DNA of 64,000 nucleotides from the NCBI RefSeq assembly GCF_003149045.1, contig NZ_QGDU01000009.1, positions 1 to 64,000 of the forward strand, in the 5' to 3' direction. The stretch is from Fibrobacter sp. UWR4 (GTDB taxonomy: Bacteria > Fibrobacterota > Fibrobacteria > Fibrobacterales > Fibrobacteraceae). Numbering within the stretch: position 1 is the first letter of the stretch; every line of letters starts with the position of its first letter. Below the pieces are notes generated by a model. It was not told where the DNA came from. It did no database searches and worked only from the letters and a program-made list of their open reading frames with translations. The position numbers and the translations under genes were made by a program. Below are positions 1 to 64,000 of this stretch, one piece after another.

Positions 1-64
1 TCTCGGTTAAGTCTCATCGCTTGTCCTTTTCTTGGTCGAAAACGCAAGTTAGAAACCTAACCAT

Positions 65-95
65 CCCTAGAATTCACTTTCTAGGGATTTTTTTT
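65..95 (+). terminator. Rho-independent terminator
   Basis: An 8-bp perfect stem (CCCTAGAA / TTCTAGGG) with a 6-nt loop is followed by a run of eight T. It probably ends a transcript that enters from the left, whose gene lies outside the window. Confidence 0.75.
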
Positions 96-213
96 GTTTT
101 CAGCCTAGATCGGATTTACTTGACGATGAGAATCCGCGAGAAAAAAAACATCTTTTATCTTTGCGAAGTAGAAAGCAAAAGGATGATTTTGTGTGGAAGA
201 AGTATTTGTGAGA

Positions 214-249
214 AAAACAGGTGCTCCGTAAGGAACACCTGTTTTTTTT
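214..249 (+). terminator. Rho-independent terminator
   Basis: AACAGGTG and its complement ACACCTGTT form a stem around a short loop, followed by eight T. No convincing gene lies between this and the terminator at 65-95, so the stretch between them may encode a short RNA or nothing. Confidence 0.65.
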
Positions 250-443
250 GATTTAGTCCTTTAGGGATTATCCGCCACGAATGTGGCGGATATAAAAACC
301 GCCCGCTAAAAAAGAGGGGTGGTTTGTGATTCTACAGTTCTTAGCAATGATGGGTACTTTCGTTTCACGAAAGTACCAAATGCTGGCCTCGGTCATGGAC
401 AAATAAATTTGTCCGCGACACTCGGCTTACGTACTTGTCGTTC
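250..443. other. Intergenic stretch with three perfect hairpins
   Basis: No gene is seen downstream of valS here. Three perfect inverted repeats occur close together: 271-290 (8-bp stem), 353-377 (10-bp stem, 5-nt loop) and 397-414 (8-bp stem, 2-nt loop). None has a T tract. A 15-base stretch at about 338-352 also recurs inside the 3' end of valS near 474-488. Confidence 0.6.
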
Positions 444-3194
444 TTACTTCAACTCAGCTAGAGCCTTTTCGTTCTTAGCAATGATGTCCTGCTGGGTTGC
501 CAGCTTGACACGTTCTGCGTTGACGACGGCTTCCGGAGCGCCGGAAACGAACTTCTCGTTGCTGAGTTTCTTTTCGATGGAAGCAGCAAAGCTCTTTGCC
601 TTTTCGATTTCCTTTTCGAGGCGTGCAATTTCTGCAGCCGGGTCAAGGATACCTTCCAGCGGGATGAAGAGTTCGCCACCAGGAACAACGGCGGATGCGC
701 TGAACTTGGGCTTTGCGGCCTTCACGCCAACGGTAATGCTTTCGATGCCACCCAGTTCGGTGATGATGGCGAGGCATGCATTCACGGACTTTTCGGTAGC
801 AGCATCGTCGACGCTCACCACAGCCTTCAGCTTGGTAGCGGGGGAGACGCTGTAACGGCCACGAACACCGCGGACTGCTTCCACCACGGCGAATGCCTGG
901 TCGAATGCAACTTCGATGTCCTTGTTGATGAGAGATTCATCAGCAGTGGGCCAGGGGCGGCTGATCACCATTTCGGAACCCTGGAACAGGATGCTGTTCA
1001 GTTCTTCGGTGATGAACGGCATAACCGGGTGGAGAAGGTCAAGCACATTCTTCAGCACGTAGCTGAGGATGGCCATGGCGTTCTTCTTTTCGGCGGTCAA
1101 AGATTCGCTGTTGATTACAGCCTTCTTGATTTCAAGATACTGGCTGCAAACATCGTCCCACACGAAGCGGTAGAGGAAACCTGCAAGTTCTGCGAAGTGG
1201 TATTCTTCCAGCATGCGGGTTGCATCCTTGATGGTGGTCTGCAAGCGAGAAAGGATCCACTTGTCTTCGAGAGTGAGGAGAGCCTTGTCCATGGGGAGCT
1301 CTGCGGTGAGAGCGCCAGCCTGTTCCAGCTGCGGATAAAGGAAGCGGCATGCGTTCCAGATCTTGTTACTGAAGTTACGGCCGATTTCGAACTTTTCGGA
1401 AGTGTTGATTTCGGTACCGTCTTCCTGCTTTTCCTTTTTCACCGGCAGACGGACGTCCTGGTTGTCGGTGCAGAGGCTTGCCATCACGAAGCGGAGAGCG
1501 TCAGTGCCGTACTTCTTTTCGATATCCATGGGGTCCACACCGTTGCCCTTGGACTTACTCATGGTCATGCCATTGCCGTCCAGAATCTTCGGGTGGATGT
1601 AAACGGTCTTGAAGGGGATGGTACCCATGTTTTCCTGGCTGAACAGCACCATGCGAGCCACCCAGAGGGTGATGATGTCGCGGCTGGTCACCAGCACGGA
1701 AGTGGGGTAGTACTTCTTCAGGGTGTCGTCAGCCGGAGTCGGCCAGCCCATGGTAGAATGGGGCCAGAGACCACTGGAGAACCAGGTGTCAAGAACGTCT
1801 TCTTCCTGCTTGAGAACGTGGCCCGGAACTGCGTCTTCCTTCAGGTTTTCTTCCTGAGAGCAGACTAGGTAGCCGCCGTTTTCAGCCTTGTAGAAGAAGA
1901 TGTCGTCGCGGCCGCCGAACACTGCCTTCAGTTCTTCTTCGGTTGCGTCGGTGTGCCAAATAGGAATGCGGTGGCCCCACCAGAGCTGACGGCTAATGCA
2001 CCAGTCGCGCTTTTCGGCCAGCCAATCCAGATACTTGTTGGCGTAACGTTCCGGGAGGATCTTGATTTCACCGGACTTCACGGCGTTCATTGCGTTTTCG
2101 GCAAGAACGTCCATCTTCACGAACCACTGGTCGCTGAGGTACGGTTCGATCACGGTCTTACTGCGGTCAGAGTGGCCCACATCCATTTCGTGGTCTTCCA
2201 CCTTGATGAGGAGGCCCAGTTCGACCAGACCTGCAACAACCGCTTCACGAGCAGCCTGGCCCTTCATGCCCTGGAACTTGCCGGCATTTTCGTTCAGAGT
2301 GCCGTCGTCGTTCATGATGTTGATCATGGGGAGCTTGTGGCGGAGGCCGGTAGCATAGTCGTTGGGGTCATGAGCCGGAGTCACCTTCACGGAACCGGTA
2401 CCGAAGTCCTTGTCCACGAGAATTGCGTCTGCGATCACCGGAATTTCACGGTCAACGAAAGGAACCTTCAGGGTCTTGCCGATGAACTGTGCATAGCGTT
2501 CGTCGCTGGGGTGCACGGCGAGAGCGGTATCGCCCATGATGGTTTCCGGACGGGTGGTAGAAACCGGGATGAAGCCGGAACCGTCGGCCAGAGGATACTT
2601 GAAGGTCCAGAAGTGACCCTTCACATGTTCGTAATAGATTTCGTCATCGGCAACGGCGGTCTGGAGCTTGGTATCCCAGTTCACGAGACGCTTGCCGCGG
2701 TAGATCAGGCCCTTCTTGAACAGGTTGAAGAAGGCGTGGCGAACAGCCTTGGCGCAGATGGGGTCCAAGGTGAAGCGCTGACGGCTCCAGTCGCAGCTCA
2801 CACCCAGGCTCTTCAGCTGGGTGGTAATGCGAGCTTCGTATTCTTCCTTCCACTTCCAGATGCGTTCCACCAGAGCGTCGCGGCCAATGTCGTGACGGGT
2901 CTTGTGTTCGTCCTGGAACAGGCGCTTTTCCACAACAGCCTGGGTTGCGATACCGGCATGGTCGGTACCCGGAATCCACAGGGTGTCGCGGCCGGTCTTA
3001 CGGCGGTAGCGTACCAGAATATCCTGAAGGGTGTCGTTGAGAGCGTGGCCCAGGTGCAGGGCGCCAGTCACGTTAGGAGGCGGAATGACGACAGAGAACG
3101 GTTCGCCCTTACCGCTGGGTGCAAAACTATTCTTTTCTGCCCAGGTGGCATGCCAACGGGCTTCAACATCTTTAGAATTATAACGTGTTTCCAT
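444..3194 (-). CDS. valS: Valyl-tRNA synthetase (ValRS)
   Basis: Class I aminoacyl-tRNA synthetase that charges tRNA-Val in the cytoplasm. The protein has 916 residues, normal for the family. The HIGH signature is HLGH at residues 47-50 after PPPNVTGAL. The KMSKS loop is the MSKSKGN segment near residue 543. Editing and anticodon-binding domains lie between and after these. The last ~65 residues form the Lys/Glu-rich coiled-coil arm typical of ValRS. I chose the ATG at 3194 because GGAAGG sits 7 bases upstream; an in-frame GTG 15 bases earlier would swallow that ribosome binding site. The gene appears to be transcribed alone. Confidence 0.97.
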   Translation of the reverse strand: METRYNSKDVEARWHATWAEKNSFAPSGKGEPFSVVIPPPNVTGALHLGHALNDTLQDILVRYRRKTGRDTLWIPGTDHAGIATQAVVEKRLFQDEHKTRHDIGRDALVERIWKWKEEYEARITTQLKSLGVSCDWSRQRFTLDPICAKAVRHAFFNLFKKGLIYRGKRLVNWDTKLQTAVADDEIYYEHVKGHFWTFKYPLADGSGFIPVSTTRPETIMGDTALAVHPSDERYAQFIGKTLKVPFVDREIPVIADAILVDKDFGTGSVKVTPAHDPNDYATGLRHKLPMINIMNDDGTLNENAGKFQGMKGQAAREAVVAGLVELGLLIKVEDHEMDVGHSDRSKTVIEPYLSDQWFVKMDVLAENAMNAVKSGEIKILPERYANKYLDWLAEKRDWCISRQLWWGHRIPIWHTDATEEELKAVFGGRDDIFFYKAENGGYLVCSQEENLKEDAVPGHVLKQEEDVLDTWFSSGLWPHSTMGWPTPADDTLKKYYPTSVLVTSRDIITLWVARMVLFSQENMGTIPFKTVYIHPKILDGNGMTMSKSKGNGVDPMDIEKKYGTDALRFVMASLCTDNQDVRLPVKKEKQEDGTEINTSEKFEIGRNFSNKIWNACRFLYPQLEQAGALTAELPMDKALLTLEDKWILSRLQTTIKDATRMLEEYHFAELAGFLYRFVWDDVCSQYLEIKKAVINSESLTAEKKNAMAILSYVLKNVLDLLHPVMPFITEELNSILFQGSEMVISRPWPTADESLINKDIEVAFDQAFAVVEAVRGVRGRYSVSPATKLKAVVSVDDAATEKSVNACLAIITELGGIESITVGVKAAKPKFSASAVVPGGELFIPLEGILDPAAEIARLEKEIEKAKSFAASIEKKLSNEKFVSGAPEAVVNAERVKLATQQDIIAKNEKALAELK

Positions 3195-3229
3195 AATAGA
3201 GCCTTCCACAAATAATTTCTTAACGTGGG

Positions 3230-3237
3230 CAAATTTA
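3230..3237 (-). promoter_or_regulatory. Putative valS -10 element (TAnnTTTG type)
   Basis: TAAATTTG on the minus strand, about 35 bases before the valS ATG, fits the Bacteroidota -7 consensus TAnnTTTG. It follows a T-rich tract; no TTTG -33 box is evident. Confidence 0.5.
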
Positions 3238-3255
3238 GAAAAAAAACAGTGAACT

Positions 3256-3744
3256 TCATGAACGAGATGTCTTTGAACAGGACGAACTCTTGTCTTTTTT
3301 TACCTGATAAACACTTTTGGCTTCGCAGGCACAGAGGGCTTTTTGACTTGTTAGAATGGTCATGGCGTCTGAGGAATCCCGCAGGATGCGAAGCAGGTTG
3401 TCCATGGAACGGCTCTGTGTTACAGTTCCTTTTTCATACTTGGCAAAGGCCTTCGGTCCGCCACCCACGATTTCTGCAAATTCTTCCTGGGAGTAACCGA
3501 ACTTCTTGCGAATTTCAACAATCTCCTGGGGTTGCAATAAGCCCTCCGCTTCCCTGTAGAGAGCATCAAGCTTTTTGTTGATGGGACCGACACGTTCCTC
3601 GTCAATGAACTCCTCGCCACATCCGGTACAATGGAAAATTGGAAGGTTGTTTACGGTGATGGATTTACCCTTGTAGGTGTAGGTTTCTTTTACTTTTTTT
3701 CGGATCACTTTTGCGCAGCAAATGGGACATTCTTTGATAATCAT
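3256..3744 (-). CDS. mqsA: MqsA-type antitoxin with zinc finger and HTH
   Basis: Antitoxin of a type II toxin-antitoxin pair. The N-terminal half (residues ~1-55) has two CxxC pairs (CPIC and CTGC), as in the zinc-binding YgiT/MqsA domain that binds the toxin. The C-terminal half (~70-130) is an Xre-like helix-turn-helix with the MqsA-type GGGPKAFAKYEKG segment. It probably neutralises MqsR and represses its own operon. The ATG at 3744 directly abuts the toxin stop codon, and its ribosome binding site AAGGAG lies inside the last toxin codons, so the two are translationally coupled. The ~30-residue Ser/Lys-rich tail is longer than in E. coli MqsA. Confidence 0.9.
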   Translation of the reverse strand: MIIKECPICCAKVIRKKVKETYTYKGKSITVNNLPIFHCTGCGEEFIDEERVGPINKKLDALYREAEGLLQPQEIVEIRKKFGYSQEEFAEIVGGGPKAFAKYEKGTVTQSRSMDNLLRILRDSSDAMTILTSQKALCACEAKSVYQVKKDKSSSCSKTSRS

Positions 3745-4071
3745 TTATAGCTCCTTGAACGAAATGACAACTCCGTTTCCATTTTTTGTTATTTGAATTT
3801 TGATATACAACCTTACGCAAGAACCATCCGCTTTTGTGTCTGCGGAATGATAAACATCTTGCCAAAGAGTTGTGTCAGCGTCGGTTGTCATGGTCTTGTA
3901 TATTTCGTTACTCCTTAATTTGCATACGCGTTCAACGATTGAATCTTCGTCTGTGTATCCTAGCAGAACGGCAGTCTGTTTAGAAGATCGTGTAACAAAT
4001 CTTTTGTCTTTGTCCTGGAGCAGTTTTTTTATCAACTCCAAATCATAGTGCGCTTTGCCGAGGTGTTCCAT
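3745..4071 (-). CDS. mqsR: MqsR-type mRNA interferase toxin
   Basis: Toxin of the MqsR family, RelE-like ribonucleases that cleave mRNA (preferentially at GC sites in E. coli). The protein has 108 residues. The family signature YKTMTTDADTTLWQDVYH is clear near residues 58-75, and the C-terminal strand ends VVISFKEL like the E. coli protein. The ATG at 4071 has GAGGAGG upstream. The toxin-first gene order is that of mqsRA. Confidence 0.93.
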   Translation of the reverse strand: MEHLGKAHYDLELIKKLLQDKDKRFVTRSSKQTAVLLGYTDEDSIVERVCKLRSNEIYKTMTTDADTTLWQDVYHSADTKADGSCVRLYIKIQITKNGNGVVISFKEL

Positions 4072-4119
4072 TCAGAATGCCTCCTCAAATGCAAAAGAAT
4101 CTGTCTTGATTGAAATATA

Positions 4120-4149
4120 GATATAAAAGTACCATAATGGTACTGTCTG
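4120..4149 (-). promoter_or_regulatory. Putative mqsRA promoter with palindromic operator
   Basis: A perfect palindrome GTACCATAATGGTAC (4129-4143) lies between a possible -35 (CAGACA, 4149-4144) and an AT-rich -10 (TATATC, 4125-4120). A palindrome in the spacer is a typical place for autoregulation by the antitoxin. Site and promoter are inferred from sequence only. Confidence 0.5.
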
Positions 4150-4172
4150 CGAGCGGTATTTTTGTCATTTTA

Positions 4173-4205
4173 CCTCCTGTCGCTACATGCGTAAAAAGCG
4201 ACGGT
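4173..4205 (-). repeat. 33-bp hairpin repeat, copy 1 (upstream of mqsRA)
   Basis: Identical over 33 bases to 4965-4997 and in the same orientation. It contains an inverted repeat (GTCGCT / AGCGAC). On the minus strand it ends in AGGAGG, a Shine-Dalgarno-like sequence, followed 4 bases later by ATG. Each copy lies just upstream of a toxin-antitoxin operon. Confidence 0.85.
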
Positions 4206-4260
4206 TTTGTGCTACGATTTTATTTATCAAAAAGTGGTTTAAGTTCGGCGAAACATTCGC

Positions 4261-4605
4261 CTAAGCCTTGTAAGCGGCTTTCTTTTCGGCTACGGCAAGT
4301 TTGCGGGTGACCTTTCTCTTTGTACGAACTTTAGGAACCGCGATCATTTGAACATTTAGTGCGTTCAATACGCGTAAAATGGTGTCAAAACGGGGGTGGG
4401 CATCTTCATCCAGCGCCTTGTAAAGACTTTCTCTGCCGAGACCTGTTGCTTTTGCAATTTGTGCGATGCCGCGAGCTTTGGCTACGTATCCGATGGTCCT
4501 CAACAAAACGGTGCTGTCGTTTGACTGCAATGCGTCGCTGATGACTCCGGCAATAACCTCTTCGTTGTCGAGCAGTTCCGATAGATCCAGTTTACTTGTT
4601 TTCAT
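4261..4605 (-). CDS. HTH antitoxin of a RelE-type addiction module
   Basis: A protein of 114 residues of the addiction-module antidote family (HI1420-like, HigA-related). Residues ~45-95 form a helix-turn-helix (GIAQIAKATGLGRESLYKAL). The C-terminal tail is basic, rich in Lys and Arg. It should bind the toxin encoded just upstream and repress the operon. The ATG at 4605 has GGAGGG upstream, and the gene start overlaps the toxin 3' end by 14 bases, which implies translational coupling. A longer frame extends upstream to 4674 but lies wholly inside the toxin gene. Confidence 0.85.
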   Translation of the reverse strand: MKTSKLDLSELLDNEEVIAGVISDALQSNDSTVLLRTIGYVAKARGIAQIAKATGLGRESLYKALDEDAHPRFDTILRVLNALNVQMIAVPKVRTKRKVTRKLAVAEKKAAYKA

Positions 4606-4897
4606 TTTGAATAGCCCTCCACATTTCCTTTGCCTTTTCAATGTCTCGCCGTTGTGTTGATTTGTCTCCACCACATAGGAGAATGATTACAACTTGTCCT
4701 CGTATGGCGTAGTAGAGCCTATATCCAGGTCCAACATCGAATCGCATTTCGGATATCCCGTCGCCAATGTTTTTGACATCACCAAGATTTCCTAGTTCAA
4801 CTCTCAATAATCGAGAGAATATTCTCTGCTTTGCCTGATTGTCCTTAAGGTTCGCGTACCATTTAGAGAAGGTTTCAGTTTTCTCTATTGAAAACAT
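4592..4897 (-). CDS. RelE/ParE-superfamily toxin (HI1419-like killer protein)
   Basis: Toxin of 101 residues matching the addiction-module killer family. It shows the typical N-terminus (ETFSKWYANLKDNQAK), the central basic core with R-x-D-x-GPGYRLYY, and a C-terminal LLCGGDKSTQRRDIEKA segment. Such proteins act as mRNA interferases or related toxins in the cytoplasm. Start ATG 4897 has GGGAGGG at good spacing. The toxin-first order suits this family. Confidence 0.88.
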   Translation of the reverse strand: MFSIEKTETFSKWYANLKDNQAKQRIFSRLLRVELGNLGDVKNIGDGISEMRFDVGPGYRLYYAIRGQVVIILLCGGDKSTQRRDIEKAKEMWRAIQNENK

Positions 4898-4909
4898 CTT
4901 ACCCTCCCA

Positions 4910-4938
4910 AATGTATCTAATCGGATACAAAGTGTCAA
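4910..4938 (-). promoter_or_regulatory. Putative toxin-antitoxin promoter with operator in spacer
   Basis: TTGACA (4938-4933), a 17-base spacer and TACATT (4915-4910) precede the toxin gene. The spacer holds most of a perfect inverted repeat TGTATC-N6-GATACA (4912-4929). The layout mirrors that before mqsRA. Confidence 0.6.
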
Positions 4939-4964
4939 GTGCATTACATGTGTATTCATTTTTT

Positions 4965-4997
4965 CCTCCTGTCGCTACATGCGTAAAAAGCGACGGT
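4965..4997 (-). repeat. 33-bp hairpin repeat, copy 2 (upstream of relE-like toxin)
   Basis: Identical to 4173-4205, see that entry. This copy sits 27 bases upstream of the -35 box of the second toxin-antitoxin operon. Confidence 0.85.
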
Positions 4998-5085
4998 ATT
5001 CATCTAAGAAACGGAGATCGACTGGTTCCCGAATTTTTTTCGCTGTGCAGAAATATAAATAAGGCGGAATGCCAAATTTTGACAA

Positions 5086-5114
5086 TTGACGAAAATGCCC
5101 GAATTTGTTAGAAT
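5086..5114 (+). promoter_or_regulatory. Putative promoter of the following hypothetical gene
   Basis: TTGACG (5086-5091), a 17-base spacer and TAGAAT (5109-5114) are followed by ATG at 5123. Transcription would begin almost at the start codon, which fits the absence of a ribosome binding site. Confidence 0.45.
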
Positions 5115-5122
5115 TTTATTCA

Positions 5123-5680
5123 ATGTTCGACAAAGTCAATTTGAAAGATCCCAAATACCTTCAAGATTACGAGAACCAGATTCGCAAGCTCCCGCTAGAT
5201 GAGTTGTACGAAGTTCTGGATATCGTTAAAAAAGACAAGACTTCAGAAAGAATTGATATTGTAAATAAACGGATTGGTGAACTGGAAACATCGGATAGAC
5301 TGTTGTGGGCAGGACTGTTGTCGACAATGCCATTGCCAGAATTACCTTCGGAAGAAAAAATTCATCGAAAAGGTGGATTGACTGCCGAGGAACTTGAAGA
5401 AGTTAGAAATTCCGTCAACGAGACATACGAAAGGCATAAGGACGTAGAAATCATCGGGTATAATTTCGATGGCAGGTGTATTACGCCGGTTTACGACTCC
5501 AAATACAATATTGAACAGGGCAAAACTCACGAAACAATCCAGCGGTTGCAAAAAGAATATCGAGAGAACTTTAAATGGTCGATTCTCTTAGGATCAGCTC
5601 TAGTAATTGTATTGTTGATTGTGGTTAAGGTGATTGAATCTGTTTTTTATGTAGATATAAACCTTCGTGGATTGCATTAA
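5123..5680 (+). CDS. Hypothetical protein with one C-terminal membrane segment
   Basis: I do not recognise this 185-residue protein. The first ~150 residues are charged and probably helical, with Lys/Glu-rich stretches. They are followed by one strongly hydrophobic segment (SILLGSALVIVLLIVVKVI, ~155-173) and a short tail. There is no signal peptide, so it resembles a tail-anchored protein with its bulk in the cytoplasm. Start ATG 5123 was preferred over a TTG 18 bases upstream. It lies next to the toxin-antitoxin modules, divergent from them, and may be part of the same accessory patch. Confidence 0.6.
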   Translation: MFDKVNLKDPKYLQDYENQIRKLPLDELYEVLDIVKKDKTSERIDIVNKRIGELETSDRLLWAGLLSTMPLPELPSEEKIHRKGGLTAEELEEVRNSVNETYERHKDVEIIGYNFDGRCITPVYDSKYNIEQGKTHETIQRLQKEYRENFKWSILLGSALVIVLLIVVKVIESVFYVDINLRGLH

Positions 5681-5694
5681 AGGCTGCGGTGTTG

Positions 5695-7167
5695 TTAAAA
5701 TTTCAAGATGTAATGCCCTTTAGGCAGGTCTCTTGATTTGTTACGTGTGCGGCCTTTGGTGTCAACTAGGAACTTGGCTGTACTTGTCGGAACAATCTGC
5801 CGTGCAGTACTCATTTTCAAAGGAGCCTCGCTTGCCTCAAGTTTTGCCTGGTAGGGGATGGTCTTGCCTTCCAGCAGCTTGTCGCTGGTAATGGTTGGTT
5901 CGGGACTTTCGTCGGCTGCGATGTTCAAACCGTCAATTTTGCAGATGATTTCTTCGCCGGGAATCAAGCCCTTCAGAGATGTTTCGCTGCGCTTGCCTTT
6001 GATGGTAACGTAGGCGTTGTGGTACAGCGGGGCGATACCGATGTTCTTTACCGTTACCGAGGCAGAATTTTCGTTGGCAGTGAAGGCGGTAATTTCGAAC
6101 TTGTAGCCTGCGAAGGAACTGGCTTCGTAGAGGCGTTCCTTAGTAGCGTACTTGCCGTCGGGGGAGTTATTACCGATAACATAAGTCATGTGGTACTTGC
6201 TGGCGGCCTGTTCCCAGGTCACACCGTAAAGTCCTGCGGGATTCAAGAATTCCTGCTGGTCCTTTTCCGTATAGTAGCTGACTTCGCCGCCACCGGGTGC
6301 TGTTTTCCAGCGGTCCAGACCCATATCTCGCCAGTTCCTTTCGTTGTCGCCGTAGCCCTGTGAAATATCGTGTTCGGCATGCATGAAGGAATCATCAAAA
6401 AGTCCGAAATTCAAGGCCAGCAAACTCTTGTCGTCGATAACGGGAGAGTAGCTGTTGTCCGCTGCGTCAATGGAAATGCTCCATGGTGTTTCGGTAAACT
6501 GTGCTGCCACGTGCTTCAGGAATTCAGCCTGGTAATCCTTGGTGGCAAAGTTGACACCGAATTTTTTCGTGGTGCCGTAAATGTGGTACTCACCCCAATG
6601 GCCAAAGCCCACTTGCACAAACGCGATTCGCGGGTCCTTGTCGTAGGCGGCTGCAAAGTCCGTATAGAACTGCTTGTAGAACCACATCAGCTCCGTGCTG
6701 CTCCAGTCGGCGTAATAAGTGGGTCCGTCGCCACCCGGGTCTTCGGAGTAAGTCTCGGTGTAGCCCGTCATGTTCTTGATGTACAGGGGAACGGCGGTGG
6801 CGCCCTTCACGTTCTGGGTGCAGCCCGATGCGTTTCTAATGGTTTCGCTGGGATACTCGATACGGAATCGCACGATGGCCTGGTGCCCGCGGCTAGCCAC
6901 ATCGTTCAACATCTTTTCAAAGGAACTCCAGTCGTAATTCAGCTTGTCGCCAGTCTTTCCCGTCACCACAGCGCAGGGGAGGCAATAGGAAAATTCCAGG
7001 GAAATCGCCCCCAGGTAATCCTTGCTGCTCTTGGCCTGATCGGGCCAGAACACGATGCCCTTCATGGGCTCCAAAGTTTCGATTGTCTTGTTCAGCGCAA
7101 TGCCGCGATCCGCAGCGAAAGAAGAGGCCACCAAGGCGGCACTCAAAAGAGAAAGTGTCTTTTTCAT
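5695..7167 (-). CDS. Exported glycosidase-like protein (DUF4832/DUF4874-like)
   Basis: A protein of 490 residues with a clear signal peptide (MKKTLSLLSAALVASSFAA). The central part looks like a TIM-barrel glycosidase: conserved-looking segments include GIVFWPD, VRFRIEYP, RIAFVQVGFGHWGEYH and a late beta-sandwich region. This layout recalls the DUF4874/DUF4832 proteins of Bacteroidota and Fibrobacterota; substrate unknown. The last ~30 residues (LVDTKGRT...LPKGHYILKF) resemble a type IX secretion sorting domain. Start ATG 7167 has GGGA upstream; a second ATG 9 bases earlier is possible. It is divergent from the GH16 gene at 7486. Confidence 0.65.
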   Translation of the reverse strand: MKKTLSLLSAALVASSFAADRGIALNKTIETLEPMKGIVFWPDQAKSSKDYLGAISLEFSYCLPCAVVTGKTGDKLNYDWSSFEKMLNDVASRGHQAIVRFRIEYPSETIRNASGCTQNVKGATAVPLYIKNMTGYTETYSEDPGGDGPTYYADWSSTELMWFYKQFYTDFAAAYDKDPRIAFVQVGFGHWGEYHIYGTTKKFGVNFATKDYQAEFLKHVAAQFTETPWSISIDAADNSYSPVIDDKSLLALNFGLFDDSFMHAEHDISQGYGDNERNWRDMGLDRWKTAPGGGEVSYYTEKDQQEFLNPAGLYGVTWEQAASKYHMTYVIGNNSPDGKYATKERLYEASSFAGYKFEITAFTANENSASVTVKNIGIAPLYHNAYVTIKGKRSETSLKGLIPGEEIICKIDGLNIAADESPEPTITSDKLLEGKTIPYQAKLEASEAPLKMSTARQIVPTSTAKFLVDTKGRTRNKSRDLPKGHYILKF

Positions 7168-7485
7168 AAATCCCATACCACATCCGTGAACCAAGCGGCC
7201 CACAGGGAGAAATATATGGCAATTTACTCCCGAAGTCAACGCATTTTCGGGGTGACCTGCATAAAACAATCTCTTCCCGCAAAAATTTAGGGGAGGAACT
7301 CAAAAATACAGGGGCAAAATTGGGGACGGCTAGTGCAAATCGAGGATACCCCGCGAAAACCCAAAATTCCCCCTGATTTCACCCCAAAATTCCCTTGCAG
7401 CCTTTAACGGGCCTATTGCGCGAAGGGACCTGAGGATATATTTTTAGGGTGATGGGATGAAACTCTAGAAAAAGGGTTGTTTTTT
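7168..7485. other. Divergent intergenic region between two exported glycosidase genes
   Basis: No gene is seen. It holds a direct repeat of CCCAAAATTCCC (about 7360 and 7383) and a related GGGGCAAAATTGGGG (about 7313-7327). These could be regulator sites shared by both genes, but I cannot name a regulator. Confidence 0.4.
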
Positions 7486-8823
7486 ATGATGGGTGAAAAT
7501 ATCTTGAAGGCCGTAGGAGCGGTTGCATTTGTGGTTTGTGGTTCCGTTTGGGCGGATCCTCCCAAAAATTTCAGTGGATGGGATTTGGTATTCGAAGATA
7601 ACTTCGACGGAACATCTTTGGACAAGAGCAAGTGGAATTCCACTTATAACTGGGGGCCAACTCATAATCACCGTGCCTACTGTGCTCCGGAAAACGTCAT
7701 CGTATCCGATGGCTACCTGAAATTGAAGGGAGAAGCAAAGAAACATCCCAATGCCAGTGGCAAGACTGCAAAATTTAATGGCAAGGAAATCCCTGTAGAT
7801 TACACATCCGGTGCCATCGATACCCGCGGGCATTTTGAAGTGAAGTATGGCTATATTGAAGGCCGATTCAAGGCTCCAAAACATAAGGGAACATGGCCTG
7901 CCTTCTGGACTTTGCAGGATGGCTGGCCTCCGGAAATCGACATCCTGGAAATCCCCGCATCCCGAAAGCAACACCATTATTACCTGCATTACACAACTCC
8001 TGACTGGTATAACAGTCACGGTTCCGCCTGGGATCACGAGGCTTCCTTCGGGGGGCACAAGGACGATGACGTGGACCGTTCCGCAGATTTCCACACCTAC
8101 GCTGTGGAATGGGACGAAAGCAACCTGAACTTCTATTTTGACGATAAAAAGTTCGCAAGCTATAACCGTCCTACGGAAATCAAGCAGCTTGCTGCCCAGT
8201 ATATTATCGTGAACCTGGCCATTGGTGGGTGGGCCGGTGATGATATCGAAGTGACTGCGGATAATCCGGCCTATTTTGAAGCGGATTGGGTCCGTGTCTG
8301 GAAGGCAAAGCCTGTAAAGCCCGATACGGTTGTCGTTAAGAATGAACAGTTCGGAACTTGCATGGTTCCTGGAGAAGACAAACGGCTTTATCTCAAGGAT
8401 TGCGGGGATAAGGGCGCCCTTGCTGTCATGACCCAACTTTCTTCCAGCACGTTCCGCCTGGACTTTGGGGACATGAGCCTGGAAATTCCTAATGAAAATA
8501 AGGATCCGGGAGTTACCGCCGGTGTATACGCCTGGAACGGCAAGGACCATCAGAAAATCATTTTTGAAAATCAGTACGACAATCAGTACCGTCTAAAGAT
8601 GGCCCATAGTGGACATTATCTCCGTTCCACTTCTGACGGGGAACGTGTTGTCCAGGACTGGAACACCAGCTGGGAATGGAACCAGAGATGGCGAATCATC
8701 AAGGCTTCGGATCTTGAAAAAGAGGACCCGGGTACAGACAAGATTATCCGTAAGCAGGCTATTTCCCGAATCCAGCAGATTCTCAAGGGCAGGACCTTTG
8801 ACGTGATGGGGCGTGTGCGCTAA
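7486..8823 (+). CDS. Secreted GH16 beta-glucanase (laminarinase-like)
   Basis: A 445-residue exported enzyme. After the signal peptide (cleavage near VWA/DPP) lies a GH16 domain with the catalytic signature EIDILE (E150 nucleophile, D152, E155 acid/base), so it should cleave beta-1,3 or mixed beta-1,3-1,4 glucans. Residues ~285-410 form a second domain with TCMVPGEDKRLYLKDC and WEWNQRWRI segments, resembling a ricin-type beta-trefoil carbohydrate-binding module. The C-terminus stops at GRTFDVMGRVR, like the first strand of a type IX sorting domain. AAAGGG precedes the two tandem ATGs (7486 and 7489); the first is given. Confidence 0.88.
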   Translation: MMGENILKAVGAVAFVVCGSVWADPPKNFSGWDLVFEDNFDGTSLDKSKWNSTYNWGPTHNHRAYCAPENVIVSDGYLKLKGEAKKHPNASGKTAKFNGKEIPVDYTSGAIDTRGHFEVKYGYIEGRFKAPKHKGTWPAFWTLQDGWPPEIDILEIPASRKQHHYYLHYTTPDWYNSHGSAWDHEASFGGHKDDDVDRSADFHTYAVEWDESNLNFYFDDKKFASYNRPTEIKQLAAQYIIVNLAIGGWAGDDIEVTADNPAYFEADWVRVWKAKPVKPDTVVVKNEQFGTCMVPGEDKRLYLKDCGDKGALAVMTQLSSSTFRLDFGDMSLEIPNENKDPGVTAGVYAWNGKDHQKIIFENQYDNQYRLKMAHSGHYLRSTSDGERVVQDWNTSWEWNQRWRIIKASDLEKEDPGTDKIIRKQAISRIQQILKGRTFDVMGRVR

Positions 8824-8977
8824 CTTGTTTTGGTTGGCTCATCGCGCCGCTTTTGTCAACAGTTGTTTGCAAAATAATGGGAAGGGTTGATTTGCCTGTG
8901 CGCTGTAGCTATATTAGGCGTACCACCCCCATTTAGGTGCGTTGCCAGTTTAGGCTTTTGGTCTATTCCCAGAGTTT

Positions 8978-10753
8978 TTGTATATAAACTTTTTTAGGCC
9001 TGTAGGCCAGAATATCTTGAGACATATTTTATTAATTGTGACGCTGCAAGCGGTGCTTGCAGTTTTTTGTGTTGCGTCTCCTGGAAAAAATGGTGCCGCA
9101 AAAGGTGTCGTCCTGGATTTTGTAGAGATGCCCATTGCGGATGTGGTTCGTGCGGTTTCCCTTGCTTATGATACGCCCATCCTGGTAGACGAAGGATTGG
9201 ATTTGAAGGTGACATTTCACCTGGAAGGCGTTGGACTTATGGAGGGCATATCTGCCTTATGTTCAGCAAATGGTCTGTCCGTAGTTCAGGAGGGCCGTGT
9301 TTTCCATATCCGGCGGCAGGTGGATCATGGAGTGCATGATTTCTCTATAAAGGATGGATTGGTGTCCATATCCGTGCGGGACAAACCTGTTGCGGATTTT
9401 GTCAGGGAGTATGCCTTGAATTCTGGATTGAACATTTTGGCGAATCCGGGACTTTCAGGAACAATTACAGGCGAATTGCGTGATATGGCGGGGGAGGAGG
9501 CTTTTCGTAGTTTAATGAAGGCTCATGGATTTCGGGTTTGGCGTGAAGGCGGATGCTTGCGGGTGGATGTGGCTTCAAGTGCTTCGGGTGAAATTCGTCC
9601 GGGCGTCTCAGGCATTCGTGTCGAACGGGATGGGGACTTGTTCTCTCTGGAATGTAACGGAGTTTCTCTTGGGATTGTTCTGCAATCCCTGGCGGATGAG
9701 GCGGGTCTTAATCTTGCATTGTATGGCGAAATCCGCGAGGAGGTGCATTTAAAATTTGAGGGGGTCCCGCTGGAAGATTTGCTGCACGCCCTGTTTCGGG
9801 ATCGGCGCTACAGTTACGTCATGGAAGGCCGTTCCCTGCTGGTGTCCGAGGGCGGTTCCCGCAGGGCCTTATCCGGTACAAGACTGGTGGCCTTGAAGCA
9901 TGTGAATTGCGAGAAGGCGATGGGATACTTTGCCAAGTTCATGCCCAGCGAGAGTTTTGCCGTCACAGAGGTTCGGGAGCAGAACGCGCTTCTATTGGGT
10001 GGAACTCCTGCAGAATTGGAAATGGGGGAGGCGTTGTTGCGGCTGGTGGATGTTCCCGCCCTGCAGGTCACTCTATCCTGTATTATCGTGGAGCTGAAGC
10101 GTGGTCGCAATTTTGAAATCGGATTCCATAGTGGGGCAAGCCGCAAGACAGGAGCGTACGACGTGGGGGCTCGTGGATACTTTGATTTTCTAGGGACGGA
10201 TATTTCCAGGTCGGGAGCTTTCGGGAAGGTAGGGCTGCTTCCCGATCGTTTTGAAGTGGAGTTGGCGTCCCTCGAGGAAAATAACCGCGGGAAGGTTTTG
10301 GCTCGGCCCCGTCTTACCACATTGAACGGCAACAAGGCGGAACTGAATGTGACCAACACGGTGTATTACCTGGTGAGTCAGGTATCTGCCGATGGATACC
10401 CCATTACGGATTACCGTTCCTTTAATGACGGCATTTCCCTGGAAATGACTCCTTCGGTTACGCTGGACGGAAATATCACCTTGGAAGTTTCTCCGGAAAT
10501 CAAGACGGCGGGAAGATCTTCTGGAGATGGCCCCCGAGATATTAGTACCCGTAATCTGAAGACCGTGGTGGTGCTGAAGGATGGGGAATCCCTATGCCTG
10601 GGCGGCCTTATACGAAAGAATAAGACGGAAGTTAGGTCCGCGGTGCCATTTCTAGGAAGCATTCCCTTCATTGGACGCCTCTTCAGCTACGTTTCGGAGG
10701 AGGACGAGGAAAATGAACTGGCCATTTTTATTACGCCTCATGTGGAAAAATAA
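8978..10753 (+). CDS. Secretin (GspD/PilQ-like)
   Basis: A 591-residue outer-membrane secretin, the gated pore of type II secretion or type IV pilus systems. It has a hydrophobic N-terminal export signal, three STN-like repeats (~45-115, ~120-190, ~210-280), an N1-like segment (~290-350) and the secretin core. The core shows VLARPRLTTLNG, a GxxLCLGGLI segment and VPFLGSIPFIGRLF near the end, all hallmarks of the family. The start is uncertain: TTG 8978 is given, while TTG 9017 would give a neater signal peptide (MRHILLIVTL). It leads an operon with four overlapping genes. Confidence 0.88.
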   Translation: MYINFFRPVGQNILRHILLIVTLQAVLAVFCVASPGKNGAAKGVVLDFVEMPIADVVRAVSLAYDTPILVDEGLDLKVTFHLEGVGLMEGISALCSANGLSVVQEGRVFHIRRQVDHGVHDFSIKDGLVSISVRDKPVADFVREYALNSGLNILANPGLSGTITGELRDMAGEEAFRSLMKAHGFRVWREGGCLRVDVASSASGEIRPGVSGIRVERDGDLFSLECNGVSLGIVLQSLADEAGLNLALYGEIREEVHLKFEGVPLEDLLHALFRDRRYSYVMEGRSLLVSEGGSRRALSGTRLVALKHVNCEKAMGYFAKFMPSESFAVTEVREQNALLLGGTPAELEMGEALLRLVDVPALQVTLSCIIVELKRGRNFEIGFHSGASRKTGAYDVGARGYFDFLGTDISRSGAFGKVGLLPDRFEVELASLEENNRGKVLARPRLTTLNGNKAELNVTNTVYYLVSQVSADGYPITDYRSFNDGISLEMTPSVTLDGNITLEVSPEIKTAGRSSGDGPRDISTRNLKTVVVLKDGESLCLGGLIRKNKTEVRSAVPFLGSIPFIGRLFSYVSEEDEENELAIFITPHVEK

Positions 10754-11813
10754 ACCTGTATCCGTTTGCTGCCGTTTGATGACGTGGGAATATCGCTCCA
10801 CGTTTGAGGAGGAACCGGATCTAAAAAGTGTGCGTATGCAATTCCTGTGTGAAATGCCTCAATGGGAGGCTCGCGAGGGAAAAGCCTTTGATGTAAGGCT
10901 TTGGCCGATGGTTTCCTTCAACGCTACGGAAGGGCGTTTATGGCGTTATCTGGTGGCATTCCCGCCGAGGAATGTGGCAAATGATGGAAGGTGTCGTTAC
11001 TTGCCGGAACAAGTTAGCCTGGTATCGCAAGCGAACGAGTTCATGATGAACTTGCAAGAGGGAAACAGCGGAAACTGTGTTTTCTGGACAGTGTATCGTG
11101 ACTTCCTGATTCTTCTGGTGTATTTCGAAGGACGTCTATGTCACTGGTCCGAGGAACCGGGCTATGATAGCGGCAGTCTTCACGAGATTTCTGACCGACT
11201 GGATCGATTCCGGAAATTTCTTGAACAGGACAGTCTATTCTCTAGGGCGGATCATTTTGAGATGATTGAATTGAAGGGGAACTCGGATGGCTTTCCCCAG
11301 GAACAATTTCTTGCTGCGTCCCGGGATCCTTTTTTCAGAAGGCTGAAACTGAATGGAACGATTGATGTTTCAGGAAGGCGTAGCTGGTGGCTGTGCCACA
11401 TGAAAATCCCCACGACGGCGTTCTTGATTCTAGGGGCTTTAGCCCTGTTTCAAAATCGGATGGTTGAAAAGATTTCAGATTATTTTGAAAATCATTCTTC
11501 TGTAGAAATTCAGGATGCTGTTCCCGTTGACCTGGATTTGCCTCCGCTTATGGAATTCGTGGAAGAACCGAAAAACCTTTCCCCACGCAAAGTAACTTCC
11601 GATTGCGTTCCGCCTGTTCTGAACCTTAAGGGGATTGTTGGCGAAAGACTGGTCATTGCGGAAGTCGACGGACAGATGAAAAATCTATCCCTAGGTGATT
11701 CCTTGCAATCTTCATCGGAAACTAAAGCAAAACCGTATGTTGTTCAAAAAATCGCCCGAGACCGCTTAACCCTGAAGTGCCTCCACAAAACATTGGAGGT
11801 GATTGCCCGGTGA
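10713..11813 (+). CDS. Bitopic inner-membrane protein of the secretin operon (GspC/PilP-like)
   Basis: A 366-residue protein. Residues ~1-225 are soluble and lack a signal peptide, so they should be cytoplasmic. One membrane segment follows (TTAFLILGALALF, ~230-245). The periplasmic C-terminus ends in a segment (LVIAEVDGQMKNLSLGDSL ... YVVQKIARDRLTLK) that resembles the homology region of GspC or PilP, which bridges the inner membrane to the secretin. The cytoplasmic part has a weak GspL/PilM flavour. ATG 10713 is preceded by a very purine-rich GGAGGAGGACGAGG and overlaps the secretin by 41 bases; ATG 10740 is an alternative. Confidence 0.6.
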   Translation: MNWPFLLRLMWKNKPVSVCCRLMTWEYRSTFEEEPDLKSVRMQFLCEMPQWEAREGKAFDVRLWPMVSFNATEGRLWRYLVAFPPRNVANDGRCRYLPEQVSLVSQANEFMMNLQEGNSGNCVFWTVYRDFLILLVYFEGRLCHWSEEPGYDSGSLHEISDRLDRFRKFLEQDSLFSRADHFEMIELKGNSDGFPQEQFLAASRDPFFRRLKLNGTIDVSGRRSWWLCHMKIPTTAFLILGALALFQNRMVEKISDYFENHSSVEIQDAVPVDLDLPPLMEFVEEPKNLSPRKVTSDCVPPVLNLKGIVGERLVIAEVDGQMKNLSLGDSLQSSSETKAKPYVVQKIARDRLTLKCLHKTLEVIAR

Positions 11814-12637
11814 TTGAACTAGTCTTGTGTATCTTGCTGGTGGCGACTATTCTTGCGACAAACTTGCTGAATCTTCCTGGGGGCGTGAAACGGCAAATAG
11901 GACGCTTTGAAAAAGAGGTAGAAGAAGTGTACTTGGAGGAGTCTGCCATTATTGCCTGGATGGAACAGTTCCCTGCAGATTACTTCGCTAGGAAACCCTG
12001 GAACCTGCAGTTGCCCGAAGTTCAGACAGATGATGAGTTCCCCTGGATGAATGTTTCTGCAGGGAAGGTGACGGCCCAAGTGGGCTCCAGGTTCCGCCCC
12101 CTAGGTAGGGATGAATTGCGGGAAGTGGAGGGCCTGCTGGAGGCTCATTTAAAACGGGAAATTCTGGGACGTTCCGATTTGAAGGTAAAGTCTGGTAGCC
12201 GGCGTCTTTATGGCCGTGGGGAAAACATAGCCTTGTCTGTTACCGCAGGGGACTTGACGCTTGGGTTTGATGGGGACGTAGGGTCCGTGAACCTCAAATG
12301 CGATGGGGATATAAACGTAGGTGGTGTCGCGCAATATGATACGCTTCGTCTTCACGCGTCTGGAAATGTAACGCTGAGGGGATCTGTGAGTGTCGACCAT
12401 CTGGAAGTCTACAGCGGGGGAGACGTGGAACTGTCTCGGACAGTTTCCTTTTCCGGTGTGGTATACTCCCGAGGGAATGTTTCCCCGACAGCCTGCGCTG
12501 ACACCACTGGAGTCCACGTGCATTTGATTTCTCAGTACATGCTTTCTCGGGATGGGAATGAACCCTTAAGTCCCCGCTGTATATTGCCCGCTTCCGTGGG
12601 GGGTAAAATGCAGGCTCTTTCCTGGAGGCTCAATTGA
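11810..12637 (+). CDS. Membrane-anchored protein with polymer-forming-like repeats
   Basis: A 275-residue protein with an N-terminal membrane segment (VIELVLCILLVATILATNLL). The region ~130-230 is a ladder of short Gly/Asp/Val-rich strands (GDLTLGFDGDVGSVNL, SGNVTLRGSVSV, GGDVELSRTV) like a right-handed beta-helix or bactofilin/DUF342 fold. Function unknown; its place between the GspC-like gene and two pseudopilins suggests a structural role in the secretion apparatus. GTG 11810 has GGAGGT 9 bases upstream and overlaps the previous stop by 4 bases. Confidence 0.6.
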   Translation: MIELVLCILLVATILATNLLNLPGGVKRQIGRFEKEVEEVYLEESAIIAWMEQFPADYFARKPWNLQLPEVQTDDEFPWMNVSAGKVTAQVGSRFRPLGRDELREVEGLLEAHLKREILGRSDLKVKSGSRRLYGRGENIALSVTAGDLTLGFDGDVGSVNLKCDGDINVGGVAQYDTLRLHASGNVTLRGSVSVDHLEVYSGGDVELSRTVSFSGVVYSRGNVSPTACADTTGVHVHLISQYMLSRDGNEPLSPRCILPASVGGKMQALSWRLN

Positions 12638-12936
12638 ATTCTTCCCGCGGTTTTACTTTGATGGAGGTTCTTGTCGCCTCTGCAATTCTGTCGATCGGGG
12701 CGATGGCCCTAGGCTCCATCTACGTCAACTTCAACCATCAGCGACGTCTGGAGATTCAAGCGGTGGATTCTTATATGCGCTCCATTAACGCAATGGAACA
12801 ACTCATCAGGACTCCGCCATCCTGCGAGGAAACCTCCCTTCCCATGGTCCCTGTTCCCGGCGTGAGTCGTCTAGCCCTTGTTTCCATCTCTACAGAACAG
12901 GGGGTGAACCTTCGGAGGCTTATCCCATGTCGCTGA
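12634..12936 (+). CDS. Pseudopilin (GspI/PilV-like), short
   Basis: A 100-residue protein beginning with a class III signal peptide: SSRG/FTLMEVLVASAILSIGAMAL, with Glu at +5, which a prepilin peptidase would cut and methylate. Such minor pseudopilins cap the pseudopilus. TTG 12634 follows GGAGG and overlaps the upstream stop by 4 bases. The C-terminal domain is shorter than usual for GspI. Confidence 0.8.
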   Translation: MNSSRGFTLMEVLVASAILSIGAMALGSIYVNFNHQRRLEIQAVDSYMRSINAMEQLIRTPPSCEETSLPMVPVPGVSRLALVSISTEQGVNLRRLIPCR

Positions 12937-13178
12937 TATGGCGGTCTGGAAATCGCTTGCGGAAACATCAAGGATTTACCTTGATGGAACTTTTGGTGGC
13001 CATGGTCCTTGCCGCCCTGTTGTCGCTGACGGCTTTCACCTTCCTGCAGCAAACCTGGAGTTCCCACCACCATCTGGTGGAAAGCTACTGGCGGAGCTCT
13101 TCGGTTCTTCTGGATCATATCCGCAGCGCCCATCCTTATGGTCTGGATAAGCGGCGACGCATCAATCCTACGTTCTGA
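12927..13178 (+). CDS. Pseudopilin (GspJ-like), very short
   Basis: An 83-residue protein with a prepilin signal (KHQG/FTLMELLVAMVLAALLSL, Glu at +5). The part after the helix is only ~40 residues, while GspJ proteins usually have about 200, so it may be truncated or a minimal form. It overlaps the previous gene by 10 bases and ends the operon. No ATPase, platform protein or major pseudopilin gene is present in the window. Confidence 0.75.
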   Translation: MSLIWRSGNRLRKHQGFTLMELLVAMVLAALLSLTAFTFLQQTWSSHHHLVESYWRSSSVLLDHIRSAHPYGLDKRRRINPTF

Positions 13179-13210
13179 TTTTTTTTGTCCGCTACCGGAT
13201 AACGAAAAAA

Positions 13211-13236
13211 AGACGCAGTTTTCTGCGTCTCTTTTT
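13211..13236. terminator. Bidirectional terminator
   Basis: AGACGCAG / CTGCGTCT stem with a TTTT loop, flanked by A-run and T-run. It can serve the pseudopilin operon and the convergent glycosyltransferase gene. Confidence 0.85.
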
Positions 13237-13256
13237 AAACACTAGCGCTTGGGATC

Positions 13257-14825
13257 TTACTTACCCAGGTCCACGCCTTCAACGTGATGGTTTTCGTCCT
13301 TGCGGGCCTTATGGACTTCGATCAGGTTGCCGAAGTAGTGCATGAAACTCAGGACGCCCACGGAAAGGAAGCCGATGGAATACAGTGCCAGGAACGGTCC
13401 GATAATGAACTTCTGTGCACCGATGTATTCCAGCAAACCGAAGATACAGTAGACGCCCACGCCCAGTTCGAGAACTGCCTGCCAGGGGAACTTCTGTCTA
13501 TAGTGGCTGGTCTGCTTCTTCTTCTGGCCCACGCCGCTCTTGGGGGTGCGGACGAAGCCACTCTTGTGACCGGTAATAGCAGCAAATACTGCCTTGGAAT
13601 TGCTTACTGCAATGCCTACGCCCAGTGCCATAAGGATGGGCATGGAGAGCAGACGGACCTTCCAACCGGTGTAGCCGGAGCAACGCTGAGCGACAAAGTA
13701 AAGGAAGCTAGGTGCGATTGCTGCGAGGAAGATGAAGGTAAAGCCGACGGAGTAGACCCAGACCGGCAGGTTAGCAACGGGCTGGAAGAATGCCAATAGA
13801 GGCCATGCACACAGTGCAGTGAACAACATGCAGGGGTGGATGGAATAGTGGGTGGTGTGAAGGATTGCGCCAATCTTTACACGGAGAGGAACATCGGACT
13901 TCAGCACGCGGGGGAGAATCTTCTTTGCAGTCTGGATAGAACCCTTTGCCCAACGGAACTGCTGAGCCTTGAAAGAGTTGATATCGTTGGGAAGTTCTGC
14001 AGGGACGATCACGTCGAAGACGAACTTCATGCGCCAGCCAGCCAGCTGAGAACGGTAGGAAAGGTCCATATCTTCGGTCAGGGTGTCGCCTTCCCAACCG
14101 CCACCGCCATAGATGGCCTGCTTACGCCAGACACCTGCGGTACCGTTAAAGTTCATGAAGAGCTTGCCCCAGCTACGTGCGGACTGTTCCACCACGAAGT
14201 GACCATCGATACCGATGGACTGGGCAAGGGTAAGGCCGGATTCAGTACGGTTCAGATGGCCCCAACGACCCTGGACCAGACCAATCTGTTCGTCCATGAC
14301 CAGGTAGGGGATGGTCTTCAGGAGGAAGTCCTTTTCGGGTACGAAGTCGGCATCGAAAATGGCAAGGAAATCGCCCTTGGCGATGGCCATGGCTTCCTTA
14401 AGGGCGCCGGCCTTGAATTCCTGGCGGTTCACGCGGTGGATCAGCTTGATGTCGTAACCCTGAGCCTGCAGTTCTTCCACCTTCTTCTTGGCCACTTCGT
14501 AGCATTCGTCGGTAGAGTCGTCCAGGACCTGGATTTCGTGCTTGTCCTTGGGGTAGTCGATGGCGCAGACTGCTTCGAGAAGACGTTCCACGCAGTTGGC
14601 TTCGTTGAATACCGGCAGCTGGGTGGTTACCTGGGGCAGGTCTTCAAAAGAATGCTCACGGTAGAACTGCAGGATAGCCTTGCGGTCTGCAAGACGGGTG
14701 GCACGGCTGTTCTTGAGGAACAAATACACGCTGTAGTAGCAGCTGAAGCCGTAGATGACGAGACCAACACCCGCAATCACATAGATTGCGAACATGATGT
14801 CCAGTAGGATTGTACTGATTGCCAT
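13257..14825 (-). CDS. Processive GT2 glycosyltransferase (cellulose/mannan synthase-like)
   Basis: A 522-residue membrane glycosyltransferase. One N-terminal membrane segment is followed by a cytoplasmic GT-A domain with QLPVFNE, DDSTDE, the DxD-type FDADFVP, TEDMD (catalytic base) and QQFRWAKG (the QxxRW motif of processive synthases). Four or so membrane segments follow. The family polymerises beta-linked sugars such as glucan or glucomannan from nucleotide sugars and exports them; the sugar here is unknown. There is no PilZ domain. ATG 14825 was chosen; an in-frame TTG 51 bases upstream has no support. Confidence 0.85.
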   Translation of the reverse strand: MAISTILLDIMFAIYVIAGVGLVIYGFSCYYSVYLFLKNSRATRLADRKAILQFYREHSFEDLPQVTTQLPVFNEANCVERLLEAVCAIDYPKDKHEIQVLDDSTDECYEVAKKKVEELQAQGYDIKLIHRVNRQEFKAGALKEAMAIAKGDFLAIFDADFVPEKDFLLKTIPYLVMDEQIGLVQGRWGHLNRTESGLTLAQSIGIDGHFVVEQSARSWGKLFMNFNGTAGVWRKQAIYGGGGWEGDTLTEDMDLSYRSQLAGWRMKFVFDVIVPAELPNDINSFKAQQFRWAKGSIQTAKKILPRVLKSDVPLRVKIGAILHTTHYSIHPCMLFTALCAWPLLAFFQPVANLPVWVYSVGFTFIFLAAIAPSFLYFVAQRCSGYTGWKVRLLSMPILMALGVGIAVSNSKAVFAAITGHKSGFVRTPKSGVGQKKKQTSHYRQKFPWQAVLELGVGVYCIFGLLEYIGAQKFIIGPFLALYSIGFLSVGVLSFMHYFGNLIEVHKARKDENHHVEGVDLGK

Positions 14826-14873
14826 ATAACCGTATAACCTGTTTAAAAGGGTGCTTTTTTCAAAGCTTGCGGC

Positions 14874-14881
14874 CAAATATA
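14874..14881 (-). promoter_or_regulatory. Putative -10 element (TATATTTG) of the GT2 gene
   Basis: Exact match to TAnnTTTG on the minus strand, 48 bases before the start codon. Confidence 0.45.
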
Positions 14882-14981
14882 GAAAGGCTATGTGAACTTT
14901 GCTACATTTATCACATAATTTTTACCTAAAATGAGCTTAGTGTTTCCTTTTTAGCCTAAAATCGCCAATCTTGTAATAAAA

Positions 14982-15515
14982 ATGGAACAAAAACGCAATT
15001 CTGACAGTCCTGTTGCCCGTTGGCTTTCTGCCAACCGCAATTCCCCATCATTTCGGGGGGCTTTACAAAAATTGTTGGCGTTTGCCTGCTCGGAGTGGTT
15101 CCTAGAAGGCTCCGGCACGGTGGTTCCCCCGGAAAAGGCGATTTCCTGGGTGGTCACCGCCTCCTTGCCTCAGTACCCCCTGGGCGAATGGATGGAGGAT
15201 CCCGAGGCTCATTTGGACGAAATTGCCGATTTTTGTGAAAAAATCAAGACTTTACCACTTCCGTCGGCGTTGAAGCAGGATTTTCCTTCCGTTCTGGATC
15301 TCCGTGGAGTGGTTTGCCCCAGGAATTCAGCCCGAAGCAGGCTCGTCATGTCCGGTCTTCCGGAAGGATTCCGCATGACGATCCTCCTGGATGAAGGCTC
15401 TCCTATCGAAAATGTTCCGGGTTCTCTGGTGGCGGATGGCCATTTTATTGAAAAAAGAGAAAAAAAACAGGGTTTTTGGGAACTGACTGTGGTCAAACAC
15501 GTTGCAAGTGTATAG
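14982..15515 (+). CDS. Protein with C-terminal TusA-like sulfur-carrier domain
   Basis: A 177-residue protein. Residues ~104-172 match the TusA fold: LDLRGVVCPRNSARSR with the active-site Cys112, then a two-layer sandwich ending in an ELTVVK strand. TusA proteins relay persulfide sulfur between cysteine desulfurases and acceptors. The first ~100 residues are a helical domain that I do not recognise. A fusion of this kind is unusual, as stand-alone TusA has about 80 residues. It is followed by a small uncharacterised gene 11 bases downstream. Confidence 0.75.
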   Translation: MEQKRNSDSPVARWLSANRNSPSFRGALQKLLAFACSEWFLEGSGTVVPPEKAISWVVTASLPQYPLGEWMEDPEAHLDEIADFCEKIKTLPLPSALKQDFPSVLDLRGVVCPRNSARSRLVMSGLPEGFRMTILLDEGSPIENVPGSLVADGHFIEKREKKQGFWELTVVKHVASV

Positions 15516-15525
15516 ATTATAGTTC

Positions 15526-16104
15526 GTGGAAAACCGTACACTTATTATAGGCGACGAACTTTTTGGCGACCAGGGTGAGGCTGCTCACCGCTGTGCAGAG
15601 ATTATACTTTGTCGCGAAGCCAATCGTCCCATCCAGTTTTCCATCAATGCTCCCGTTGCCCAGAGTTTGGCCCAGTTGCGAGCCCGTGTGTCCACGGATG
15701 TCATCGGCAAGAAGCCAGGCCGTATTGTATTGGGGCTGGGCTTAAAGGATTTGAATCGAGGCGGGGTTGATTATAAGCTGGTATTTGAGCAGTACAGCCA
15801 GTTTGTGGACGATATCCTGAATAAGACTACGTCGCCGGTGCATCTTTTGACCATCCCTACGGATATGTTGCCTACGGCGATGGCTCAGCTGGTCGGATTG
15901 AACGAGCTGATTCGCGGCTTGCAGGAAAAACCGCGTGTAAGTGTTTTCGATTTTGCAGCTTATGCTGATATATATAAGGAAAAACAGGTGGAAAGAGGCA
16001 AGTTTGGCCGTTCCATCTATACAGAAGATGGAAAACCCACTTCCCTGTGTAACACTCTTCTGGCATTGTTTCTCCAGGAATGCATTTTGAAAGAATTAAA
16101 GTAA
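15526..16104 (+). CDS. Uncharacterised protein, SGNH-hydrolase-like fold
   Basis: A 192-residue cytoplasmic protein. The N-terminus TLIIGDELFGDQGEAA and the central LGLGLKDLN and VHLLTIP segments recall the blocks of SGNH/GDSL hydrolases, but the usual catalytic Ser is replaced by Glu or Leu and no DxxH is evident, so activity is doubtful. GTG 15526 is the only sensible start. A TAGATTAT motif ends 5 bases before it and no ribosome binding site is visible, as in other apparently leaderless genes of the window. Confidence 0.55.
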   Translation: MENRTLIIGDELFGDQGEAAHRCAEIILCREANRPIQFSINAPVAQSLAQLRARVSTDVIGKKPGRIVLGLGLKDLNRGGVDYKLVFEQYSQFVDDILNKTTSPVHLLTIPTDMLPTAMAQLVGLNELIRGLQEKPRVSVFDFAAYADIYKEKQVERGKFGRSIYTEDGKPTSLCNTLLALFLQECILKELK

Positions 16105-16115
16105 GGAGTCAAATC

Positions 16116-16454
16116 ATGAGCTTAACAGACGATCATTTCCAGCGTAAACTTGCAGCCCAGAGCCGAGCCTGGGACCAGACCAGCGATGTTCCCAAGAAGG
16201 ATCGCGCACCTCGTGAACCGGCTGCTCCCAAGATGGGCATCTGCGACAAGTGCAAACAGGAAAAGTTGCTCCGTTCCTATCGCAGCAAGGAAACCACCGT
16301 TTCTGCCGGTGCGGCAAGCTTCGGTACCGTGGTCAAGCATCTTTGTGAAGATTGCGCTCCCAAGTCCCGTCGTGAAAGAGATGCTGAAGTTCCCCAGATG
16401 GACAAGAAGCAGGTGAAGGGTCTTCTCCGCGCTGCTCGTAAGGGTCTACTCTAA
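16116..16454 (+). CDS. Small protein with two CxxC motifs (zinc-ribbon-like)
   Basis: A 112-residue basic protein. CDKC (~residues 45-48) and CEDC (~80-83) probably bind one zinc ion. The ends are charged and likely disordered. Function unknown; it could bind nucleic acid. ATG 16116 has AAGGAG 8 bases upstream. It follows the previous gene by 11 bases, so the two are probably co-transcribed. Confidence 0.75.
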   Translation: MSLTDDHFQRKLAAQSRAWDQTSDVPKKDRAPREPAAPKMGICDKCKQEKLLRSYRSKETTVSAGAASFGTVVKHLCEDCAPKSRRERDAEVPQMDKKQVKGLLRAARKGLL

Positions 16455-16493
16455 TATATTATATGGACCATAGGGCTTTTCGGCCCCAAATTT

Positions 16494-16523
16494 TCCCCCT
16501 TAACAAGAAAGGGGGATTTTTTT
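16494..16523 (+). terminator. Rho-independent terminator
   Basis: CCCCCTT / AAGGGGG-type stem with a run of T. Its T tract runs straight into the -10 motif of the SulP gene. Confidence 0.8.
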
Positions 16524-16530
16524 AAATTTG
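16523..16530 (+). promoter_or_regulatory. Putative -10 element (TAAATTTG) of the SulP gene
   Basis: Exact TAnnTTTG match 29 bases before the ATG at 16560. Confidence 0.45.
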
Positions 16531-16559
16531 GCGCGCGCTTTTAAGAATGGAGACGCCAA

Positions 16560-18452
16560 ATGTCTAACATTAATGCAAAAGAATCCGTCAAGAAGTTCTT
16601 GACCGAATCTGTAGCAACTGTCACCCCGGAACTGGTCAAGTCCATCAAGAGGGGTTATACCAAGCAAAATCTCATTAGCGACTTGATGTCCGGTGTTATC
16701 GTCGGCATTCTTGCCTTGCCTCTGGCAATTGCATTCGCTATCGCTTCCGGCGTAGGTCCCGAACAGGGTCTTTACACAGCCATTATCGCCGGCTTTACCA
16801 TTAGCTTGCTGGGTGGCTCCCGCTTCCAGATTGGCGGTCCTACTGGCGCCTTCATCGTGATTGTCTATGGCATCGTGAGCCAGTACGGTTACGATGGCCT
16901 GGCTTCCGCAACTCTCCTGGCCGGTATCATCTTGATCGTCTTCGGCCTTGCAAAGTTCGGCGCTATCATCAAGTTCATTCCTTATCCTGTGACGGTGGGC
17001 TTTACCGCCGGTATCGCCGTGATTATCGCCCTGGGTCAGGTTCCCAACTTCTTTGGCCTCAAGTTCCTGGCCAAGGACCCGGCTGATGCTGTGGGCAAGA
17101 TCAAGCTTTATGCATCCTCTCTGGATACCATCAATATCTATTCCGTGATTATTGGTATTATCGCTCTGGCCGTTTGCATTCTGTGGCCCAAGATCACCAC
17201 GAAGGTTCCGGGCTCTCTCATTGCAATCATCGTTGCAACCGTCGTCGTGAAGGTTCTTGGTTGGGATGACCCTGTTACCGGTCATGGTGTCGTGACCATC
17301 GGTATGAAAAATCACATCCCGTCCGGTTTCCCCACTCCGCACCTTCCGAACATTAGCCTTTCCATGATGCGTGAAGTTTTCCAGCCGGCTTTGACTATCG
17401 CTATTCTTGGCGCTATCGAATCCCTGCTTTCCGCTGTTGTGGCCGACGGTATGACTTCTACTAAGCATCGCTCCAATACCGAACTTTTCGGCCAGGGTGT
17501 TGCAAACCTTCTTTCTCCCGTGTTTGGCGGTATTCCTGCTACTGGCGCTATCGCCCGTACTGCAACCAACATTCGTAACGGCGCTGTTTCCCCGATTTCC
17601 GGTCTTGTTCACGCAGTGGTGCTGCTCCTCATCATGCTGGTTCTGGGTAAGTATGCCGAAATGATCCCTATGGCAGCTCTTGCCGCAGTGCTTTTCCAGG
17701 TGGCTTTCAACATGTGCGGCTATCGCGCCGTGATCAAGATGTTCAAGCTCCCCAAGAGTGATGTGACGGTGATGCTTGTTGCATTCTTCCTCACAGTGAT
17801 TATCGACCTGACTGTTGCTATCGAAGTGGGCGTTCTTTTGGCCGCAATCCTCTTCATCAAGCGTATGAGCGAAGTTGCCGAAGTGGATGCCGTTACCGAT
17901 GCTATCCGTGCCGACGACGAAGAAGTGACCCACACCGAATTCGCCCGCCAGGTGCCGAATGGTGTGGTGGTTTACGAGCTTGCCGGTTCCTTGTTCTTTG
18001 GTGCCGTGGACAAGTTCAAGGAAACCTTGAACCGCATCGCTGTGAAACCCAAGATCCTCATCTTGCGTATGCGTAGCGTTTCCAGTATCGATGCTGCCGG
18101 TATCAACATGATCGAAGACCTGCTGAACCGTTGCAAGGCCGACGGTACCCAGTTGCTGCTTTCTGGTGTGCATGCCCAGCCTGTGGTTGCCTTGACTCGT
18201 GCAGGTGTGCTGAAGCAGCTTGGCGAAGAAAACGCTCTGGGTAACATCGACGCCGCCTTGAACCGCGCCCGTGAAATTCTGGGCCTCCCGATGGTGGATG
18301 TTTCCCTGGATCCCAATCCCACTGTAAGCTGGGAAAAGGGCCTGGACAAGCCTTGGCTCCCGGAAGAATCCAACGCTGCTGTTGCTGAAGGCACTCCCGA
18401 AGTGATTGCAGAAAAGGTTTCCGAAGAACCCGTCTGGAAGATTGAAAAATAG
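16560..18452 (+). CDS. SulP-family anion transporter with STAS domain
   Basis: A 630-residue inner-membrane transporter. Residues ~40-445 carry the multispanning SulP core with the family segment GVIVGILALPLAIAFAIASG near residue 45. Residues ~460-585 are a cytoplasmic STAS domain (VVYELAGSLFFGAVDKF, then MRSVSSIDAAGINMIEDL). Members exchange sulfate, bicarbonate or dicarboxylates; substrate not decided by sequence. GGAG precedes the ATG. The last ~40 residues are an acidic tail. Confidence 0.92.
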   Translation: MSNINAKESVKKFLTESVATVTPELVKSIKRGYTKQNLISDLMSGVIVGILALPLAIAFAIASGVGPEQGLYTAIIAGFTISLLGGSRFQIGGPTGAFIVIVYGIVSQYGYDGLASATLLAGIILIVFGLAKFGAIIKFIPYPVTVGFTAGIAVIIALGQVPNFFGLKFLAKDPADAVGKIKLYASSLDTINIYSVIIGIIALAVCILWPKITTKVPGSLIAIIVATVVVKVLGWDDPVTGHGVVTIGMKNHIPSGFPTPHLPNISLSMMREVFQPALTIAILGAIESLLSAVVADGMTSTKHRSNTELFGQGVANLLSPVFGGIPATGAIARTATNIRNGAVSPISGLVHAVVLLLIMLVLGKYAEMIPMAALAAVLFQVAFNMCGYRAVIKMFKLPKSDVTVMLVAFFLTVIIDLTVAIEVGVLLAAILFIKRMSEVAEVDAVTDAIRADDEEVTHTEFARQVPNGVVVYELAGSLFFGAVDKFKETLNRIAVKPKILILRMRSVSSIDAAGINMIEDLLNRCKADGTQLLLSGVHAQPVVALTRAGVLKQLGEENALGNIDAALNRAREILGLPMVDVSLDPNPTVSWEKGLDKPWLPEESNAAVAEGTPEVIAEKVSEEPVWKIEK

Positions 18453-18545
18453 GCTGCGGCTTCACTGTCGCCAACCTTGCATTGCTCGTTGAGTGGAAGC
18501 GAAGCTTCCTACTCAATTAATTCGGGAAAAATCGTTGAACTATTT

Positions 18546-18577
18546 AGGGAAGGGCTTTGCCCCTTTCTTTTTTTTAC
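18546..18577 (+). terminator. Rho-independent terminator downstream of the SulP gene
   Basis: GAAGGGC / GCCCCTTTC stem with a TTT loop and nine T. Confidence 0.75.
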
Positions 18578-18840
18578 AGAACGTTGAGGGGTGTTGTGAG
18601 CCCCGCTACAGAAAGAGACAGGTGTGATTCTAGTCACTTTGGTTGTAGAGGGGGGGAATCTATTTTTGTGCTTGAAAACGGGTGGTGCCGTTTGGGATGT
18701 CATCTGTCGGAGCAATCAGTGGATAAAAAGAACATCTTGTTGAGACGTCGTAGCACTTTTGGCGACTTTTTCCTTAATTATGTGGCCGCAATGATGGTTG
18801 TCTTAGGCATCCTGTCAAACATCTAGTATAGATTTTTTTT

Positions 18841-18848
18841 TATCTTTG
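18841..18848 (+). promoter_or_regulatory. Putative -10 element (TATCTTTG) of purN
   Basis: Exact TAnnTTTG match ending 5 bases before the purN ATG. With no ribosome binding site, a leaderless mRNA is likely. Confidence 0.55.
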
Positions 18849-18853
18849 CGCCT

Positions 18854-19450
18854 ATGTTTAAGATCGGCGTAATGGCTTCCGGTGGTGGAAGCAACTTTAA
18901 GGCAATTATTGATCGCATTGGCGAGGGGGATCTCGAAGCCCAGTGCAAGTTCCTGATTACCAATAATGCAGGCTGCGGAGCTGTAGACCATGCCAAGACT
19001 TATGGCATTCCTGTCTATCACATTTCTGGCCGTACCCATCCGGAACAGGCTGATTATGAAGCCGCCCTTCTGGAGGTGCTGGACAAGTATGACGTGGATT
19101 TGCTGATCCTTGCTGGTTATATGAAGGTTCTGCCCCTTTGCGTCCTGGCTCGCATGCCCGATCGAGTTCTCAATATTCACCCGTCTCTTCTGCCGAAGTT
19201 TGGAGGAAAGGGCTATTTTGGAATCCATGTTCACGAAGCTGTACTGGCTGCTGGTGAAAAGGAATCTGGTCCTACCGTTCATCTGGTTTCCGAAGAGGTA
19301 GATGCAGGTCGTATTCTTGGTCAGCGTAAGGTTCCCGTGATGGAAGGGGATTCTCCTGCTGATCTCGCCGCTCGAGTGCTGGTCCAGGAACATGACCTGT
19401 TCTGGCGTGTCATTAAGGAATATGGTGAAAAGATTACCGGGAATGCTTAA
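18854..19450 (+). CDS. purN: Phosphoribosylglycinamide formyltransferase (GART)
   Basis: A 198-residue cytoplasmic enzyme of purine synthesis that transfers a formyl group from 10-formyl-THF to GAR. The N-terminus IGVMASGGGSNFKAI binds the phosphate of GAR. The catalytic triad is visible: Asn and His in NIHPSLLP and Asp in SEEVDAGRIL. Length is normal. It stands alone ahead of rnhB, 30 bases away. Confidence 0.95.
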   Translation: MFKIGVMASGGGSNFKAIIDRIGEGDLEAQCKFLITNNAGCGAVDHAKTYGIPVYHISGRTHPEQADYEAALLEVLDKYDVDLLILAGYMKVLPLCVLARMPDRVLNIHPSLLPKFGGKGYFGIHVHEAVLAAGEKESGPTVHLVSEEVDAGRILGQRKVPVMEGDSPADLAARVLVQEHDLFWRVIKEYGEKITGNA

Positions 19451-19480
19451 GTCCGCAGGTTTCTAACCGTTCGAATTTTT

Positions 19481-20251
19481 ATGAAATTCAAGGTGCCAGA
19501 GTTTTTAGAGGGGATTGAATCGCCTATTGAAGGCGAAGTGGCCATCCGTAAGTTTGCCGCATCCCAGGAAGGTGCGTCTCCGGCGGCCATCGTCGTTGGA
19601 ATTGACGAGGTGGGCCGTGGCCCACTGGCAGGCCCCGTGGTGGCCTGCGCCGCCGTCCTGAAGTCTCCCGACGCACTCATGACTCTGAACGATTCCAAGA
19701 AGCTTACCCGCGTAAAGCGTGAGGCCATGTACCAGTCCGTGAAAGATGCCTGTGTCTGTTACGCCATCGCCAGCGCAAGCGTTGGGGAAATTGACGAAAT
19801 CAACATCCTGGAAGCGGACTTCCTCGCGATGCGCCGTGCCCTTCAGGCTCTGGGGCTTCCGGGGGTTCAAGAATCCGCTCCTCAGATACCAGTTGAGGTA
19901 AAGGGCAGTTTCGCCGATGGGGCTAATCAGCTGTTCGGATCTGCAAGCTACAACGTGTTGATTGCCGTTGACGGAAACCTCAAAATTCGCGGAATTCCGC
20001 AGGAGATGCAGATGCCCATCGTGAAAGGCGATGGTCGTATTGCCAGTATTTCCGCCGCTTCAATTCTTGCAAAAGTTTTCCGTGACCGCTATATGGATGA
20101 CCTGGAAAAGAAGTATCCTGGCTATGGTTTTGACAAGCATGCCGGCTATGGAACAAAGTTTCATCTGGAAGCCATCAAGAAACAGGGGTACACTCCTGAG
20201 CATCGCATGAGTTTCCATCCCAAATCCCTCCAGATGGAATTGGATCTCTAG
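19481..20251 (+). CDS. rnhB: Ribonuclease HII
   Basis: Removes ribonucleotides from DNA and RNA primers. The signature GIDEVGRGPLAGP is at ~residues 40-52 with catalytic D42 and E43; a further Asp lies in VLIAVDGNLKIRG, and the C-terminus has YPGYGFDKHAGYGTKFH. At 256 residues it is longer than E. coli RnhB (198), owing to ~35 extra N-terminal residues and a ~30-residue insertion near 130-160. No ribosome binding site is visible before the ATG. Confidence 0.94.
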   Translation: MKFKVPEFLEGIESPIEGEVAIRKFAASQEGASPAAIVVGIDEVGRGPLAGPVVACAAVLKSPDALMTLNDSKKLTRVKREAMYQSVKDACVCYAIASASVGEIDEINILEADFLAMRRALQALGLPGVQESAPQIPVEVKGSFADGANQLFGSASYNVLIAVDGNLKIRGIPQEMQMPIVKGDGRIASISAASILAKVFRDRYMDDLEKKYPGYGFDKHAGYGTKFHLEAIKKQGYTPEHRMSFHPKSLQMELDL

Positions 20252-20398
20252 CTTATTTAGCCTGCTTTTTATCTCTTTTCCCCTGTTTTGCCTTGGTTGT
20301 GTAAAGGTCTTTTAACAATGCCTGTATTTTCTGTGTGATAAGGGGCATAAGAACCGCTTTATTTTTTTGTTTTCTGTTGCTTTTGTATTTTAGGAATT

Positions 20399-20406
20399 TA
20401 TTTTTG
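20399..20406 (+). promoter_or_regulatory. Putative -10 element (TATTTTTG) of the FecR-domain gene
   Basis: Exact TAnnTTTG match ending 7 bases before the ATG at 20414. Confidence 0.45.
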
Positions 20407-20413
20407 GGTATAG

Positions 20414-21925
20414 ATGAGTGTTACCATGGTTAAAAAGTGCCTTTTTCCGCTGATTTGCCTTTCTCTTGCGTTCACTGCGTGCAATGATCCTTCCGAGGAA
20501 TTTGTCAAGTCGAACAAGAGTGCTGCTCGAACTGCAGAAAAGTCTGCAGGTGTTTTTGAAGCTAAAGTTCACAGCTCCCTGGGTAGTTCCGAATTGCGTA
20601 GGGCGATGAGCGATGCCTGGAAGTCTCTCCGTGTCGGCCAGAGCGTCCGTGACAATGACCGTGTTCGTACTTTTGCGGAGTCCGAAGTTGTTCTCAAGTC
20701 TTTCGATGGCACCGTATTTGTCATTTCCGAAAAATCCGACGTAGAGTTTAATGCCGCTTTCCAGGATTCTGTCCGTGGCGAAGTGAATGTGTTCATCAAG
20801 AATGGAAACATCCAGTTCGACGTCCAGAAACAAAAGAAGAGACAGTATAATTTTGGAACCGGAACTGCAACAGCATCGATCCGTGGTACGGCAGGCTTTG
20901 TGGGTAGCCTCGATGGCCAGCTGGTCGCTTCCCTTAAGGAAGGCCTTGTTGAAGTGAAGGATGCCAAGGGCAATACTTCCAGCATCAAGGAAAACCAGAC
21001 CGTTCTGATAGCTAAGTCCGGTGAGGTAAAAACCTTCCAGCTGGAATCTTCCGGTTCTCCCGCCCTGTTTGCCACCTTGTCAGGCTTGGTTGAAGCGGGG
21101 GGCCTGAACAACATGGACGAACTGGAAAAATCCCTGCAGTCCTTTGATGCTGGCTATGCCGCTGAAAAGAAAAAGTTTGTAGAATCTTTGGACTTCAAGG
21201 CTGTTTCTATTCCGAGTAAGATTTCCAAGCCTTCCATTACCTTGAAGGCTAAGCTCACTCCGGGCGTCTTTGTGACTATCATGGGCGTGACGGATACTGT
21301 GCCTGCATCGGGCTCTTATGAAAGGACCTTTACCTGGGACGAAGCCGCTGCCGGTGAAAAGCGTTTCATTGCAACCTGCAGCAATGGCTTTGTGGAAGCT
21401 TCCTGCAGCACCTGGAATACGGAATATGTGGATTTGACTCCCGACGAGGTTCCTGCCGAAAATGTGGAAATGGATACACTTTCCAAGTCCGATTCCCCGG
21501 TAAAAGAATCTGTCAAGACCTCCGCTAAGGCTGCCGTGTCTAAGGCGAAGAAGGTTGTTAAGCCCAGTGAACCTGTGTTCAACCTGGTCATCAATCTTCC
21601 TCCTTCCGAAGGTGCTGAAGTTCTTGAAACGGACTCCCTGGGTCGAGATACCTTGGAAACACTCAAGGTGTCCAGTGGCAAACAGAAAATCAATACGGAT
21701 CTTAACATCATATTGTCCGGCATCGGAGACGATGAACTGGCAAAAATTGACACGATCTTCATTTTCCGCGATGGTCAGCAGGAAGAGTTCATTACGGACG
21801 TTGCAGGACTTTCCTATTCCCGAAAGATTTCCTTCTCCAAGAATGAAATTGCAAAATATGAAGTGGCTGCAAAGTTGAAGGATGGCTCCTACGTGTGTGC
21901 CTATAAGACCTACATCGTGGATTGA
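20414..21925 (+). CDS. FecR-domain lipoprotein
   Basis: A 503-residue lipoprotein with a signal peptide and lipobox LAFTAC. Residues ~75-200 are a FecR domain (VRTFAESEVVLKSFDGT ... ASIRGTAGFVGSLDGQ ... EGLVEVKDAKG ... ENQTVLI). In stand-alone form FecR domains usually act as structural or sensory modules in the envelope. Residues ~360-400 are Lys/Ser-rich, and a beta-sandwich-like C-terminus follows. It lies just upstream of the Tol-Pal operon but has its own terminator. An ATG four codons in (20426) is an alternative start. Confidence 0.82.
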   Translation: MSVTMVKKCLFPLICLSLAFTACNDPSEEFVKSNKSAARTAEKSAGVFEAKVHSSLGSSELRRAMSDAWKSLRVGQSVRDNDRVRTFAESEVVLKSFDGTVFVISEKSDVEFNAAFQDSVRGEVNVFIKNGNIQFDVQKQKKRQYNFGTGTATASIRGTAGFVGSLDGQLVASLKEGLVEVKDAKGNTSSIKENQTVLIAKSGEVKTFQLESSGSPALFATLSGLVEAGGLNNMDELEKSLQSFDAGYAAEKKKFVESLDFKAVSIPSKISKPSITLKAKLTPGVFVTIMGVTDTVPASGSYERTFTWDEAAAGEKRFIATCSNGFVEASCSTWNTEYVDLTPDEVPAENVEMDTLSKSDSPVKESVKTSAKAAVSKAKKVVKPSEPVFNLVINLPPSEGAEVLETDSLGRDTLETLKVSSGKQKINTDLNIILSGIGDDELAKIDTIFIFRDGQQEEFITDVAGLSYSRKISFSKNEIAKYEVAAKLKDGSYVCAYKTYIVD

Positions 21926-21986
21926 TCTTCCATCAATAGGCCCGTATTGTAAAATAATCCGTTAGTTTGTAATAATACCTGAAGAT

Positions 21987-22020
21987 ATAGCCCCAAGTAC
22001 TCAATTTGGGGCTATTTTTA
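21987..22020 (+). terminator. Rho-independent terminator
   Basis: ATAGCCCCAA / TTGGGGCTAT stem with TTTTTA, separating the FecR gene from tolQ. Confidence 0.85.
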
Positions 22021-22153
22021 CGTCGTGAAAATCATTTTGGACATTTTTATGCCCATTTTGTACATTGTGTGTGCAATGTTCAAAATCTTAGGAGAAAAGA
22101 TTTTCTATCTTGTTGACTATCAATAAGTTACGAGTTTTCAAAGGGAGGCTGTC

Positions 22154-22846
22154 TTGAACAACTCTGTTCCTCTGCTTCAAATGATTACCCAGTCGGATAT
22201 TGCGACGATTGTGGTACTCAGCATCTTGGCAATCATGTCCCTAGGTTCCTGGGGTATTATCATCGTGAAGTACGTGGTGAACAGGAAGAATCAGCGTGCA
22301 AACGTGATCTTCTTCCGCAAGTTCAGCAACGTGCAGCAGTTCGTTGAACTGCAGAGCCTGTGCGAAACTGCAGATGAAAGTGCCCTTCGACGTCTGACGG
22401 ACGAAGTGCTGAAAGAAGCGTCCAAGTTCAGTAACTTTGTGAGTTACGACTCTATCCAGCACCGTGCGTCCTTGCTGGAAGATACCATCCAGCGTTCTAT
22501 CGAAGGCCTCCGCCTTTCCGAAGACCGCTACCTGAGCTTCCTTGCTACCAGCTCCAACCTGGCTCCCTTCTTTGGCCTGTTGGGTACTGTGTGGGGCATT
22601 ATGGTTGCCTTCTTCCAGATTGGCCAGCATGGCTCCGCCGACCTGAGCGTTGTGGCTCCGGGTATCGCCATGGCCTTGATTACTACCGTTGCCGGTCTGG
22701 TGGTTGCAATTCCCGCCTCCGCCGGTTACAACTACTTTACCTCCCATAACGGACAGAACGAAATTTCCTACTACAACTTTGGTTCCCAGGTGCTGAGCTT
22801 GTTCAAGCGCGGCGACTTGCTCGCTCTTGAAGAAGTGGCTGGCTAG
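22154..22846 (+). CDS. tolQ: TolQ-like proton channel subunit
   Basis: A 230-residue inner-membrane protein of the MotA/TolQ/ExbB family. It has three membrane segments: ~18-40, ~135-160 (FFGLLGTVWGIMVAFF, the family signature) and ~170-195. With TolR it forms the proton-driven motor that energises TolA for outer-membrane constriction. TTG 22154 is supported by GGGAGG five bases upstream. First gene of the tolQRAB-pal-cpoB operon. Confidence 0.93.
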   Translation: MNNSVPLLQMITQSDIATIVVLSILAIMSLGSWGIIIVKYVVNRKNQRANVIFFRKFSNVQQFVELQSLCETADESALRRLTDEVLKEASKFSNFVSYDSIQHRASLLEDTIQRSIEGLRLSEDRYLSFLATSSNLAPFFGLLGTVWGIMVAFFQIGQHGSADLSVVAPGIAMALITTVAGLVVAIPASAGYNYFTSHNGQNEISYYNFGSQVLSLFKRGDLLALEEVAG

Positions 22847-22855
22847 GAGGCTTGA

Positions 22856-23266
22856 GTGAAGCGTAGCCGCGGAAAAGAACTGAAGCAGGAGATGAACCTG
22901 ACGAACATGATTGATATCGTGTTCTCCATCTTGATTGTGTTCATCATTTCTGCGCCTCTCATGAGTCAGGGTGTGAAGGTTGACCTCCCCAAGGCCGAAG
23001 CACCTACCATGGAGCAGGAAAAACTTTTGAAGGTGTCCATTACCAAGAACGATGAACTGTACATCGCTGACATGATGGTGGACTTCGATAGTTTCAACAA
23101 TGTTTTCAAGTCCTTGTGGAACGGCGAAATGGCTGTGGTCATTAATTCCGACGAGGATGTGAAGTACGGCCTGGTCATGAAGGTTGTGACCCAGGTGCAG
23201 AAGCTGGGCGTTACAAAGCTTGGGTTCCTTACCATGAATCCCAAGGAAAAGCCCGGTAAGAGATAG
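22856..23266 (+). CDS. tolR: TolR-like subunit (ExbD/TolR family)
   Basis: A 136-residue bitopic protein with one N-terminal membrane segment. It contains NMIDIVFSILIVFIIS, with the conserved proton-carrying Asp, followed by a periplasmic domain. GTG 22856 has AGGAGG upstream, 9 bases after tolQ. Confidence 0.92.
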   Translation: MKRSRGKELKQEMNLTNMIDIVFSILIVFIISAPLMSQGVKVDLPKAEAPTMEQEKLLKVSITKNDELYIADMMVDFDSFNNVFKSLWNGEMAVVINSDEDVKYGLVMKVVTQVQKLGVTKLGFLTMNPKEKPGKR

Positions 23267-23278
23267 TCAGGTATTTTT

Positions 23279-24049
23279 TTGAGTAACAAGAATCCACATA
23301 TCGAGTATTTCTCGGACCACGACAACGGGATGATTGCGAAGATTGTTATCTGCGCAGTTATTTTCCATGTGGCGATTGTCGGTGCATGCATTGGCCTGCA
23401 TTTTGTGGACTTCAAGGAAGAACCGGAACCGATCCCCGTGTTCGAGATGGTTCAGGTGCAGCAGCCTGTCAAGAAACCTGCCGCTCCTCGCGTAAGACCT
23501 CCTGAACCGCCCAAGCAGGAACCTCCTCCGGAACAGCCTCCGGAAGTTAAGCCCCGTCCGGAACCTAAGCCTAAGGTAAATCAGGAACTTCCTCCGGATA
23601 TTAAGCCCGAAGAAGAACCGAAGCCTGAACCGGAAGAAGTGCATGAAGAACCTGCACCGGAACCTGCTCCTGAACCGGAGCCTGTGGATGACTTTGACGT
23701 TGACGATATGGACCTTCCTGCAACCATGGAAGCTCCTAGCCTGAATCCTGTGGGCTCCGTGGACATGGACCCCTTGCTGCAGGAATATCTGACTCGTTTA
23801 AAACAAATTATCATGAGCAATTTCAATCCTCCGGCAAGTCTGAACGTTTCCAAGAAAATCAAGACTACGGTTCAGTTTACGGTGGATCGTTTAGGTGGTA
23901 TTTCCGCTGTGACTTTGAAGCTGTCTTCTGGCAACAAGACCTGGGACCATTTGTCCGTCCGTGCGGTGCAGATCTCCAAGGTTCCTGAACTGCCGTTTAA
24001 TTTCAGAGCTCCCTCTCTGATTCTGCACTTCAATTTCACTCCGAATTAG
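23279..24049 (+). CDS. tolA: TolA/TonB-like energy transducer
   Basis: A 256-residue protein with one N-terminal membrane anchor (~20-42), a long Pro/Glu/Lys-rich periplasmic spacer (~50-140) and a C-terminal TonB-like domain (~165-256: LTRLKQIIMSNFNPP ... VQFTVDRLGGISAV ... PELPF). Its position between tolR and tolB makes it the TolA equivalent that reaches Pal and TolB. The start is TTG 23279 by translation from the first sensible codon. Confidence 0.88.
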   Translation: MSNKNPHIEYFSDHDNGMIAKIVICAVIFHVAIVGACIGLHFVDFKEEPEPIPVFEMVQVQQPVKKPAAPRVRPPEPPKQEPPPEQPPEVKPRPEPKPKVNQELPPDIKPEEEPKPEPEEVHEEPAPEPAPEPEPVDDFDVDDMDLPATMEAPSLNPVGSVDMDPLLQEYLTRLKQIIMSNFNPPASLNVSKKIKTTVQFTVDRLGGISAVTLKLSSGNKTWDHLSVRAVQISKVPELPFNFRAPSLILHFNFTPN

Positions 24050-24078
24050 GATTAGAAGAACATAGAAGGTATTGAAAC

Positions 24079-25428
24079 ATGACTGAGCGTACAAAAGTAA
24101 TGATGCGTCAAAAGGCTGGAAAGATATTCCGAGTTTCCTCCTTGGCGTTGTCCATCGTTTTTTGGCTTTTGCTCTTGGTGCTCCCCTCCGTAAGTTCCGC
24201 CGCAATTGATACCATAGCTGTGGATGTGGGCATCTCTGTTTTCAAGACCATGCCTATTGGCATCGTTCCTTTTAGCGAAGCGAAGGGAAACATTGAATGG
24301 GTTGAAGAAAAGCCCCATCAGATTGTGACCCGTGATGCTGAACTTTCCGGTCGCTTCGAAGTGATTGCTTCTGACAAGTTTAATCTGGCTCTGTTCAGCA
24401 AGAAGCATGCTAAGCATTACATCACTGGCCGTGTGGCTCCTATGCCTGGTGGCAAGCTGAAGCTGGAATGCTTCCTTTATGTGGCGCAGACGAAGGATGT
24501 GCTTCTTGGGGAATCCTATACCATTACTCAGCAGGATCTGCGTCGCGCCATGCATCAGTTCTTTGACCAGGTGATTATGCGCCTGTGGGCTGAACCTGGT
24601 GTGGCATCCACCAAGCTTGCTTACGTTTCCAAGATTGATGGTGTCAAGCAGGTTGTGGTTTCCGACTATGACGGTTACCATCGCACGCAGGTCACTCGTG
24701 ATTCTGTAATCAGCATGATGCCTGTATGGATGAAGGACAACAAGGGCTTGATTTATGTGAACTTCAAGACTCACCGTCCTAAGCTGTATTCCAAGATGTT
24801 CGGTGGCGTGGAGAAACCTCTGTTCCCCCAGCTGGACCAGACTTATAGTCCGGCCGTAAATCCCAAGACTGGCGAGCTGCTGTTCTCCAGTACGGTGGAT
24901 GGAAAGACGGACTTGTTCATTGGTAATCCTGCTACTAACAAGGCTCGTAAGTTTGCATACCTAAAGTCTAACCAGACGAGCCCCGCCTGGAGTCCTTATG
25001 CTTCCGAAGTGCTTTTTACCAGCGACCGTGGCGGTGGCCCTCAGATTTTTGTCATGGGCAGCGATGGCAGCGACCTGCGCCGCGTAACTTTCATGGGACG
25101 TTATAACGAACGTGCCAGCTGGTCTCCCAAGGGCGACCGCATTGCCTATACGTCCATGGATAATGGCAAGATGAATATTTATACCTGCGCTCTGGATGGT
25201 TCCGATATTGTCCAGCTGACCAATAACGCAGGAAACAACGAACATCCTACGTGGTCTCCCGATGGGAACTTGATTGCATTCTCCAGCAATCGTAGCGGTA
25301 GCTATCAAATTTATATCATGAGAATGGATGGCTCCAACGTGACCCGTATTACCAATTCCGGCGAAAATACTTCGCCCACATGGTCTTTCTATTACGAAAA
25401 TCCTAACAAACAGGAAGGTGCAAAATGA
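24079..25428 (+). CDS. tolB: TolB, periplasmic beta-propeller
   Basis: A 449-residue exported protein. A long signal peptide (hydrophobic core ~20-40) precedes the TolB N-terminal domain and WD40-like PD40 repeats, seen as repeated blocks such as SPAWSPYASEVLFTSDRGG, RASWSPKGDRIAYTS and HPTWSPDGNLIAFSSNRSG. It binds Pal and TolA. GAAGG precedes the ATG, and the end overlaps pal by 4 bases. Confidence 0.94.
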   Translation: MTERTKVMMRQKAGKIFRVSSLALSIVFWLLLLVLPSVSSAAIDTIAVDVGISVFKTMPIGIVPFSEAKGNIEWVEEKPHQIVTRDAELSGRFEVIASDKFNLALFSKKHAKHYITGRVAPMPGGKLKLECFLYVAQTKDVLLGESYTITQQDLRRAMHQFFDQVIMRLWAEPGVASTKLAYVSKIDGVKQVVVSDYDGYHRTQVTRDSVISMMPVWMKDNKGLIYVNFKTHRPKLYSKMFGGVEKPLFPQLDQTYSPAVNPKTGELLFSSTVDGKTDLFIGNPATNKARKFAYLKSNQTSPAWSPYASEVLFTSDRGGGPQIFVMGSDGSDLRRVTFMGRYNERASWSPKGDRIAYTSMDNGKMNIYTCALDGSDIVQLTNNAGNNEHPTWSPDGNLIAFSSNRSGSYQIYIMRMDGSNVTRITNSGENTSPTWSFYYENPNKQEGAK

Positions 25429-26030
25429 ATAAAGTAAAAATCGCTCTCATTGCCGGCGTAGCATGCGTTGCTCTTGTCGGTTGCTCCAAACGCCAGCCCG
25501 TGCAGACTGAACCTGCCGCAGCTCCCGCTCCCGTAGCACAGGCTGCAGAAACTGCTCCCGCAGTAGAAGCCGCTCCCGTGAACCAGGATTCCCTGGCTGC
25601 AGAACAGGCCCGCCTGGAAGCTGAACGTATCGCTGCTGAAAAGGCTCGCCTGGAAGCTGAACGTGCCCGTCTTGAACAGTTGATCAACCAGATCATGAGC
25701 GAAGATGTGTACTTTGACTTTGACCGTTCCGAACTGACTGAAAAGGCTAAGGAATTGCTGGCTCAGGTTGCGGAACTGCTCCTGAAGGAAACCCGCTTTA
25801 CCATCACCATCGAAGGCCATACTGATGCTCGCGGTACTGAAGACTACAACTTCACCCTGGGTGCAAAGCGTGCTATGAAGGTGAAGGAATTCCTGGCTGC
25901 TTACGGTATTGACGGCAAGCGCATGGAATCTGTTAGCTACGGTAAGGAAGCTCCCAAGGCTGAAGGCGCAACCGAGGAAGCCTATTCCCAGAACCGTCGT
26001 GCTAACTTCCGCGTGAATATTAAGGAATAA
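25425..26030 (+). CDS. pal: Pal, peptidoglycan-associated lipoprotein
   Basis: A 201-residue outer-membrane lipoprotein (lipobox ALVGC). After an Ala/Pro- and then Ala/Glu/Arg-rich spacer (~25-85) comes an OmpA-like domain (~90-201) with VYFDFDRSEL, ITIEGHTDARGTEDYN and NRRANFRV, the peptidoglycan-binding motifs. It overlaps tolB by ATGA. Confidence 0.95.
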   Translation: MNKVKIALIAGVACVALVGCSKRQPVQTEPAAAPAPVAQAAETAPAVEAAPVNQDSLAAEQARLEAERIAAEKARLEAERARLEQLINQIMSEDVYFDFDRSELTEKAKELLAQVAELLLKETRFTITIEGHTDARGTEDYNFTLGAKRAMKVKEFLAAYGIDGKRMESVSYGKEAPKAEGATEEAYSQNRRANFRVNIKE

Positions 26031-26101
26031 CAGGCTGACTCGCGATTAGGTTCGCTTGGCTATTTGAAATCCTTTGAATCTTTTAGTCTTTTGAGGTAAA
26101 G

Positions 26102-27109
26102 ATGAAACGTTTGGCTCGTGGTATTGTAAGCCTTGCCGTTTTGACATTTGCTTTGACGGGTTGCAGCCAGATCACTATGCTGCGCACTCAGGAAATGAAG
26201 TCCGTTGGTACGGAAGTTCAGACTGGTGTGGGGCAGCAGTTGAATTCCGCTGTAGCTCAGCTTTCCGCTCAGAATGATTCCCTGCGTGCGGCACTGGATG
26301 CGGCCAATAACCGTATCGATTCCATGCTCACTGCATCTTCATTCTCCGAAAAGCGCATGCAGGCTGAACTCACTATGCTTTCCCGCCGTGTGGCAGACGA
26401 ATCCGAACGCAATGATTCTAGACAGGAAGAAATCATCTACCGTCTGGATATGCTGTTAGGCAAGTCTGACAAGATCCTGGCTAAGAAGGTCGTGGTTAGC
26501 GGCGCTCCCGCTCCCATCTCTTTGGACAGCCTGGAACGCGAAGCAGAAAAGCTGGTGGAAGCGGAAGCAATGTTCAATACCGCCCGCAGCGACTATCATC
26601 GTGGTGAGTTCAAGCTTGCCTTTACCGGTTTCAGGCAGGTTTATGAAACGATGAAGACGGGCGAGCTGGCAGAGAATTCTCTCTATTGGATGGCTCTCTG
26701 CCTTATTGACGTGAACCAGATTGATAAGGCCAAGAAGGTCTTTACCAATATGACGGAAGCCTTCCCGGAAGGCCAGAAGACCTGTCCTGCTTTGTTTAAG
26801 ATGTCCTTGCTTTACTCCGAAGAATGCGATGTCGAAAAGCAGAAGTCCTACCTCCAGAAGATTCTTTCCAGTAAGCATTGCGAAAAGTCTGCTGAATTCG
26901 AGCAGGCCGCAGAAATTCTCCAGGAAATTCTTGAACAGGAAGAAAAGGTTGCTGCAGGTGAACCTGTAGAAGCTTGTGTTCCTAAGGATCGTACTCCCGT
27001 CCAGCCTGCCGCACCTCAGGCTGCCCAGCAGGTCGCTCCTCAAGAACAACCCGTAGATCCAGCTGCTGCCGCAGCAGCTCCCGCTGCAGAATCCTCTGTA
27101 GCGCCATAA
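26102..27109 (+). CDS. cpoB: CpoB/YbgF-like Tol-associated lipoprotein
   Basis: A 335-residue protein with lipobox ALTGC, unlike E. coli CpoB, which is a soluble periplasmic protein. Residues ~35-120 are a coiled coil, ~155-280 hold TPR-like helices (FNTARSDYHRGEFKLAFTGF and so on), and the tail is Pro/Ala/Gln-rich. In other bacteria CpoB links Tol function to septal peptidoglycan synthesis. GAGGTAAAG precedes the ATG. Last gene of the operon. Confidence 0.82.
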   Translation: MKRLARGIVSLAVLTFALTGCSQITMLRTQEMKSVGTEVQTGVGQQLNSAVAQLSAQNDSLRAALDAANNRIDSMLTASSFSEKRMQAELTMLSRRVADESERNDSRQEEIIYRLDMLLGKSDKILAKKVVVSGAPAPISLDSLEREAEKLVEAEAMFNTARSDYHRGEFKLAFTGFRQVYETMKTGELAENSLYWMALCLIDVNQIDKAKKVFTNMTEAFPEGQKTCPALFKMSLLYSEECDVEKQKSYLQKILSSKHCEKSAEFEQAAEILQEILEQEEKVAAGEPVEACVPKDRTPVQPAAPQAAQQVAPQEQPVDPAAAAAAPAAESSVAP

Positions 27110-27117
27110 AAAATAAA

Positions 27118-27148
27118 AGGTGGCTTAACGCCACCTACAAGTTTTTTT
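27118..27148 (+). terminator. Rho-independent terminator of the tol operon
   Basis: AGGTGGC / GCCACCT stem with TTAAC loop and seven T a few bases later. Confidence 0.8.
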
Positions 27149-27159
27149 CTAGAGAGAGA

Positions 27160-27192
27160 AGATCCCGCAGGAGAAATCTTGCGGGATTTTTA
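27160..27192 (+). terminator. Second terminator
   Basis: GATCCCGCA / TGCGGGAT stem followed by TTTTTA, in tandem with the one before it. Confidence 0.7.
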
Positions 27193-27221
27193 CTTCTTAG
27201 AATGAAATTGTTGAATGCTGC

Positions 27222-27505
27222 GATTCATCCTCGGGTTTGGCAGTCTGCAGGGATGGGCTAGCATGAATTTTTATGATTATCACTATTCATACTAGTCTGG
27301 GGACGAATCTCGGTTGAATCCTGCCCGATCCCTAGTATGAAAGGGGACCTTTGCACGGATTCATCCTAGAGTATGGTAATTTGCGGGTGGGGACTAGTAT
27401 GAATTTTTATGATTACCACTATCCATACTAGTCTGGGGACGAATCTTGGTTGAATCTTGCTCGATCCCTAGTATGAAAGGGGGGTTTTGCACGGATTCAT
27501 CCTAG
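27222..27505. repeat. Two tandem 136-bp non-coding repeat units plus a partial third
   Basis: Units run 27222-27357 and 27358-27493; the first ~10 bases of a third start at 27494, giving an exact 136-base period twice. Inside each unit an inverted repeat pairs CTAG-containing arms; in unit 2 it is a perfect 10-bp GACTAGTATG / CATACTAGTC. The central parts are almost identical, the first ~45 bases less so. No open frame spans it. Confidence 0.9.
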
Positions 27506-27541
27506 GGAAAGGCTGTCGCAGGGGAGGAACCCCCTCATTCA

Positions 27542-28825
27542 TTAGAAGTTGTCGTCTTCTTCGTCATCGGAATGGCGAATGACGGTACCGCCAATCTTTG
27601 CCACCTTGTTTTCGAAGTCTTCGTAACCGCGATCCAGATGGTACACGCGGCTGACGGTGCTTTCACCTTCGGAAATGAATGCGGCAAGCACCAGAGCGGC
27701 GGTTGCACGCAGGTCGCTACCCATGATTTCGGTACCTTCCAGCTTGGTGCCGCCCTTGATGATAGCGGTATTGCCGTTCACCTGGATGTCTGCGCCCAGA
27801 CGCTGCAATTCAGCCACATGCTTGAAACGGTCGTTGTAGACGGTATCCTGAATGGTGCTGTTACCCGGGATGGAAACCAGAGTTGCCATGAGGGGAGCCT
27901 GCATATCTGTCGGATAACCCGGGTAGGGGAGGGTGGTGACGTTAATGGGTTTCAGTTCCACGCCGCGTGCGTCTACCTGAGCCCAGTCATTACCCACTTC
28001 CACCTTACAGCCCATATCGCGGAAAGCGTCAAGAGTGCTGGCGATATGTTCGGGGAAAACCTTAGTCACCTTGATGCAACCGCGGGTAATAGCGGCTGCG
28101 CAAAGGAAGGTGCCTGCTTCGATACGGTCCGGAATGGTAAAGCACTTACCCGGGCGAAGAGCTTCTACGCCCTGCACGGTAAGAGTGCGAGTGCCGCGAC
28201 CCTGGATCTTTGCTCCCATGGAATTCAGGAAGTCCACCAGGTTGTCGATTTCAGGTTCAAGAGCTGCATTCTGCAGCACGCTGGTGCCCTTGGCGAGAGT
28301 TGCTGCCATCAGGACGTTGACGGTTGCACCTACGGAAGAAATGGGGAAGTTGAAGTTGCCGCCGGGGAGACGTCCTTCACAAGAGGCTTCCACATAGCCG
28401 CGGGTCAAGGTAATCTTTGCGCCCAATGCTTCCAGACCCTTCAAGTGCAGATCCACAGGGCGGGGGCCCCATGCGCATCCGCCGGGGAGAGAAACGCGGC
28501 AGCGTCCAAAGCGTGCTACCAGAGGGCCCAGCACATAGAAGCTAGCGCGCATGGTTTTCACCAGTTCGTAGGGTGCTTCCAGATGGTCTGCGCCACGAGT
28601 ATCGATTTTCAGCTGGTGAGATTCGCCGCTAATACGGCAGCCAATGACGCGCAGCACGTCGGACATCGTCTTCATGTCCTTCAGGTGAGGCACGTTGGTG
28701 ATTTCGGAAACACCATCGGCCAGGAGGGCTGCTGCCATTACGGCAAGAACGGCATTCTTTGCGCCGGAGATTTCAACTTCACCTTCCAGAGGCTTTGCTG
28801 CCTGGTGAACTTCAAAACGATACAT
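27542..28825 (-). CDS. murA: UDP-N-acetylglucosamine 1-carboxyvinyltransferase
   Basis: First committed step of peptidoglycan synthesis, adding enolpyruvate to UDP-GlcNAc in the cytoplasm. The protein has 427 residues with the two-fold EPSP-synthase-like repeats. The reactive Cys is in LPGGCAWGPRPVDLHL (~residue 116), so fosfomycin sensitivity is expected. A short acidic tail (DDEEDDNF) is unusual. It is downstream of, and 5 bases from, the RDD gene on the same strand, so the two are probably co-transcribed. Confidence 0.96.
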   Translation of the reverse strand: MYRFEVHQAAKPLEGEVEISGAKNAVLAVMAAALLADGVSEITNVPHLKDMKTMSDVLRVIGCRISGESHQLKIDTRGADHLEAPYELVKTMRASFYVLGPLVARFGRCRVSLPGGCAWGPRPVDLHLKGLEALGAKITLTRGYVEASCEGRLPGGNFNFPISSVGATVNVLMAATLAKGTSVLQNAALEPEIDNLVDFLNSMGAKIQGRGTRTLTVQGVEALRPGKCFTIPDRIEAGTFLCAAAITRGCIKVTKVFPEHIASTLDAFRDMGCKVEVGNDWAQVDARGVELKPINVTTLPYPGYPTDMQAPLMATLVSIPGNSTIQDTVYNDRFKHVAELQRLGADIQVNGNTAIIKGGTKLEGTEIMGSDLRATAALVLAAFISEGESTVSRVYHLDRGYEDFENKVAKIGGTVIRHSDDEEDDNF

Positions 28826-28830
28826 ATAAA

Positions 28831-29685
28831 CTATTTCTCCTGATCATTTTGGGAATGATCATCGTTATTTTCGTCCTGGGTTTGAACGCTGTTCACTTCA
28901 CTTACGGGACGAACCTTTATTTTGTATTCAATAACTACGCGGGTACGGGCAATGTGGTCATGAAGAGCCCTGCGCTTAGGGTCAATCATGACGATGATAT
29001 AGCCGATACCGTACAGCGCCAGGGTGAACTGGGTGAACATGCTGGCGATATAGCGGATAATGCTAGTGAGCCAGCGGACCTTTCCTCCTTCAGATGTTTC
29101 CACCTTGATGTGCAGAAGCATCTTGCCGGGAGTGGCGCCCTTGATTGCCGTGAAAAAGATGAAGTAAAGAGCCTGGATAATGCTGCAGATCATGAAGAGA
29201 ATTTCCAGGCTAGGATCCTTTAGCATCTTGTCGAGAATTTCGCTGAAACCGCCGGCGCTATCTCCGGAGTTTGCAATGGTTTCCATGACCTGATCGATGG
29301 ATGCCGGGTCGATAATTTGCAAAACTCCCAGCACCTGCATCATCAGCAGTCCTGTCAGGGTCAGGATAATATTGTCGATAGCGAAAGCCAGACCTCTTGT
29401 AAAAAATCCAGCATAGCGTTTCTGCGTCTTATGTTGGGCGACTTGCTGGGCAAGGAGCTCCTCGATGGTCTTCTTCAGGAGTTCTTCATCTTCCGCAGAA
29501 GTGTAGGTAGCCTTGGATTCCTCCATTTCCTTCCAGGGGACGAAATTTTCCAGTCCGGAGTGCCAAACCAGGGTGTCATCCGTGATTTTTTTCTCCTGGA
29601 CCAGGTCGCGAATTTCGTCCAGATGATAAGGACCCTTGCGACGTTCGCCATCTGTAATGGATTCATCAATATAGTACCATGTCAT
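28831..29685 (-). CDS. GYF_2 and RDD domain membrane protein
   Basis: A 284-residue protein. Residues ~1-55 match the GYF_2 domain (WYYIDE ... GPYHLDEIRDLV ... LVWHSGLENFVPWKEM). Residues ~95-265 form an RDD domain with several membrane segments (ARG/FTRGLAFAIDNIIL, PGKMLLHIKVET, DPKRRALHDHIARTRVV). Function unknown; RDD proteins have been linked to transport. It leads the murA transcript. Confidence 0.85.
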   Translation of the reverse strand: MTWYYIDESITDGERRKGPYHLDEIRDLVQEKKITDDTLVWHSGLENFVPWKEMEESKATYTSAEDEELLKKTIEELLAQQVAQHKTQKRYAGFFTRGLAFAIDNIILTLTGLLMMQVLGVLQIIDPASIDQVMETIANSGDSAGGFSEILDKMLKDPSLEILFMICSIIQALYFIFFTAIKGATPGKMLLHIKVETSEGGKVRWLTSIIRYIASMFTQFTLALYGIGYIIVMIDPKRRALHDHIARTRVVIEYKIKVRPVSEVNSVQTQDENNDDHSQNDQEK

Positions 29686-29786
29686 ACGGTACTACAATGT
29701 AGAAAAAAATGACGGACATTTTGACAAAAGTGTGCTTTGCTCGCGATAATGAAAAAAGGATAAAAGCCGAATTTCCGAAAAAAAAC

Positions 29787-29794
29787 TAAATTTG
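29787..29794 (+). promoter_or_regulatory. Putative -10 element (TAAATTTG) of rapA
   Basis: Exact TAnnTTTG match ending 6 bases before the ATG at 29801; no ribosome binding site lies between. Confidence 0.5.
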
Positions 29795-29800
29795 GGGCTT

Positions 29801-32788
29801 ATGATGAATTTTAAGGTTGGCCAACGCTACGTAAGTCAATCGGAACCTGCTCTGGGACTTGGAATTGTCACAGAGGTTCAGGACCGTATTGTGAAGATTT
29901 CTTTCCCTGCCATGAACGATGTCCGTCTTTACCGTTCCATGGGGGCTCCTGTAGATCGATTCCAGTTGAATCCCGGTGAAACCGCCAAGAACGATAAGGG
30001 CTTGTCCTTCTCCGTTGAATCGGTGAAGGAAGTGGATGGACTGTTCATTTACGAAGGTCGTGGCGGCCGAACCATGAAGGAATCCGAGCTGAACGCCAAG
30101 ATTTCCATTGCTCGTCCTGCTGACCTGTTCCGCGCCCTGACCGAAAACCGTGTGTCCGAATGCGCTCAGTTCCGCCGTCGTGAAGAAGCACAGCAGCTCG
30201 CCTGCAAGTGGATTTCCTCTCCTGTACGCGGTATGATTGGTCCCCGTGTAAGTAAGATTCCTCACCAGTATTATTTGTGCCAGCGTGCATGCTCCAGCTC
30301 CACTCTGCCCCGACTGATGCTTTCCGACGAAGTGGGTCTGGGTAAGACTATTGAAGCAGGCATGATTTGGCATGCGTTAAAGTCCCGCGGCCGCGTGACC
30401 CGTACCTTGGTTATCGTTCCTGAAACTTTGAAGCACCAGTGGCTTATCGAAATGAAGCGACGCTTCAATACCCTGTTTACCCTGGTGGATGAAGGCTACC
30501 TGAAGGGCATCTTCATTGCCGATGATGATGACAAGCCCAACCCGTTCAGCCTGGCCAATGACATTATCTGTTCCATTGATTTCCTGATCAAACAGCCCGC
30601 CCTGATTGAGGACTTGCTGAAGGTTCAGTGGGATATGACCATCATCGACGAAGCTCACCATCTGGTGTGCGAAGATGGCTTCACTAGTCATGAATACCTG
30701 TTGGCAAATGCGGTAATCCAGCGTTCCAAGGGTGTCCTGCTTCTGACGGGTACCCCGCTGCAGTTCCATCCGGAATCCCAGTTTAACCGTCTGAAAATGC
30801 TGGATCCGGTCCGTTTTGCGGACTACAGTAACTTTATCAAGGACCAGGACGCTTACCGCAAGTTGGTAAACGAACTGAATAAGCTTCCCACCGATCCTGG
30901 CCAGCAGATGAGCTGGGACGACCTAAATGAAGCGGTCCCCAAGAAGTCCATGATCCGCCCCTGGCTGGAACAGGAAAGTGCCAAGTCCATGCCTGCGGAT
31001 GAATGGATCCGCCGCATTGTGGATGCAGTGGGAACGGGTTCCGTGGTGTTCCGTAATACCCGTAAGGGCGTTGGTGGCTTCCCCAAGCGAGTGCTGGATG
31101 AAGTTGCTCTGGAACCCAACGAACGTTACCGCGAAATGGTGAACGTCGCTGCTGAAAATGACCTGGACATGTCTACGGACATTCAGGAAAACGGTTTGCT
31201 GTGCACCAGCTTCTCTGACGCCTGGTGCCTGGACGAACGTTACGTCTGGCTGAAGCAGTTCCTGAAGGACCATAAGGATGACAAGGTCCTGTTGATTTGC
31301 GAATCCATCCAGGTGGTGCTTGCCTTGGAATCTCTCCTCCTGGAATATCTGGGTGAAGGCGCCTTCTCCATGTTCCACGAGAACATGACCATTATGGCCC
31401 GCGACAAGGCCGCAGCAAACTTCAGTAAGGAAAACGGCGCAAATCTCCTGATTGCTTCTGAAATTGGCTCTGAAGGACGTAACTTCCAGTTTGCCCATCA
31501 CCTGATTCTGTTTGACCTGCCGCTGGATGCCTCCCTGGTGGAACAGCGTATTGGTCGTCTGGACCGAATCGGCCAGACCGAGAACATCATTATCCACGTT
31601 CCCTATGTGAAGGGCTCCGGTCAGGAAGTCATGTTCCGCTGGTACCACAACGGCCTGAACGCTTTTGGTACTCCTATGATGAGCGGTGGTGAACTGTTCC
31701 TGAAGTATACGGACGACCTGATTGCCGCTCTTGCTGAACCGCAGAACTACCTGGACCACTTCGTTGAAGATGTCATTCCCCAGGTAAAGAAAGACTGCGA
31801 TTCCATGCGCAAGAATATTGAAAAGGGCCGTGACCGTTTGCTGGAATTCAACTCCCGTAATCCTGCCAAGGCCAAGGAGATTACCGACGAAATCGAACGT
31901 ATCGATGGTGAAAAGGAATTGCAGACTCTGGTCTTCGATTCCCTCATGGACCGTGGTCTTGAAATTGACAAGAGCATCATTCCTGGTTGCTTCATTGTGA
32001 CCATGGGAACCCAGGTGGAAGCTGGTTCTGTTCCTGGAATGCCCGAAAATATTGGCGGCATCCCGGGCAGTAACGGTGCTGGTGGTCGTGTGGTACAGGC
32101 TGTTGGTGATTTCTCCGAAGGTTCCGGTGGCGATGACGATGCTCGTTACTCCGATTCTTCCAGCTTGACCATTACCTTCGATCGTAAGGTGGCCATGATC
32201 CATGACGAAGTGGACTTCGTCAGCTTGGAACACCCGCTGTCCCAGGGCGTCCTGGATTTTGAAACCACTCTGGACAATGGTGCTGTGGCCTGCAACATCT
32301 GGCAAAATTCCGGAATGCGCGGCCTGGTCATGCAGTATAATTTTGCCGTAGAATTCTCCATCAGTGAGGACTGGGGCGTTTCCGATATTGCTGGTCCCAA
32401 GTACATCAGCGTGCTGGTGGCTGCTAACGGTGACGATCTCTCCGAAAAGATTCCGGAACTGAAGAACGCTTCCTTCAAGGATGTTCCTGTTCCTCAGGGA
32501 AATGCCGCTGTGAACATGACTCTCAAGTACTTCGGTAAGGATGGTCTTGCCATCGCTCGCCGTGTGGTTATGGCTCAGGCTAAGGAACTGGCTGATGCTG
32601 CTGCTGTCGCTGTTGAAAATCGAGCTGAACAGGAATACCAGCGTATGAATCACTTGCTGATGATGCGCGGCAAGGCTGGCAACAATACTCAGCTCCAGCA
32701 GCTTCGAAAGAATGCCCAGGAATGGAAAAAGATTGTCAGCACCCCGCAGTTGCGCCTAGACGCAATCCGCTTGCTTGTTTGTAGATAA
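29801..32788 (+). CDS. rapA: RapA-like SNF2-family helicase, RNA polymerase recycling
   Basis: A 995-residue SWI2/SNF2 ATPase. An N-terminal Tudor-like region is followed by DEVGLGKTIEAG (Walker A, ~175), IIDEAHHL (DEAH box, ~280), LLLTGTPLQ (motif III), and helicase C motifs ending in EQRIGRLDRIGQ (~590). The long C-terminus (~620-995) corresponds to the RapA spacer/Rpb2-binding regions. RapA reactivates stalled RNA polymerase. ATG 29804 is an alternative start. Transcribed in the same direction as proB, 24 bases downstream. Confidence 0.9.
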   Translation: MMNFKVGQRYVSQSEPALGLGIVTEVQDRIVKISFPAMNDVRLYRSMGAPVDRFQLNPGETAKNDKGLSFSVESVKEVDGLFIYEGRGGRTMKESELNAKISIARPADLFRALTENRVSECAQFRRREEAQQLACKWISSPVRGMIGPRVSKIPHQYYLCQRACSSSTLPRLMLSDEVGLGKTIEAGMIWHALKSRGRVTRTLVIVPETLKHQWLIEMKRRFNTLFTLVDEGYLKGIFIADDDDKPNPFSLANDIICSIDFLIKQPALIEDLLKVQWDMTIIDEAHHLVCEDGFTSHEYLLANAVIQRSKGVLLLTGTPLQFHPESQFNRLKMLDPVRFADYSNFIKDQDAYRKLVNELNKLPTDPGQQMSWDDLNEAVPKKSMIRPWLEQESAKSMPADEWIRRIVDAVGTGSVVFRNTRKGVGGFPKRVLDEVALEPNERYREMVNVAAENDLDMSTDIQENGLLCTSFSDAWCLDERYVWLKQFLKDHKDDKVLLICESIQVVLALESLLLEYLGEGAFSMFHENMTIMARDKAAANFSKENGANLLIASEIGSEGRNFQFAHHLILFDLPLDASLVEQRIGRLDRIGQTENIIIHVPYVKGSGQEVMFRWYHNGLNAFGTPMMSGGELFLKYTDDLIAALAEPQNYLDHFVEDVIPQVKKDCDSMRKNIEKGRDRLLEFNSRNPAKAKEITDEIERIDGEKELQTLVFDSLMDRGLEIDKSIIPGCFIVTMGTQVEAGSVPGMPENIGGIPGSNGAGGRVVQAVGDFSEGSGGDDDARYSDSSSLTITFDRKVAMIHDEVDFVSLEHPLSQGVLDFETTLDNGAVACNIWQNSGMRGLVMQYNFAVEFSISEDWGVSDIAGPKYISVLVAANGDDLSEKIPELKNASFKDVPVPQGNAAVNMTLKYFGKDGLAIARRVVMAQAKELADAAAVAVENRAEQEYQRMNHLLMMRGKAGNNTQLQQLRKNAQEWKKIVSTPQLRLDAIRLLVCR

Positions 32789-32812
32789 GGTTAGACGAAA
32801 GCCGAGATAATT

Positions 32813-33952
32813 ATGAGTGAATTAAGAAAGAACATTTTGAACGAAGCCCACCGCATTGTGGTGAAAATCGGTTCCCGCATTCTCGTGGATTCCGAGAAGG
32901 GCGGCGTACGTACCCGTTACATCCAGAAGCTGGCCGATTCCGTTGCTCGCCTTATGGAAGCCGGCAAGGAAGTGGTCATTGTGACTTCCGGTGCAGTGGG
33001 TACCGGCATGAGCCAGCTGGGCTACAAGGAAAAGCCTACGGTCATCGCCGAGAAGCAGGCTTGTGCTGCCGTGGGCCAGATCGACTTGATGTACGCCTAT
33101 CGCGAAATGTTCCGCTGGTGTCAGCTTTCTGTTGGTCAGATTCTTTTGTCTGCAGATGACTTCCGGGACCGTAACCGCTATAAGAATCTGCAGAACACCA
33201 TCAAGGCCATGCTAGCCCGCAAGATCGTTCCCATCATTAACGAAAACGACTCTCTGGCGGTCGCCGAAATCAAGGTGGGCGATAACGACAAGCTGAGTAG
33301 CGATGTGGCATTGTTCCTAGATGCTGACCTTCTGTTGATTTTCACTGACGAGGATGGTCTCTTCGACGATAATCCCAAGAAGAATCCCAATGCCCGTTTG
33401 TTGCGCTTTGTTCCTGAAATTACACCCGCCATTCTTGCATTGGCTGGTAAGCCCGGTGAAGCAGGTTCCGCTGTAAGTACCGGCGGTATGCGTAGCAAGC
33501 TTGAGGCCATTCGTAACGTGACCAAGAGCGGTTGCAATGCGTTCCTTGCCTGCGGCATGCGAGTGCTTCCTCACGAAGTGATTCTGGAACAGGCTGAAGG
33601 CACCTTGTTCGTTGGCTCCAAGAAAAAACTGAATAGCCGTCAGCGTTGGCTCAGCTTTATTACCACTCCCCGCGGAAGCGTGGTGGTGGACGAAGGTGGT
33701 GTGAAGGCTTTGCGCGAAAAGCATTCCAGTTTGCTGCCTGTTGGTGTAACCGCAGTGAAGAAGCACTTTGACAAGGGCGACCTCATCGAAGTTCTTAGTC
33801 CCACTGGAGAAGCTGTGGCTCGTGGTGTGGCGAAGTTCGATAGCGAAACTTTAAAGCTGGTGCTTCACAAGAAGACTTCTGAAATCCACGCCTTGCTGGG
33901 TAAGGACGTGGCAGACGAACTTGTACATAAAAACGACCTGGTCGTGTTCTAA
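32813..33952 (+). CDS. proB: Glutamate 5-kinase
   Basis: First step of proline synthesis. A 379-residue protein: amino-acid-kinase domain (IVVKIGSRIL, TSGAVGTGM, NENDSLAV, then FTDEDGLFDDNP) and a C-terminal PUA domain (~280-370). GGM-S-type STGGMRSK is present. proA is not in the window. Confidence 0.95.
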   Translation: MSELRKNILNEAHRIVVKIGSRILVDSEKGGVRTRYIQKLADSVARLMEAGKEVVIVTSGAVGTGMSQLGYKEKPTVIAEKQACAAVGQIDLMYAYREMFRWCQLSVGQILLSADDFRDRNRYKNLQNTIKAMLARKIVPIINENDSLAVAEIKVGDNDKLSSDVALFLDADLLLIFTDEDGLFDDNPKKNPNARLLRFVPEITPAILALAGKPGEAGSAVSTGGMRSKLEAIRNVTKSGCNAFLACGMRVLPHEVILEQAEGTLFVGSKKKLNSRQRWLSFITTPRGSVVVDEGGVKALREKHSSLLPVGVTAVKKHFDKGDLIEVLSPTGEAVARGVAKFDSETLKLVLHKKTSEIHALLGKDVADELVHKNDLVVF

Positions 33953-33984
33953 CGACCAATCACTAACTACTAACCACTAGAATT

Positions 33985-34692
33985 ATGGCAGAAGATCAGA
34001 ACTTAGATGAATTGACCGAAGAATCTGCGGAACTTCCTAAAGTTGAAAGTCAGGAAGATCTTGCACGTATTATCCAGGCCCTGGTTTTTGCATCCCCCGA
34101 TGTAGTGACCCTGAAGAAGCTCCGTGAAATTTTGGGGGACTTCCTGGATGCACGTTTGGTGTCCGATGCCCTGATCGCAGCCAATGATTCCTTGAACAAA
34201 ATCAATTCTCCTTTCGAAATTGTGGAACAGGCTGGTGGCTATCGTTTCCGTACTCGAGCCAAATATTATCCTTGGGTCCGCAAACTGTTCCCGGAAGTGA
34301 ATGCCCGCCGCTTGAGCCAGGCAGCCCTTGAAACTCTGGCTGTAATCGCTTACCAGCAGCCCATTACCAAGGCTGCCATTGAACAGGTCCGTGGCGTGTC
34401 TTCCGTGGATGGTCCCATTCGTAATTTGCTGGATAAGAAGTTTATCGCTTTGGGTTCCCGCGCAGAAACAGTGGGTAACCCCTACACTTATGTAACAACT
34501 CAGGAATTCATGAAGTACTTCGGTATCAATCGCATTCCCGAAGATTTGCCCCGTCTCCGTGAATTCAGTGAACTTCTGGAAGCCGGCGCTCTGGTACCTC
34601 AGTATGCCAAGCCCGAATCTGTTGTGGTTGAAGAACCTGTGGAACCGGAAGAAAACCCGGATCAGGTTGAACTTTCTATGGGAGACCTGTAA
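33985..34692 (+). CDS. scpB: Segregation and condensation protein B
   Basis: A 235-residue winged-helix protein of the SMC-ScpAB condensin. It shows LSQAALETLAVIAYQQPITKA and the following EQVRGVSSVDGPIRNLL, which are typical. The last ~35 residues are a Glu/Pro-rich tail. Its TAA overlaps the mutS ATG by one base, implying coupled translation. No scpA or smc nearby. Confidence 0.95.
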   Translation: MAEDQNLDELTEESAELPKVESQEDLARIIQALVFASPDVVTLKKLREILGDFLDARLVSDALIAANDSLNKINSPFEIVEQAGGYRFRTRAKYYPWVRKLFPEVNARRLSQAALETLAVIAYQQPITKAAIEQVRGVSSVDGPIRNLLDKKFIALGSRAETVGNPYTYVTTQEFMKYFGINRIPEDLPRLREFSELLEAGALVPQYAKPESVVVEEPVEPEENPDQVELSMGDL

Positions 34693-37334
34693 TGGCTTGT
34701 ACTCCTTTAATGCAGCAGTATTACGATATCAAGGCTCAGAATCCAGGCTGCATTTTGTTCTTTAGAATGGGCGACTTCTTCGAGTTGTTTGAAGATGATG
34801 CTGTAATCGCCTCCAAAATTTTAGGTATTACACTCACAAGCCGCAATAACGGCGCATCCGGTGCTACGCCTCTTTGCGGATTCCCGCACCACGCCGCGGA
34901 ACGTTACATTCCCAAGATGGTTGCCGCTGGTTACCGCGTGGCCATCTGCGAACAGGTGGAAGACCCCAAGCTTGCCAAGGGTATCGTCAAGCGTGACATT
35001 GTGGAAATCATCAGCGCCGGTACCGCCATGAACGAAGCCAACCTGGACGCCAAGGAAGCAAATTACCTTTGCGCCTACGTCCCGTCTGCCGCAGAAAAAA
35101 ATGCCGAAGGCAAGGGCGCGGAACTTGCAGCCTTCGCTATCGCTGATGTGACTACGGGTTACCTGGCTACCAGCAAGAGTTCCGTTCAGGCATTTGAATG
35201 TGAATTCTGCCGTCGCATGCCTAAGGAAATTGTTGTTCCCGAAGGAACCAAGATTCCCGATGGCGTCATGGACTTGATCAAGTCCGAAAACATCTTGATT
35301 ACAGAACTTCCTGCCTTCCAGTTTGGGGAAGAAGCTGCCAAGGACACGCTTTTCAACCACTTCAAGGTGGAAGCCTTGGATGGCCTCGGTCTGGATGGCC
35401 GCACCGAAGAAACTTCCGTGACGGGTGCCTTGCTGCAGTACCTCATGTACCAGAAAAAATCTGAACTGAGCCACTTTACGGCTCTGGAGATTTTGAATCT
35501 GGACGACTACATGACACTGGATCCGTCCACCTTGCGCAATCTGGAACTGGTGCGTCCGTTGAATGCCGACGACATCAGCAGCACCCTCTGTTATGTGCTG
35601 GACTTTACCGTCACTGCCATGGGTGGCCGTACTTTGAAGGATTGGGTGAGCCATCCTTTGATTTCTGTGGATCGCATTAAGGCTCGCGAAGAAGCCGTCG
35701 ATGAACTGGTAAATAACCCGGTGGCCCTTGATGAACTGAAGGAATCCCTCACTTCCATTCTGGATATGGAACGTTTGATGGGACGCGTAGGTTCTGGTCG
35801 CGCCAACGCTCGAGACCTTGCTGGAATGGGCCGCTCCCTGGCTCAGGCATCCAAGGTGGCCGATGTTCTGGAAGGATTGCAGTCGCCCATCTTTGAACCC
35901 ATGCGTGAAGCACTCGTCCGCGCTCAGGGTAGGGGAGAGGAACTTCTTAGTCAATTTAATGATGACCTGCCTTTGACTGTTCGTGAAGGCGGAATGATTC
36001 GCGAAGGCGCCAATGCAGAACTGGATGCCATGAATGCCGATATCAAGGATCGTCGCCAGTGGATTGCTTCTTTGGAAACCCGCGAAAAGGAACGTCTGGG
36101 AATTCCTAGCCTTAAAGTGGGCTACAACAAGGTGTTCGGTTACTATATCGAGGTGACCCGCGCCGCCATGGCCAAGGCTACGAACCCCATTCCTGATGAG
36201 TATATTCGTAAACAGACCACGGTGAACGCTGAACGCTACATCACTCCGGAAATGAAGGAATGTGAATCCGTCATCAGCAATGCCGAAGTGAATATTCACG
36301 CTCTGGAATACAAGATTTTCTCTGAACTCCGCGACCGCGTCAACTCCTGGCGCGCAGAACTTCAGGAAATTGCCAACGCCATTGCCCGCGTTGATACGCT
36401 GTACAGCTTTGCTCGTGCAGCTCGCAAGTACAACTACGTCTGCCCCGAAGTTTTCGAAGGCTCCGGCATTGAAATCAAGGGTGGTTTCCATCCTGTGATT
36501 GTGGCGGTGAATCCGGATCTAGACTTCATCAGCAATGATGTGAAGTTGTCGCCCGAGGCCACCCGACTGATGCTGATTACAGGCCCTAATATGGCTGGTA
36601 AATCCACTTACCTGCGTCAGACTGGCTTAATCGTTTTGATGGCGCAAATCGGCTGCTTCGTGCCTGCGGAATCTGCCCGCATTGGCGTTGTGGACCGCAT
36701 CTTTACCCGCGTTGGCGCCAGCGACCGCCTAAGCCGCGGCCTCTCTACTTTCATGGTGGAAATGATCGAGACGGCAAACATCTTGCGTAACGCAACGGCT
36801 CACAGCCTTGTGCTTCTGGACGAAATTGGCCGCGGTACCAGTACCTTCGACGGCCTCTCCATTGCCTGGGCCATCGTAGAGACTTTGCACGACGAACCGG
36901 CCCGCGCTGCCTTGACGCTATTCGCAACCCACTACCACGAATTGACGGGCCTGGTGGAAGACCTTGAGCATGCCGGAAACTATCAGGTGGCAGTTCAGGA
37001 AAAAGGCGACAAGCTGCTGTTCCTCCACAAGATTCTTGAAGGGGCGTGCGACTCTAGCTATGGTATTCACGTGGCAGAAATGGCGGGGCTTCCCAACAAC
37101 GTGTTGCGCCGTGCCCGCAAGATCCTGATGCGTCTTGAAAAGCATAAGATCGACCCCAGCGACGAAGCCGCCAACAAGAAACTGAAGGAAAAGCCCCAGG
37201 TTGATTTGTTCGCTCCTCCTGATGAAAGCACCATGCTCCTGAAGGAAGAAATCCGCCGACTCCATCCCGAAGAAATGACCCCCATGCAGGCTCTCCAGAC
37301 CCTCATGGACCTGAAGGAAAACTACGGGAAATAG
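34692..37334 (+). CDS. mutS: DNA mismatch repair protein MutS
   Basis: An 880-residue MutS1-type protein. The mismatch-reading GxFxE motif is in RMGDFFELFED (~25-33). Domain I ends with CGFPHHAAERYIPKMV. The ATPase domain has GPNMAGKST (~631), the signature STFMVEMIETANIL and DEIGRGTSTFDG. The C-terminal ~60 residues carry the dimer/tetramer region (LHPEEMTPMQALQTLMDL). It starts within TAATG, directly coupled to scpB. Confidence 0.97.
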   Translation: MACTPLMQQYYDIKAQNPGCILFFRMGDFFELFEDDAVIASKILGITLTSRNNGASGATPLCGFPHHAAERYIPKMVAAGYRVAICEQVEDPKLAKGIVKRDIVEIISAGTAMNEANLDAKEANYLCAYVPSAAEKNAEGKGAELAAFAIADVTTGYLATSKSSVQAFECEFCRRMPKEIVVPEGTKIPDGVMDLIKSENILITELPAFQFGEEAAKDTLFNHFKVEALDGLGLDGRTEETSVTGALLQYLMYQKKSELSHFTALEILNLDDYMTLDPSTLRNLELVRPLNADDISSTLCYVLDFTVTAMGGRTLKDWVSHPLISVDRIKAREEAVDELVNNPVALDELKESLTSILDMERLMGRVGSGRANARDLAGMGRSLAQASKVADVLEGLQSPIFEPMREALVRAQGRGEELLSQFNDDLPLTVREGGMIREGANAELDAMNADIKDRRQWIASLETREKERLGIPSLKVGYNKVFGYYIEVTRAAMAKATNPIPDEYIRKQTTVNAERYITPEMKECESVISNAEVNIHALEYKIFSELRDRVNSWRAELQEIANAIARVDTLYSFARAARKYNYVCPEVFEGSGIEIKGGFHPVIVAVNPDLDFISNDVKLSPEATRLMLITGPNMAGKSTYLRQTGLIVLMAQIGCFVPAESARIGVVDRIFTRVGASDRLSRGLSTFMVEMIETANILRNATAHSLVLLDEIGRGTSTFDGLSIAWAIVETLHDEPARAALTLFATHYHELTGLVEDLEHAGNYQVAVQEKGDKLLFLHKILEGACDSSYGIHVAEMAGLPNNVLRRARKILMRLEKHKIDPSDEAANKKLKEKPQVDLFAPPDESTMLLKEEIRRLHPEEMTPMQALQTLMDLKENYGK

Positions 37335-37339
37335 TTGCT

Positions 37340-37516
37340 CTACCTCTGCGTTTTCAGCCAGTGGGCGAAAAAATAATCGTAAACCCGGTAACTGCCGGAT
37401 TCTTGCGTAACGAGTTGCTATGCAAGCAATCCTTTTAGCGCTGCCTGAACACTGCTGGCTGATACCAGGTTGTATTTCTTAACAAAGTCCGCAGAGGTCA
37501 CATTGTTTGTCGACAT
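37340..37516 (-). pseudogene. Relic of an AAA-type ATPase gene (C-terminal fragment)
   Basis: On the minus strand one frame reads TSADFVKKYNLVSASSVQA, ALKGLL, an in-frame TAG, then QLVTQESGSYRVYDYFFAHW. This is the C-terminal signature of the COG1672-type AAA ATPases with a winged helix and a DUF234-like end (usually ...LLEKDLVTQ...YRVYDRFF..WL). The rest of the gene upstream is missing, so it is a decayed remnant. Confidence 0.65.
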
Positions 37517-38016
37517 CTTTGATTTGGCAGGTTTTGCCCTGGGGTGTTGAACGCCTTATATACATTGTGTATGACTTCTCCAGCTATATTCTTGTTGTGC
37601 TTCGAAAAAAACTTCTCGCTTTGCTAATTCTGCAAAAAATGACAGTAAAAAATCAAAAAAACATACAAAGCGCATAATCTATGTCACATTTTGATTTGTA
37701 AAAAGGTCTTGGATAAACGAAATTTTACAAATTAACTTATATTTACCAGAGTGAGAATTTTTTGCTCAAAACTGGTATATGGGTATATGACTGGCGTTGC
37801 TTGTTGCATCGTTTTTTCCGTATTGCCCGTTCTTGCTAGTGCTAATATGTGCAGGGGGGGGGCTGGAGAGTTTGTTTGTAATCAGCTCCCTTGGTGTGCT
37901 AAATCTTTAAGAAAATCCGTAAATTTTAACCGCGTCGCAAATTCAGCGATGCCTTCTGTGGACCGCGTCTTGTCTTGACGTGGCCTTTTTTGCGTTTAAA
38001 AACAAGAGTAATACTT
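37517..38016. other. Intergenic region with a G9 tract and a short exported-like frame
   Basis: AT-rich sequence. A weak frame (GTG 37751 to 37978, or ATG at 37787) would give a short hydrophobic N-terminus (VACCIVFSVLPVLASA) and then a run of nine G (37854-37862). A terminator-like hairpin with T6 sits at about 37959-37990. I do not call a gene here with confidence. Confidence 0.35.
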
Positions 38017-39546
38017 ATGATGAAAAAAAGATTTTTTATAACTGCTCTAGGTTTAACGTTAGGGGCGGCATTCGCCCAGTCTCCGGCGGGCGAGTCGCCT
38101 GCGGAAATCCAATCCGCTTCCATCTTTGTGCAGGATCCTGCGATTTTTCACCAGCGACAGGCGGACTTGGAAAAGTTGAAGGCCTCCGTGGAGGGCAAGA
38201 ACGAGGGGCTTGATTCCCTGCTGGAGCGGACCAACCGCATTACCGCCATGAATGACCGCTGTTCATCCATCAGCATCAACGACGTGATGGATGACGAGTG
38301 CTGGACTTTTTACCGGGTGGAACTGCCCGCCTTCGAGGAACAGTACATGAAGGTCACCGGCGAGGTGCGGCTGGGCCACATGGAAATGGCCCGCGGGCTT
38401 GAAGATCGCAAGTTGCAGATTGATGCCTGTGCGGAAGCGCTATACAGTTTTGCAAGTTCCAAAGATCAGTTCCTGAACCTGGAAGGTGGCGTTTACCTGG
38501 AACCGCTTCGCAATGGTTTCCAGGCTAATCACGATTTTACCTTGCAGTACGAACCCAACCACCAGAAACATTCTTTCGAGATTGCTCAGAAGTGGGGCGA
38601 AACCTGCCGTGAAATGGTGGTTCGCCAGGATGGGGAAGGCTTTGCTCCCTTCTTCTTGGACGCCCTTGATAAATTGAATGGCGAACTGGCGGGTAACGGT
38701 TCGTTGGCAGTGTACAAGACAGATACGACCGTAGTGGGCAAGCCTACGCTCTATATGGATATTTCCAAGCCGGTACGAAGCGCCTACTATCTGAATGGTG
38801 TAAAGCTGTTCCACGCCCGAGTGAGTGGCGGGCCTGCAAGCGAAAGTCATCTGCGAATTGCTTTCGAGAACGGCAATGTCAAGGTGGATGGTGAAAATGT
38901 AGTCGTGAAACGCGGTGAAAAACTTCGCTTCAAGGGTTCCGTAGATTACCCGGAAAAGACCGCCAAGCTGAACGGTCGCTGGATCTGGGAAAACCAGGGC
39001 AACAACGATGGCGTTGACTTTGGCCCGGAAATTGACGAGGCCGCCCAGGACAGTATTTTTGCCTTGCAGGAGGCCGAGCGTCGTTCCGTTATCGAAAAGC
39101 GTCGCGGCGTTCGTTTCTCACCTTGGGTTGGTGTGTCTGCAGCATTCGCTCCCTTTAGCGACAAGCATTTTGCGGCCTTTGAGGTGGATGAGGACCAGCT
39201 GATGATTTTGCCGGACCTTGTGGCGACTGCCCGTGTCAAGCTCGGCTTTGGCGAAAATGCCGAATGGTTTGCTGCTGTCGGTGCCGGTGCCTATGTAGGT
39301 GCGGGTTTTGGAGATGGCTTGCAGCGAGTTTATTTTGCTCCTGTTGCTCAGCTTGAACTTGGCTACAAAATTTTCGGTGTCCGCGAAACGGCTGTCATCG
39401 CTATTCCAGAAAATGATTCCAAGGAATGGATGCAGTTCAAGACAGGCGCATTTGTAAACTTTGGAATGTTCGGTGTCGAAGCCGGTTTTGATATAATCAC
39501 GAACCTCGGCAACGGCGGCTACCTGACGCTGTACTGGAACATGTAA
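38017..39546 (+). CDS. Exported protein of unknown function
   Basis: A 509-residue protein with a signal peptide (MMKKRFFITALGLTLGAAFA, then QSPAG). The central part is acidic and probably helical, with no repeats that I recognise. Residues ~365-509 look like a small beta-barrel, with alternating Gly/aromatic strands (SPWVGVSAAFAPF, FAAVGAGAYVGAGFG, FKTGAFVNFGMFG) ending in YWNM, so it may sit in the outer membrane. It is 9 bases ahead of the first FISUMP lipoprotein gene. Confidence 0.6.
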   Translation: MMKKRFFITALGLTLGAAFAQSPAGESPAEIQSASIFVQDPAIFHQRQADLEKLKASVEGKNEGLDSLLERTNRITAMNDRCSSISINDVMDDECWTFYRVELPAFEEQYMKVTGEVRLGHMEMARGLEDRKLQIDACAEALYSFASSKDQFLNLEGGVYLEPLRNGFQANHDFTLQYEPNHQKHSFEIAQKWGETCREMVVRQDGEGFAPFFLDALDKLNGELAGNGSLAVYKTDTTVVGKPTLYMDISKPVRSAYYLNGVKLFHARVSGGPASESHLRIAFENGNVKVDGENVVVKRGEKLRFKGSVDYPEKTAKLNGRWIWENQGNNDGVDFGPEIDEAAQDSIFALQEAERRSVIEKRRGVRFSPWVGVSAAFAPFSDKHFAAFEVDEDQLMILPDLVATARVKLGFGENAEWFAAVGAGAYVGAGFGDGLQRVYFAPVAQLELGYKIFGVRETAVIAIPENDSKEWMQFKTGAFVNFGMFGVEAGFDIITNLGNGGYLTLYWNM

Positions 39547-39555
39547 GGAGGAATT

Positions 39556-40542
39556 ATGAAGTATTTAAGTGTCATTCTGAGCTCATTCCCTCGTGTCATT
39601 CTGAGCGAAGCGAAGAATCTAGCAGTCCTCCTTGCGGCAGCCTTTTTCCTTGCTTCCTGTTCTGTTTACGATAACTACAGCGAGGATTCTTACAATGCTT
39701 TCTGGGGCATTGCCGAAAATGACGTAAATTCCAGCTCTGCCGACGAAAAAGTTTCTAGTTCTGTAAATGAGGGGGTCTCTAGCAGTTCCAAGACCCCTGA
39801 TAAGGATGGTGAGTCTATCTCCAGCTCCAGCGTCAAGAAGGATGACTCGTCCAGTAGCAGCAAAAAAGACACCACCTATGTGGTAATCGTCAATCCGTCC
39901 AGCTCTTCGCAGAAGGTCGAATCTGCAGGAAGTTCCGCAGTTGACAATCCCGGCAGTTCTTCTTCCAAGGTCCCTGATCCGATAGAATCCAGTTCCTCTG
40001 CCGTAACATTCAGATGCGGCCTGGATAGCATTGTAGATTCTGAAGAGTATCTCGGTCGAAAATATGCAACGGTAAAGTATGGTTCCCAATGTTGGCTTGC
40101 GGAAAATTCCTACAGGGCTGTTGGCGAATCCAAGTGTTACAATGATGCACCGGAAAATTGCGAGATTTACGGTCGTCTGTACAATTTTGCCGATGCACAG
40201 TTCGCTTGCCCCGAGGGAACTCATCTGCCTTCCGAAGAAGAGTGGATTGCTTTGCAGACTACGGTTACTCGAGACAATGGCGGTCTGGATCTGAAGTCCA
40301 CTGAGACATGGTCAGCGAAGCCCGGACAGTCTGGCAGCAAATTTAGCGCCAAGGCCGCCGGCTACTATGATGCCGAAGAGGAAGAATTCGTTTCTCTGGG
40401 AGGCTTTGCCGGTTTCTGGAGTTCCACCGATGTAGGAGGCATGATGGCCACTTATATGTACCTGTCGTCATCGAACCAGAATTTTATCGATGGCTACAAG
40501 GAACAGTCTAATTTCTATTCGGTACGCTGCCTGAAAGATTAG
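39556..40542 (+). CDS. FISUMP-domain lipoprotein
   Basis: A 328-residue lipoprotein (lipobox LASC). Residues ~55-150 are a low-complexity Ser-rich linker (many SSSS runs), which in Fibrobacter spaces surface domains from the membrane. Residues ~155-328 are a Fibrobacter succinogenes major paralogous domain (YGSQCWLAEN, CPEGTHLPSEEEW, GFWSST, YSVRCLKD), a C-type-lectin-like fold. It lacks the variable repeat of the next gene. The codons for residues 5-25 come from a dispersed repeat (see 39569-39620). AAGGAGG precedes the ATG. Confidence 0.88.
   Translation: MKYLSVILSSFPRVILSEAKNLAVLLAAAFFLASCSVYDNYSEDSYNAFWGIAENDVNSSSADEKVSSSVNEGVSSSSKTPDKDGESISSSSVKKDDSSSSSKKDTTYVVIVNPSSSSQKVESAGSSAVDNPGSSSSKVPDPIESSSSAVTFRCGLDSIVDSEEYLGRKYATVKYGSQCWLAENSYRAVGESKCYNDAPENCEIYGRLYNFADAQFACPEGTHLPSEEEWIALQTTVTRDNGGLDLKSTETWSAKPGQSGSKFSAKAAGYYDAEEEEFVSLGGFAGFWSSTDVGGMMATYMYLSSSNQNFIDGYKEQSNFYSVRCLKD
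39569..39620 (+). repeat. Dispersed repeat inside a signal-peptide coding region
   Basis: Two copies of GTGTCATTCTGAGC (39569-39582 and 39593-39606), the second continuing GAAGCGAAGAATCT. Sequences of this type are common dispersed intergenic repeats in bacterial genomes. Here it is translated as VILS...VILSEAKNL between the start codon and the hydrophobic core. Confidence 0.75.
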
Positions 40543-40567
40543 ATGAAACATTTACAAACAAAACGAG

Positions 40568-43270
40568 ATGAAAATGAAAATTTTAAAAATTGCAGGATTT
40601 GCGATTCCTCTAACCTTGATTGCCTGTGGCGATTCCGGGACAACGGAAAATATTACCAATAATTATACCAGCGGGATGGAAATCGCAGAAAAGGTCTCGG
40701 ACCTGCCCAAGTGTACTACGGATAACGAAGGTGACCAGGTGTGGGTCAAGGAAAAGGGTGCTGCAAGCATTTGCGTGGATGGCAAGTGGAATGTTATCGG
40801 CGGATCCGGCGCTGCTGCAGATTTTGGTTGTGAGACTAAGAACCTTGCGGATGGTTCCGGTGTCGCCATCTACTGCGCAGGGGATTCCATTGGTGTTGTG
40901 CTGAACGGCAAAGATGGTGCCAAGGGTGATAAAGGTGACATCGGTGAAACCGGTGCCGCAGGTGCCGATGGCAAGGACGGCGTTGATGGCAAAGATGGTG
41001 CGCAAGGTTTGCAGGGTGAAAAAGGCGATGCCGGTAGCGACGGGATGCCGGGCATAGGCTGCAAGGTCGTTTCCCAGACGGAAGATGCTGTGACAATTCA
41101 GTGCGGTGATGACCTGTTTAGCATGAACCTGAACGGCGGTAGTGGGGAAGTTGTTGTTCCCGGTGAAGATGTAGTTTCTCTTGCGAAGTTGAGCGGTGTT
41201 TCCCAGAAAGGGCCGTTTATCAACGGCTCCACGGTGACGCTCTTTGAACTGGACGGTAGCCGTAGCCTGGTGCAGACCGGTCGCACCTTCGGTGGTGAAA
41301 TCATTACCGATGACGGTCGTTTTAGCGTGAACAACGTTTCCCTGAAGTCCAGCTATGTGCGCATGACCGCCAACGGTTTTTATCGCAACGAAGTCACTGG
41401 CAAGAACAGTACCGCTAGCATTGTTCTGAACGCCTATTCCGATTTGCAAGCCCGCAGCAGCGTGAACATCAACCTGCTGACCCACCTGGAATATTATCGT
41501 GTGGGCTACCTCATGGAAAACGGTCTGGAATCCACTATCAAGGCTTCCAAGAAACGCGCCCAGAAAGAAATCTTTGCCGCCTTCGGTATCGATAATGATG
41601 GCTTCGGCTATTCCGAAGATCTGGATGTATTTGGCGAAGGCGATCAGAATGCGGCACTGCTTGCCATGAGCATTTTGTTGCAGGGTGACCGCAGCGAAGC
41701 CGATCTAAGCGCCCTGCTTGCCAGCTTCGGTAAGGATATTGAGGAGGACGGAACCTGGGACGACAAGGCTACACGCGGCACCATCGCTAATTGGGCCGCC
41801 CTTCGCGATGGTGCAGGAAATTTCGGTGTATATCGTGGCTATGTGGAACGCTGGGACCTCGGCTCAGTACCTGAATTTGAAAAGTATCTGCGCAACTTCT
41901 GGAGCCGCGAATATGGTTTGGGCGTTTGTGGCAGCGACACTGTGCCCGTAGGCACCGTGAAGAACGCCACCAACAACAATGGCAAAGCAAGCAATGACTA
42001 CGCAGCAACATACACCAGTCAAACCAACAAGAATCGCTTCATCTGCGTGGATGCCGACAGCCTCAAGTGGCGCGAGGCGACCGACATCGAGAAGGATACC
42101 ATGGGCCTGAAGCATGGTGAACTCACCACTCATGAGCAGGCTTCAGTAATCAACGGTCAAATAAATACAGACTATGTCTATGTGTACGAGGGGAAACAGT
42201 ACCGTCGTGGAACTGACCTGGACAAGAACCTTGGTCTTGGAGGCTGCACTAAGGCCCGCGTGGATTCCGTATGGAAGAGTGGTTCCGCATGGTATACTTG
42301 CGTGGATACGATTGTCCCTAACTCTAAGTTGAATTCTCTTGGAATAATGACTGTTTGGCGCACCTCTACAGACATCGAAAAGGATACAATCCACTGGTCT
42401 ACTCTCAAGAGTAACTTTGATGGCGAGGTCAGCAAGGGACAGATTACAGACAACTACTACATCTACGAAAAGTCCAAAGGAGCCTGGCGCAATGCAACTC
42501 AGGTTGAATACGATACTTATGGTATTGAATGTTCTGCCGAAAAAATCGCTTCCACGATGAATGGCCTCATTAATACAACAAAGATTTACGCTTGTAACGG
42601 AACTGCCTGGGTGTTCAAACGCGACAATCCTCAGAATCATAAATTTGGAACAGTTGCAGATGTCCGTGACAATCAGGTATATTTAACAGTGACTATTGGT
42701 TCCCAGACCTGGATGGCAGAAAACTTGAACTACGACTACAACGAGGGAACTGCCAAGAGCTATTGCTATAGCAACAGCAGTGCCAACTGCGACGAGTATG
42801 GTCGTTTGTACCTGTGGTCGGCAGCCATGGACTCCGCGGCAGTCTTTAGCAATGCCGGAAAGGGTTGCGGTTATGGCACGACATGCGCAGCCGCTTCGAC
42901 AAGTTCAGCGACCTTGGTGAGAGGCGTCTGCCCCGAGGGCTGGCACCTGCCTAGCAACTCCGATTGGAGTATTCTGTGGACTGCTATTGGAGGAACCTCT
43001 ACCGCAGGAACCAAGCTGAAATCAACAAGCGATTGGAACAGCGGTGGCAATGGCGAAGATGCGTACGGTTTCTCCGTCCTTCCTGCTGGCCTCTACTACG
43101 ATGGTAGCTTCCGCAATGCTGGCTACTACGGGTACTTCTGGTCTTCTACTGAGAGCGATAGTAATAACGCCTACGGCAAGTACTTCCTCTACGATATCTC
43201 GGACGTGGACGAGCGCAACTACGGTAAGTACGACGGCTTTTCTGTCCGTTGCCTCCGCAACTCCAACTAG
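40568..43270 (+). CDS. DGR target: collagen-like/FISUMP surface lipoprotein
   Basis: A 900-residue lipoprotein (lipobox LIAC, Cys20). Residues ~112-163 hold 17 uninterrupted Gly-X-Y triplets (GKDGAKGDKGDIGETG and so on), a collagen-like stalk. Residues ~200-690 contain a carboxypeptidase-like or Ig-like region (AKLSGVSQKGPFINGSTVTL) and two or three Cys-rich repeats (DSLKWREATDIEKDT and similar). Residues ~691-900 are a FISUMP C-type-lectin-like domain (IGSQTWMAENLNYD, CPEGWHLPS, FWSST, GFSVRCLRN). The last 66 codons are the variable repeat VR, which matches the downstream template except at adenines. It is thus the diversified protein of the retroelement and should be displayed at the cell surface. 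Confidence 0.92.
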   Translation: MKMKILKIAGFAIPLTLIACGDSGTTENITNNYTSGMEIAEKVSDLPKCTTDNEGDQVWVKEKGAASICVDGKWNVIGGSGAAADFGCETKNLADGSGVAIYCAGDSIGVVLNGKDGAKGDKGDIGETGAAGADGKDGVDGKDGAQGLQGEKGDAGSDGMPGIGCKVVSQTEDAVTIQCGDDLFSMNLNGGSGEVVVPGEDVVSLAKLSGVSQKGPFINGSTVTLFELDGSRSLVQTGRTFGGEIITDDGRFSVNNVSLKSSYVRMTANGFYRNEVTGKNSTASIVLNAYSDLQARSSVNINLLTHLEYYRVGYLMENGLESTIKASKKRAQKEIFAAFGIDNDGFGYSEDLDVFGEGDQNAALLAMSILLQGDRSEADLSALLASFGKDIEEDGTWDDKATRGTIANWAALRDGAGNFGVYRGYVERWDLGSVPEFEKYLRNFWSREYGLGVCGSDTVPVGTVKNATNNNGKASNDYAATYTSQTNKNRFICVDADSLKWREATDIEKDTMGLKHGELTTHEQASVINGQINTDYVYVYEGKQYRRGTDLDKNLGLGGCTKARVDSVWKSGSAWYTCVDTIVPNSKLNSLGIMTVWRTSTDIEKDTIHWSTLKSNFDGEVSKGQITDNYYIYEKSKGAWRNATQVEYDTYGIECSAEKIASTMNGLINTTKIYACNGTAWVFKRDNPQNHKFGTVADVRDNQVYLTVTIGSQTWMAENLNYDYNEGTAKSYCYSNSSANCDEYGRLYLWSAAMDSAAVFSNAGKGCGYGTTCAAASTSSATLVRGVCPEGWHLPSNSDWSILWTAIGGTSTAGTKLKSTSDWNSGGNGEDAYGFSVLPAGLYYDGSFRNAGYYGYFWSSTESDSNNAYGKYFLYDISDVDERNYGKYDGFSVRCLRNSN
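43067..43264 (+). repeat. DGR variable repeat (VR)
   Basis: 198 bases at the 3' end of the target gene, ending 6 bases before the end of its stop codon. Ungapped alignment to the TR at 45348-45545 gives 27 mismatches, every one an adenine in the TR (13 to G, 10 to T, 4 to C). All hit the first or second base of AAY codons; 21 of 26 such codons are changed. The last ~30 bases are unchanged and correspond to the region used to start mutagenic homing in known DGRs. Confidence 0.96.
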
Positions 43271-43272
43271 GA

Positions 43273-43368
43273 GCCTGCCTCTAGGCAACCCCAAGCCGAA
43301 GGCAGGGGTTGCGCCGCCCCACCCCGTCGAGCCTTGCCGGGCGGGGTGGGGCGGCCGCGCGAAGCGCG
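43273..43368 (+). other. Three GC-rich hairpins directly downstream of VR
   Basis: Inverted repeats at 43285-43292/43305-43312 (8 bp), 43313-43326/43342-43355 (perfect 14 bp, 15-nt loop) and 43356-43360/43364-43368 (5 bp, 3-nt loop). In the Bordetella phage DGR a hairpin just after VR promotes target recognition; these are in the equivalent place. They lack T tracts, so they are poor terminators. Confidence 0.75.
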
Positions 43369-43411
43369 AATAAAATTTGTTTGCAAAATTTTGAAAAAAA
43401 GAATAAGTGTC

Positions 43412-44500
43412 GTGAAATCAAAAATTTTAACGGCAGATGACTTGGTTCTCCCTCTACTGGAGGCGTACTATCAAGCACGTCGCCATAAAAGGAACACGGT
43501 AAACCAGCTGCAGTTTGAACTAAGCCTGGAACAGTCTATCTATGATTTATCGCGAGAATTGTCTTCAAGAACGTATGATCTCAGGCCATCCATTTGCTTT
43601 ATCAACGAAACTCCTGTAAAACGCGAAATCATTGCAGCAAACTTTCGTGATAGGGTTGTGCACCATTTGCTGTGTAACTGGATTTGCCCCATATTCGACC
43701 GACAGTTCATTCATGATTGCTACAGCTGCCGTGTTGGCCGTGGAACCGATTTTGCCGTGAGCCGCGCAAAGTATTTTATGGTATCTGAAAGCCGTGATTT
43801 TACAAGGGAATGTTGGTCTTTGCGTCTTGACATTAGTGGTTTCTTTATGGGAATCCACCGGGATATCCTGTATCAGCTTTGTGTAGAGGGCTTGAGTCGT
43901 GGCAAGTGGGCGGGTGTTCCCGACAAGGACTTGTGCATGTTTCTTCTAAAAAAGTTTATCTACAATAATCCTTTGGATAACGCTATTTTTCGAAGTCCAC
44001 CAAGTGCTTGGAATGACCTTCCGTTAAATAAGAGCCTTCGAGGAACTTCAGTAAACTGTGGACTTCCCATCGGTAATCTTACCAGCCAGTGGTTTGGTAA
44101 TATCTACTTGAATAGATTGGACCAGTTTGTAAAGCATCAGCTGAAAATTCGCTGCTATGGCCGCTATGTTGATGATATGCTTCTGGTTCATCACGACAAG
44201 TCTGTTCTTTTAGAAGCAATCTTCAAGATTCGGGATTATCTTAAATCACGGTTGCATTTGAATCTAAATGAAAAGAAAACAAGGCTTCAACCTATACAGA
44301 AAGGTTTTCCTATGCTTGGAGCCTATATTCTGCCGTACCGAACTTATCCTGGCAGGCGTACGGTTAAAAACTTTGTAGAATGTGTAAAGAATCCTTGCCG
44401 TGATGAAGATAAGCAGAAAAGTAGAGTCCAAAGCTACCTGGGCTATATGGGGCATTATAACGCATATCGGCTTACCCAGTCTATTCAACAAGGAACATGA
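43412..44500 (+). CDS. DGR-type reverse transcriptase
   Basis: A 362-residue reverse transcriptase. RT motifs in order: CYSCRVGRGTDFAV (region 2), SLRLDISGFFMGI (catalytic Asp of motif A), GLPIGNLTSQWFGNIYLN (the I/LGxxxSQ motif 4 typical of DGR enzymes) and YGRYVDDMLLVH (YxDD catalytic pair). It lacks maturase and endonuclease domains, unlike group II introns. It should copy TR RNA into adenine-mutated cDNA. GTG 43412 is chosen: it is the first start beyond the hairpins. Its TGA overlaps the accessory gene by ATGA. Confidence 0.95.
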   Translation: MKSKILTADDLVLPLLEAYYQARRHKRNTVNQLQFELSLEQSIYDLSRELSSRTYDLRPSICFINETPVKREIIAANFRDRVVHHLLCNWICPIFDRQFIHDCYSCRVGRGTDFAVSRAKYFMVSESRDFTRECWSLRLDISGFFMGIHRDILYQLCVEGLSRGKWAGVPDKDLCMFLLKKFIYNNPLDNAIFRSPPSAWNDLPLNKSLRGTSVNCGLPIGNLTSQWFGNIYLNRLDQFVKHQLKIRCYGRYVDDMLLVHHDKSVLLEAIFKIRDYLKSRLHLNLNEKKTRLQPIQKGFPMLGAYILPYRTYPGRRTVKNFVECVKNPCRDEDKQKSRVQSYLGYMGHYNAYRLTQSIQQGT

Positions 44501-45219
44501 ATATGAAAATGTCTGAAATATATGCTTTGGAAGAAGCGAACAAATCCTCCATCTATCTTTATTTGGAAGGCTCGTTTTACAAGGCTTATGAAAGGTCTGC
44601 ATTTCGTTTTTGCAAGAGGTTTCGGGAATGCAAGGTAAGTGCTGTTCACAACTTGTCACTGGCTTGCGACATTGTACGCATTGGTTTCCCGAAAATTGCC
44701 TTGGATAAGTATATGGCTGTAGCCCAGTCGTTTGGGTATTCGGTAGAATGCCAAGACGAAAAGAGAATTGCCGTTCATGGGATTGAACCTTTGGAAGGAT
44801 TTTCTTCTTGGAAAAATGGTTGCGTGTCTAATGCCGTTAGGGCTAAAGAGCAAACTTTGCCTATTGTTAATGCTCAGGAGTCATTAAAATTGCGTCTTTA
44901 CCGCGAAGCTTATGACAATGCTGTGGCTCTTACAAATTTTACTTCTAGGCTGCACCGTAATTTTCGTTTTGGAGCTGGTGATTCCTTGCGAAATGAATCT
45001 CTGGAACTGGCGGTAAAACTACACGTGGCGTTTAAACGAGGTGAGTCTCTGGATGAACGGCAAATATTTTATGAGATAGAACAGATGCGCATTCGCACTC
45101 GCATAATGCATGATGTGAAGCAATTTGATAGTGGCGTGTGGAAAATGCTCAACGATCGTTTTGACAGAATGCAGAATTTACTAAGGTCGGAATCCTGTTG
45201 CTTTGATGTGCAGGAGTGA
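44497..45219 (+). CDS. DGR accessory protein: MutS-I-like domain plus Avd-like helical bundle
   Basis: A 240-residue basic protein. The C-terminal half (~128-235) resembles Avd, the four-helix RT partner of DGRs: FTSRLHRNFRFGAGDSLRNE and QIFYEIEQMRIRTRIMHDVK match its helices 1-3. The N-terminal half (~18-95) resembles domain I of MutS: IYLYLEGSFYKAYERSA aligns with LFFRMGDFFELFEDDA, and RIGFPKIALDKYMAVAQSFG with LCGFPHHAAERYIPKMVAAG of the mutS product in this window. The acidic mismatch-reading residue is not in the same context. It probably binds the RT and TR RNA. AAGGAA precedes ATG 44497, and it overlaps the RT gene by 4 bases. Confidence 0.82.
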   Translation: MNMKMSEIYALEEANKSSIYLYLEGSFYKAYERSAFRFCKRFRECKVSAVHNLSLACDIVRIGFPKIALDKYMAVAQSFGYSVECQDEKRIAVHGIEPLEGFSSWKNGCVSNAVRAKEQTLPIVNAQESLKLRLYREAYDNAVALTNFTSRLHRNFRFGAGDSLRNESLELAVKLHVAFKRGESLDERQIFYEIEQMRIRTRIMHDVKQFDSGVWKMLNDRFDRMQNLLRSESCCFDVQE

Positions 45220-45239
45220 ACCTCTGGAGTTGGGCGGCA

Positions 45240-45267
45240 TACTCGCTGCTGATATGCAGGGCGAGTA
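45240..45267 (+). ncRNA. Stem-loop in the leader of the DGR template RNA
   Basis: TACTCGCTGC pairs with GCAGGGCGAGTA around a 6-nt loop, about 80 bases before TR. It is probably part of the structured RNA around the TR that the RT and Avd recognise. No T run follows, so it is not a simple terminator. Confidence 0.45.
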
Positions 45268-45347
45268 GAGTTTGTCGGGAATGGTGAATCGCGGCTGTTG
45301 TCCGCTTTTGCTGTTTCCGCTGAAAGTTGCTGCGAAATTCTTGTAAG

Positions 45348-45545
45348 GGTTTCTCCGTCCTTCCTGCTGGCAACTACAACAATGGTAGCTTCAACAATGC
45401 TGGCAACAACGGGAACTTCTGGTCTTCTACTGAGAACAATAGTAATAACGCCTACAACAAGAACTTCAACTACAATAACTCGAACGTGAACGAGAACAAC
45501 AACAATAAGAACAACGGCTTTTCTGTCCGTTGCCTCCGCAACTCC
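45348..45545 (+). repeat. DGR template repeat (TR)
   Basis: 198 bases matching VR at all positions but 27. It holds 64 adenines, and most variable sites are AAC or AAT codons when read in the VR frame, the classic DGR template bias that allows many residues and never a stop. It lies downstream of the accessory gene and is not itself a gene, although one frame stays open through it. Confidence 0.95.
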
Positions 45546-45591
45546 TCTGGCAATCCGTTTGTAACAATGATGCCCCTAAAAAAGGAAAAAT

Positions 45592-46476
45592 ATGAGAAAG
45601 AAAACTCTACGGCTTGGGAATGGAAATGTTGTGAATGATACAAACGAGCGCTTTGAAAACGAAAAATATGTGGAATCAGAAGAGGATACATTATCTTCAT
45701 TGCAATTCAATCCTATAAAAGAAAAAGAAGATTTAAAAAAATTCTTTTTGAAAAAAGAGGCATATAGTAAATTTGTTAATGGGGAAAAGAATTACTATTT
45801 TTATTGGTTTACTACTTATGATAAACTAGAGTTACTCGTAAATAAGAAAACGTTAAAGCTAGGTTTTCCTCCAAAGTGGTATGATTATGTTGATAGAATT
45901 TTTATTGAAGCATATTCCAATGAAATTGAACTTGGAAAAAGAATTTATGCGTCTTGTATAACTACGCAAAAAACATCTTTAATGTGGCAAAATTATGCTT
46001 TCAAAGAGAATTCTGTACTGATTATTTTTAATGGTCGAAAACTTCTGGAACTTCTGGGTGAAAAAATTCTGTTTTACCCTGTTATGTATATACCCCATTT
46101 AGAAAAAAGAAAAAAACAGAAAATTCTTGTGCCAAATAAATTGCTTTACCCGTTTATAAAGCGATATTCATATCAAGATGAACGGGAATGGCGCATTATA
46201 TCTACAAAACAAAACTTGAGATTTAAGACAATTAAGGATCTGATTGAATCCGTCTCAATTAGTGACTTTGCCTATGAAAAAAAATTACTTGAGAGTAAGA
46301 ATCAGTCAGAGGCTAATTATCTTTTGATTGAAAAGCAAAAAGAGAGGTTTAAGAAAAAGGTTGAGAAACTTTGTGAAAAAATCTCTCCCCAAAAAAGATA
46401 CCTGCGAAATGACTGGACTTTTGTGAATAAGTCTGTTATTCGGAATTATTGTGCGGACTTAGGAGACTTATCATAA
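45592..46476 (+). CDS. DUF2971-like protein, AT-rich
   Basis: A 294-residue protein resembling DUF2971: YWFTTYDKLELLVNKKTLKLGFPPKW, split here as YWFTTYDKLELL and KLGFPPKW, then IYASCITTQ, SLMWQNYA and YSYQDEREWRII. Function of the family unknown. The gene is visibly richer in A and T than its neighbours, so it was probably acquired. AAAGGA precedes ATG 45592, which is 46 bases after TR; it could be transcribed with the TR RNA. Confidence 0.7.
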   Translation: MRKKTLRLGNGNVVNDTNERFENEKYVESEEDTLSSLQFNPIKEKEDLKKFFLKKEAYSKFVNGEKNYYFYWFTTYDKLELLVNKKTLKLGFPPKWYDYVDRIFIEAYSNEIELGKRIYASCITTQKTSLMWQNYAFKENSVLIIFNGRKLLELLGEKILFYPVMYIPHLEKRKKQKILVPNKLLYPFIKRYSYQDEREWRIISTKQNLRFKTIKDLIESVSISDFAYEKKLLESKNQSEANYLLIEKQKERFKKKVEKLCEKISPQKRYLRNDWTFVNKSVIRNYCADLGDLS

Positions 46477-46540
46477 TTTGCGAATAGAATTATGATCCCA
46501 ATACTGAACAAGGCTTTGGGGGCTTAAGCATAGCTTATAC

Positions 46541-46621
46541 ATGCTACGCGCGCATATAGTACGGCTCGGCAATGCCCGCTCGAGTAAACTCGGCGGTCGC
46601 TGCACTCGCCTTTTGTTATAT
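46541..46621 (+). repeat. ~75-80-bp repeat, copy 1
   Basis: Starts ATGCTACGCG, contains a shared CGGCTCGG core and ends CTCGCCTTTTGTTATAT, as does copy 2 at 46625-46698. The two are adjacent and diverge in the middle. Confidence 0.7.
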
Positions 46622-46624
46622 GGC

Positions 46625-46698
46625 ATGCTTCGCATGCATATACTGCGGCTCGGAAATATCCACGCAAGCGTGGCTACTTCTCTCGCCTTTTGTTATAT
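46625..46698 (+). repeat. ~75-80-bp repeat, copy 2
   Basis: See 46541-46621. The shared end TTATAT supplies the putative -10 of the next gene. Confidence 0.7.
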
Positions 46699-46705
46699 TT
46701 AAAAC

Positions 46706-48292
46706 ATGGCGTTAAAGAATTTTCCTATCGGCATTCAGGATTTTGCGAGCATTCGCAACGAAGGGTTCTTTTATGTAGATAAGACGGACCTTGTTTACAA
46801 GTTGACTCATACAAGCAAGTATTACTTCCTCAGCCGCCCTCGCCGTTTTGGAAAGTCCCTTTTGATTAGCACATTGCAATGCTATTTCGAAGGTCGCAAG
46901 GAACTGTTCACTGGCCTAGCCATGGAACGCCTGGAGACCGAGTGGAAAAAGTATCCGGTCATTCGGCTGGACTTGAGTACAGTCAAGTCAACAGACCAGG
47001 ACAAGTTTGCCGAGAACATGAGCTTGAATCTGGAGTCTTACGAAAAAGAGTATTGTTTGGACAAGACAACTAGCCAGGCATGGGGTGCAAGGCTTAGGCG
47101 TATTATTGAAGCTGCAAATAATCAGACAAAGTCGCAAGTCGTTGTCTTGGTTGATGAATACGATGCTCCCGTTCTTGAGGCTATGGGCGATGCGAAGGCG
47201 CTAGAACGCATCCGAATGCAGATGCGGGAACTTTACGCGCCCCTCAAGGCCCTTGGCGGCATGCTTCGTTTCGTGTTCCTCACGGGCGTCAGCAAGTTCA
47301 GTCAGCTCAGCATCTTTAGCGAACTGAACAACCTGAATGTCATTACCATGGATGACGACTATGCAGCCATCTGCGGCATCACCAAGGAAGAACTGCTGAC
47401 CCAGATGCAGCCCGAAATCCAGGCGCTCGCCGACAAGCAGAAAATGACCTACGACGAGGCTGTCGCAACTTTGCAGCGCCGATATGATGGTTACCACTTC
47501 AGCGAAAACTCACCGGATATCTACAATCCGTTTAGCTTGATAAACTCTTTAGGTAAACAGAATTTCTTAAACTATTGGTTTGCATCGGGTACGCCGACCA
47601 TGCTTGTGAAGGCCATGGCCCGTTATAAGCTGAGTCCCGAAGAATATGATCGTGGTTTTTCTGTTGCACAGAGAACTTTTGATGCTCCTACAGAAACCGC
47701 AGAGACTCCCATCCCGGTTTTATACCAAAGTGGATATTTGACCATCAAGGGTTACGAAAAGGATTCAGTACGTCCGTTCAAATTGCAGTTCCCCAACGAT
47801 GAAGTTCGTAATGGAATGCTGGATTTGCTGACGAATTCGTATGTGTCAAAAAATGATGAGGAAACCTCCGAGTTCTTGGACCACTTCGTGACGGCGATGA
47901 AGGCGTGTGACATTGAAACTGCGCTTACAGAAATGCGCGCGTTCATGGCGAGCATTCCCTACGACGCCGAAAAGCAGAACGAACATCATTATAGAACTAT
48001 TTTCTACCTGATATTCAGAATTGCGACGCCGTACCTTGTCCGTTGCGAGGAACGTACCGCCGCAGGCCGCGCCGACGCCGTGGTGGAAACCGCCGACGCT
48101 GTTTACGTATTTGAATTCAAACTTGATGCAAACGGTACTGCCGACGATGCCCTCAGACAAATCGACGACAAGGGGTATCTGGTGCCTTACACCGTGACCA
48201 AGACTGCCGACGGCTCCCCGAAAAAACTGTTCAAGATTGGCGTCGCCTTCGATGCGGAAAAACGCACCTTGGGTCAGTGGAAAATCGCATAG
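46706..48292 (+). CDS. AAA-ATPase-like and PD-(D/E)XK nuclease-like protein
   Basis: A 528-residue protein of the widespread AAA-ATPase_like (PF09820-type) plus DUF1703/PD-(D/E)XK (PF08011-type) family. It shows YFLSRPRRFGKSLLIST (Walker A, ~45-60), VVVLVDEYDAP (Walker B, ~145-155), a middle QRRYDGYHFS and a C-terminal GRADAVVETADAVYVFEFKL with the nuclease D, E and K. Function unknown. Such genes occur in many copies in gut and rumen bacteria. A TATATTTA motif ends 4 bases before the ATG and there is no ribosome binding site. Confidence 0.88.
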   Translation: MALKNFPIGIQDFASIRNEGFFYVDKTDLVYKLTHTSKYYFLSRPRRFGKSLLISTLQCYFEGRKELFTGLAMERLETEWKKYPVIRLDLSTVKSTDQDKFAENMSLNLESYEKEYCLDKTTSQAWGARLRRIIEAANNQTKSQVVVLVDEYDAPVLEAMGDAKALERIRMQMRELYAPLKALGGMLRFVFLTGVSKFSQLSIFSELNNLNVITMDDDYAAICGITKEELLTQMQPEIQALADKQKMTYDEAVATLQRRYDGYHFSENSPDIYNPFSLINSLGKQNFLNYWFASGTPTMLVKAMARYKLSPEEYDRGFSVAQRTFDAPTETAETPIPVLYQSGYLTIKGYEKDSVRPFKLQFPNDEVRNGMLDLLTNSYVSKNDEETSEFLDHFVTAMKACDIETALTEMRAFMASIPYDAEKQNEHHYRTIFYLIFRIATPYLVRCEERTAAGRADAVVETADAVYVFEFKLDANGTADDALRQIDDKGYLVPYTVTKTADGSPKKLFKIGVAFDAEKRTLGQWKIA

Positions 48293-48313
48293 TTTGTATT
48301 GTTGCTGTTCCCT

Positions 48314-48817
48314 ATGATCGACTTCGCTGCGTTACAAGACTTCGTTTTCGAGGATCGCGTTTATGATTCCGAAATCCACGGCTTGGCCCATTGGCGGCAA
48401 GTGGAGTTTAACGGACTGTTGCTTGCGAAAAAGACTAAGGCTGACATTACGGTGGTTCGCCTCTTTGCCTTGTTCCACGATTCCAAGCGGGACTTTGACG
48501 GATACGACGAAACTCACGGCGGCCGTGGTGCTGAATTCGCCAAGAAATGTCGTGAAGAAAAACGTTTTGAAATCACGGATGAACAGTTCGAGAAACTATA
48601 TCACGCCTGTAAGAACCACACTTCGGAAAGGCATAATGGCGACCCCACCATTGATACCTGCTACGACGCAGACCGCCTTGACCTGGGCCGCGTGGAAATT
48701 AATCTTGATCCGATGAAAATGGCTTCGCTTGCCGGAGCCTTCATTGCCGCACAGTCTCGCAAAGAAAATATCCCGCCTTGTAAAATGCGGGATTGGTTAA
48801 TGAAATTTGAGTTTTAA
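48314..48817 (+). CDS. HD-domain-like phosphohydrolase
   Basis: A 167-residue protein with the HD-superfamily pattern: HGLAHWRQVE, then LFALFHDSKRDFDG (the HD pair), HACKNHTS, and DTCYDADRLDLGRV with a late Asp. It could be a small metal-dependent phosphohydrolase acting on nucleotides; substrate unknown. ATG 48314 is preferred over TTG 48299. Just 21 bases after the ATPase gene. Confidence 0.75.
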   Translation: MIDFAALQDFVFEDRVYDSEIHGLAHWRQVEFNGLLLAKKTKADITVVRLFALFHDSKRDFDGYDETHGGRGAEFAKKCREEKRFEITDEQFEKLYHACKNHTSERHNGDPTIDTCYDADRLDLGRVEINLDPMKMASLAGAFIAAQSRKENIPPCKMRDWLMKFEF

Positions 48818-48820
48818 ATG

Positions 48821-48856
48821 AAAAAAGCACTGTTCTTTTGAACGGTGCTTTTCTCT
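48821..48856 (+). terminator. Rho-independent terminator
   Basis: AAGCACTGTTC / GAACGGTGCTT stem with TTTT loop, followed by TTCTCTT. Confidence 0.7.
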
Positions 48857-48891
48857 TGAAATATCTAGCGTTCTCTTGAATGCGAAAGACC

Positions 48892-49004
48892 TTTGTTGCA
48901 CTTCCTTGTCATATAGTTATTGAACTGAAGCGAGTCCGGCGAAGCCGGGTGAACGGAGTGAACCGAGCGGAAGGGCAATGACTATATGACTGCGTTGCAA
49001 CAAA
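48892..49004. repeat. Long imperfect inverted repeat between convergent genes
   Basis: Arms 48892-48922 and 48976-49004 pair over TTTGTTGCA and GTCATATAGT-ATTG with a few mismatches. The interior holds smaller hairpins (TCCGGCGAAGCCGG). It ends right at the ridA stop codon and may help stop transcription from both sides. Confidence 0.7.
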
Positions 49005-49005
49005 C

Positions 49006-49512
49006 CTACGGTTCGATCCAGTTCATGCGACCCTGGAACTTGACTTCGCTCTTTGTCACTTGGAAGGTACAGCTGATTTCCACACCTGCATTCTTGGGGA
49101 GCGCTGCAACGCCTACGGCAGTGCGGGCGTGCTTGCCGTTGTCTCCCAGAATCTGGACTGCAAGTTCGCTTGCCCCGTTCAGGATGGCGGGCTGTTCTTT
49201 AAAGTCGGGGGAGGACTGGACAAAACCCTGCATCTGGACCAATTTCAGCGTTTCTCCATCTTCTAGCATACTCATGGCCGCTGCAATGTTGTTCAGCAGG
49301 CAAATAGCGGCGCCTTCCTTTGCCTTTTCTGGAGAAAGCTCGGTGGGAACAATTCCTGTATAAGCGGAAAAATCCCCATTTACGGAAGGCAACTGTCCTG
49401 ATACGAAAATCATGTCGCCCACGCGGGTAGCTGGTACATAAGCTGCCAGCGGAGCTGCCACGGCGGGCAGCGTCAAGCCTAGTTCTTCGACTTTTTTCTT
49501 GATAGAGAGCAT
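49006..49512 (-). CDS. RidA/YjgF-family protein
   Basis: A 168-residue member of the RidA superfamily, the longer form of ~150 residues rather than the 128-residue RidA. It shows MIFVSGQLPSVNG, LLNNIAAAMSML and HARTAVGVAALPKNAGVEI. RidA proteins hydrolyse reactive enamine/imine intermediates from PLP enzymes; the Arg that holds the carboxylate appears as HARTAVG. AAGGAG precedes the ATG. It lies 88 bases downstream of the transporter small subunit on the same strand, so it may share its transcript. Confidence 0.88.
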   Translation of the reverse strand: MLSIKKKVEELGLTLPAVAAPLAAYVPATRVGDMIFVSGQLPSVNGDFSAYTGIVPTELSPEKAKEGAAICLLNNIAAAMSMLEDGETLKLVQMQGFVQSSPDFKEQPAILNGASELAVQILGDNGKHARTAVGVAALPKNAGVEISCTFQVTKSEVKFQGRMNWIEP

Positions 49513-49600
49513 GTTTTTACTCCTTATATAGATTTTGCCCTGTCAGAAATCTTGTTTCTGGACATTTAATTTTTTGTACCTGCGGGGGTGCTCCTGCGCT

Positions 49601-49711
49601 TTAGTCTTTTTTCTTTCCGCCAAAAACCTTGCTGAAACAAAAAGCGCAAAGGCCTACGATGACGGCCCAGGAACCGACCATAAAGATAATTCCGCCAGTA
49701 GAAAGTTCCAT
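49601..49711 (-). CDS. MetS-like small subunit of the NSS transporter
   Basis: A 36-residue peptide with one membrane helix (GIIFMVGSWAVIVGLCAFCF) and a Lys-rich end (GGKKKD). This pattern matches MetS, the tiny partner of MetP in methionine/alanine import by NSS carriers. Its ATG overlaps the stop of the large subunit by one base (TAATG). The gene is easily missed because of its length. Confidence 0.82.
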   Translation of the reverse strand: MELSTGGIIFMVGSWAVIVGLCAFCFSKVFGGKKKD

Positions 49712-51375
49712 TACTTAACCTCCTTCTTGTTAGAAAGAACATCGTCAGAATCGCCGATGGGCATGTTCTGCTTATGGGTGGTAGGGGGAACGTCGGCCGG
49801 ATCACCCTTGCGCCAGGCCAGGTAAATCAACACATTTAACAGGATTGTGCAAACCAACAGGAAAATTCGAATTCCCCAGGTGAAAGAAATCTGGCTCATC
49901 TGGTGGCCCAGGAAAGTCACCATTGCATCGGGAGAAACTCCCTGCAGGCTTACTACTGCCCAGCCGTCGTGAACGAGCCAAGCCACAAGTACAATGGCCA
50001 GGTAGGCGGGGCAGACGTAACGGATGATGAATCTGAAAAACTTTGGAAGCTTCAATGCCGCACCTTCGTTCATCAGGGCAAATGCCTCGGATTCATCGGA
50101 ACCATCAGCCTGCTTCACCTTACGTTTACCAAGGACAAAGGAAAAAATGAATGCTTGGATGGTTCCGATGAACACCAGAAGGAAACTGCCGCCCCAGAAG
50201 TCAAATTCGTCAACCGCACCGGCGGCAAGGCCAAAGATTCCGACGAGACCGCCTAGGAATGTCACTACACTGACAGAGGTGATGGCTCCCTTGCGGCTCT
50301 GCTTCAGGTCGTCCTCGCAGAAGCTGATAAGGGGCTGGATAATAGAGATGGCACTGGTGACACCAGCAATAAACAGCATGCCAAACCACAATGTCTGGAA
50401 GAAACCGCCAAAGGGCAACTGGCCAAATACGAAGGGCATGGTCTGGAAGCCAAGACCGAAGGTACCCAGCTTGGCGCATTCTTCAATATTGTTTCCTGCA
50501 ATAAGAACTGCCATGGGAATCACGATGGTGCCACCCAGGATGATTTCTGCAAAACCGTTGGTGGATGCCGCCGTCAGGGATGAAAGCACCAGGTCTTCCT
50601 TGGGCTTCAGGTAGCTTGCATAGCAGAATACAATACCCATACCCAGGCTCATGGTAAAGAATACCTGGCCGGAAGCGGCAAGCCATACGGTGGGGTTCGT
50701 GATTTCGGAAAGGTTCGGGTTCCAGACGAATGCCAAACCCTTGCTGATACCGTCAATGGTCAAAACTCGTCCCACAAGAATCAAGCCCATCACTAGAAGA
50801 ATCGGCATGGTAATCTTGTTTACGCGTTCAATGCCTTTACGGACTCCAAAGCTAAGCAAGCCCATGTTGCATGCGAAGGTGACAAGGAAGAAAAGGATTG
50901 CGGCGGGGAAGGGGCCAATCTTTGTGTTCAGCATGATGTAGTTACCGAAGAATTCCTTCATGGGGCCGTAACCTCCAGCCACCACTTCCATCAACTTTCC
51001 TGTGGCGGAGTAGTAGGTAAAGGCCAGAATCCAGGACTGGATAAACATGTAGTAGAAGGTGATGAACAGGGGCGGCAGAATACACAGGGACCCCAGGTGC
51101 TTTGCCCAGGGCTTCTTTCCCAGAATGTAATGGAAACCACCCGGGGCGGTTCCATGACGTTTGCCGCCTGCGGCGCGACCTAAGGTCCATTCCATCCAGG
51201 AAAGAGGAATTCCCAGGAGTAAAAACGCTATCAAGTAGGGGATGATGAATGAGCCGCCGCCATTTGTGGCAGCCTGCACCGGGAATCTAAGGAAGTTGCC
51301 CAGACCGACGGCGGAACCGGCTACTGCCAGGATCACGCCCAGTTTGGAACCCCAGTTATCACGTTTGTTTTTCAT
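49711..51375 (-). CDS. Sodium-dependent NSS/SNF transporter (MetP-like)
   Basis: A 554-residue membrane protein of the neurotransmitter:sodium symporter family with ~12 membrane segments. The sodium- and substrate-site segment GSAVGLGNFLRFP is at ~20-32, with unwound TM6-like and TGVTSAIS-type segments later. With the small MetS-like subunit it probably imports a neutral amino acid such as methionine or alanine. Start ATG 51375. Confidence 0.9.
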   Translation of the reverse strand: MKNKRDNWGSKLGVILAVAGSAVGLGNFLRFPVQAATNGGGSFIIPYLIAFLLLGIPLSWMEWTLGRAAGGKRHGTAPGGFHYILGKKPWAKHLGSLCILPPLFITFYYMFIQSWILAFTYYSATGKLMEVVAGGYGPMKEFFGNYIMLNTKIGPFPAAILFFLVTFACNMGLLSFGVRKGIERVNKITMPILLVMGLILVGRVLTIDGISKGLAFVWNPNLSEITNPTVWLAASGQVFFTMSLGMGIVFCYASYLKPKEDLVLSSLTAASTNGFAEIILGGTIVIPMAVLIAGNNIEECAKLGTFGLGFQTMPFVFGQLPFGGFFQTLWFGMLFIAGVTSAISIIQPLISFCEDDLKQSRKGAITSVSVVTFLGGLVGIFGLAAGAVDEFDFWGGSFLLVFIGTIQAFIFSFVLGKRKVKQADGSDESEAFALMNEGAALKLPKFFRFIIRYVCPAYLAIVLVAWLVHDGWAVVSLQGVSPDAMVTFLGHQMSQISFTWGIRIFLLVCTILLNVLIYLAWRKGDPADVPPTTHKQNMPIGDSDDVLSNKKEVK

Positions 51376-51548
51376 GTTCTTGTTCCCAATATTTTTTTTG
51401 CAATCTAGAAAACTTTTTTGGAGGCGTGAGGCTTGATGGAGCTGTTACTGCTGTATACAGAAATAATCAAAAATTTGTGATCATATTGCCTGATAAAAAG
51501 TAACTTTACAATAAACCCAAGAAGATTTGGGAAAAAAGGATTGGATTT

Positions 51549-52283
51549 ATGATCAACGTTAAGGGTAAATGGACCTTGATTACCGGCGGTTGCCGTGGTG
51601 TAGGCCGTCTTACTGCTATTGAAATGGCTAAACTGGGTGCAAATATCATCCTCCAGGGCCGTTGCAAGGCTAACGCAGACAAGGTCATTGAAGAATTGAA
51701 GCCCTATGGCGTAGAAGTCCGTGCCGTCGGTTGCAATCTTGAAAGTGCCGATGAAGTGGCTGCCGCCCTCGCTGAAATTGATTCCTGGGGTATCCAGGTT
51801 GACTTGGTTTACAATAACGCAGGTCTCATGAGTCATTATTTCCAGGACTACCTGACCAACACTATGGAAGATTTCCACCACGCAATGGCTGTGAACTTCT
51901 ATGCTCCGGTCCAAATTGCCTACCATTTCCTGCCGGGTATGATTAAGCGTGGCTTTGGCCGTATGCAGTTGACCACCAGTGGCATCGCTAACGAGCCGGA
52001 ACTCATGGGTTATGCTTGTGCAAAGGCCGCCCTCACCAAGTTTGTGAAGGATTTTGCCGTTAAGCTGAACGGAACTGATGTTATGATGAACCTCATGGAT
52101 CCGGGTTGGTTGCGTACGGATTTGGGTGGTCCTGCTGCCCCCAACGCTCCTGAAACTGTTATCCCGGGCTCCATGGTGGGCGTTCTCCTTGATGACAAGA
52201 AGAGCGGTCGTTGGTTCAGTGCCCAGGAATTTACCGGCATGACTCTTGAAGACGCTTTGAAGAAGGGTGCAACCGTCGAATAA
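51549..52283 (+). CDS. Short-chain dehydrogenase/reductase
   Basis: A 244-residue SDR. TGGCRGVG (12-19) binds the dinucleotide, NNAG follows at ~88-91, Ser at ~142 and YACAK (~155-159) form the active site. Substrate unknown. AAGGAT precedes the ATG. The gene stands alone with its own terminator. Confidence 0.9.
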   Translation: MINVKGKWTLITGGCRGVGRLTAIEMAKLGANIILQGRCKANADKVIEELKPYGVEVRAVGCNLESADEVAAALAEIDSWGIQVDLVYNNAGLMSHYFQDYLTNTMEDFHHAMAVNFYAPVQIAYHFLPGMIKRGFGRMQLTTSGIANEPELMGYACAKAALTKFVKDFAVKLNGTDVMMNLMDPGWLRTDLGGPAAPNAPETVIPGSMVGVLLDDKKSGRWFSAQEFTGMTLEDALKKGATVE

Positions 52284-52337
52284 AACGGAGCATCTAATGG
52301 AGTGAAATCTCCCAAAGAATCCTCCTAACCCCCAAAA

Positions 52338-52372
52338 AGCTGGTGGTGGCTTCGGCTGCCACCAGTTTTTTT
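52338..52372 (+). terminator. Rho-independent terminator of the SDR gene
   Basis: CTGGTGG / CCACCAG stem closed by a TTCG-type tetraloop, followed by seven T. Confidence 0.85.
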
Positions 52373-52380
52373 GAAGGTAT

Positions 52381-52438
52381 TCCTGAACAAGTTTCAGGAC
52401 CAGCTTTTCATGACGTCATCCTGAACAAGTCTCAGGAT
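52381..52438. repeat. Two copies of a CCTGAACAAG-TCAGGA hairpin repeat
   Basis: TCCTGAACAAGTTTCAGGA (52381-52399) and the related ATCCTGAACAAGTCTCAGGAT (52418-52438) are dispersed-repeat units, each a small hairpin, lying between the SDR terminator and the deaminase promoter. Confidence 0.7.
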
Positions 52439-52448
52439 TTGCTTTTAT

Positions 52449-52456
52449 TATATTTA
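52449..52456 (+). promoter_or_regulatory. Putative -10 element (TATATTTA) of the deaminase gene
   Basis: TAnnTTTA ends exactly 5 bases before the ATG, the same spacing as at purN and nspC. No ribosome binding site. Confidence 0.5.
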
Positions 52457-52461
52457 TCCCC

Positions 52462-53022
52462 ATGAACAATAATTCCTCCCGCACAAAGCTCCGTGACGAA
52501 GTCTACACCCAGATGATGGTGGCCCAGGCTCGTCTTTCCAAAGATCAGAACACTCAGATGGGTGCAATCCTGGTTTCCCCCGAAGGCCGTGTCATCAGTA
52601 CTGGTTACAACGGCGCTCCCGCCGGCTTTGACGACGAGACTGTTCCTTACACTCGCGAGAAACAGCTGTTGGCTTATGATCTTTTGGATGCAGACTCCGG
52701 TGAATTGCTGAGCCATCACGAGTTCGAGGCCAATAAGTACCCCTTCATGGTTCATGCAGAAATTAATGCCCTGCACTATGCCCGCGGTAAGGTTCCCGAA
52801 GGCTCCAAGCTCTACGTGATCGGTTTTCCTTGCGAACGCTGTGCTCTGGATGTAAGTCTTTCCGGCGTGTCCGAAGTTTTCGTGACCAAGGATGATTACG
52901 ATCCCAAGTCTACCCTCAATAACAGTCGCGACACCGCCTACTATATGTTTGCTCAGGCACACATTGTAGTGACCCTCTGTGGTAAGCGTATTCGTCCCGT
53001 GGTAAGCAAGCCTAATGCGTAA
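52462..53022 (+). CDS. dCMP deaminase-family protein
   Basis: A 186-residue zinc deaminase. Zinc and catalytic residues are in VHAEIN (H98, E100) and PCERC (C124, C127). The N-terminal MVAQARLSKDQNTQMGAIL and GYNGAPAGFDD are typical of dCMP deaminases (ComEB-like), which feed dUMP synthesis for dTMP. It overlaps the next gene by 8 bases. Confidence 0.88.
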   Translation: MNNNSSRTKLRDEVYTQMMVAQARLSKDQNTQMGAILVSPEGRVISTGYNGAPAGFDDETVPYTREKQLLAYDLLDADSGELLSHHEFEANKYPFMVHAEINALHYARGKVPEGSKLYVIGFPCERCALDVSLSGVSEVFVTKDDYDPKSTLNNSRDTAYYMFAQAHIVVTLCGKRIRPVVSKPNA

Positions 53023-53905
53023 GCTCACCGCCTATATTTCAAGTTTCCTGTTGGCTTTTGCCTGCGAGGTTTCTGCCCAGGAAGTTCCTGCCGAGGAGAC
53101 TCCTGTTGCTGCGTCCCCAGTAGAAGAAGCTGCCGTGGAAGAGGCTCCTGTTGCAGAGCACGCTCCTGCAGAAAACGTAGAAGTCTCAACACCTGCAGAA
53201 ATCACCGAGGTATCCGCCCCTGCGGAACAGAGGCCGGAGGTCAATCGCCTGGACACAGCCCTGGTGGTTCGTCTCCTGAACTCTGGTAAGAAACCTTACC
53301 CTCGCTATCTTCCTGCGGGTTTGTTCGTCAGGTCTAGCTACGGACCATCCAATGGCGTGGACTTTGGTATAGGCTTTATGTTTCCTCTTTCCAGGAGTTG
53401 GCCTGTATCCGTCGGCTTTGAACCGTTCCATCTCCAAATTGCCGCAGACAATTTTCAGGTGGTGTCCGATGAAACTATCTGGATTGCCGCTGCCGGCGCC
53501 ATTATGGGCGGCCTTGGCCCAATTTTCAGAGGTCCCGATTTCCATAATGATTCCGTCAAGACTTCTGAAAAAACATCCATGGGTCCAGTAGGTTCCGTTC
53601 TGGCCGCTATTGCCTTGGTGCCTGTTTACGCACTTTGCGGTTCCCTGTACATTCCCGTGGTTCCCGGGTCCTGGCTGGGTATTTTGGATAGAAGTCGCCT
53701 GAACACTCAGATTATTTCCGAAGGATTCCACAAGCGTAGTTTTACCTATATGAACGACGTGGGATTGCGTCTTTCTCCTTTGGCAAGTTCTGATGGTGTT
53801 GTTCATGGCTTTGCGGATGGTGGAATCCGTTTCGAGAAGAACTTCGCCGCTGATATGAAGTACCACTATTTTGCTCAGCTAGGCATCTCTCTTTCATTCT
53901 TTTAA
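53015..53905 (+). CDS. Exported, probably outer-membrane protein of unknown function
   Basis: A 296-residue protein with a signal peptide (cleaved near VSA/QEVPA), an Ala/Pro/Glu/Val-rich spacer (~22-72) and a C-terminal part with alternating strands ending in QLGISLSFF, the Phe-terminated beta-signal of outer-membrane barrels. A hydrophobic stretch (GPVGSVLAAIALVPVYALCG) lies in the middle. No family recognised. Confidence 0.65.
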   Translation: MRKLTAYISSFLLAFACEVSAQEVPAEETPVAASPVEEAAVEEAPVAEHAPAENVEVSTPAEITEVSAPAEQRPEVNRLDTALVVRLLNSGKKPYPRYLPAGLFVRSSYGPSNGVDFGIGFMFPLSRSWPVSVGFEPFHLQIAADNFQVVSDETIWIAAAGAIMGGLGPIFRGPDFHNDSVKTSEKTSMGPVGSVLAAIALVPVYALCGSLYIPVVPGSWLGILDRSRLNTQIISEGFHKRSFTYMNDVGLRLSPLASSDGVVHGFADGGIRFEKNFAADMKYHYFAQLGISLSFF

Positions 53906-53947
53906 TCCGTAAAATACAGGCGCTTGTATTTAGAGGCATTTAAAAAA

Positions 53948-53980
53948 TAGGCAGATCCATCTGGACCTGCCTACTTTTTT
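53948..53980. terminator. Terminator between convergent genes
   Basis: TAGGCAG / CTGCCTA stem with internal GATCCA/TGGAC pairing, T6 on one side and A6 on the other. Confidence 0.8.
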
Positions 53981-54009
53981 GTTAGGAATATAACTTTTTT
54001 TTGCTAGGG

Positions 54010-56130
54010 TTATTTCAGGATCACTCGCTGGACTTGGTTGTCTGCGCGAACCATGAAGCTTCCCTTACGAGTCATGACAACATTTGCATGTCCGTTCATG
54101 AGTTTTCCTTTGGACAGGACTCGTCCCATCATATCCATGACAGCATAAGTCTTTGCACCCTGTGCAGTAATGGAGATAGAAGAACCTGCTGCTTGAATCT
54201 TCATGTTGGCAGTAGCAACGGGCTTAATGGTAATGGTCTCCGCATTGCCGCTTACACGGATGGATGTAATCTTTTTGAATTTGCCTTCAACTGCAGCAAA
54301 CAGGGTGTAGCGACCTTCGGGGAGATCGAGTTTCTGGTTGTTAACCTGAGGGGCAGCCGGATTAGTGAGGTCTATGCCGCCATGGTTGATCTTGCCGTTT
54401 TCAAGAAGTTCGCTGTTGTCGGTATCTGCGATGCCGTTTGTTGAAAGGAAATACTGAATTGTATTCGGTACCGACTTGCAGGTAGAATTCTCTTCAACGC
54501 CTTTGATCAAATCCATACAGCCAAATTCTGCTTTATTGTAGCAAAGTTCATAGGAAGAAACGTTTGTAGCGTAATCTTTTGTAGCGCGAATCTGGAGGTA
54601 GGAGGGAAGGCTACGCATAAAGATGTTGGTACGGATGGCCAAGTTGGACATGGTGGTGCGGCGGTCACAGGTGAACATGTCCAGATTATAGCGATTTCCT
54701 TCAACCAGCTTTCCGCTAAGACCTTCAAATTTGCTCAGGTCCACAAAACCCGGTGCTGCCAGGTGGGTACCGCCCAAGTCGATAGCCAACTTATTGTCGA
54801 TGAATACCCAAATATCATCATCGCCTAATACGGAGAATGTCTGCCCTGCTATATAGTCGAAGACTACGTGAGTTTCTGTACAGAAGTGTTGGTTGCGATT
54901 GCCGTACCAGCGAGGAACGCCTCCCTTATCGCTGGCAACCACTGTTTCAGAACTTGTCTTGTAGAATGTCCAGCCTTCCGGTGCCTCATCCTGGCATGCC
55001 CATCCTATAACACAGCTTGCCTTGGGATAAAGGGACTTGATTAGTGCTTCTGTATCGTCACCATCTGCAAAATGACCTTCACAGTCTGCACCGCCAGTCC
55101 AACCGGCTCCATTACAAACCAGATTGATTTTTGGAACACCTGTCGCTTCGTCAAGTTCTCTTAAATCCGGACCATAGAAGATGGGACCTTCGGCACTGCG
55201 TTTGATTCGGGCTGCAGCAAGAGGTGTCTGAAGGTTGGACTTGATCATTTCGTCGGTAGATTCTTCAACCGGGAAGAATCCGCCTGGAACGGTCGTCCCC
55301 TTGCTTTGGAATATGTCTGAATCAAACTTCCATTGGAAATTCTGAGTTCTGGTCAAAGGAATGTCGGAGCAGCTCGCTTCGTTTACACCTTCGGTAGGAG
55401 TGAACAGCTGGTTGAAGAACTTTTCATTGATGAAACAGGCTGCTCCCTTTGTGGTGAGTTTCGGCTTGCGCTTGAACTGGTTGACGGTCGTGTCCAATAC
55501 ACTTTCCACAATGCCTGTGGTAACACCGATACATCTGTTGACTGCCTTTTGGGCTACGTCTTGGTCTACGACGCCTTCAATGCCAAACTGACAGCTTTCC
55601 CCACCTGATCCGTAGCAGGAAAATGCGGGATGAAGCTTTGCATCGGTATCATAGACAACGGATTGCAGACTATATGTGCAAGAGCCTTCCACTCCTTCGG
55701 GGTATGTTGTATACCAACCGTCTTCACCGTCTATAAATTGTTCTTGATCCGCAACGAAGTATAGGGAGTCCGTATTGTATGCTTCAAAAAGAGTTGCCAA
55801 GGGAATGGGCGTTGCCGTGGCACCTGTTTCCCAGTTTCCGTTTAAGCCGATCATGTCTTCGCGATTGGAATCCCCTTTACGGAAAAAGACCACGTCGTCA
55901 GACAGCTTGTCAGCTTCAACATCTGCATAAAGCCAACCGCAATGTTTTTGATCTAACTTAAGTGCAGTACCGGTCTTGCCTCCGTCCAGACTGATTATGG
56001 GGGTGTCGGAAAGCCATGCGTCGAAATCTGGTGGAATAACGACGCTAATGTGCTTCGTTGCTGCGTTTGCACTGACTGCACCCGCAGAAATAACTGCTCC
56101 GCAAAGCAGAACCTTCATAGATGTGTTCAT
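54010..56130 (-). CDS. Fibro-slime domain protein with type IX-like C-terminus
   Basis: A 706-residue exported protein (signal peptide cut near ANA/ATKH). Residues ~425-500 hold the fibro-slime/PA14-like block: HVVFDYIAGQTFSVLGDDD, WVFIDNKLAIDLGGTH, then NLDMFTCDRR. Fibro-slime proteins of F. succinogenes are linked to adhesion to cellulose. The C-terminal ~65 residues (TYAVMDMMGRVLSKG ... GSFMVRADNQVQRVILK) look like a type IX secretion sorting domain, so it should be surface-bound. AGGAG precedes ATG 56130. Confidence 0.85.
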   Translation of the reverse strand: MNTSMKVLLCGAVISAGAVSANAATKHISVVIPPDFDAWLSDTPIISLDGGKTGTALKLDQKHCGWLYADVEADKLSDDVVFFRKGDSNREDMIGLNGNWETGATATPIPLATLFEAYNTDSLYFVADQEQFIDGEDGWYTTYPEGVEGSCTYSLQSVVYDTDAKLHPAFSCYGSGGESCQFGIEGVVDQDVAQKAVNRCIGVTTGIVESVLDTTVNQFKRKPKLTTKGAACFINEKFFNQLFTPTEGVNEASCSDIPLTRTQNFQWKFDSDIFQSKGTTVPGGFFPVEESTDEMIKSNLQTPLAAARIKRSAEGPIFYGPDLRELDEATGVPKINLVCNGAGWTGGADCEGHFADGDDTEALIKSLYPKASCVIGWACQDEAPEGWTFYKTSSETVVASDKGGVPRWYGNRNQHFCTETHVVFDYIAGQTFSVLGDDDIWVFIDNKLAIDLGGTHLAAPGFVDLSKFEGLSGKLVEGNRYNLDMFTCDRRTTMSNLAIRTNIFMRSLPSYLQIRATKDYATNVSSYELCYNKAEFGCMDLIKGVEENSTCKSVPNTIQYFLSTNGIADTDNSELLENGKINHGGIDLTNPAAPQVNNQKLDLPEGRYTLFAAVEGKFKKITSIRVSGNAETITIKPVATANMKIQAAGSSISITAQGAKTYAVMDMMGRVLSKGKLMNGHANVVMTRKGSFMVRADNQVQRVILK

Positions 56131-56304
56131 AATGTAACTCCTAAACCAAATAAATATGCGACTTGGGTAATCGATGCTTGTAATTTAATTAAACAATCGT
56201 GAAGCAAATTGTTTGATTTGAAAATTGCATAATTGTGTGATTATTGAGCGCAAAAAATGCCATATATGCCTAGGAAGTGAAATTTTGTGCACTATTTTTG
56301 TCCG

Positions 56305-56340
56305 TTGACACAAAATGTCAATGGGCTTATTCTATATTAG
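56305..56340 (+). promoter_or_regulatory. Putative radA promoter
   Basis: TTGACA (56305-56310) forms an inverted repeat with TGTCAA five bases later. TATATTAG (56333-56340) ends 5 bases before the radA ATG. No ribosome binding site is seen, so a leaderless mRNA is possible. Confidence 0.4.
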
Positions 56341-56345
56341 TGCAC

Positions 56346-57740
56346 ATGGTAGCAGTAAATAAAAACAAGAAAGAAATTGAATTCCTCTGTACGGAATGCG
56401 GTAATACAACTCCCAAGTGGGCAGGAAAGTGCCCATTCTGTGGAGCGTGGAGTAGTCTTAAGGAACACGTTGTAGAAAAGTTGGATGTGGCTGCAAGTCG
56501 CGGTGGGCGAGGGCTGGGTGGTCCGGTCCATAAGGTGGTGTCCCTCAAGGATGTTGCTACTGAAGATACGAAACGATTAAGTACTGCCAATACGGAATTC
56601 GACCGCGTGCTGGGCGGTGGCTTCGCTCCCGGAAGCCTTGTCCTCATTGGCGGCGATCCCGGTATTGGCAAGTCCACTCTGGTTCTTACAACTCTTGCCA
56701 CCATGAATGCCGCGGGAGTCAGGGCTCTTTATGTCAGTGGCGAAGAAAGCGCCTGTCAGGTGAAACTTCGTAGCGAACGTCTGAACGTGGCTGGCTCCGA
56801 CATGCTTCTGCTGTGCGAGACAAGTCTTGAAAAAATCATCCAGCAGGCCAATGACATCAAACCGCAGATCCTCGTAATCGATTCCATCCAGACGGTCTAT
56901 AAAGACGACCTGAATGGAACGCCGGGTTCTGCAGCTCAGCTTCGTGAATGCACGTTAGACCTTATGGTATGGGCAAAAAACTCCGGTTGCATTACGGTTC
57001 TTATCGGCCATGTCACCAAGGATGGTCAGATCGCTGGCCCCCGCATTCTGGAACATATGGTGGATACCGTAGTCTATTTTGAAGGGGATCGTAACCATCA
57101 GTACCGTCTACTCCGTACCATCAAGAATCGTTTTGGCGCCACCGATGAAATCGGCGTATTCGAGATGACCAGCCATGGATTGTCTTCCGTTCCCAACCCC
57201 AGCAAGGTATTCCTGCAGGAGGGTGTACCGCCAACTCCAGGCAGTGTGGTTTGCTGCACCTTGGAAGGGTCCCGCGCTCTTCTATTTGAAACGCAGGCTC
57301 TCGTCAATCAGACTACCTTCGCGGTTCCACAGAGAGTGGCCGCTGGCATTGATGCCAAGCGCCTCACCATCATTCTCGCCCTTCTGGAAAAGTTTGGGGG
57401 TATTACCATCGGGGCTTCCGACGTATTTGCAAGCATCGCCGGCGGAATGAAGATAAACGATACTTCCTCGGACCTGGCCCTTGCGTTAGCTATTGCCAGC
57501 AATCATCTGGGAATACCTCTGTCCCGTCAGACGATTGCCATCGGGGAACTGGGTCTCTCTGGAGAAATCCGTAGTGTAAGCCTTCTGGATCAACGCCTTA
57601 AGGAGGCCCGCCGCCTAGGCATGACCGAAGCTATCGTTCCTGCTGGAGGTAATATTCCCACCGACTCCAGGAGCTCCTTGAAAGTCACCCGGGTGAAGAC
57701 CTTGAGTGAAGCTATATCTTGGTTAAATGACAAACGTTAA
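56346..57740 (+). CDS. radA: DNA repair protein RadA (Sms)
   Basis: A 464-residue branch-migration ATPase that processes recombination intermediates. Four-Cys zinc finger at 15-32 (CTECG ... CPFCG), Walker A GGDPGIGKST (~102-111), the RadA-specific KNRFG (~259-263) and a Lon-protease-like C-terminal domain (LAIASNHLGIPL). A longer upstream frame to 56277 is rejected as it passes through the promoter and lacks conservation. Confidence 0.95.
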   Translation: MVAVNKNKKEIEFLCTECGNTTPKWAGKCPFCGAWSSLKEHVVEKLDVAASRGGRGLGGPVHKVVSLKDVATEDTKRLSTANTEFDRVLGGGFAPGSLVLIGGDPGIGKSTLVLTTLATMNAAGVRALYVSGEESACQVKLRSERLNVAGSDMLLLCETSLEKIIQQANDIKPQILVIDSIQTVYKDDLNGTPGSAAQLRECTLDLMVWAKNSGCITVLIGHVTKDGQIAGPRILEHMVDTVVYFEGDRNHQYRLLRTIKNRFGATDEIGVFEMTSHGLSSVPNPSKVFLQEGVPPTPGSVVCCTLEGSRALLFETQALVNQTTFAVPQRVAAGIDAKRLTIILALLEKFGGITIGASDVFASIAGGMKINDTSSDLALALAIASNHLGIPLSRQTIAIGELGLSGEIRSVSLLDQRLKEARRLGMTEAIVPAGGNIPTDSRSSLKVTRVKTLSEAISWLNDKR

Positions 57741-57751
57741 AGTGAAAAAAA

Positions 57752-57786
57752 AGAAATGACGCTCGAAAGAGCGCCATTTCTTTTTA
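57752..57786. terminator. Bidirectional terminator
   Basis: GAAATGACGCTC / GAGCGCCATTTC stem with A-run before and T-run after, between the convergent radA and pentapeptide genes. Confidence 0.85.
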
Positions 57787-57809
57787 ATCCGTTTGTTATC
57801 CAAAGAAAA

Positions 57810-59225
57810 TTAATCTTCGTCGTCTTCAGCTTTCTTTTTCTTCTTCTTCTTCTTCGGCATAGCGTCGTCGGCTACCTTGGACTTGTTGCCGGAAACCTTG
57901 ATGTCAGCAGCCTTTTCACCGCGCTTGGTGAAGCCATACTGACGAGGATCGAAGCCAGAGGGGAAGACGGTCTTGTTATCGTAGATCACCTTCTTGGCGG
58001 TGAACTTTTCGATCTTGGCGCCATCCAGGTTTGCACCGGAGAAGTCAACGTCGTTCATCTTGGTGTCGGCGTCGATCTTGATGCCCTGCATGTTGGCGTT
58101 GGTGAAGTTTACCATTTCGAGCTTAGCACCTGCGAAGCTGACGCCACCCATCTGAGCGAGGATGAAGTCGGAACGTTCGATGGTGGAGTTTGCGAAGTTT
58201 GCCTTGGTCAGGTCGGACTTATCGAAGATGTTCTTACGGACGAATGCGCCGTCGAACACAGCCTTCATAAGTTCAGCTTCCTTAAAGTCGTTCTTTTCGA
58301 CGGTAGCATCATAGAAAGATGCCTTGTTCAGCTTGGACTTGCTGAATTCGCTCTTGGAGACGGAACCCTTATCGAATACCACGCCGCTCAGGTCCTGACC
58401 GGAGAACTTCATGTTCTTGACGGTGGACTGTGCGAACTTGGCCTTCTGGAGCTGGGTCTTGGAGAGGTCAACATCGTTAAAGGTGGTCAGAGAAAGGTCT
58501 GCTTCCTGGAGGTTGACGTTCTTGAATTCAGCGCCGCTGAATTCAGCCTGGGAAAGACCAGCCTTTGCGAAGTTAACGTCAATCAGGTCGACACCCTTGA
58601 ACTTTGCTGCAATGAGGTTACATGCGGTAAAGTCGGTCTTCACGAGAGTTGCCTTGCGGAGGTCTGCACCAGCCATCAAGGAACGGGAGAAGTTGGTGTT
58701 AGTCAGGTTTGCCTTAGTGAGGTCGGCGCCGGTAAGGTCAACGTCCATGACGGAGGCCATGGAGAGGTCTGCCTTGCTAAAGTCGGTGTTTTCGTCCACC
58801 TTCATAGCGTCCAGACGGGCATTCTTCATGTTGGTCTTGGGGAACTGGCTACCAAGGAGGGTTGCACGATAAAGGTTTGCGCCTTCGAGGTCAGCGCCTT
58901 CGAAAGAAGAGTTACGGATGTCAGCACCGCTGATGACCACCTTCTGGAGGTTGGCGTCTTCGAAAGTAGCGCCGCTAATCACAGCATTCTGGAAGGATAC
59001 TTCCGGAAGGGATGCCTTTGCAAACTTGGGACCTTCACCAGTTGCACGACGGAAGTCGGTGGTGTTCTTTACGGCCTTGGACTTGGAGAAGTCGAAACCG
59101 TCAATTTTCTTATTACTAAAAGAAACGTTCAGGTCCTTACCAACCCAGTCGGTCTGGGCGAAGGCATTCATTGCCAGGGCACTGACCAGGCAGAGGCCAA
59201 ACTTAGATACTCTCTTCATATTCAT
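57810..59225 (-). CDS. Exported pentapeptide-repeat protein with Lys-rich tail
   Basis: A 471-residue protein with a signal peptide (MKRVSKFGLCLVSALAMNAFA). Nearly the whole mature part is pentapeptide repeats of the A(D/N)Lxx type (for instance GADLEGANLYRATLLGS, SKADLSMASVMDVDLTGADL), which should fold into a long right-handed quadrilateral helix. The end has eight Lys in a row followed by AEDDED. Most pentapeptide proteins are cytoplasmic, so export is notable; function unknown. AAAGGG lies 10 bases before ATG 59225; ATG 59219 is an alternative. Confidence 0.85.
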   Translation of the reverse strand: MNMKRVSKFGLCLVSALAMNAFAQTDWVGKDLNVSFSNKKIDGFDFSKSKAVKNTTDFRRATGEGPKFAKASLPEVSFQNAVISGATFEDANLQKVVISGADIRNSSFEGADLEGANLYRATLLGSQFPKTNMKNARLDAMKVDENTDFSKADLSMASVMDVDLTGADLTKANLTNTNFSRSLMAGADLRKATLVKTDFTACNLIAAKFKGVDLIDVNFAKAGLSQAEFSGAEFKNVNLQEADLSLTTFNDVDLSKTQLQKAKFAQSTVKNMKFSGQDLSGVVFDKGSVSKSEFSKSKLNKASFYDATVEKNDFKEAELMKAVFDGAFVRKNIFDKSDLTKANFANSTIERSDFILAQMGGVSFAGAKLEMVNFTNANMQGIKIDADTKMNDVDFSGANLDGAKIEKFTAKKVIYDNKTVFPSGFDPRQYGFTKRGEKAADIKVSGNKSKVADDAMPKKKKKKKKAEDDED

Positions 59226-59346
59226 ATACAATTTTCCCTTTAAGGATAAAACCAAATAACGGATAGCCCTAAAATAACTAAAAAATTTGTAAAACTGCAA
59301 CAGATTTAAAAAAAGTCTTCAAATAAAAGCTAACTTGTAGGTCGAA

Positions 59347-60543
59347 ATGAGTCTTTTTGCGTCAAATCAGTACGATGTAGTGGTTTGTGGGGCCGGTCCT
59401 GCCGGTCTTATGGCTGCCTGTACCCTGGGAAGATTGACCGCCGGTGCCAGACGGATTTTGCTTTTGGACAGAAAAGAACCCTGGAAAGAGCCTATTTTCT
59501 GTGCTGAAGCAGTTTCTACCCGTCGATTGAAGGCCCTTTGGCCTATTGATCCTTCCTTTGTCCGTGGAAACCTCTCCGGAATCTATTTTACATCTCCCAA
59601 GCGCTATCGTGCGGAATTTTACAGCAAGGACTGCGGTCTTCAGCTGAACCGTTCCGCCCTGCACAAGAATATTGCAGAAGAATGCGTCAAGGCAGGGGTG
59701 GAATGTCATTTCGATACGGTGGCACAGAAACTTGAACGTGTAGAAGATGGCTGGAACCTGGTGGTTTCCAGACAGGGCGTGGAAGAAACCATCCGCTCTA
59801 CCATTATAATAGACACTACCGGCCCGGGTGCAAAACTTACCCGTAACATCTCCTGCCTGGAAGGGATGGAAGATGGCTCTACGGATTTGGAACCTGCCAT
59901 TTTTGCTGTAGCGGAGGGGATTCCCCACAGTCGAGAACATATTGAATTGTTCTTTGGTAGCGAATTCAAGGATGGCTACGGCTGGATCTTCCCCCGTGAT
60001 GGCAAGGAAGTGAATATTGGTCTAGTTCTCGGTAAGAATGTAAGGAGCGATGTTTCCTTGCGTCAGAGGTTGTTGGACTTTATCAACCGTGATTACCCAG
60101 GTGCTACCGTAAAGGGTATTTACGGCGGAAAGATTGCCTGCGGTCAGTCCAATAAGGCCATTGCCAAGTGCGGACTTTTTAAGGCTGGGGATTCTGCCAG
60201 CTGCGTTAACCCTATTAGCCGTTCCGGTATTACGGAATCCCTGCTGTGTGGTAAAATTGTAGCCGAGGCGGCCAATGAATGGCTTAACGACTCCGGTGAA
60301 AATCGTTCCGTAATTGAAATGAATGCCACTAAGCGCTGGATGACGGAAATGGGAAATTCCCATATGCAGATTGCTCGCGGTAAGGATGGCTTTAATCGGA
60401 TTACCGATGAACAGTTTGATAAGGCTGCGTTCCGTCTTTCCAAGATGCCTCGCGAGAAACAGACTATTTTCCGCATTTTCTTTAACGTACTTTGGGCAAG
60501 TCCCTCCTTGGTCTGGAAGATGCGTTCTTTCCTGCATTGGTAG
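59347..60543 (+). CDS. FAD-dependent oxidoreductase, geranylgeranyl-reductase family
   Basis: A 398-residue flavoprotein. The GAGPAG dinucleotide loop is at ~15-20, and GYGWIFPRDGKEVNIGLVLG and GDSASCVNPISRSGI are typical of the GGR family, which reduces isoprenoid chains or menaquinone side chains. The exact substrate is not clear. It is followed 18 bases later by sufE. Confidence 0.85.
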   Translation: MSLFASNQYDVVVCGAGPAGLMAACTLGRLTAGARRILLLDRKEPWKEPIFCAEAVSTRRLKALWPIDPSFVRGNLSGIYFTSPKRYRAEFYSKDCGLQLNRSALHKNIAEECVKAGVECHFDTVAQKLERVEDGWNLVVSRQGVEETIRSTIIIDTTGPGAKLTRNISCLEGMEDGSTDLEPAIFAVAEGIPHSREHIELFFGSEFKDGYGWIFPRDGKEVNIGLVLGKNVRSDVSLRQRLLDFINRDYPGATVKGIYGGKIACGQSNKAIAKCGLFKAGDSASCVNPISRSGITESLLCGKIVAEAANEWLNDSGENRSVIEMNATKRWMTEMGNSHMQIARGKDGFNRITDEQFDKAAFRLSKMPREKQTIFRIFFNVLWASPSLVWKMRSFLHW

Positions 60544-60561
60544 TATAAAGGTTTGTTGATC

Positions 60562-61008
60562 ATGTCTGAAGTTATTGAAAAACGTCTTGAGGAGGTTCGT
60601 GCCAAGTTTGCCGGATTTACGGACCCTGACGACAAGTGGAACTTTTTGATTGGTCTTGCCAAGGAACATAAGGGCATGGACCCTGCCCTCAAGAACGAAA
60701 AGTTCGTGGTGGTGGGCTGTGCTGCGACCATGTATCTCGTTCCTCAGTTTACCGGCAGTACCATTCATTTCGAGATGGATGTGGAAGGCGGTGCCACCAA
60801 CCCGCTCATTAGCCGCGGTCTTGGCGCTCTTGCCTTGAGCATCTATAACGACATGCTTCCTTCCGACATTCTGTCGGTAGATCCTAAGTTTTTCCAGGAC
60901 ATCGGACTGAATGTGGGGCTTTCTCCCACTCGTTCCAATGGCTTTGCTAGCCTCCTGAAACAGATTTATCTATATGCACGCGTCTATGACGCAATTTCTA
61001 AAAAGTAA
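60562..61008 (+). CDS. sufE: SufE-like sulfur acceptor
   Basis: A 148-residue protein that takes persulfide sulfur from a cysteine desulfurase for Fe-S assembly. The acceptor Cys is C53 in VVVGCAATM, in the place of the usual V-x-G-C loop. Here the residues after Cys differ from the common QSQVW. No sufS or sufBCD gene lies in the window. Confidence 0.83.
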   Translation: MSEVIEKRLEEVRAKFAGFTDPDDKWNFLIGLAKEHKGMDPALKNEKFVVVGCAATMYLVPQFTGSTIHFEMDVEGGATNPLISRGLGALALSIYNDMLPSDILSVDPKFFQDIGLNVGLSPTRSNGFASLLKQIYLYARVYDAISKK

Positions 61009-61016
61009 GGTGAAAA

Positions 61017-61541
61017 ATGGCTTTTAGTTTCTTGAACGGAAAGAGTCCTTTTGACGAAGCAGAAGAACGTCTGGAAGCAGGCGAAACCATTAACGGCAGA
61101 CCCAAGATGCCCAAGGCTCCCGTCATGGGCTGGACCGATGGCGTGTTCCTGGTTGTGATTATTGCTGCCGTCTTCGGTGGTTATCAGTACTACAAGTATG
61201 CAAAGAATAAGACTGCCGAAGTTTATGGTCAGTGCCAGGCTCTTTACGAAGCTTGCGCAACCGATGCTTCCAAGTATATCGAAATGGAAGAATGCTACAA
61301 GGCTACCATAGACCTGAGCTTCACCAGCGACTCCCTGGAAATTCTGGGCCAGAACCGCCTGGCGGAAGTGGACTCCATGCGTTTTGTCCAGCAGGGCTTC
61401 CTCAACGACGCCAAGTCTTATCTGGGTGATGGTGATACCGCTTCTGCCGTGAAGATGATTAAGGAATACAAGGGCGCCATGCTTCTGAATGGCGTTGGCG
61501 AAAAGGCTGAATGGGAAAAGATTGAATCCCTCGGCAAGTAG
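61017..61541 (+). CDS. Small bitopic membrane protein of unknown function
   Basis: A 174-residue protein. One membrane segment (GVFLVVIIAAVFGGYQYYKYA, ~42-62) separates a short cytoplasmic N-terminus from a helical periplasmic part with three Cys (QCQALYEAC ... EECYKATID), perhaps a TPR-like fold. It lies 8 bases after sufE and ends at a terminator. Confidence 0.65.
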   Translation: MAFSFLNGKSPFDEAEERLEAGETINGRPKMPKAPVMGWTDGVFLVVIIAAVFGGYQYYKYAKNKTAEVYGQCQALYEACATDASKYIEMEECYKATIDLSFTSDSLEILGQNRLAEVDSMRFVQQGFLNDAKSYLGDGDTASAVKMIKEYKGAMLLNGVGEKAEWEKIESLGK

Positions 61542-61563
61542 TATCTGCTTGTGTTTAACGAAA

Positions 61564-61596
61564 AAATCCTCGGTTTTTACCGAGGATTTTTTTTTG
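61564..61596. terminator. Terminator between convergent genes
   Basis: AATCCTCGG / CCGAGGATT stem with nine T after and six A before. Confidence 0.9.
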
Positions 61597-61600
61597 ACGA

Positions 61601-62008
61601 TTAAAGTTTTTCCAACTGGATATCCCGTTCACTTTCGTTCAAAATGTCGATACGGATGATGTGGGTGAGTCCGGGGTCGTTTCCTTCCAGGCGTTCCGGC
61701 CATTCAATCAGGCTTACCCCCTGGGAAAGATAATCCGGATCCAAACCTACTTCGTAAAGGTCCGCACCGCCTTCCAGTCGGTATAAGTCAAAATGGAAGA
61801 TTGGCGGATTGTTGGGATATTCATGCAGGATGGTGTAAGTGGGGGAGCATACTGCCCCCTCAAATCCAAGACCCTTGCATACGCCTCGGCTTATTACGGT
61901 TTTCCCTGCGCCGAGATTTCCGAACAAGGCTACCTTATCGCCTGGCCTTAGAGTCTTTCCGAACTCCACGGCCCAGTTGTATGTATCTTCTTCGCTTGCG
62001 AATTTCAT
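61601..62008 (-). CDS. tsaE: TsaE, tRNA t6A modification ATPase
   Basis: A 135-residue P-loop protein. Walker A is GNLGAGKT (30-37), SPTYTILHEY and HFDLYRL follow, and LIEWPERL is the Walker B-like end. It assists TsaB/TsaD in making threonylcarbamoyl-adenosine on tRNA. It is 5 bases downstream of nspC and probably co-transcribed. Confidence 0.94.
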   Translation of the reverse strand: MKFASEEDTYNWAVEFGKTLRPGDKVALFGNLGAGKTVISRGVCKGLGFEGAVCSPTYTILHEYPNNPPIFHFDLYRLEGGADLYEVGLDPDYLSQGVSLIEWPERLEGNDPGLTHIIRIDILNESERDIQLEKL

Positions 62009-62013
62009 GAGGC

Positions 62014-63141
62014 TTACAGCTTATCCTTGAATTGTTCGTAGGTGAACTTATGGAGCAAGTGGAACTTGCCCTGTTCGTCGAACTTTCCGATGCTGGGATG
62101 GCGAACCCCGTTGAAGAAGGTGGTCTTCACCATGGTATAGTGGATCATATCTTCAAAGATGATCTTTTCGCCTACCTGCAGAGGATGATCGAAGGAGAAG
62201 TCTCCCAGCTGATCGCCTGCCAAACAGGAATTGCCGGTTAGTTTGTATGTATACTTCTTCTCGCCGGGCATGCCGGATCCCGTTACTGCAGGACGGTAAG
62301 GCATTTCCAGGCAGTCCGGCATGTGGTCGCTAATGGAAATGTTCAGGATGGCAATGTCCATCTCGTTATGGACGATATCTCCGACGGAGGCTACCAGTTC
62401 GCCGGTCTGCCAACCTACGGCTTCACCAGGTTCCATGATGACGGTCAGGTGGGGGTAACGCCCCATGAAGTCCTTCAGGATGCGAACCAGTTCGTCGCGA
62501 TGGTAGTCCTTACGGGTGATGTGGTGGCCGCCACCGAAGTTTACCCACTTCATTTGGGGCAGGTACTTGCCGAAGTGCTGTTCAAAAGCCTTCAGGACGC
62601 CTTCCAGTGCGTCAGCGTCCTGTTCGCAAAGGGCGTGGAAATGAAGACCATCAATGCCGTCCAGGAGTTCAGGTTTGAATTCCGCTTCGGTCACTCCCAG
62701 TCGGCTGAACTTGCCGCAGGGATTGTACAAATCGGTTTCCACGGTGGAATACTGGGGATTTACGCGGATGCCTGCGCTTACACCAGCCTTCAAAGTCTTG
62801 TCCTTGAAGCGCAGCCACTGGCTAAAGCTGTTGAAGGTGATGTGGCCTGCGTAGCCTAGAATTTCATCAATTTCATCATCTTCGTATACGGGTGCGAAGA
62901 CGTGGACTTCCTTGCCCATTTCTTCCTTGGCAAGCCTTGCTTCGTTCAGGGAACTTGCTGTTGCTCCTGCCAGGTACTGACCTACCAGGGGGAATGAACG
63001 CCAGAAACTGTAACCCTTCAGGGCACAGATGATTTTTACGCCGGTTTTCTTCTGAATTTCGTCCAAAGTCTCCATATTTTTACGAAGACGGGACTCATCT
63101 AGCACGTAGCAGGGGGAAGGAACTTGAGAATAGTCTAACAT
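62014..63141 (-). CDS. nspC: Carboxynorspermidine/carboxyspermidine decarboxylase
   Basis: A 375-residue PLP enzyme of the alanine-racemase-fold decarboxylases, final step of the alternative spermidine pathway. PLP Lys42 is in CALKGYSFW; HFHALCEQ, NFGGGHHITR, EPGEAVGWQ and GNSCLAGD follow as in the family. The partner Lys1 gene is not in the window. ATG 63141 has a TATCTTTG motif ending 5 bases upstream and no ribosome binding site. Confidence 0.94.
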   Translation of the reverse strand: MLDYSQVPSPCYVLDESRLRKNMETLDEIQKKTGVKIICALKGYSFWRSFPLVGQYLAGATASSLNEARLAKEEMGKEVHVFAPVYEDDEIDEILGYAGHITFNSFSQWLRFKDKTLKAGVSAGIRVNPQYSTVETDLYNPCGKFSRLGVTEAEFKPELLDGIDGLHFHALCEQDADALEGVLKAFEQHFGKYLPQMKWVNFGGGHHITRKDYHRDELVRILKDFMGRYPHLTVIMEPGEAVGWQTGELVASVGDIVHNEMDIAILNISISDHMPDCLEMPYRPAVTGSGMPGEKKYTYKLTGNSCLAGDQLGDFSFDHPLQVGEKIIFEDMIHYTMVKTTFFNGVRHPSIGKFDEQGKFHLLHKFTYEQFKDKL

Positions 63142-63146
63142 ATGCC

Positions 63147-63154
63147 CAAAGATA
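63147..63154 (-). promoter_or_regulatory. Putative -10 element (TATCTTTG) of nspC
   Basis: The same octamer and the same 5-base spacing to the ATG as at purN. Confidence 0.55.
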
Positions 63155-63199
63155 GCCTTTTTTTACCATTTTTCTGCTGCTTTTTTGAATTCCATTAAC

Positions 63200-63207
63200 T
63201 AGATTTA
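63200..63207 (+). promoter_or_regulatory. Putative -10 element (TAGATTTA) of the last gene
   Basis: TAnnTTTA ending exactly 5 bases before the ATG at 63213. Confidence 0.4.
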
Positions 63208-63212
63208 GAGTG

Positions 63213-63995
63213 ATGAGTTTCTCTTCTTATAAGCATATTGTTTTGACAGCTTTGTCTTTAGCGTTCTTCCAGGTGGCTATGGCCCAGCCGGCTAGCCAGG
63301 GAGTGCAAGTTAATTCTCAGGTCGTCGCTACACCTCGTGGCGCAACCGCAACCCTCGATGAAATGATTCAGGCAAAGCTTGACTCCATTAATCGCGCCAC
63401 TCCCGCGACTGGCACTCGTAATTCTGACAGCTTGGCTCAGGCTAAGGCTGACAGCATTCGTAAGCTGATCCAGGAAGGCAAGTACGTCCAGCGTGCCAAG
63501 TACGACAAGAAGAACTTCGACCACTGGAACGTGGACACCACTCTTCAGAAGGCCATGAAGGAAAAGATCGTTGGCGTATGGCGCACTCCGATTATCGCCC
63601 ATGGTCATGCGTTCCGCGATGCTGAACTCCGCTTCACTCCGAACGACACTCTGGTTGGCGTTACCCGCACTTACTCCGACTCTGGTCGTTACCAGATGAC
63701 CGGTGAATACACCTTCAAGGCTCGCTACCGTTTCGACTCTGATCAGTCTCTGGTTAGCCGCGAAGTATTCCCGGATCGTAAGGTTGTCCGTTGGGACTTC
63801 ATTTCCTTCGACCTGGTGGGTGATTCTCTGGTTTACAACCTGAACAAACTGGAATTCCGCGACCTGAACGATAACTGGCTCAATGCCCTCCAGGGATTCG
63901 ACAACATTCCTCCTGAAGTTTATCGCAACGATCCGAAGGCTTCCGCGGAAATGAAGAAGTCCTACGAAGCTTGGGAAAAGAGAAAGAATAAGTAA
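63213..63995 (+). CDS. Exported protein of unknown function
   Basis: A 260-residue protein with a signal peptide (cleaved near AMA/QPAS), a charged helical stretch (~45-95) and a beta-rich C-terminal part (KIVGVWRTP ... AELRFTPNDTLVGVTRTYSD ... GEYTFKARYRFD) that resembles a lipocalin-like sheet. No family can be named. It ends with a Lys/Arg-rich tail just before the window edge. Confidence 0.65.
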   Translation: MSFSSYKHIVLTALSLAFFQVAMAQPASQGVQVNSQVVATPRGATATLDEMIQAKLDSINRATPATGTRNSDSLAQAKADSIRKLIQEGKYVQRAKYDKKNFDHWNVDTTLQKAMKEKIVGVWRTPIIAHGHAFRDAELRFTPNDTLVGVTRTYSDSGRYQMTGEYTFKARYRFDSDQSLVSREVFPDRKVVRWDFISFDLVGDSLVYNLNKLEFRDLNDNWLNALQGFDNIPPEVYRNDPKASAEMKKSYEAWEKRKNK

Positions 63996-64000
63996 GGCTT

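Follow-up and report, generated by a model that had tools for sequence, protein, structure and literature searches.

Sequence evidence for a recently active diversity-generating retroelement with a fused MSL-Avd accessory protein in Fibrobacter sp. UWR4

The 64,000-nucleotide stretch of Fibrobacter sp. UWR4 DNA that was analysed (NZ_QGDU01000009.1:1-64000, termed the window) harbors an element that, judged by sequence comparison, is a real diversity-generating retroelement (DGR) and has recently been active. We put the probability at roughly 0.95 that it is a chromosomal, functional DGR that rewrites its variable repeat (VR) at adenines of a fixed template repeat (TR), through mechanistic steps that we infer. 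The original prediction of a complete DGR is supported, as every DGR component is present and intact, and the ORF map confirms that the open frames of a reverse transcriptase (RT) and an accessory protein lie between VR and TR. All of the following features are found on the plus strand.

40568..43270 (+): DGR target gene, 900 aa, lipoprotein-like (ORF; Pfam, TIGRFAM, predicted fold)
43067..43264 (+): VR, the target's last 66 codons before the final Asn and stop
43285..43312 (+): inverted repeat after VR with an 8-bp stem, at a site that matches the place of the BPP-1 target hairpin/cruciform
43313..43355 (+): second inverted repeat, 16-bp and GC-rich, between VR and RT (sequence scan)
43412..44500 (+): DGR reverse transcriptase, ~362 aa (ORF, motifs LPIGNLTSQ and YVDD, structure matches)
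44497..45219 (+): accessory protein, 240 aa, MSL-Avd fusion (ORF, profile and fold comparisons)
44497..44850 (+): MutS domain I-like half of the accessory, aa 1-118 (MutS_I E 0.006; Foldseek)
44872..45204 (+): Avd half of the accessory, aa 126-236, four-helix bundle (hhalign, VIA)
45220..45347 (+): leader of the presumed template RNA, from accessory to TR, strongly folded (MFE -47.5 kcal/mol, z -2.6)
45348..45545 (+): TR, with 0/198 differences from the sister genome G040

VR and TR align over 198 nt without a gap, at exactly the coordinates and length first proposed, and all 27 mismatches between them fall on adenines of TR. Adenine occupies 64 of the 198 TR positions, and the chance that 27 random mismatches would all be found there is ~6e-16, which confirms that the pattern lies beyond random drift. 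None of the 134 non-A sites of TR is changed in VR. The likeness ends abruptly on both sides of the repeat. Every mismatch is located at codon position 1 or 2 of the target frame, in which TR contains 26 AAC/AAT codons. At least 75% of TR/VR mismatches on TR adenines was taken as the mark of a DGR, and the window (27/27) and the sister genome (28/28) both lie at the upper end of this scale.

The comparison set comprised 80 species-level genomes of the genus, among which G040 carries the same cassette with 94.6% nucleotide identity over 42702-48762. The G040 TR is the same as that of the window over its whole length, while its VR departs from its own TR at 28 positions, exclusively at adenines, and from the window VR at 24 positions, again all at TR adenines. 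Just upstream of VR, the target diverges by ~15% between the two. Since TR is unchanged and the VR differences are confined to TR adenines, VR has been rewritten independently in both lineages since their split. An alignment in related strains had been proposed as a check, with an invariant VR or non-adenine changes counting against a DGR; in G040 neither is seen. In a related phage-borne group, elements likewise share identical TRs, and between their VRs 12 to 26 positions differ, without exception TR adenines. Taken as comparative evidence, these patterns point to past activity in mutagenic retrohoming.

Whether this activity continues is a separate matter, as the DGR may have worked until recently and be inactive in this lineage today, with genes that still look intact. 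Such a relic would fit with a template RNA spacer that is not recognisable after the rearranged TR, and with broken copies in relatives, in which the RT carries in-frame stops (L093 and L177) or the accessory is disrupted (L092). However, all ORFs of the window are intact, and decay would add non-adenine changes to VR, which are absent despite the divergence of the flanking target from G040. Together with the independent rewriting of the VRs after the species split, this makes a relic improbable.

The RT starts at either GTG 43412 or TTG 43334, as its start codon is uncertain. It was assigned through the (I/V/L)GxxxSQ motif and a YxDD active site, which are intact as IGNLTSQ (the DGR SQ motif) and YVDD, so the DGR-type motifs first read from the sequence are borne out. 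The nearest solved relative is the BPP-1 DGR RT (8ub7, E 8e-32), followed at a distance of 24 orders of magnitude by a group II RT (E 7e-8). The RT matches a PHROG RT family with E 1e-87, and it falls in a cluster of RTs that are each accompanied by a TR/VR pair. That an RT of another class (group II intron, retron, or DRT defence RT) sits beside the repeat pair by chance is extremely unlikely on these grounds. Generic RT models of those classes do match weakly, but the class-specific NCBIfam RT models all remain far under their cut-offs (77 bits against 300 for the group II maturase model TIGR04416), and a search of 37000-49000 with Rfam yielded neither a group II intron nor any other RNA. 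A placement within group II introns or retrons, named at the outset as the outcome that would speak against a DGR, is not what these model and structure matches indicate.

The target protein carries an apparent lipobox (LIAC), has collagen-like repeats at aa 114-162 as well as repeated linker modules, and bears a FISUMP/C-type-lectin head at its C-terminal end (aa 708-897). Its matches include Pfam PF09603 (E 7e-34), Collagen (5e-8), and TIGR02145 (E 7e-56); a sequence search with FISUMP targets gave no solved-structure homologue. The predicted model of the last 200 residues (pLDDT 82) takes on a C-type-lectin fold, which VIA relates to the C-terminal domain of Lcl (Z 8.4), formylglycine-generating enzyme (Z 7.7), and BPP-1 Mtd (Z 7.5). 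VR lies within this predicted fold at the 3' end of the gene, one codon ahead of the stop, a placement that was used as a criterion for DGRs. The product would be a lineage-specific lectin tip with up to 28 variable residues, carried on a collagen-stalked surface lipoprotein.

Four DGR RTs are encoded in the genome, namely that of the window and those of C5 (74%), C27 (63%), and C3 (57%); among the genus genomes searched, no other has more than two. Each of the four DGRs has its own TR and FISUMP target, and the differences in the other three are adenine-biased as well (27/28, 19/19, and 13/15). The genome holds 93 FISUMP domain matches that could recombine, and the repeats might accordingly be read as FISUMP 3' ends that were duplicated and moulded by gene conversion among these domains and by positive selection on Asn codons, with no mutagenic retrohoming at all. 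This reading has next to no likelihood, as the adenine signature is repeated across this genome's four loci and the majority of related ones, TR is identical between species, and the repeats have a DGR RT and an Avd as neighbours. For practical purposes, it is refuted by the sister-genome, related-locus, and phage-element comparisons.

The C3 element belongs to a prophage, is located beside a Mu-like tail gene, and also occurs in the viral contig L183. The DGR of this prophage (L057, C3:124000-137833) is aimed at the FISUMP domain of a tail-region gene, which implies that host-surface and phage-tail lectins of one family are both diversified.

The start codon (ATG) of the accessory overlaps the RT stop codon. 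Its C-terminal half has the Avd fold, in agreement with the Avd-like accessory first noticed. Residues 126-236 align with stand-alone Avd proteins, which themselves match NF033474 (hhalign 99.6%, E 1.8e-24), and superimpose on BPP-1 Avd in 4dwl and 8ub7/8ub8 (VIA Z 14.2-14.7, rmsd 2.0-2.1); this segment belongs to the Avd family by both sequence and fold, and the accessory as a whole scores under the NF033474 cut-off. In the N-terminal half, the MutS_I model reaches 17.2 bits against a Pfam cut-off of 20.6. The same model is matched by 5 of 14 stand-alone MSL proteins (best E 1.1e-5), and Foldseek finds DNA-bound Taq MutS (1nne/1ewq, probability 1.00/0.99). When aligned with the host MutS, all 30 homologues keep the intercalating Phe that forms the mismatch wedge, and in all 30 the mismatch-contacting Glu of the F-x-E motif is replaced by K, Q, H, R, or N. 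In MutS, the Glu next to the wedge Phe reads the mismatch. On the strength of homologues and fold, the N-terminal half is MutS-I-like and not a mismatch-reading MutS. As a side observation, the host MutS gene itself (window 34692-37334) is located ~3 kb upstream of this DGR; the sister contig stops short of mutS, and the proximity is for now regarded as a coincidence.

With its MSL and Avd halves joined in one protein, the accessory is of a type known from DGRs (Avd, HRDC, or MSL). A profile built from the genome's four accessories finds single ORFs in Fibrobacterota and nine related viral contigs, and in many Bacteroidota two adjacent ORFs, one for the N-terminal and one for the C-terminal half. 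Of the 168 Fibrobacterota genomes, 28 contain an accessory match, in almost every case within a single frame, and the RTs of Fibrobacterota fall into one supported group (SH-aLRT 98). Three long-branched Bacteroidota loci in the tree also have MSL-Avd fusions, so the fusion possibly arose more than once. The name MSL (MutS-like) reportedly stems from a large DGR survey in NAR (2018), and to our knowledge the action of MSL proteins in DGRs is not known. MSL as a DGR accessory has been described (PMC10053308). The suggestion that target, accessory fusion, and layout may be undescribed holds in part: the open-access literature searched contained no MSL-Avd fusion that characterises a whole phylum, whereas DGRs as such, FISUMP targets, MSL accessories, and a TR located after the RT are already known.

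Where a TR can be detected in related loci, the order is VR-accessory-TR-RT in nearly every case. Only the window and G040 show VR-RT-accessory-TR, and in the tree they nest inside other cellular elements. Their order is therefore derived, the RT having moved to the front so that its stop now lies over the accessory start. A TR downstream of the RT corresponds to the known "group 2" order (PMC3521204).

In the proposed mechanism, an RNA of leader and TR would be bound by the RT together with a ring formed by the Avd half. The RT would then copy this template RNA, misincorporating opposite adenines, and the mutagenised cDNA would take the place of VR as far as the shared 3' end that adjoins the inverted repeat; this end would be the initiation-of-mutagenic-homing stretch (IMH). 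For the MutS-I half, the most likely role is nucleic-acid binding near Avd, to either an RNA/cDNA or a cDNA/target duplex; it would not select mismatches, given that it retains the intercalating Phe but not the mismatch-reading Glu. We tentatively suggest, as an idea that may well fail, that the Avd ring with its MutS-I wedges holds the cDNA/VR heteroduplex (or the RNA/cDNA hybrid) non-selectively and shields it from host mismatch repair. If true, heteroduplex protection would be a dedicated and previously unrecognised step of retrohoming in a large DGR class.

Instead of a general clamp, the MutS-I half could serve as a decoy at the cDNA/VR heteroduplex, where it would either block or recruit the mismatch repair of the host. 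The homology with MutS domain I would suit this role; heteroduplexes of this kind would, without a decoy, be expected targets of host mismatch repair; and the stand-alone MSL of Bacteroidota has a MutS-like C-terminal motif (TPLECLLFVSSLKKQL vs MTPMQALQTLMDLKENYG in the host MutS). The fused Fibrobacterota protein, however, is devoid of this motif, and the replacement of the mismatch-reading Glu in all members also argues against a decoy. For the BPP-1 system in E. coli, deletion of mutS left repair of an 18-nt insertion reporter unchanged, a reporter that does not test substitutions (PMC12875486). A decoy is possible but doubtful.

The cDNA replacement of the preferred mechanism would end close to the first inverted repeat, whose 8-bp GC stem starts 20 bp past VR. 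The structured region after VR has a z of -5.8, and such 8-bp stems have a background frequency of ~1%. In phage DGRs, a hairpin/cruciform of 7-10 bp with a GRNA loop follows 4-34 bp after VR (PMC3240598); the window hairpin differs from these in having a 12-nt loop in place of the GRNA tetraloop. In BPP-1, a structured spacer of ~140 nt 3' of TR primes cDNA synthesis (PMC12875486), and no obvious counterpart was found in the sequence after the window TR, because poorly conserved sequence follows the rearranged TR. The 46 nt after TR diverge by 11% from the sister genome; what the window has instead is the folded leader upstream of TR.

A conserved leader RNA, at first read from the identity of leader and TR between the window and G040, was dropped as a candidate. 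The leader is indeed identical in the two genomes, but it lies within a low-divergence tract in which the accessory differs at only 3 of 604 positions, and the leaders of a second species pair show 8% divergence. When leaders were placed in a multiple alignment, no clear conservation appeared outside TR, and a "GAGTAGA" motif common to the leaders of cellular loci is suggestive only. Scans for promoters and terminators stayed at or below chance. In the standard-order loci L057, L089, L090, L103, L105, and L184, terminator-like GC hairpins stand directly 3' of TR, which is in line with a separately transcribed template RNA; no terminator-like hairpin was found after the window TR. In L055 (near 8250, -) and L088, the leader before TR encodes a "QLDLF" peptide that resembles beta-clamp-binding sequences, and in L055 this peptide is in frame with TR. 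In several loci of the VR-accessory-TR-RT order, TR and RT form one open frame (L055 6850-8313 (-), L057 8093-9259) that has no intervening ATG, so the RT may be translated from a start within TR.

Compared with the BPP-1 DGR (bRT, Avd, TR, and VR in Mtd; 4DWL, 8UB7-8UBE, 1YU1), the window likewise has an RT and an Avd fold, and the two share adenine-specific TR/VR differences, a C-type-lectin target, and an inverted repeat just after VR. They differ in that the window Avd is fused to a MutS-I domain, the order is VR-RT-accessory-TR instead of VR-avd-TR-RT, the ~140-nt spacer 3' of TR is not recognisable, and the target is a cellular lipoprotein instead of a tail fibre. The MSL DGRs of Bacteroidota (e.g. 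Rikenella and Alistipes loci) are closer, with the same RT neighbourhood, a MutS-I-like protein plus Avd, and in some cases FISUMP-type targets; MSL and Avd are two adjacent genes there and one polypeptide in Fibrobacterota. DGR targets with Fib_succ_major (FISUMP) domains were reported in 2014 from human gut metagenome scaffolds and have VR in the same domain and a lipoprotein context (PMC4159848), whereas the window target is a long, collagen-stalked Fibrobacter protein. In the Legionella adhesin Lcl, a collagen-like stalk likewise bears an end domain with the fold of the target head (8Q4E), which is an architectural match only. Several independent DGRs in one bacterial genome are also known from Thiohalocapsa PB-PSB1, whose nine DGR loci target NACHT/STAND sensor proteins (PMC10907252), in contrast to the surface lectins and the phage tail-region gene targeted here.

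The natural MSL-Avd fusion indicates that both halves work in one complex, and it offers a single 240-aa protein whose MutS-like half can be deleted or point-mutated. At this locus, a fibre-degrading gut bacterium would diversify a surface lectin on a collagen stalk, and its prophage would do likewise with a related lectin of the tail region. How hypermutation contributes to attachment and to contact with phages can hence be tested directly in a bacterium of the herbivore gut.

Further observations concern the surroundings and the other elements. The window DGR is flanked by a large duplicated module (37975-40542 and 46706-48292) with counterparts around the C27 DGR (L056 2456-5095 and 11276-12856). 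Its genes ahead of the target code for an exported protein of 523 aa and for a FISUMP lipoprotein that lacks a VR, and the gene after the cassette codes for an AAA-ATPase/PDDEXK protein. In the C27 element, VR (L056 7975-8163) contains six extra bases in an AAC run relative to TR (9221-9403), as would arise from RT slippage, and its first 147 nt are substituted at adenines only. A FISUMP gene on contig C75 (L027 1691-1921) differs from the C5 TR (L055) by 39 substitutions, 24 of which are at TR adenines (P 2e-5), and by a 3-nt insertion; it is likely an old remote target of this other DGR. One TR serves several VRs in other Fibrobacter genomes (L085, L088), and at the C36 locus of G029 three FISUMP targets accompany a single TR.

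Follow-up and report, generated by a model that had tools for sequence, protein, structure and literature searches.

The 64,000-nucleotide stretch of Fibrobacter sp. UWR4 DNA analyzed here (the window) carries a diversity-generating retroelement (DGR) in which one copy of a 198-nt repeat, VR, departs from its template, TR, only at adenines of AAY (asparagine) codons. This restriction very likely reflects the action of a Fibrobacter DGR in which three influences combine, namely, the way the template is written, the context in which the reverse transcriptase (RT) reads each adenine, and probably selection on the protein.

Layout of the locus and pattern of changes

The locus is identified as a DGR by TR/VR mismatches at TR adenines (27 of 27 here and 28 of 28 in a sister species), an RT with the [IVL]GxxxSQ motif that groups with known DGR RTs, a target ORF whose product has a variable-protein fold and whose 3′ end holds the VR, and an Avd accessory protein recognized by the fold of its C-terminal half. 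Its parts follow the order target, RT, accessory, TR (Table 1), and in its asparagine targeting it is an ordinary, well-formed DGR. Three nucleotides separate the end of VR from the stop codon of the target gene. The leader that precedes TR is probably part of the TR RNA. A GC hairpin (fold z −5.5) begins 48 bp past VR; its stem of 14 bp, versus a mean of 5.4 bp for shuffled sequences, is the sole such site in the genome. The hairpin is unlike that of BPP-1 in size and spacing, and the stems found in relatives are varied, many of them inside the shuffled range.

Table 1. Parts of the DGR locus, in window coordinates
Feature	Coordinates	Strand	Evidence
Target gene, 900 aa	40568..43270	+	ORF list
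FISUMP domain within target	42638..43267	+	Modelled, C-type lectin fold
VR	43067..43264	+	Repeat search; A-to-N at 27 sites, each in an AAY codon
Unchanged 3′ end of VR, candidate IMH	43235..43264	+	VR/TR alignment
Strong GC hairpin, candidate DGR hairpin/cruciform or terminator	43313..43355	+	Folding
DGR reverse transcriptase	43412..44500	+	RVT_1, phrog_1423, alignment, tree
Accessory protein, 240 aa	44497..45219	+	Structure model
Leader between accessory gene and TR	45220..45347	+	Sister comparison
TR	45348..45545	+	Repeat search; same sequence in sister genome

The two copies of the repeat are 86% identical. The first-pass annotation had counted 27 mismatches, each opposite a TR adenine (13 to G, 10 to T, and 4 to C), and had placed all of them in AAY codons of the target frame, 21 of 26 such codons being altered; both counts were confirmed. 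Base 1 is changed in 19 of these 26 codons and base 2 in 8. The template itself restricts what can vary, as 52 of its 64 adenines lie in AAY codons and none at a third codon position. Changes affect 27 of the 52 AAY adenines and none of the 12 others (Fisher p = 0.0007). The spared adenines belong to three TAC codons, one AGC, one AGT, one ACT, two GAG, and two AAG codons (two adenines in each AAG), and 6 of the 12 precede a G. All 12 sit between the first and the last changed sites, so that tract length does not explain their sparing. The assertion that no substitution could create a stop codon holds for the AAY codons but not for the two AAG codons (VR positions 43178 and 43226), in which an A-to-T change at base 1 yields TAG.

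Comparison with the sister species, whose RT is 99% identical, fits a fixed template and a rewritten target: TR is identical at 198 of 198 positions and the leader differs at 0 of 128, whereas VR differs at 24 of 198 (12%). The accessory gene differs at 4 of 719 positions (0.6%), the RT gene by 3.6%, and the neighboring genes by 15 to 22% (14 to 18% for the upstream genes, by local alignment). The sister VR carries 28 changes from TR, only at AAY adenines; 19 are at sites also changed in the window, 12 of them to the same base. It has been rewritten independently of the window VR. Only two AAY codons, AAT 43115 and AAT 43163, are unaltered in both genomes. The adenines of the SNNAY stretch, described earlier as unchanged together with those of AAG and TAC, are indeed unchanged in the window, but that stretch is not fully protected, as AAC 43166 reads GAC in the sister. 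Likewise, the final AAC (43259 in VR, 45540 in TR), 6 nt before the end of homology and inside the candidate IMH, is GAC in the sister, which may mean that mutagenesis extends nearly as far as the homology does, or may be an ordinary mutation. Positions 42689 to 48762, comprising the DGR core and downstream DNA, are approximately 95% identical to the sister while the upstream genes have diverged, and this sequence comparison suggests a recent exchange of the DGR cassette with the sister species.

The target protein starts like a lipoprotein, with a lipobox (LIAC) visible in the sequence, continues with a collagen-like segment (residues 114 to 162; Collagen, 5e-8), and ends with the FISUMP domain that holds VR (PF09603, 7e-34; TIGR02145, 7e-56). 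The model of this domain (pLDDT 91.5) has a C-type lectin fold. Its best solved match is 2y3c, Treponema denticola TvpA (Z 8.8 over 177 aligned residues), followed among the C-type lectin-fold DGR variable proteins TvpA, Mtd, and TaqVP by 1yu1 (6.9) and 5vf4 (6.7), although the 2y3c score is only modestly higher than those of unrelated lectin-fold entries. The AAY codons alternate (N-x-N-x-N) along a predicted strand of the domain; in the model, this arrangement is suggestive of variable residues lying exposed in one site. A second FISUMP lipoprotein-like gene, with no TR match, lies just upstream of the target (39556-40542).

The RT has the motifs IGNLTSQ (residues 220 to 226) and YVDD, with Phe145 in motif A; Padloc hits of this protein were set aside as generic RT similarity. 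The same genome holds four DGR-type RTs in all, and the other three also come with TR/VR pairs; remote VRs were sought by one DNA search of this genome. The accessory protein gave no match in sequence searches with family models, and a sequence-profile search of solved structures with this protein and the target domain as queries gave none either. Its structure model consists of an extra N-terminal alpha/beta domain and a C-terminal Avd-type four-helix bundle, the latter matching the BPP-1 Avd structures 4dwl and 8ub7 (TMt 0.72 to 0.79). Homologues are present in other Fibrobacterota DGRs. Certain Bacteroidota DGRs have matches to the two halves in different stretches of the locus, and the accessory protein may thus be a gene fusion.

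Copying context and selection at the spared adenines

We surveyed TR/VR pairs in retrieved loci, requiring that mismatches fall mainly at template adenines; once duplicates were discarded, 216 pairs remained. Within each pair, the count was confined to adenines lying between the first and the last change, and these were classed by codon, by neighbors, and by whether any change would be synonymous; small or reverse-orientation matches were left out if they held fewer than 6 AAY adenines. The clade of the window RT contributed 117 loci in 62 TR clusters; many loci are related, and clustering lowers the effect of kinship without removing it. In this clade, 2078 of 3988 AAY adenines were changed (52%), compared with 217 of 1468 others (15%). 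The count over many VRs that the first-pass annotation had proposed as a check, obtained here from the sister VR and the survey, thus makes the sparing of non-AAY adenines a rule of the clade. The first A of AAC was changed in 70% of cases (T > G > C) and the second in 41% (G > T), while the corresponding figures for AAT were 44% and 36%; the excess of base-1 changes seen in the window is therefore general in the clade. Any A before G was changed in 22 of 597 cases (4%), TAC in 16 of 166 (10%), and the first A of AAG in 8 of 62 (13%), never to the T that would give TAG. From the rates at other loci, 0.88 changes would be expected at the 12 spared sites of the window (P(0) = 0.40), so that finding none is ordinary. 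For the four DGRs of this genome taken together, the count was 0 of 19 adenines before G.

The sparing could in principle arise from purifying selection alone, all adenines being mutated alike and variants with altered Tyr, Lys, Glu, Ser, or Thr residues being lost. The spared codons do encode more conserved residues than the AAY codons (mean column entropy, 2.19 versus 2.85 bits), the absence of T among the 8 changes at the first A of AAG is as this reading would have it, and TAC is changed less often than neutral Y-A-C sites (4 of 9, a small number of sites). All VRs have already passed through selection, and the clean control is provided by adenines at fourfold-degenerate third positions, which escape selection on the protein; none is present in the window TR. 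Within the window clade, such adenines were changed in 1 of 80 cases before G, versus 41 of 111 elsewhere (p = 1.5e-10, 30 clusters). Selection on the protein alone is thus refuted for the A-before-G sites: the context itself is cold, which accounts for 6 of the 12 spared sites. In the Fibrobacter subset, the corresponding count was 0 of 15, or 2 of 17 with doubtful rows that were later excluded (small samples). Fourfold-degenerate A before T was also cool in the clade (7 of 42). Moreover, AAC and AAT yield the same residues, yet they differ in the rate of first-base change and in its spectrum, the T:G ratio being 626:306 in AAC versus 68:99 in AAT (p = 2e-10), which argues for copying context rather than protein selection. 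The cDNA made by the BPP-1 RT shows the same switch, the first A being biased to T in AAC and to G in AAU (PMC12875486). Pure selection is therefore improbable as the whole explanation. Of the two possibilities raised initially, selection or protected sites, protection by context is established for A before G, while selection is likely at TAC and at the first position of AAG. There it is probably the main force, in contexts that may be cold as well: in Fibrobacter loci, TAC-context sites outside TAC codons were changed in 3 of 29 cases, which argues against selection alone. From AAC codons, TGC (Cys) arose 8 times in the window clade versus 147 expected from independent positions. This shortage may reflect selection against Cys or linked misreading, and since the two misreadings may not be independent of each other, we do not count it as proof of selection.

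Other accounts fare worse. It appears very unlikely that a fold of the TR RNA, or a protein bound to it, protects particular adenines, given that this RNA folds no better than shuffled sequences (z −0.59) and that sparing tracks the next base across unrelated TRs. Chance could be invoked because 81% of TR adenines lie in AAY codons and merely 12 lie outside them, but the association becomes stronger when the window is pooled with the sister (p = 2.6e-7, with sites that are not fully independent), and we give this reading almost no credence. It is just as implausible that the two repeats arose without a DGR, by ordinary duplication and divergence or by gene conversion. This genome does contain duplicated FISUMP genes, but the probability that 27 mismatches would all fall by chance on the 64 adenines of 198 bases is 6e-16, and such an origin is excluded because in both genomes the changes are one-sided and limited to A; a DGR-type RT and an Avd fold adjoin the repeats, and in the sister TR is frozen while VR is rewritten.

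In the DGR explanation that we favor, the RT would copy the TR RNA with misincorporation opposite adenines, and the cDNA would then replace VR at the 3′ end of the gene for a lectin-fold surface protein (retrohoming). The unchanged TR beside a rewritten VR in the sister lends these steps indirect support. Template writing places most adenines in AAY codons. The RT context makes the first A of AAC the hottest site, mainly toward T, and almost never allows misreading of A before G, thereby shielding AGC, AGT, GAG, and the second A of AAG. The adenines of the three TAC codons and of one T|ACT, and the first A of the two AAG codons, would probably owe their conservation mostly to selection, both for the fold and against TAG, in contexts that may also be cold.

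The neighbor rule across RT lineages

We think it probable that DGR RTs follow a lineage-specific neighbor rule, A before G being copied faithfully in the window clade and nearly always converted to G in a phage clade, with BPP-1-like RTs in between, and that this rule tracks Phe or Tyr at residue 145. The window-type clade spans Fibrobacterota, Bacteroidota, Patescibacteria, and some viral contigs. In the phage DGR RT clade (approximately 25 to 31% identical), A before G was changed in 255 of 272 cases, 245 of them to G, and at fourfold-degenerate sites in 67 of 70. The per-locus rates are bimodal. On a tree of the window RT and 166 others, BPP-1 included, the rule label requires 3 changes versus about 44 when shuffled, some clustering being expected from near-copies.

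Residue 145 separates the clades, with Phe in 115 of 115 RTs of the window clade versus Tyr in 47 of 47 of the phage clade. It lies five residues after the catalytic Asp of motif A, the position of the dNTP-contacting aromatic residue in other RTs. The rule also held in 105 new pairs: A before G was changed in 68 of 73 cases at Tyr145 loci and in 12 of 24 at BPP-1-like Phe145 loci, all to G, and in 4 of 20 in another Phe145 group. The clades also split at YxDD (Val versus Ala, Met, or Cys), but Val253 of YVDD was rejected as the switch: three loci that combine Tyr145 with Val253 nonetheless show changes at A before G (5 of 6), making residue 145 the better correlate. Residues 143, 146, 223, and 76 are also clade specific and confounded with 145. 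In these sequence comparisons, the association of Phe/Tyr145 with the neighbor rule is a correlation with lineage. We found no report of such a rule by lineage in the literature searched, a scope outside which most subscription papers fell.

Relation to known systems and significance

The locus shares several features with the BPP-1 DGR (mtd-avd-TR-brt): TR is rich in AAC, VR departs from it only at adenines, the gene whose 3′ end holds VR encodes a C-type lectin fold, and an Avd four-helix bundle is present. It differs by its gene order, the extra N-terminal domain of the accessory protein, and its RT residues, YVDD with Gly143 and Met146 as opposed to YMDD with Lys and Pro; in addition, the BPP-1 TR lacks any A before G. 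The T. denticola TvpA DGR provides the closest solved fold to the target domain and also has a lipoprotein target, but its TR-VR variation involves lysine codons as well (PMC4891356), in contrast with the untouched AAG codons of the window. The accessible text on human-microbiome DGRs describes targets with Fib_succ_major or DUF1566 domains and mentions AAY targeting and stop avoidance (PMC4159848). The window target belongs to the same listed domain family, whereas neighbor-base rules and Fibrobacter loci lie outside that analysis as far as this text goes. The Legionella Lcl adhesin also joins collagen-like repeats to a C-terminal domain whose fold is similar (8q4e, Z 8.4), but the sequence match is weak, under the NCBIfam Lcl cutoff, and we claim no kinship.

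Changes restricted to asparagine codons are known DGR behavior. The survey adds two points: part of the sparing of other adenines stems from copying context, which synonymous sites make it possible to tell apart from selection, and the rule varies sharply with RT lineage. If true, this would tell which template adenines serve as fixed or variable letters for a given RT, and would mean that templates can write protected adenines beside mutable ones. Such knowledge would help to predict variable residues and to diversify proteins with DGRs, and it singles out a residue to test.

Follow-up and report, generated by a model that had tools for sequence, protein, structure and literature searches.

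Diversity-generating retroelements (DGRs) are bacterial systems that purposely scramble a portion of the gene for a surface protein. Among their accessory genes, MSL has been described by its homology to Pfam MutS_I (PF01624) (Wu et al. 2018 Nucleic Acids Res 46:11-24, via PMC10053308), and it was found again in a 2023 survey (PMC10053308). A second accessory protein, Avd, is the usual partner of the RT and is characterized as a homopentamer that binds RT and RNA. Avd of Bordetella phage BPP-1 (4dwl; RNP 8ub7) is a four-helix bundle whose gene lies directly 5' of TR (PMC12875486). In MutS itself, domain I carries the Phe-X-Glu motif, whose phenylalanine (Phe36) stacks against the mispaired base while its glutamate forms a hydrogen bond with it (PMC3848065; PMC12292046); replacement of Glu38 by Gln in E. 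coli MutS leaves an enzyme that no longer distinguishes mismatched from canonical duplex (PMC3848065).

Here we describe a DGR within a 64,000-nucleotide stretch of Fibrobacter sp. UWR4 (contig NZ_QGDU01000009.1, positions 1 to 64,000), hereafter the window. Sequence profiles and predicted structures show its accessory protein, P0001, to be an MSL (MutS domain I-like) module fused to Avd. As a MutS_I-related protein within a DGR, P0001 falls under MSL as that family is defined in PMC10053308, and the identity of the domain is not new, MSL having already been published. P0001 differs from the published family, whose 2018 description is known to us through the citing paper, in carrying a complete Avd domain fused to the MutS_I-related one. 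In the accessible literature, which covered the 2018 work through its citation, no statement of an MSL-Avd fusion was found.

The DGR of Fibrobacter sp. UWR4

A complete DGR occupies positions 40568-45545 of the window, with the VR-bearing target lipoprotein, RT, accessory gene, and TR in that order. Its features, including the parts of P0001 discussed below, are as follows.

40568..43270, + strand: target, a collagen-like lipoprotein whose C-terminal Fib_succ_major domain holds the VR
43067..43264, + strand: VR
43412..44500, + strand: DGR RT (RVT_1, E 1.9e-13; GTG start; YVDD and GNLTSQ motifs)
44497..45219, + strand: accessory protein P0001, 240 aa, MutS-domain-I/Avd fusion (family alignment, AlphaFold2 model)
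44503..44781, + strand: MutS domain I module, residues ~3-95 (profiles and structure)
44575..44583, + strand: F27-Y28-K29, aligned with the Phe-X-Glu mismatch motif of MutS, with Phe kept and Glu replaced by Lys (alignments)
44782..44871, + strand: linker, with a helix at 102-118 and a low-confidence stretch at 119-125
44872..45201, + strand: Avd four-helix bundle, residues ~126-235 (profiles and structure)
45348..45545, + strand: TR (compared with VR)

The DGR-type RT thus lies beside a TR/VR pair with 27 mismatches over 198 positions, every one of them (27/27) at a TR adenine; as A makes up 32% of TR, this placement has a p of about 6e-14. The DGR is active-looking. The ATG of the accessory gene overlaps the RT stop codon as ATGA, with AAGGA just 5' of the accessory start.

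Several other genes border the DGR. Just 5' of the target, a second Fib_succ_major lipoprotein is encoded at 39556-40542, in which no VR was detected. Downstream, 3' of TR, lie genes for a DUF2971 protein (45592-46476) and an AAA-ATPase-like/PDDEXK_9 protein (46706-48292), possibly a defence-type neighbourhood.

The N-terminal half of P0001

A sequence-only reading of the window had proposed that residues ~18-95 of P0001 resemble MutS domain I and residues ~128-235 resemble Avd. For the first half, searches with individual sequences leave room for a chance resemblance, in which this half would be an unrelated small alpha/beta domain: P0001 matched Pfam MutS_I at E 0.006, under the curated cut-off, and MutS_I was matched by only 2 of 19 family members. 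The profile scores, however, far exceed those of shuffled controls. A single-sequence PDB search with P0001 returned no match. An alignment of 19 members, with relatives from the same and related genomes, scored 30.1 against 31 Fibrobacterota MutS proteins (300 column shuffles reached no more than 20.2), and mapped to domain I within full-length MutS in the correct register. When six phage relatives were added, hhalign gave a probability of 88%, an E of 3e-6, and a score of 38.1 (best of 200 shuffles, 26.6).

Structure prediction was consistent with these comparisons. AlphaFold2 modeled the N-terminal domain alone with a pLDDT of 87.7 and a pTM of 0.79, and its elements (H5-14, E19-24, E27-31, H32-41, E47-52, E57-65, H66-78, E82-85, and E90-94) agree with the helices and strands of MutS domain I in number and order. 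In a structure search with this half alone, the first 41 solved structures were all MutS/MSH; their Z-scores are moderate, in the range of 5-8 (7.8 to 5.1), while the best unrelated entry reached 4.9. The top eight Foldseek entries were likewise MutS chains, with modest E-values (best 3e-3). In addition, one of the capsule-locus relatives described below independently matches Pfam MutS_I over the same stretch, at 0.034. Chance similarity was rejected on the shuffles and the structure comparisons, and we regard it as very improbable.

Together, these profile and model-based data confirm the assignment of the N-terminal half (residues about 3-95; 2-95 by structure) as MutS domain I. The proposed relation was therefore recovered both by profile searches of this half and by structure prediction of the protein alone, over a somewhat longer segment, and the motifs quoted in its favor are real: GSFYKAY pairs with GDF(F/Y)EL of MutS, and GFP with GFP. 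P0001 thus shares with MutS/MSH the domain I fold, the GFP and (G)xFxxxF segments, and the wedge Phe, but it lacks domains II-V and the ATPase and carries Phe-X-Gln/His/Lys/Arg, across its family, in place of Phe-X-Glu. The remainder of its 240 aa consists of linker and Avd, with neither an ATPase nor a MutL-signaling part.

The C-terminal half of P0001

P0001 alone reached only E 0.07 against the Avd profile and fell below the NCBIfam Avd equivalog cut-off of 80 bits. Members of its family matched Avd families with best E-values of 2.7e-7 (NCBIfam), 8e-7 (PHROG), and 1.2e-6 (Pfam bAvd). The AlphaFold2 model of the whole protein, a monomer, has a pLDDT of 87.6 and a pTM of 0.49, a value at which the relative placement of the two domains is uncertain. 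Structure matches to the C-terminal half at Z 13-14 comprised 2gsc, 2rld, BPP-1 Avd (4dwl), and the DGR RNP (8ub7); helical bundles generally score high, and here Avd/S23 chains top the list and the sequence profiles concur. On this combined profile and model evidence, the C-terminal half (residues about 126-235; 128-235 by structure) is confirmed as an Avd four-helix bundle, as had been proposed. BPP-1 Avd shares this bundle but is without an N-terminal MutS domain I, and its sequence identity to P0001 is about 10%.

Distribution of the fusion in Fibrobacterota

The UWR4 genome has four DGR RTs, and each of them adjoins a MutS-I/Avd-type accessory protein. In a survey of 167 Fibrobacterota genomes, where RTs were counted at E at most 1e-60, such an accessory was present on the same contig for 26 of 29 RTs, and the other 3 RTs lie at contig ends, which truncate their loci. 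The MutS-I/Avd fusion is the normal accessory form of Fibrobacterota DGRs. One of the 26, a Fibrobacter protein beside an RT (L014:1060-1707, - strand), has kept the MutS-I half and has no recognizable Avd half; it represents either a degenerate copy or a third architecture. Two genomes also have RTs that are more distant (28% identity), and these are accompanied by a plain Avd instead of the fusion. A scan of genome contigs with P0001 alone found no relatives; with the family alignment, it found 16, all from Fibrobacterota.

The usual gene order is VR, MSL-Avd, TR, RT, and that in the window is RT, MSL-Avd, TR. In loci with a detected TR/VR pair, the accessory gene lies directly 5' of TR, whether the RT comes before or after. 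Standalone "Avd" matches (L079-L082 and L086-L089) were set aside, as no DGR RT was present in the flanking DNA examined; most of these resemble either short fragments or the 23S-IVP/S23 four-helix family at large.

Standalone MSL in phage DGRs

Relatives of the family were present on 11 IMG/VR contigs, fused to Avd in 10 and standalone in one (L116). Further phage contigs, assigned to the rumen from their sample identifiers, encode an MSL of 160-195 aa without Avd. On those long enough, the order is VR, MSL, TR, RT, so that the standalone protein takes the same slot as the fusion, just 5' of TR, and no Avd was found. Against the fused N-domain, standalone MSL gave a probability of 97% and an E of 3e-11. 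On its own, the phage profile scored 22.3 against MutS_I, within noise (best shuffle, 23.0); its relation to MutS depends on how strongly it matches the fused family. The standalone form indicates that the MutS-I module is a DGR component independently of Avd. In these phage DGRs (L116:4956-5531 and L118-L124), the MSL ends in a conserved tail of about 60 residues, which may take over docking.

Relatives in Bacteroidales capsule loci

Small MSL/MutS-I homologues are also encoded directly 3' of a NusG-like UpxY gene (L159:3498-3854, L164:1953-2342, and L165:932-1306), followed in two of the three loci by capsule export genes. In profile-profile comparison, they match the MSL domain with a probability of 98% and an E of 4e-13. 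No DGR RT was found near them in the stretches examined, which indicates that the domain has no fixed link to retrohoming. These relatives occupy the position of UpxZ, so that the MutS domain I fold may extend to regulators of the UpxZ type; PF06603 (UpxZ) had no match in P0001 or in the relatives, and a search of the UWR4 genome with it matched nowhere, the controls included, and was uninformative. Elsewhere, a 114-aa MSL-like protein (L160:3453-3794) is encoded on a human-gut contig, where its neighbors include fimbria-related and HU-like genes; the stretch examined contained no DGR RT. A tblastn match to MT836163.1 (L158) was not upheld by profile search.

The position of these relatives, directly after the NusG-like gene and in the place of UpxZ regulators, bears on function. 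The MutS-I half might be a protein-interaction or RNA-regulatory module that contacts the RT, a nascent transcript, or RNA polymerase without any wedging into nucleic acid. The variable charge of the family is compatible with such a role. The difficulty lies in the wedge residue, since Phe is present in all 25 DGR members, whereas Tyr or Ser replaces it in the Bacteroidales capsule-locus proteins; this contrast suggests a Phe-specific role in DGRs. We consider an interaction module of this kind rather unlikely.

The Phe-X-Glu site and a possible mechanism

The residues that read mismatches in MutS had been described as only partly kept in P0001. Among relatives, the Phe is retained in 25/25, and the Glu is found in 0/25, being replaced by Q (16), H (7), K (1), or R (1). 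The DGR family therefore does not carry the Phe-X-Glu motif. Because Glu is absent from all 25 and E38Q costs MutS its discrimination, true mismatch discrimination by the P0001 family is, by analogy with MutS, unlikely. The sequence-only reading had also suggested that the fold could bind the mismatched cDNA/VR hybrid or the template RNA; its mismatch-reading idea is supported only in part, while binding of duplex, hybrid, or RNA without discrimination may occur.

This loss weighs on the proposal that the MutS-I half reads mismatches between cDNA and VR and shields the heteroduplex from host MutS, so that adenine mutations survive. The invariant wedge Phe would suit such a role, the DGR heteroduplex is mismatch-rich (27 in the VR/TR pair of the window), a host MutS is encoded at 34692-37334, and in work by others mutS was deleted so that DGR substitutions would be kept in E. 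coli (PMC12875486). However, many DGRs function on Avd alone, and with the Glu gone from every member, we judge shielding by a mismatch reader to be improbable.

Our preferred reading, put forward tentatively and as somewhat less than probable, is that the MutS-I half, tethered to the RT complex through Avd, binds duplex or hybrid with low specificity. A low-specificity wedge would suit the pattern of a kept Phe and a lost Glu better than a mismatch reader. Avd would act here as it does in the DGR of Bordetella phage: it would oligomerize and dock on the RT and on RNA that spans the accessory gene into TR, and the short linkers would hold several MutS-I heads around the reverse-transcribing complex. 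The duplex met by each head would be either the hybrid of cDNA with RNA or the mismatch-rich heteroduplex of cDNA with VR, and the invariant phenylalanine would be presented to its minor groove as a wedge. Lacking the discriminating glutamate, the head would bind at low specificity; instead of reporting mismatches for repair, it would stabilize duplex that is bent or mispaired while cDNA is made or retrohoming takes place. Several points speak against this reading. An isolated MutS domain I, without the rest of MutS, may bind poorly; the N-domain is not notably basic, its net charge over residues 1-95 ranging from -6 to +4 within the family; and the capsule-locus relatives show the domain apart from any RT in the stretches examined.

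A bolder version is doubtful: an Avd oligomer would display several MutS-I heads around the RT complex, whose Phe wedges engage the mismatch-laden cDNA hybrid and either stabilize it or hide it from host mismatch repair. If true, a mismatch-repair domain would have been repurposed to protect programmed mutations.

These observations bear on two questions: by what route the mutated cDNA of a DGR enters its target gene, and how its mismatches escape repair. A MutS-derived module joined to Avd, or standing alone at the avd position in phage DGRs, offers a concrete handle, namely, residue F27 and a single domain boundary, both testable in a reconstituted DGR. MSL is also linked to a wider family, in which small proteins from the capsule loci of Bacteroidales resemble MutS-I, and how these act may inform the action of MSL.
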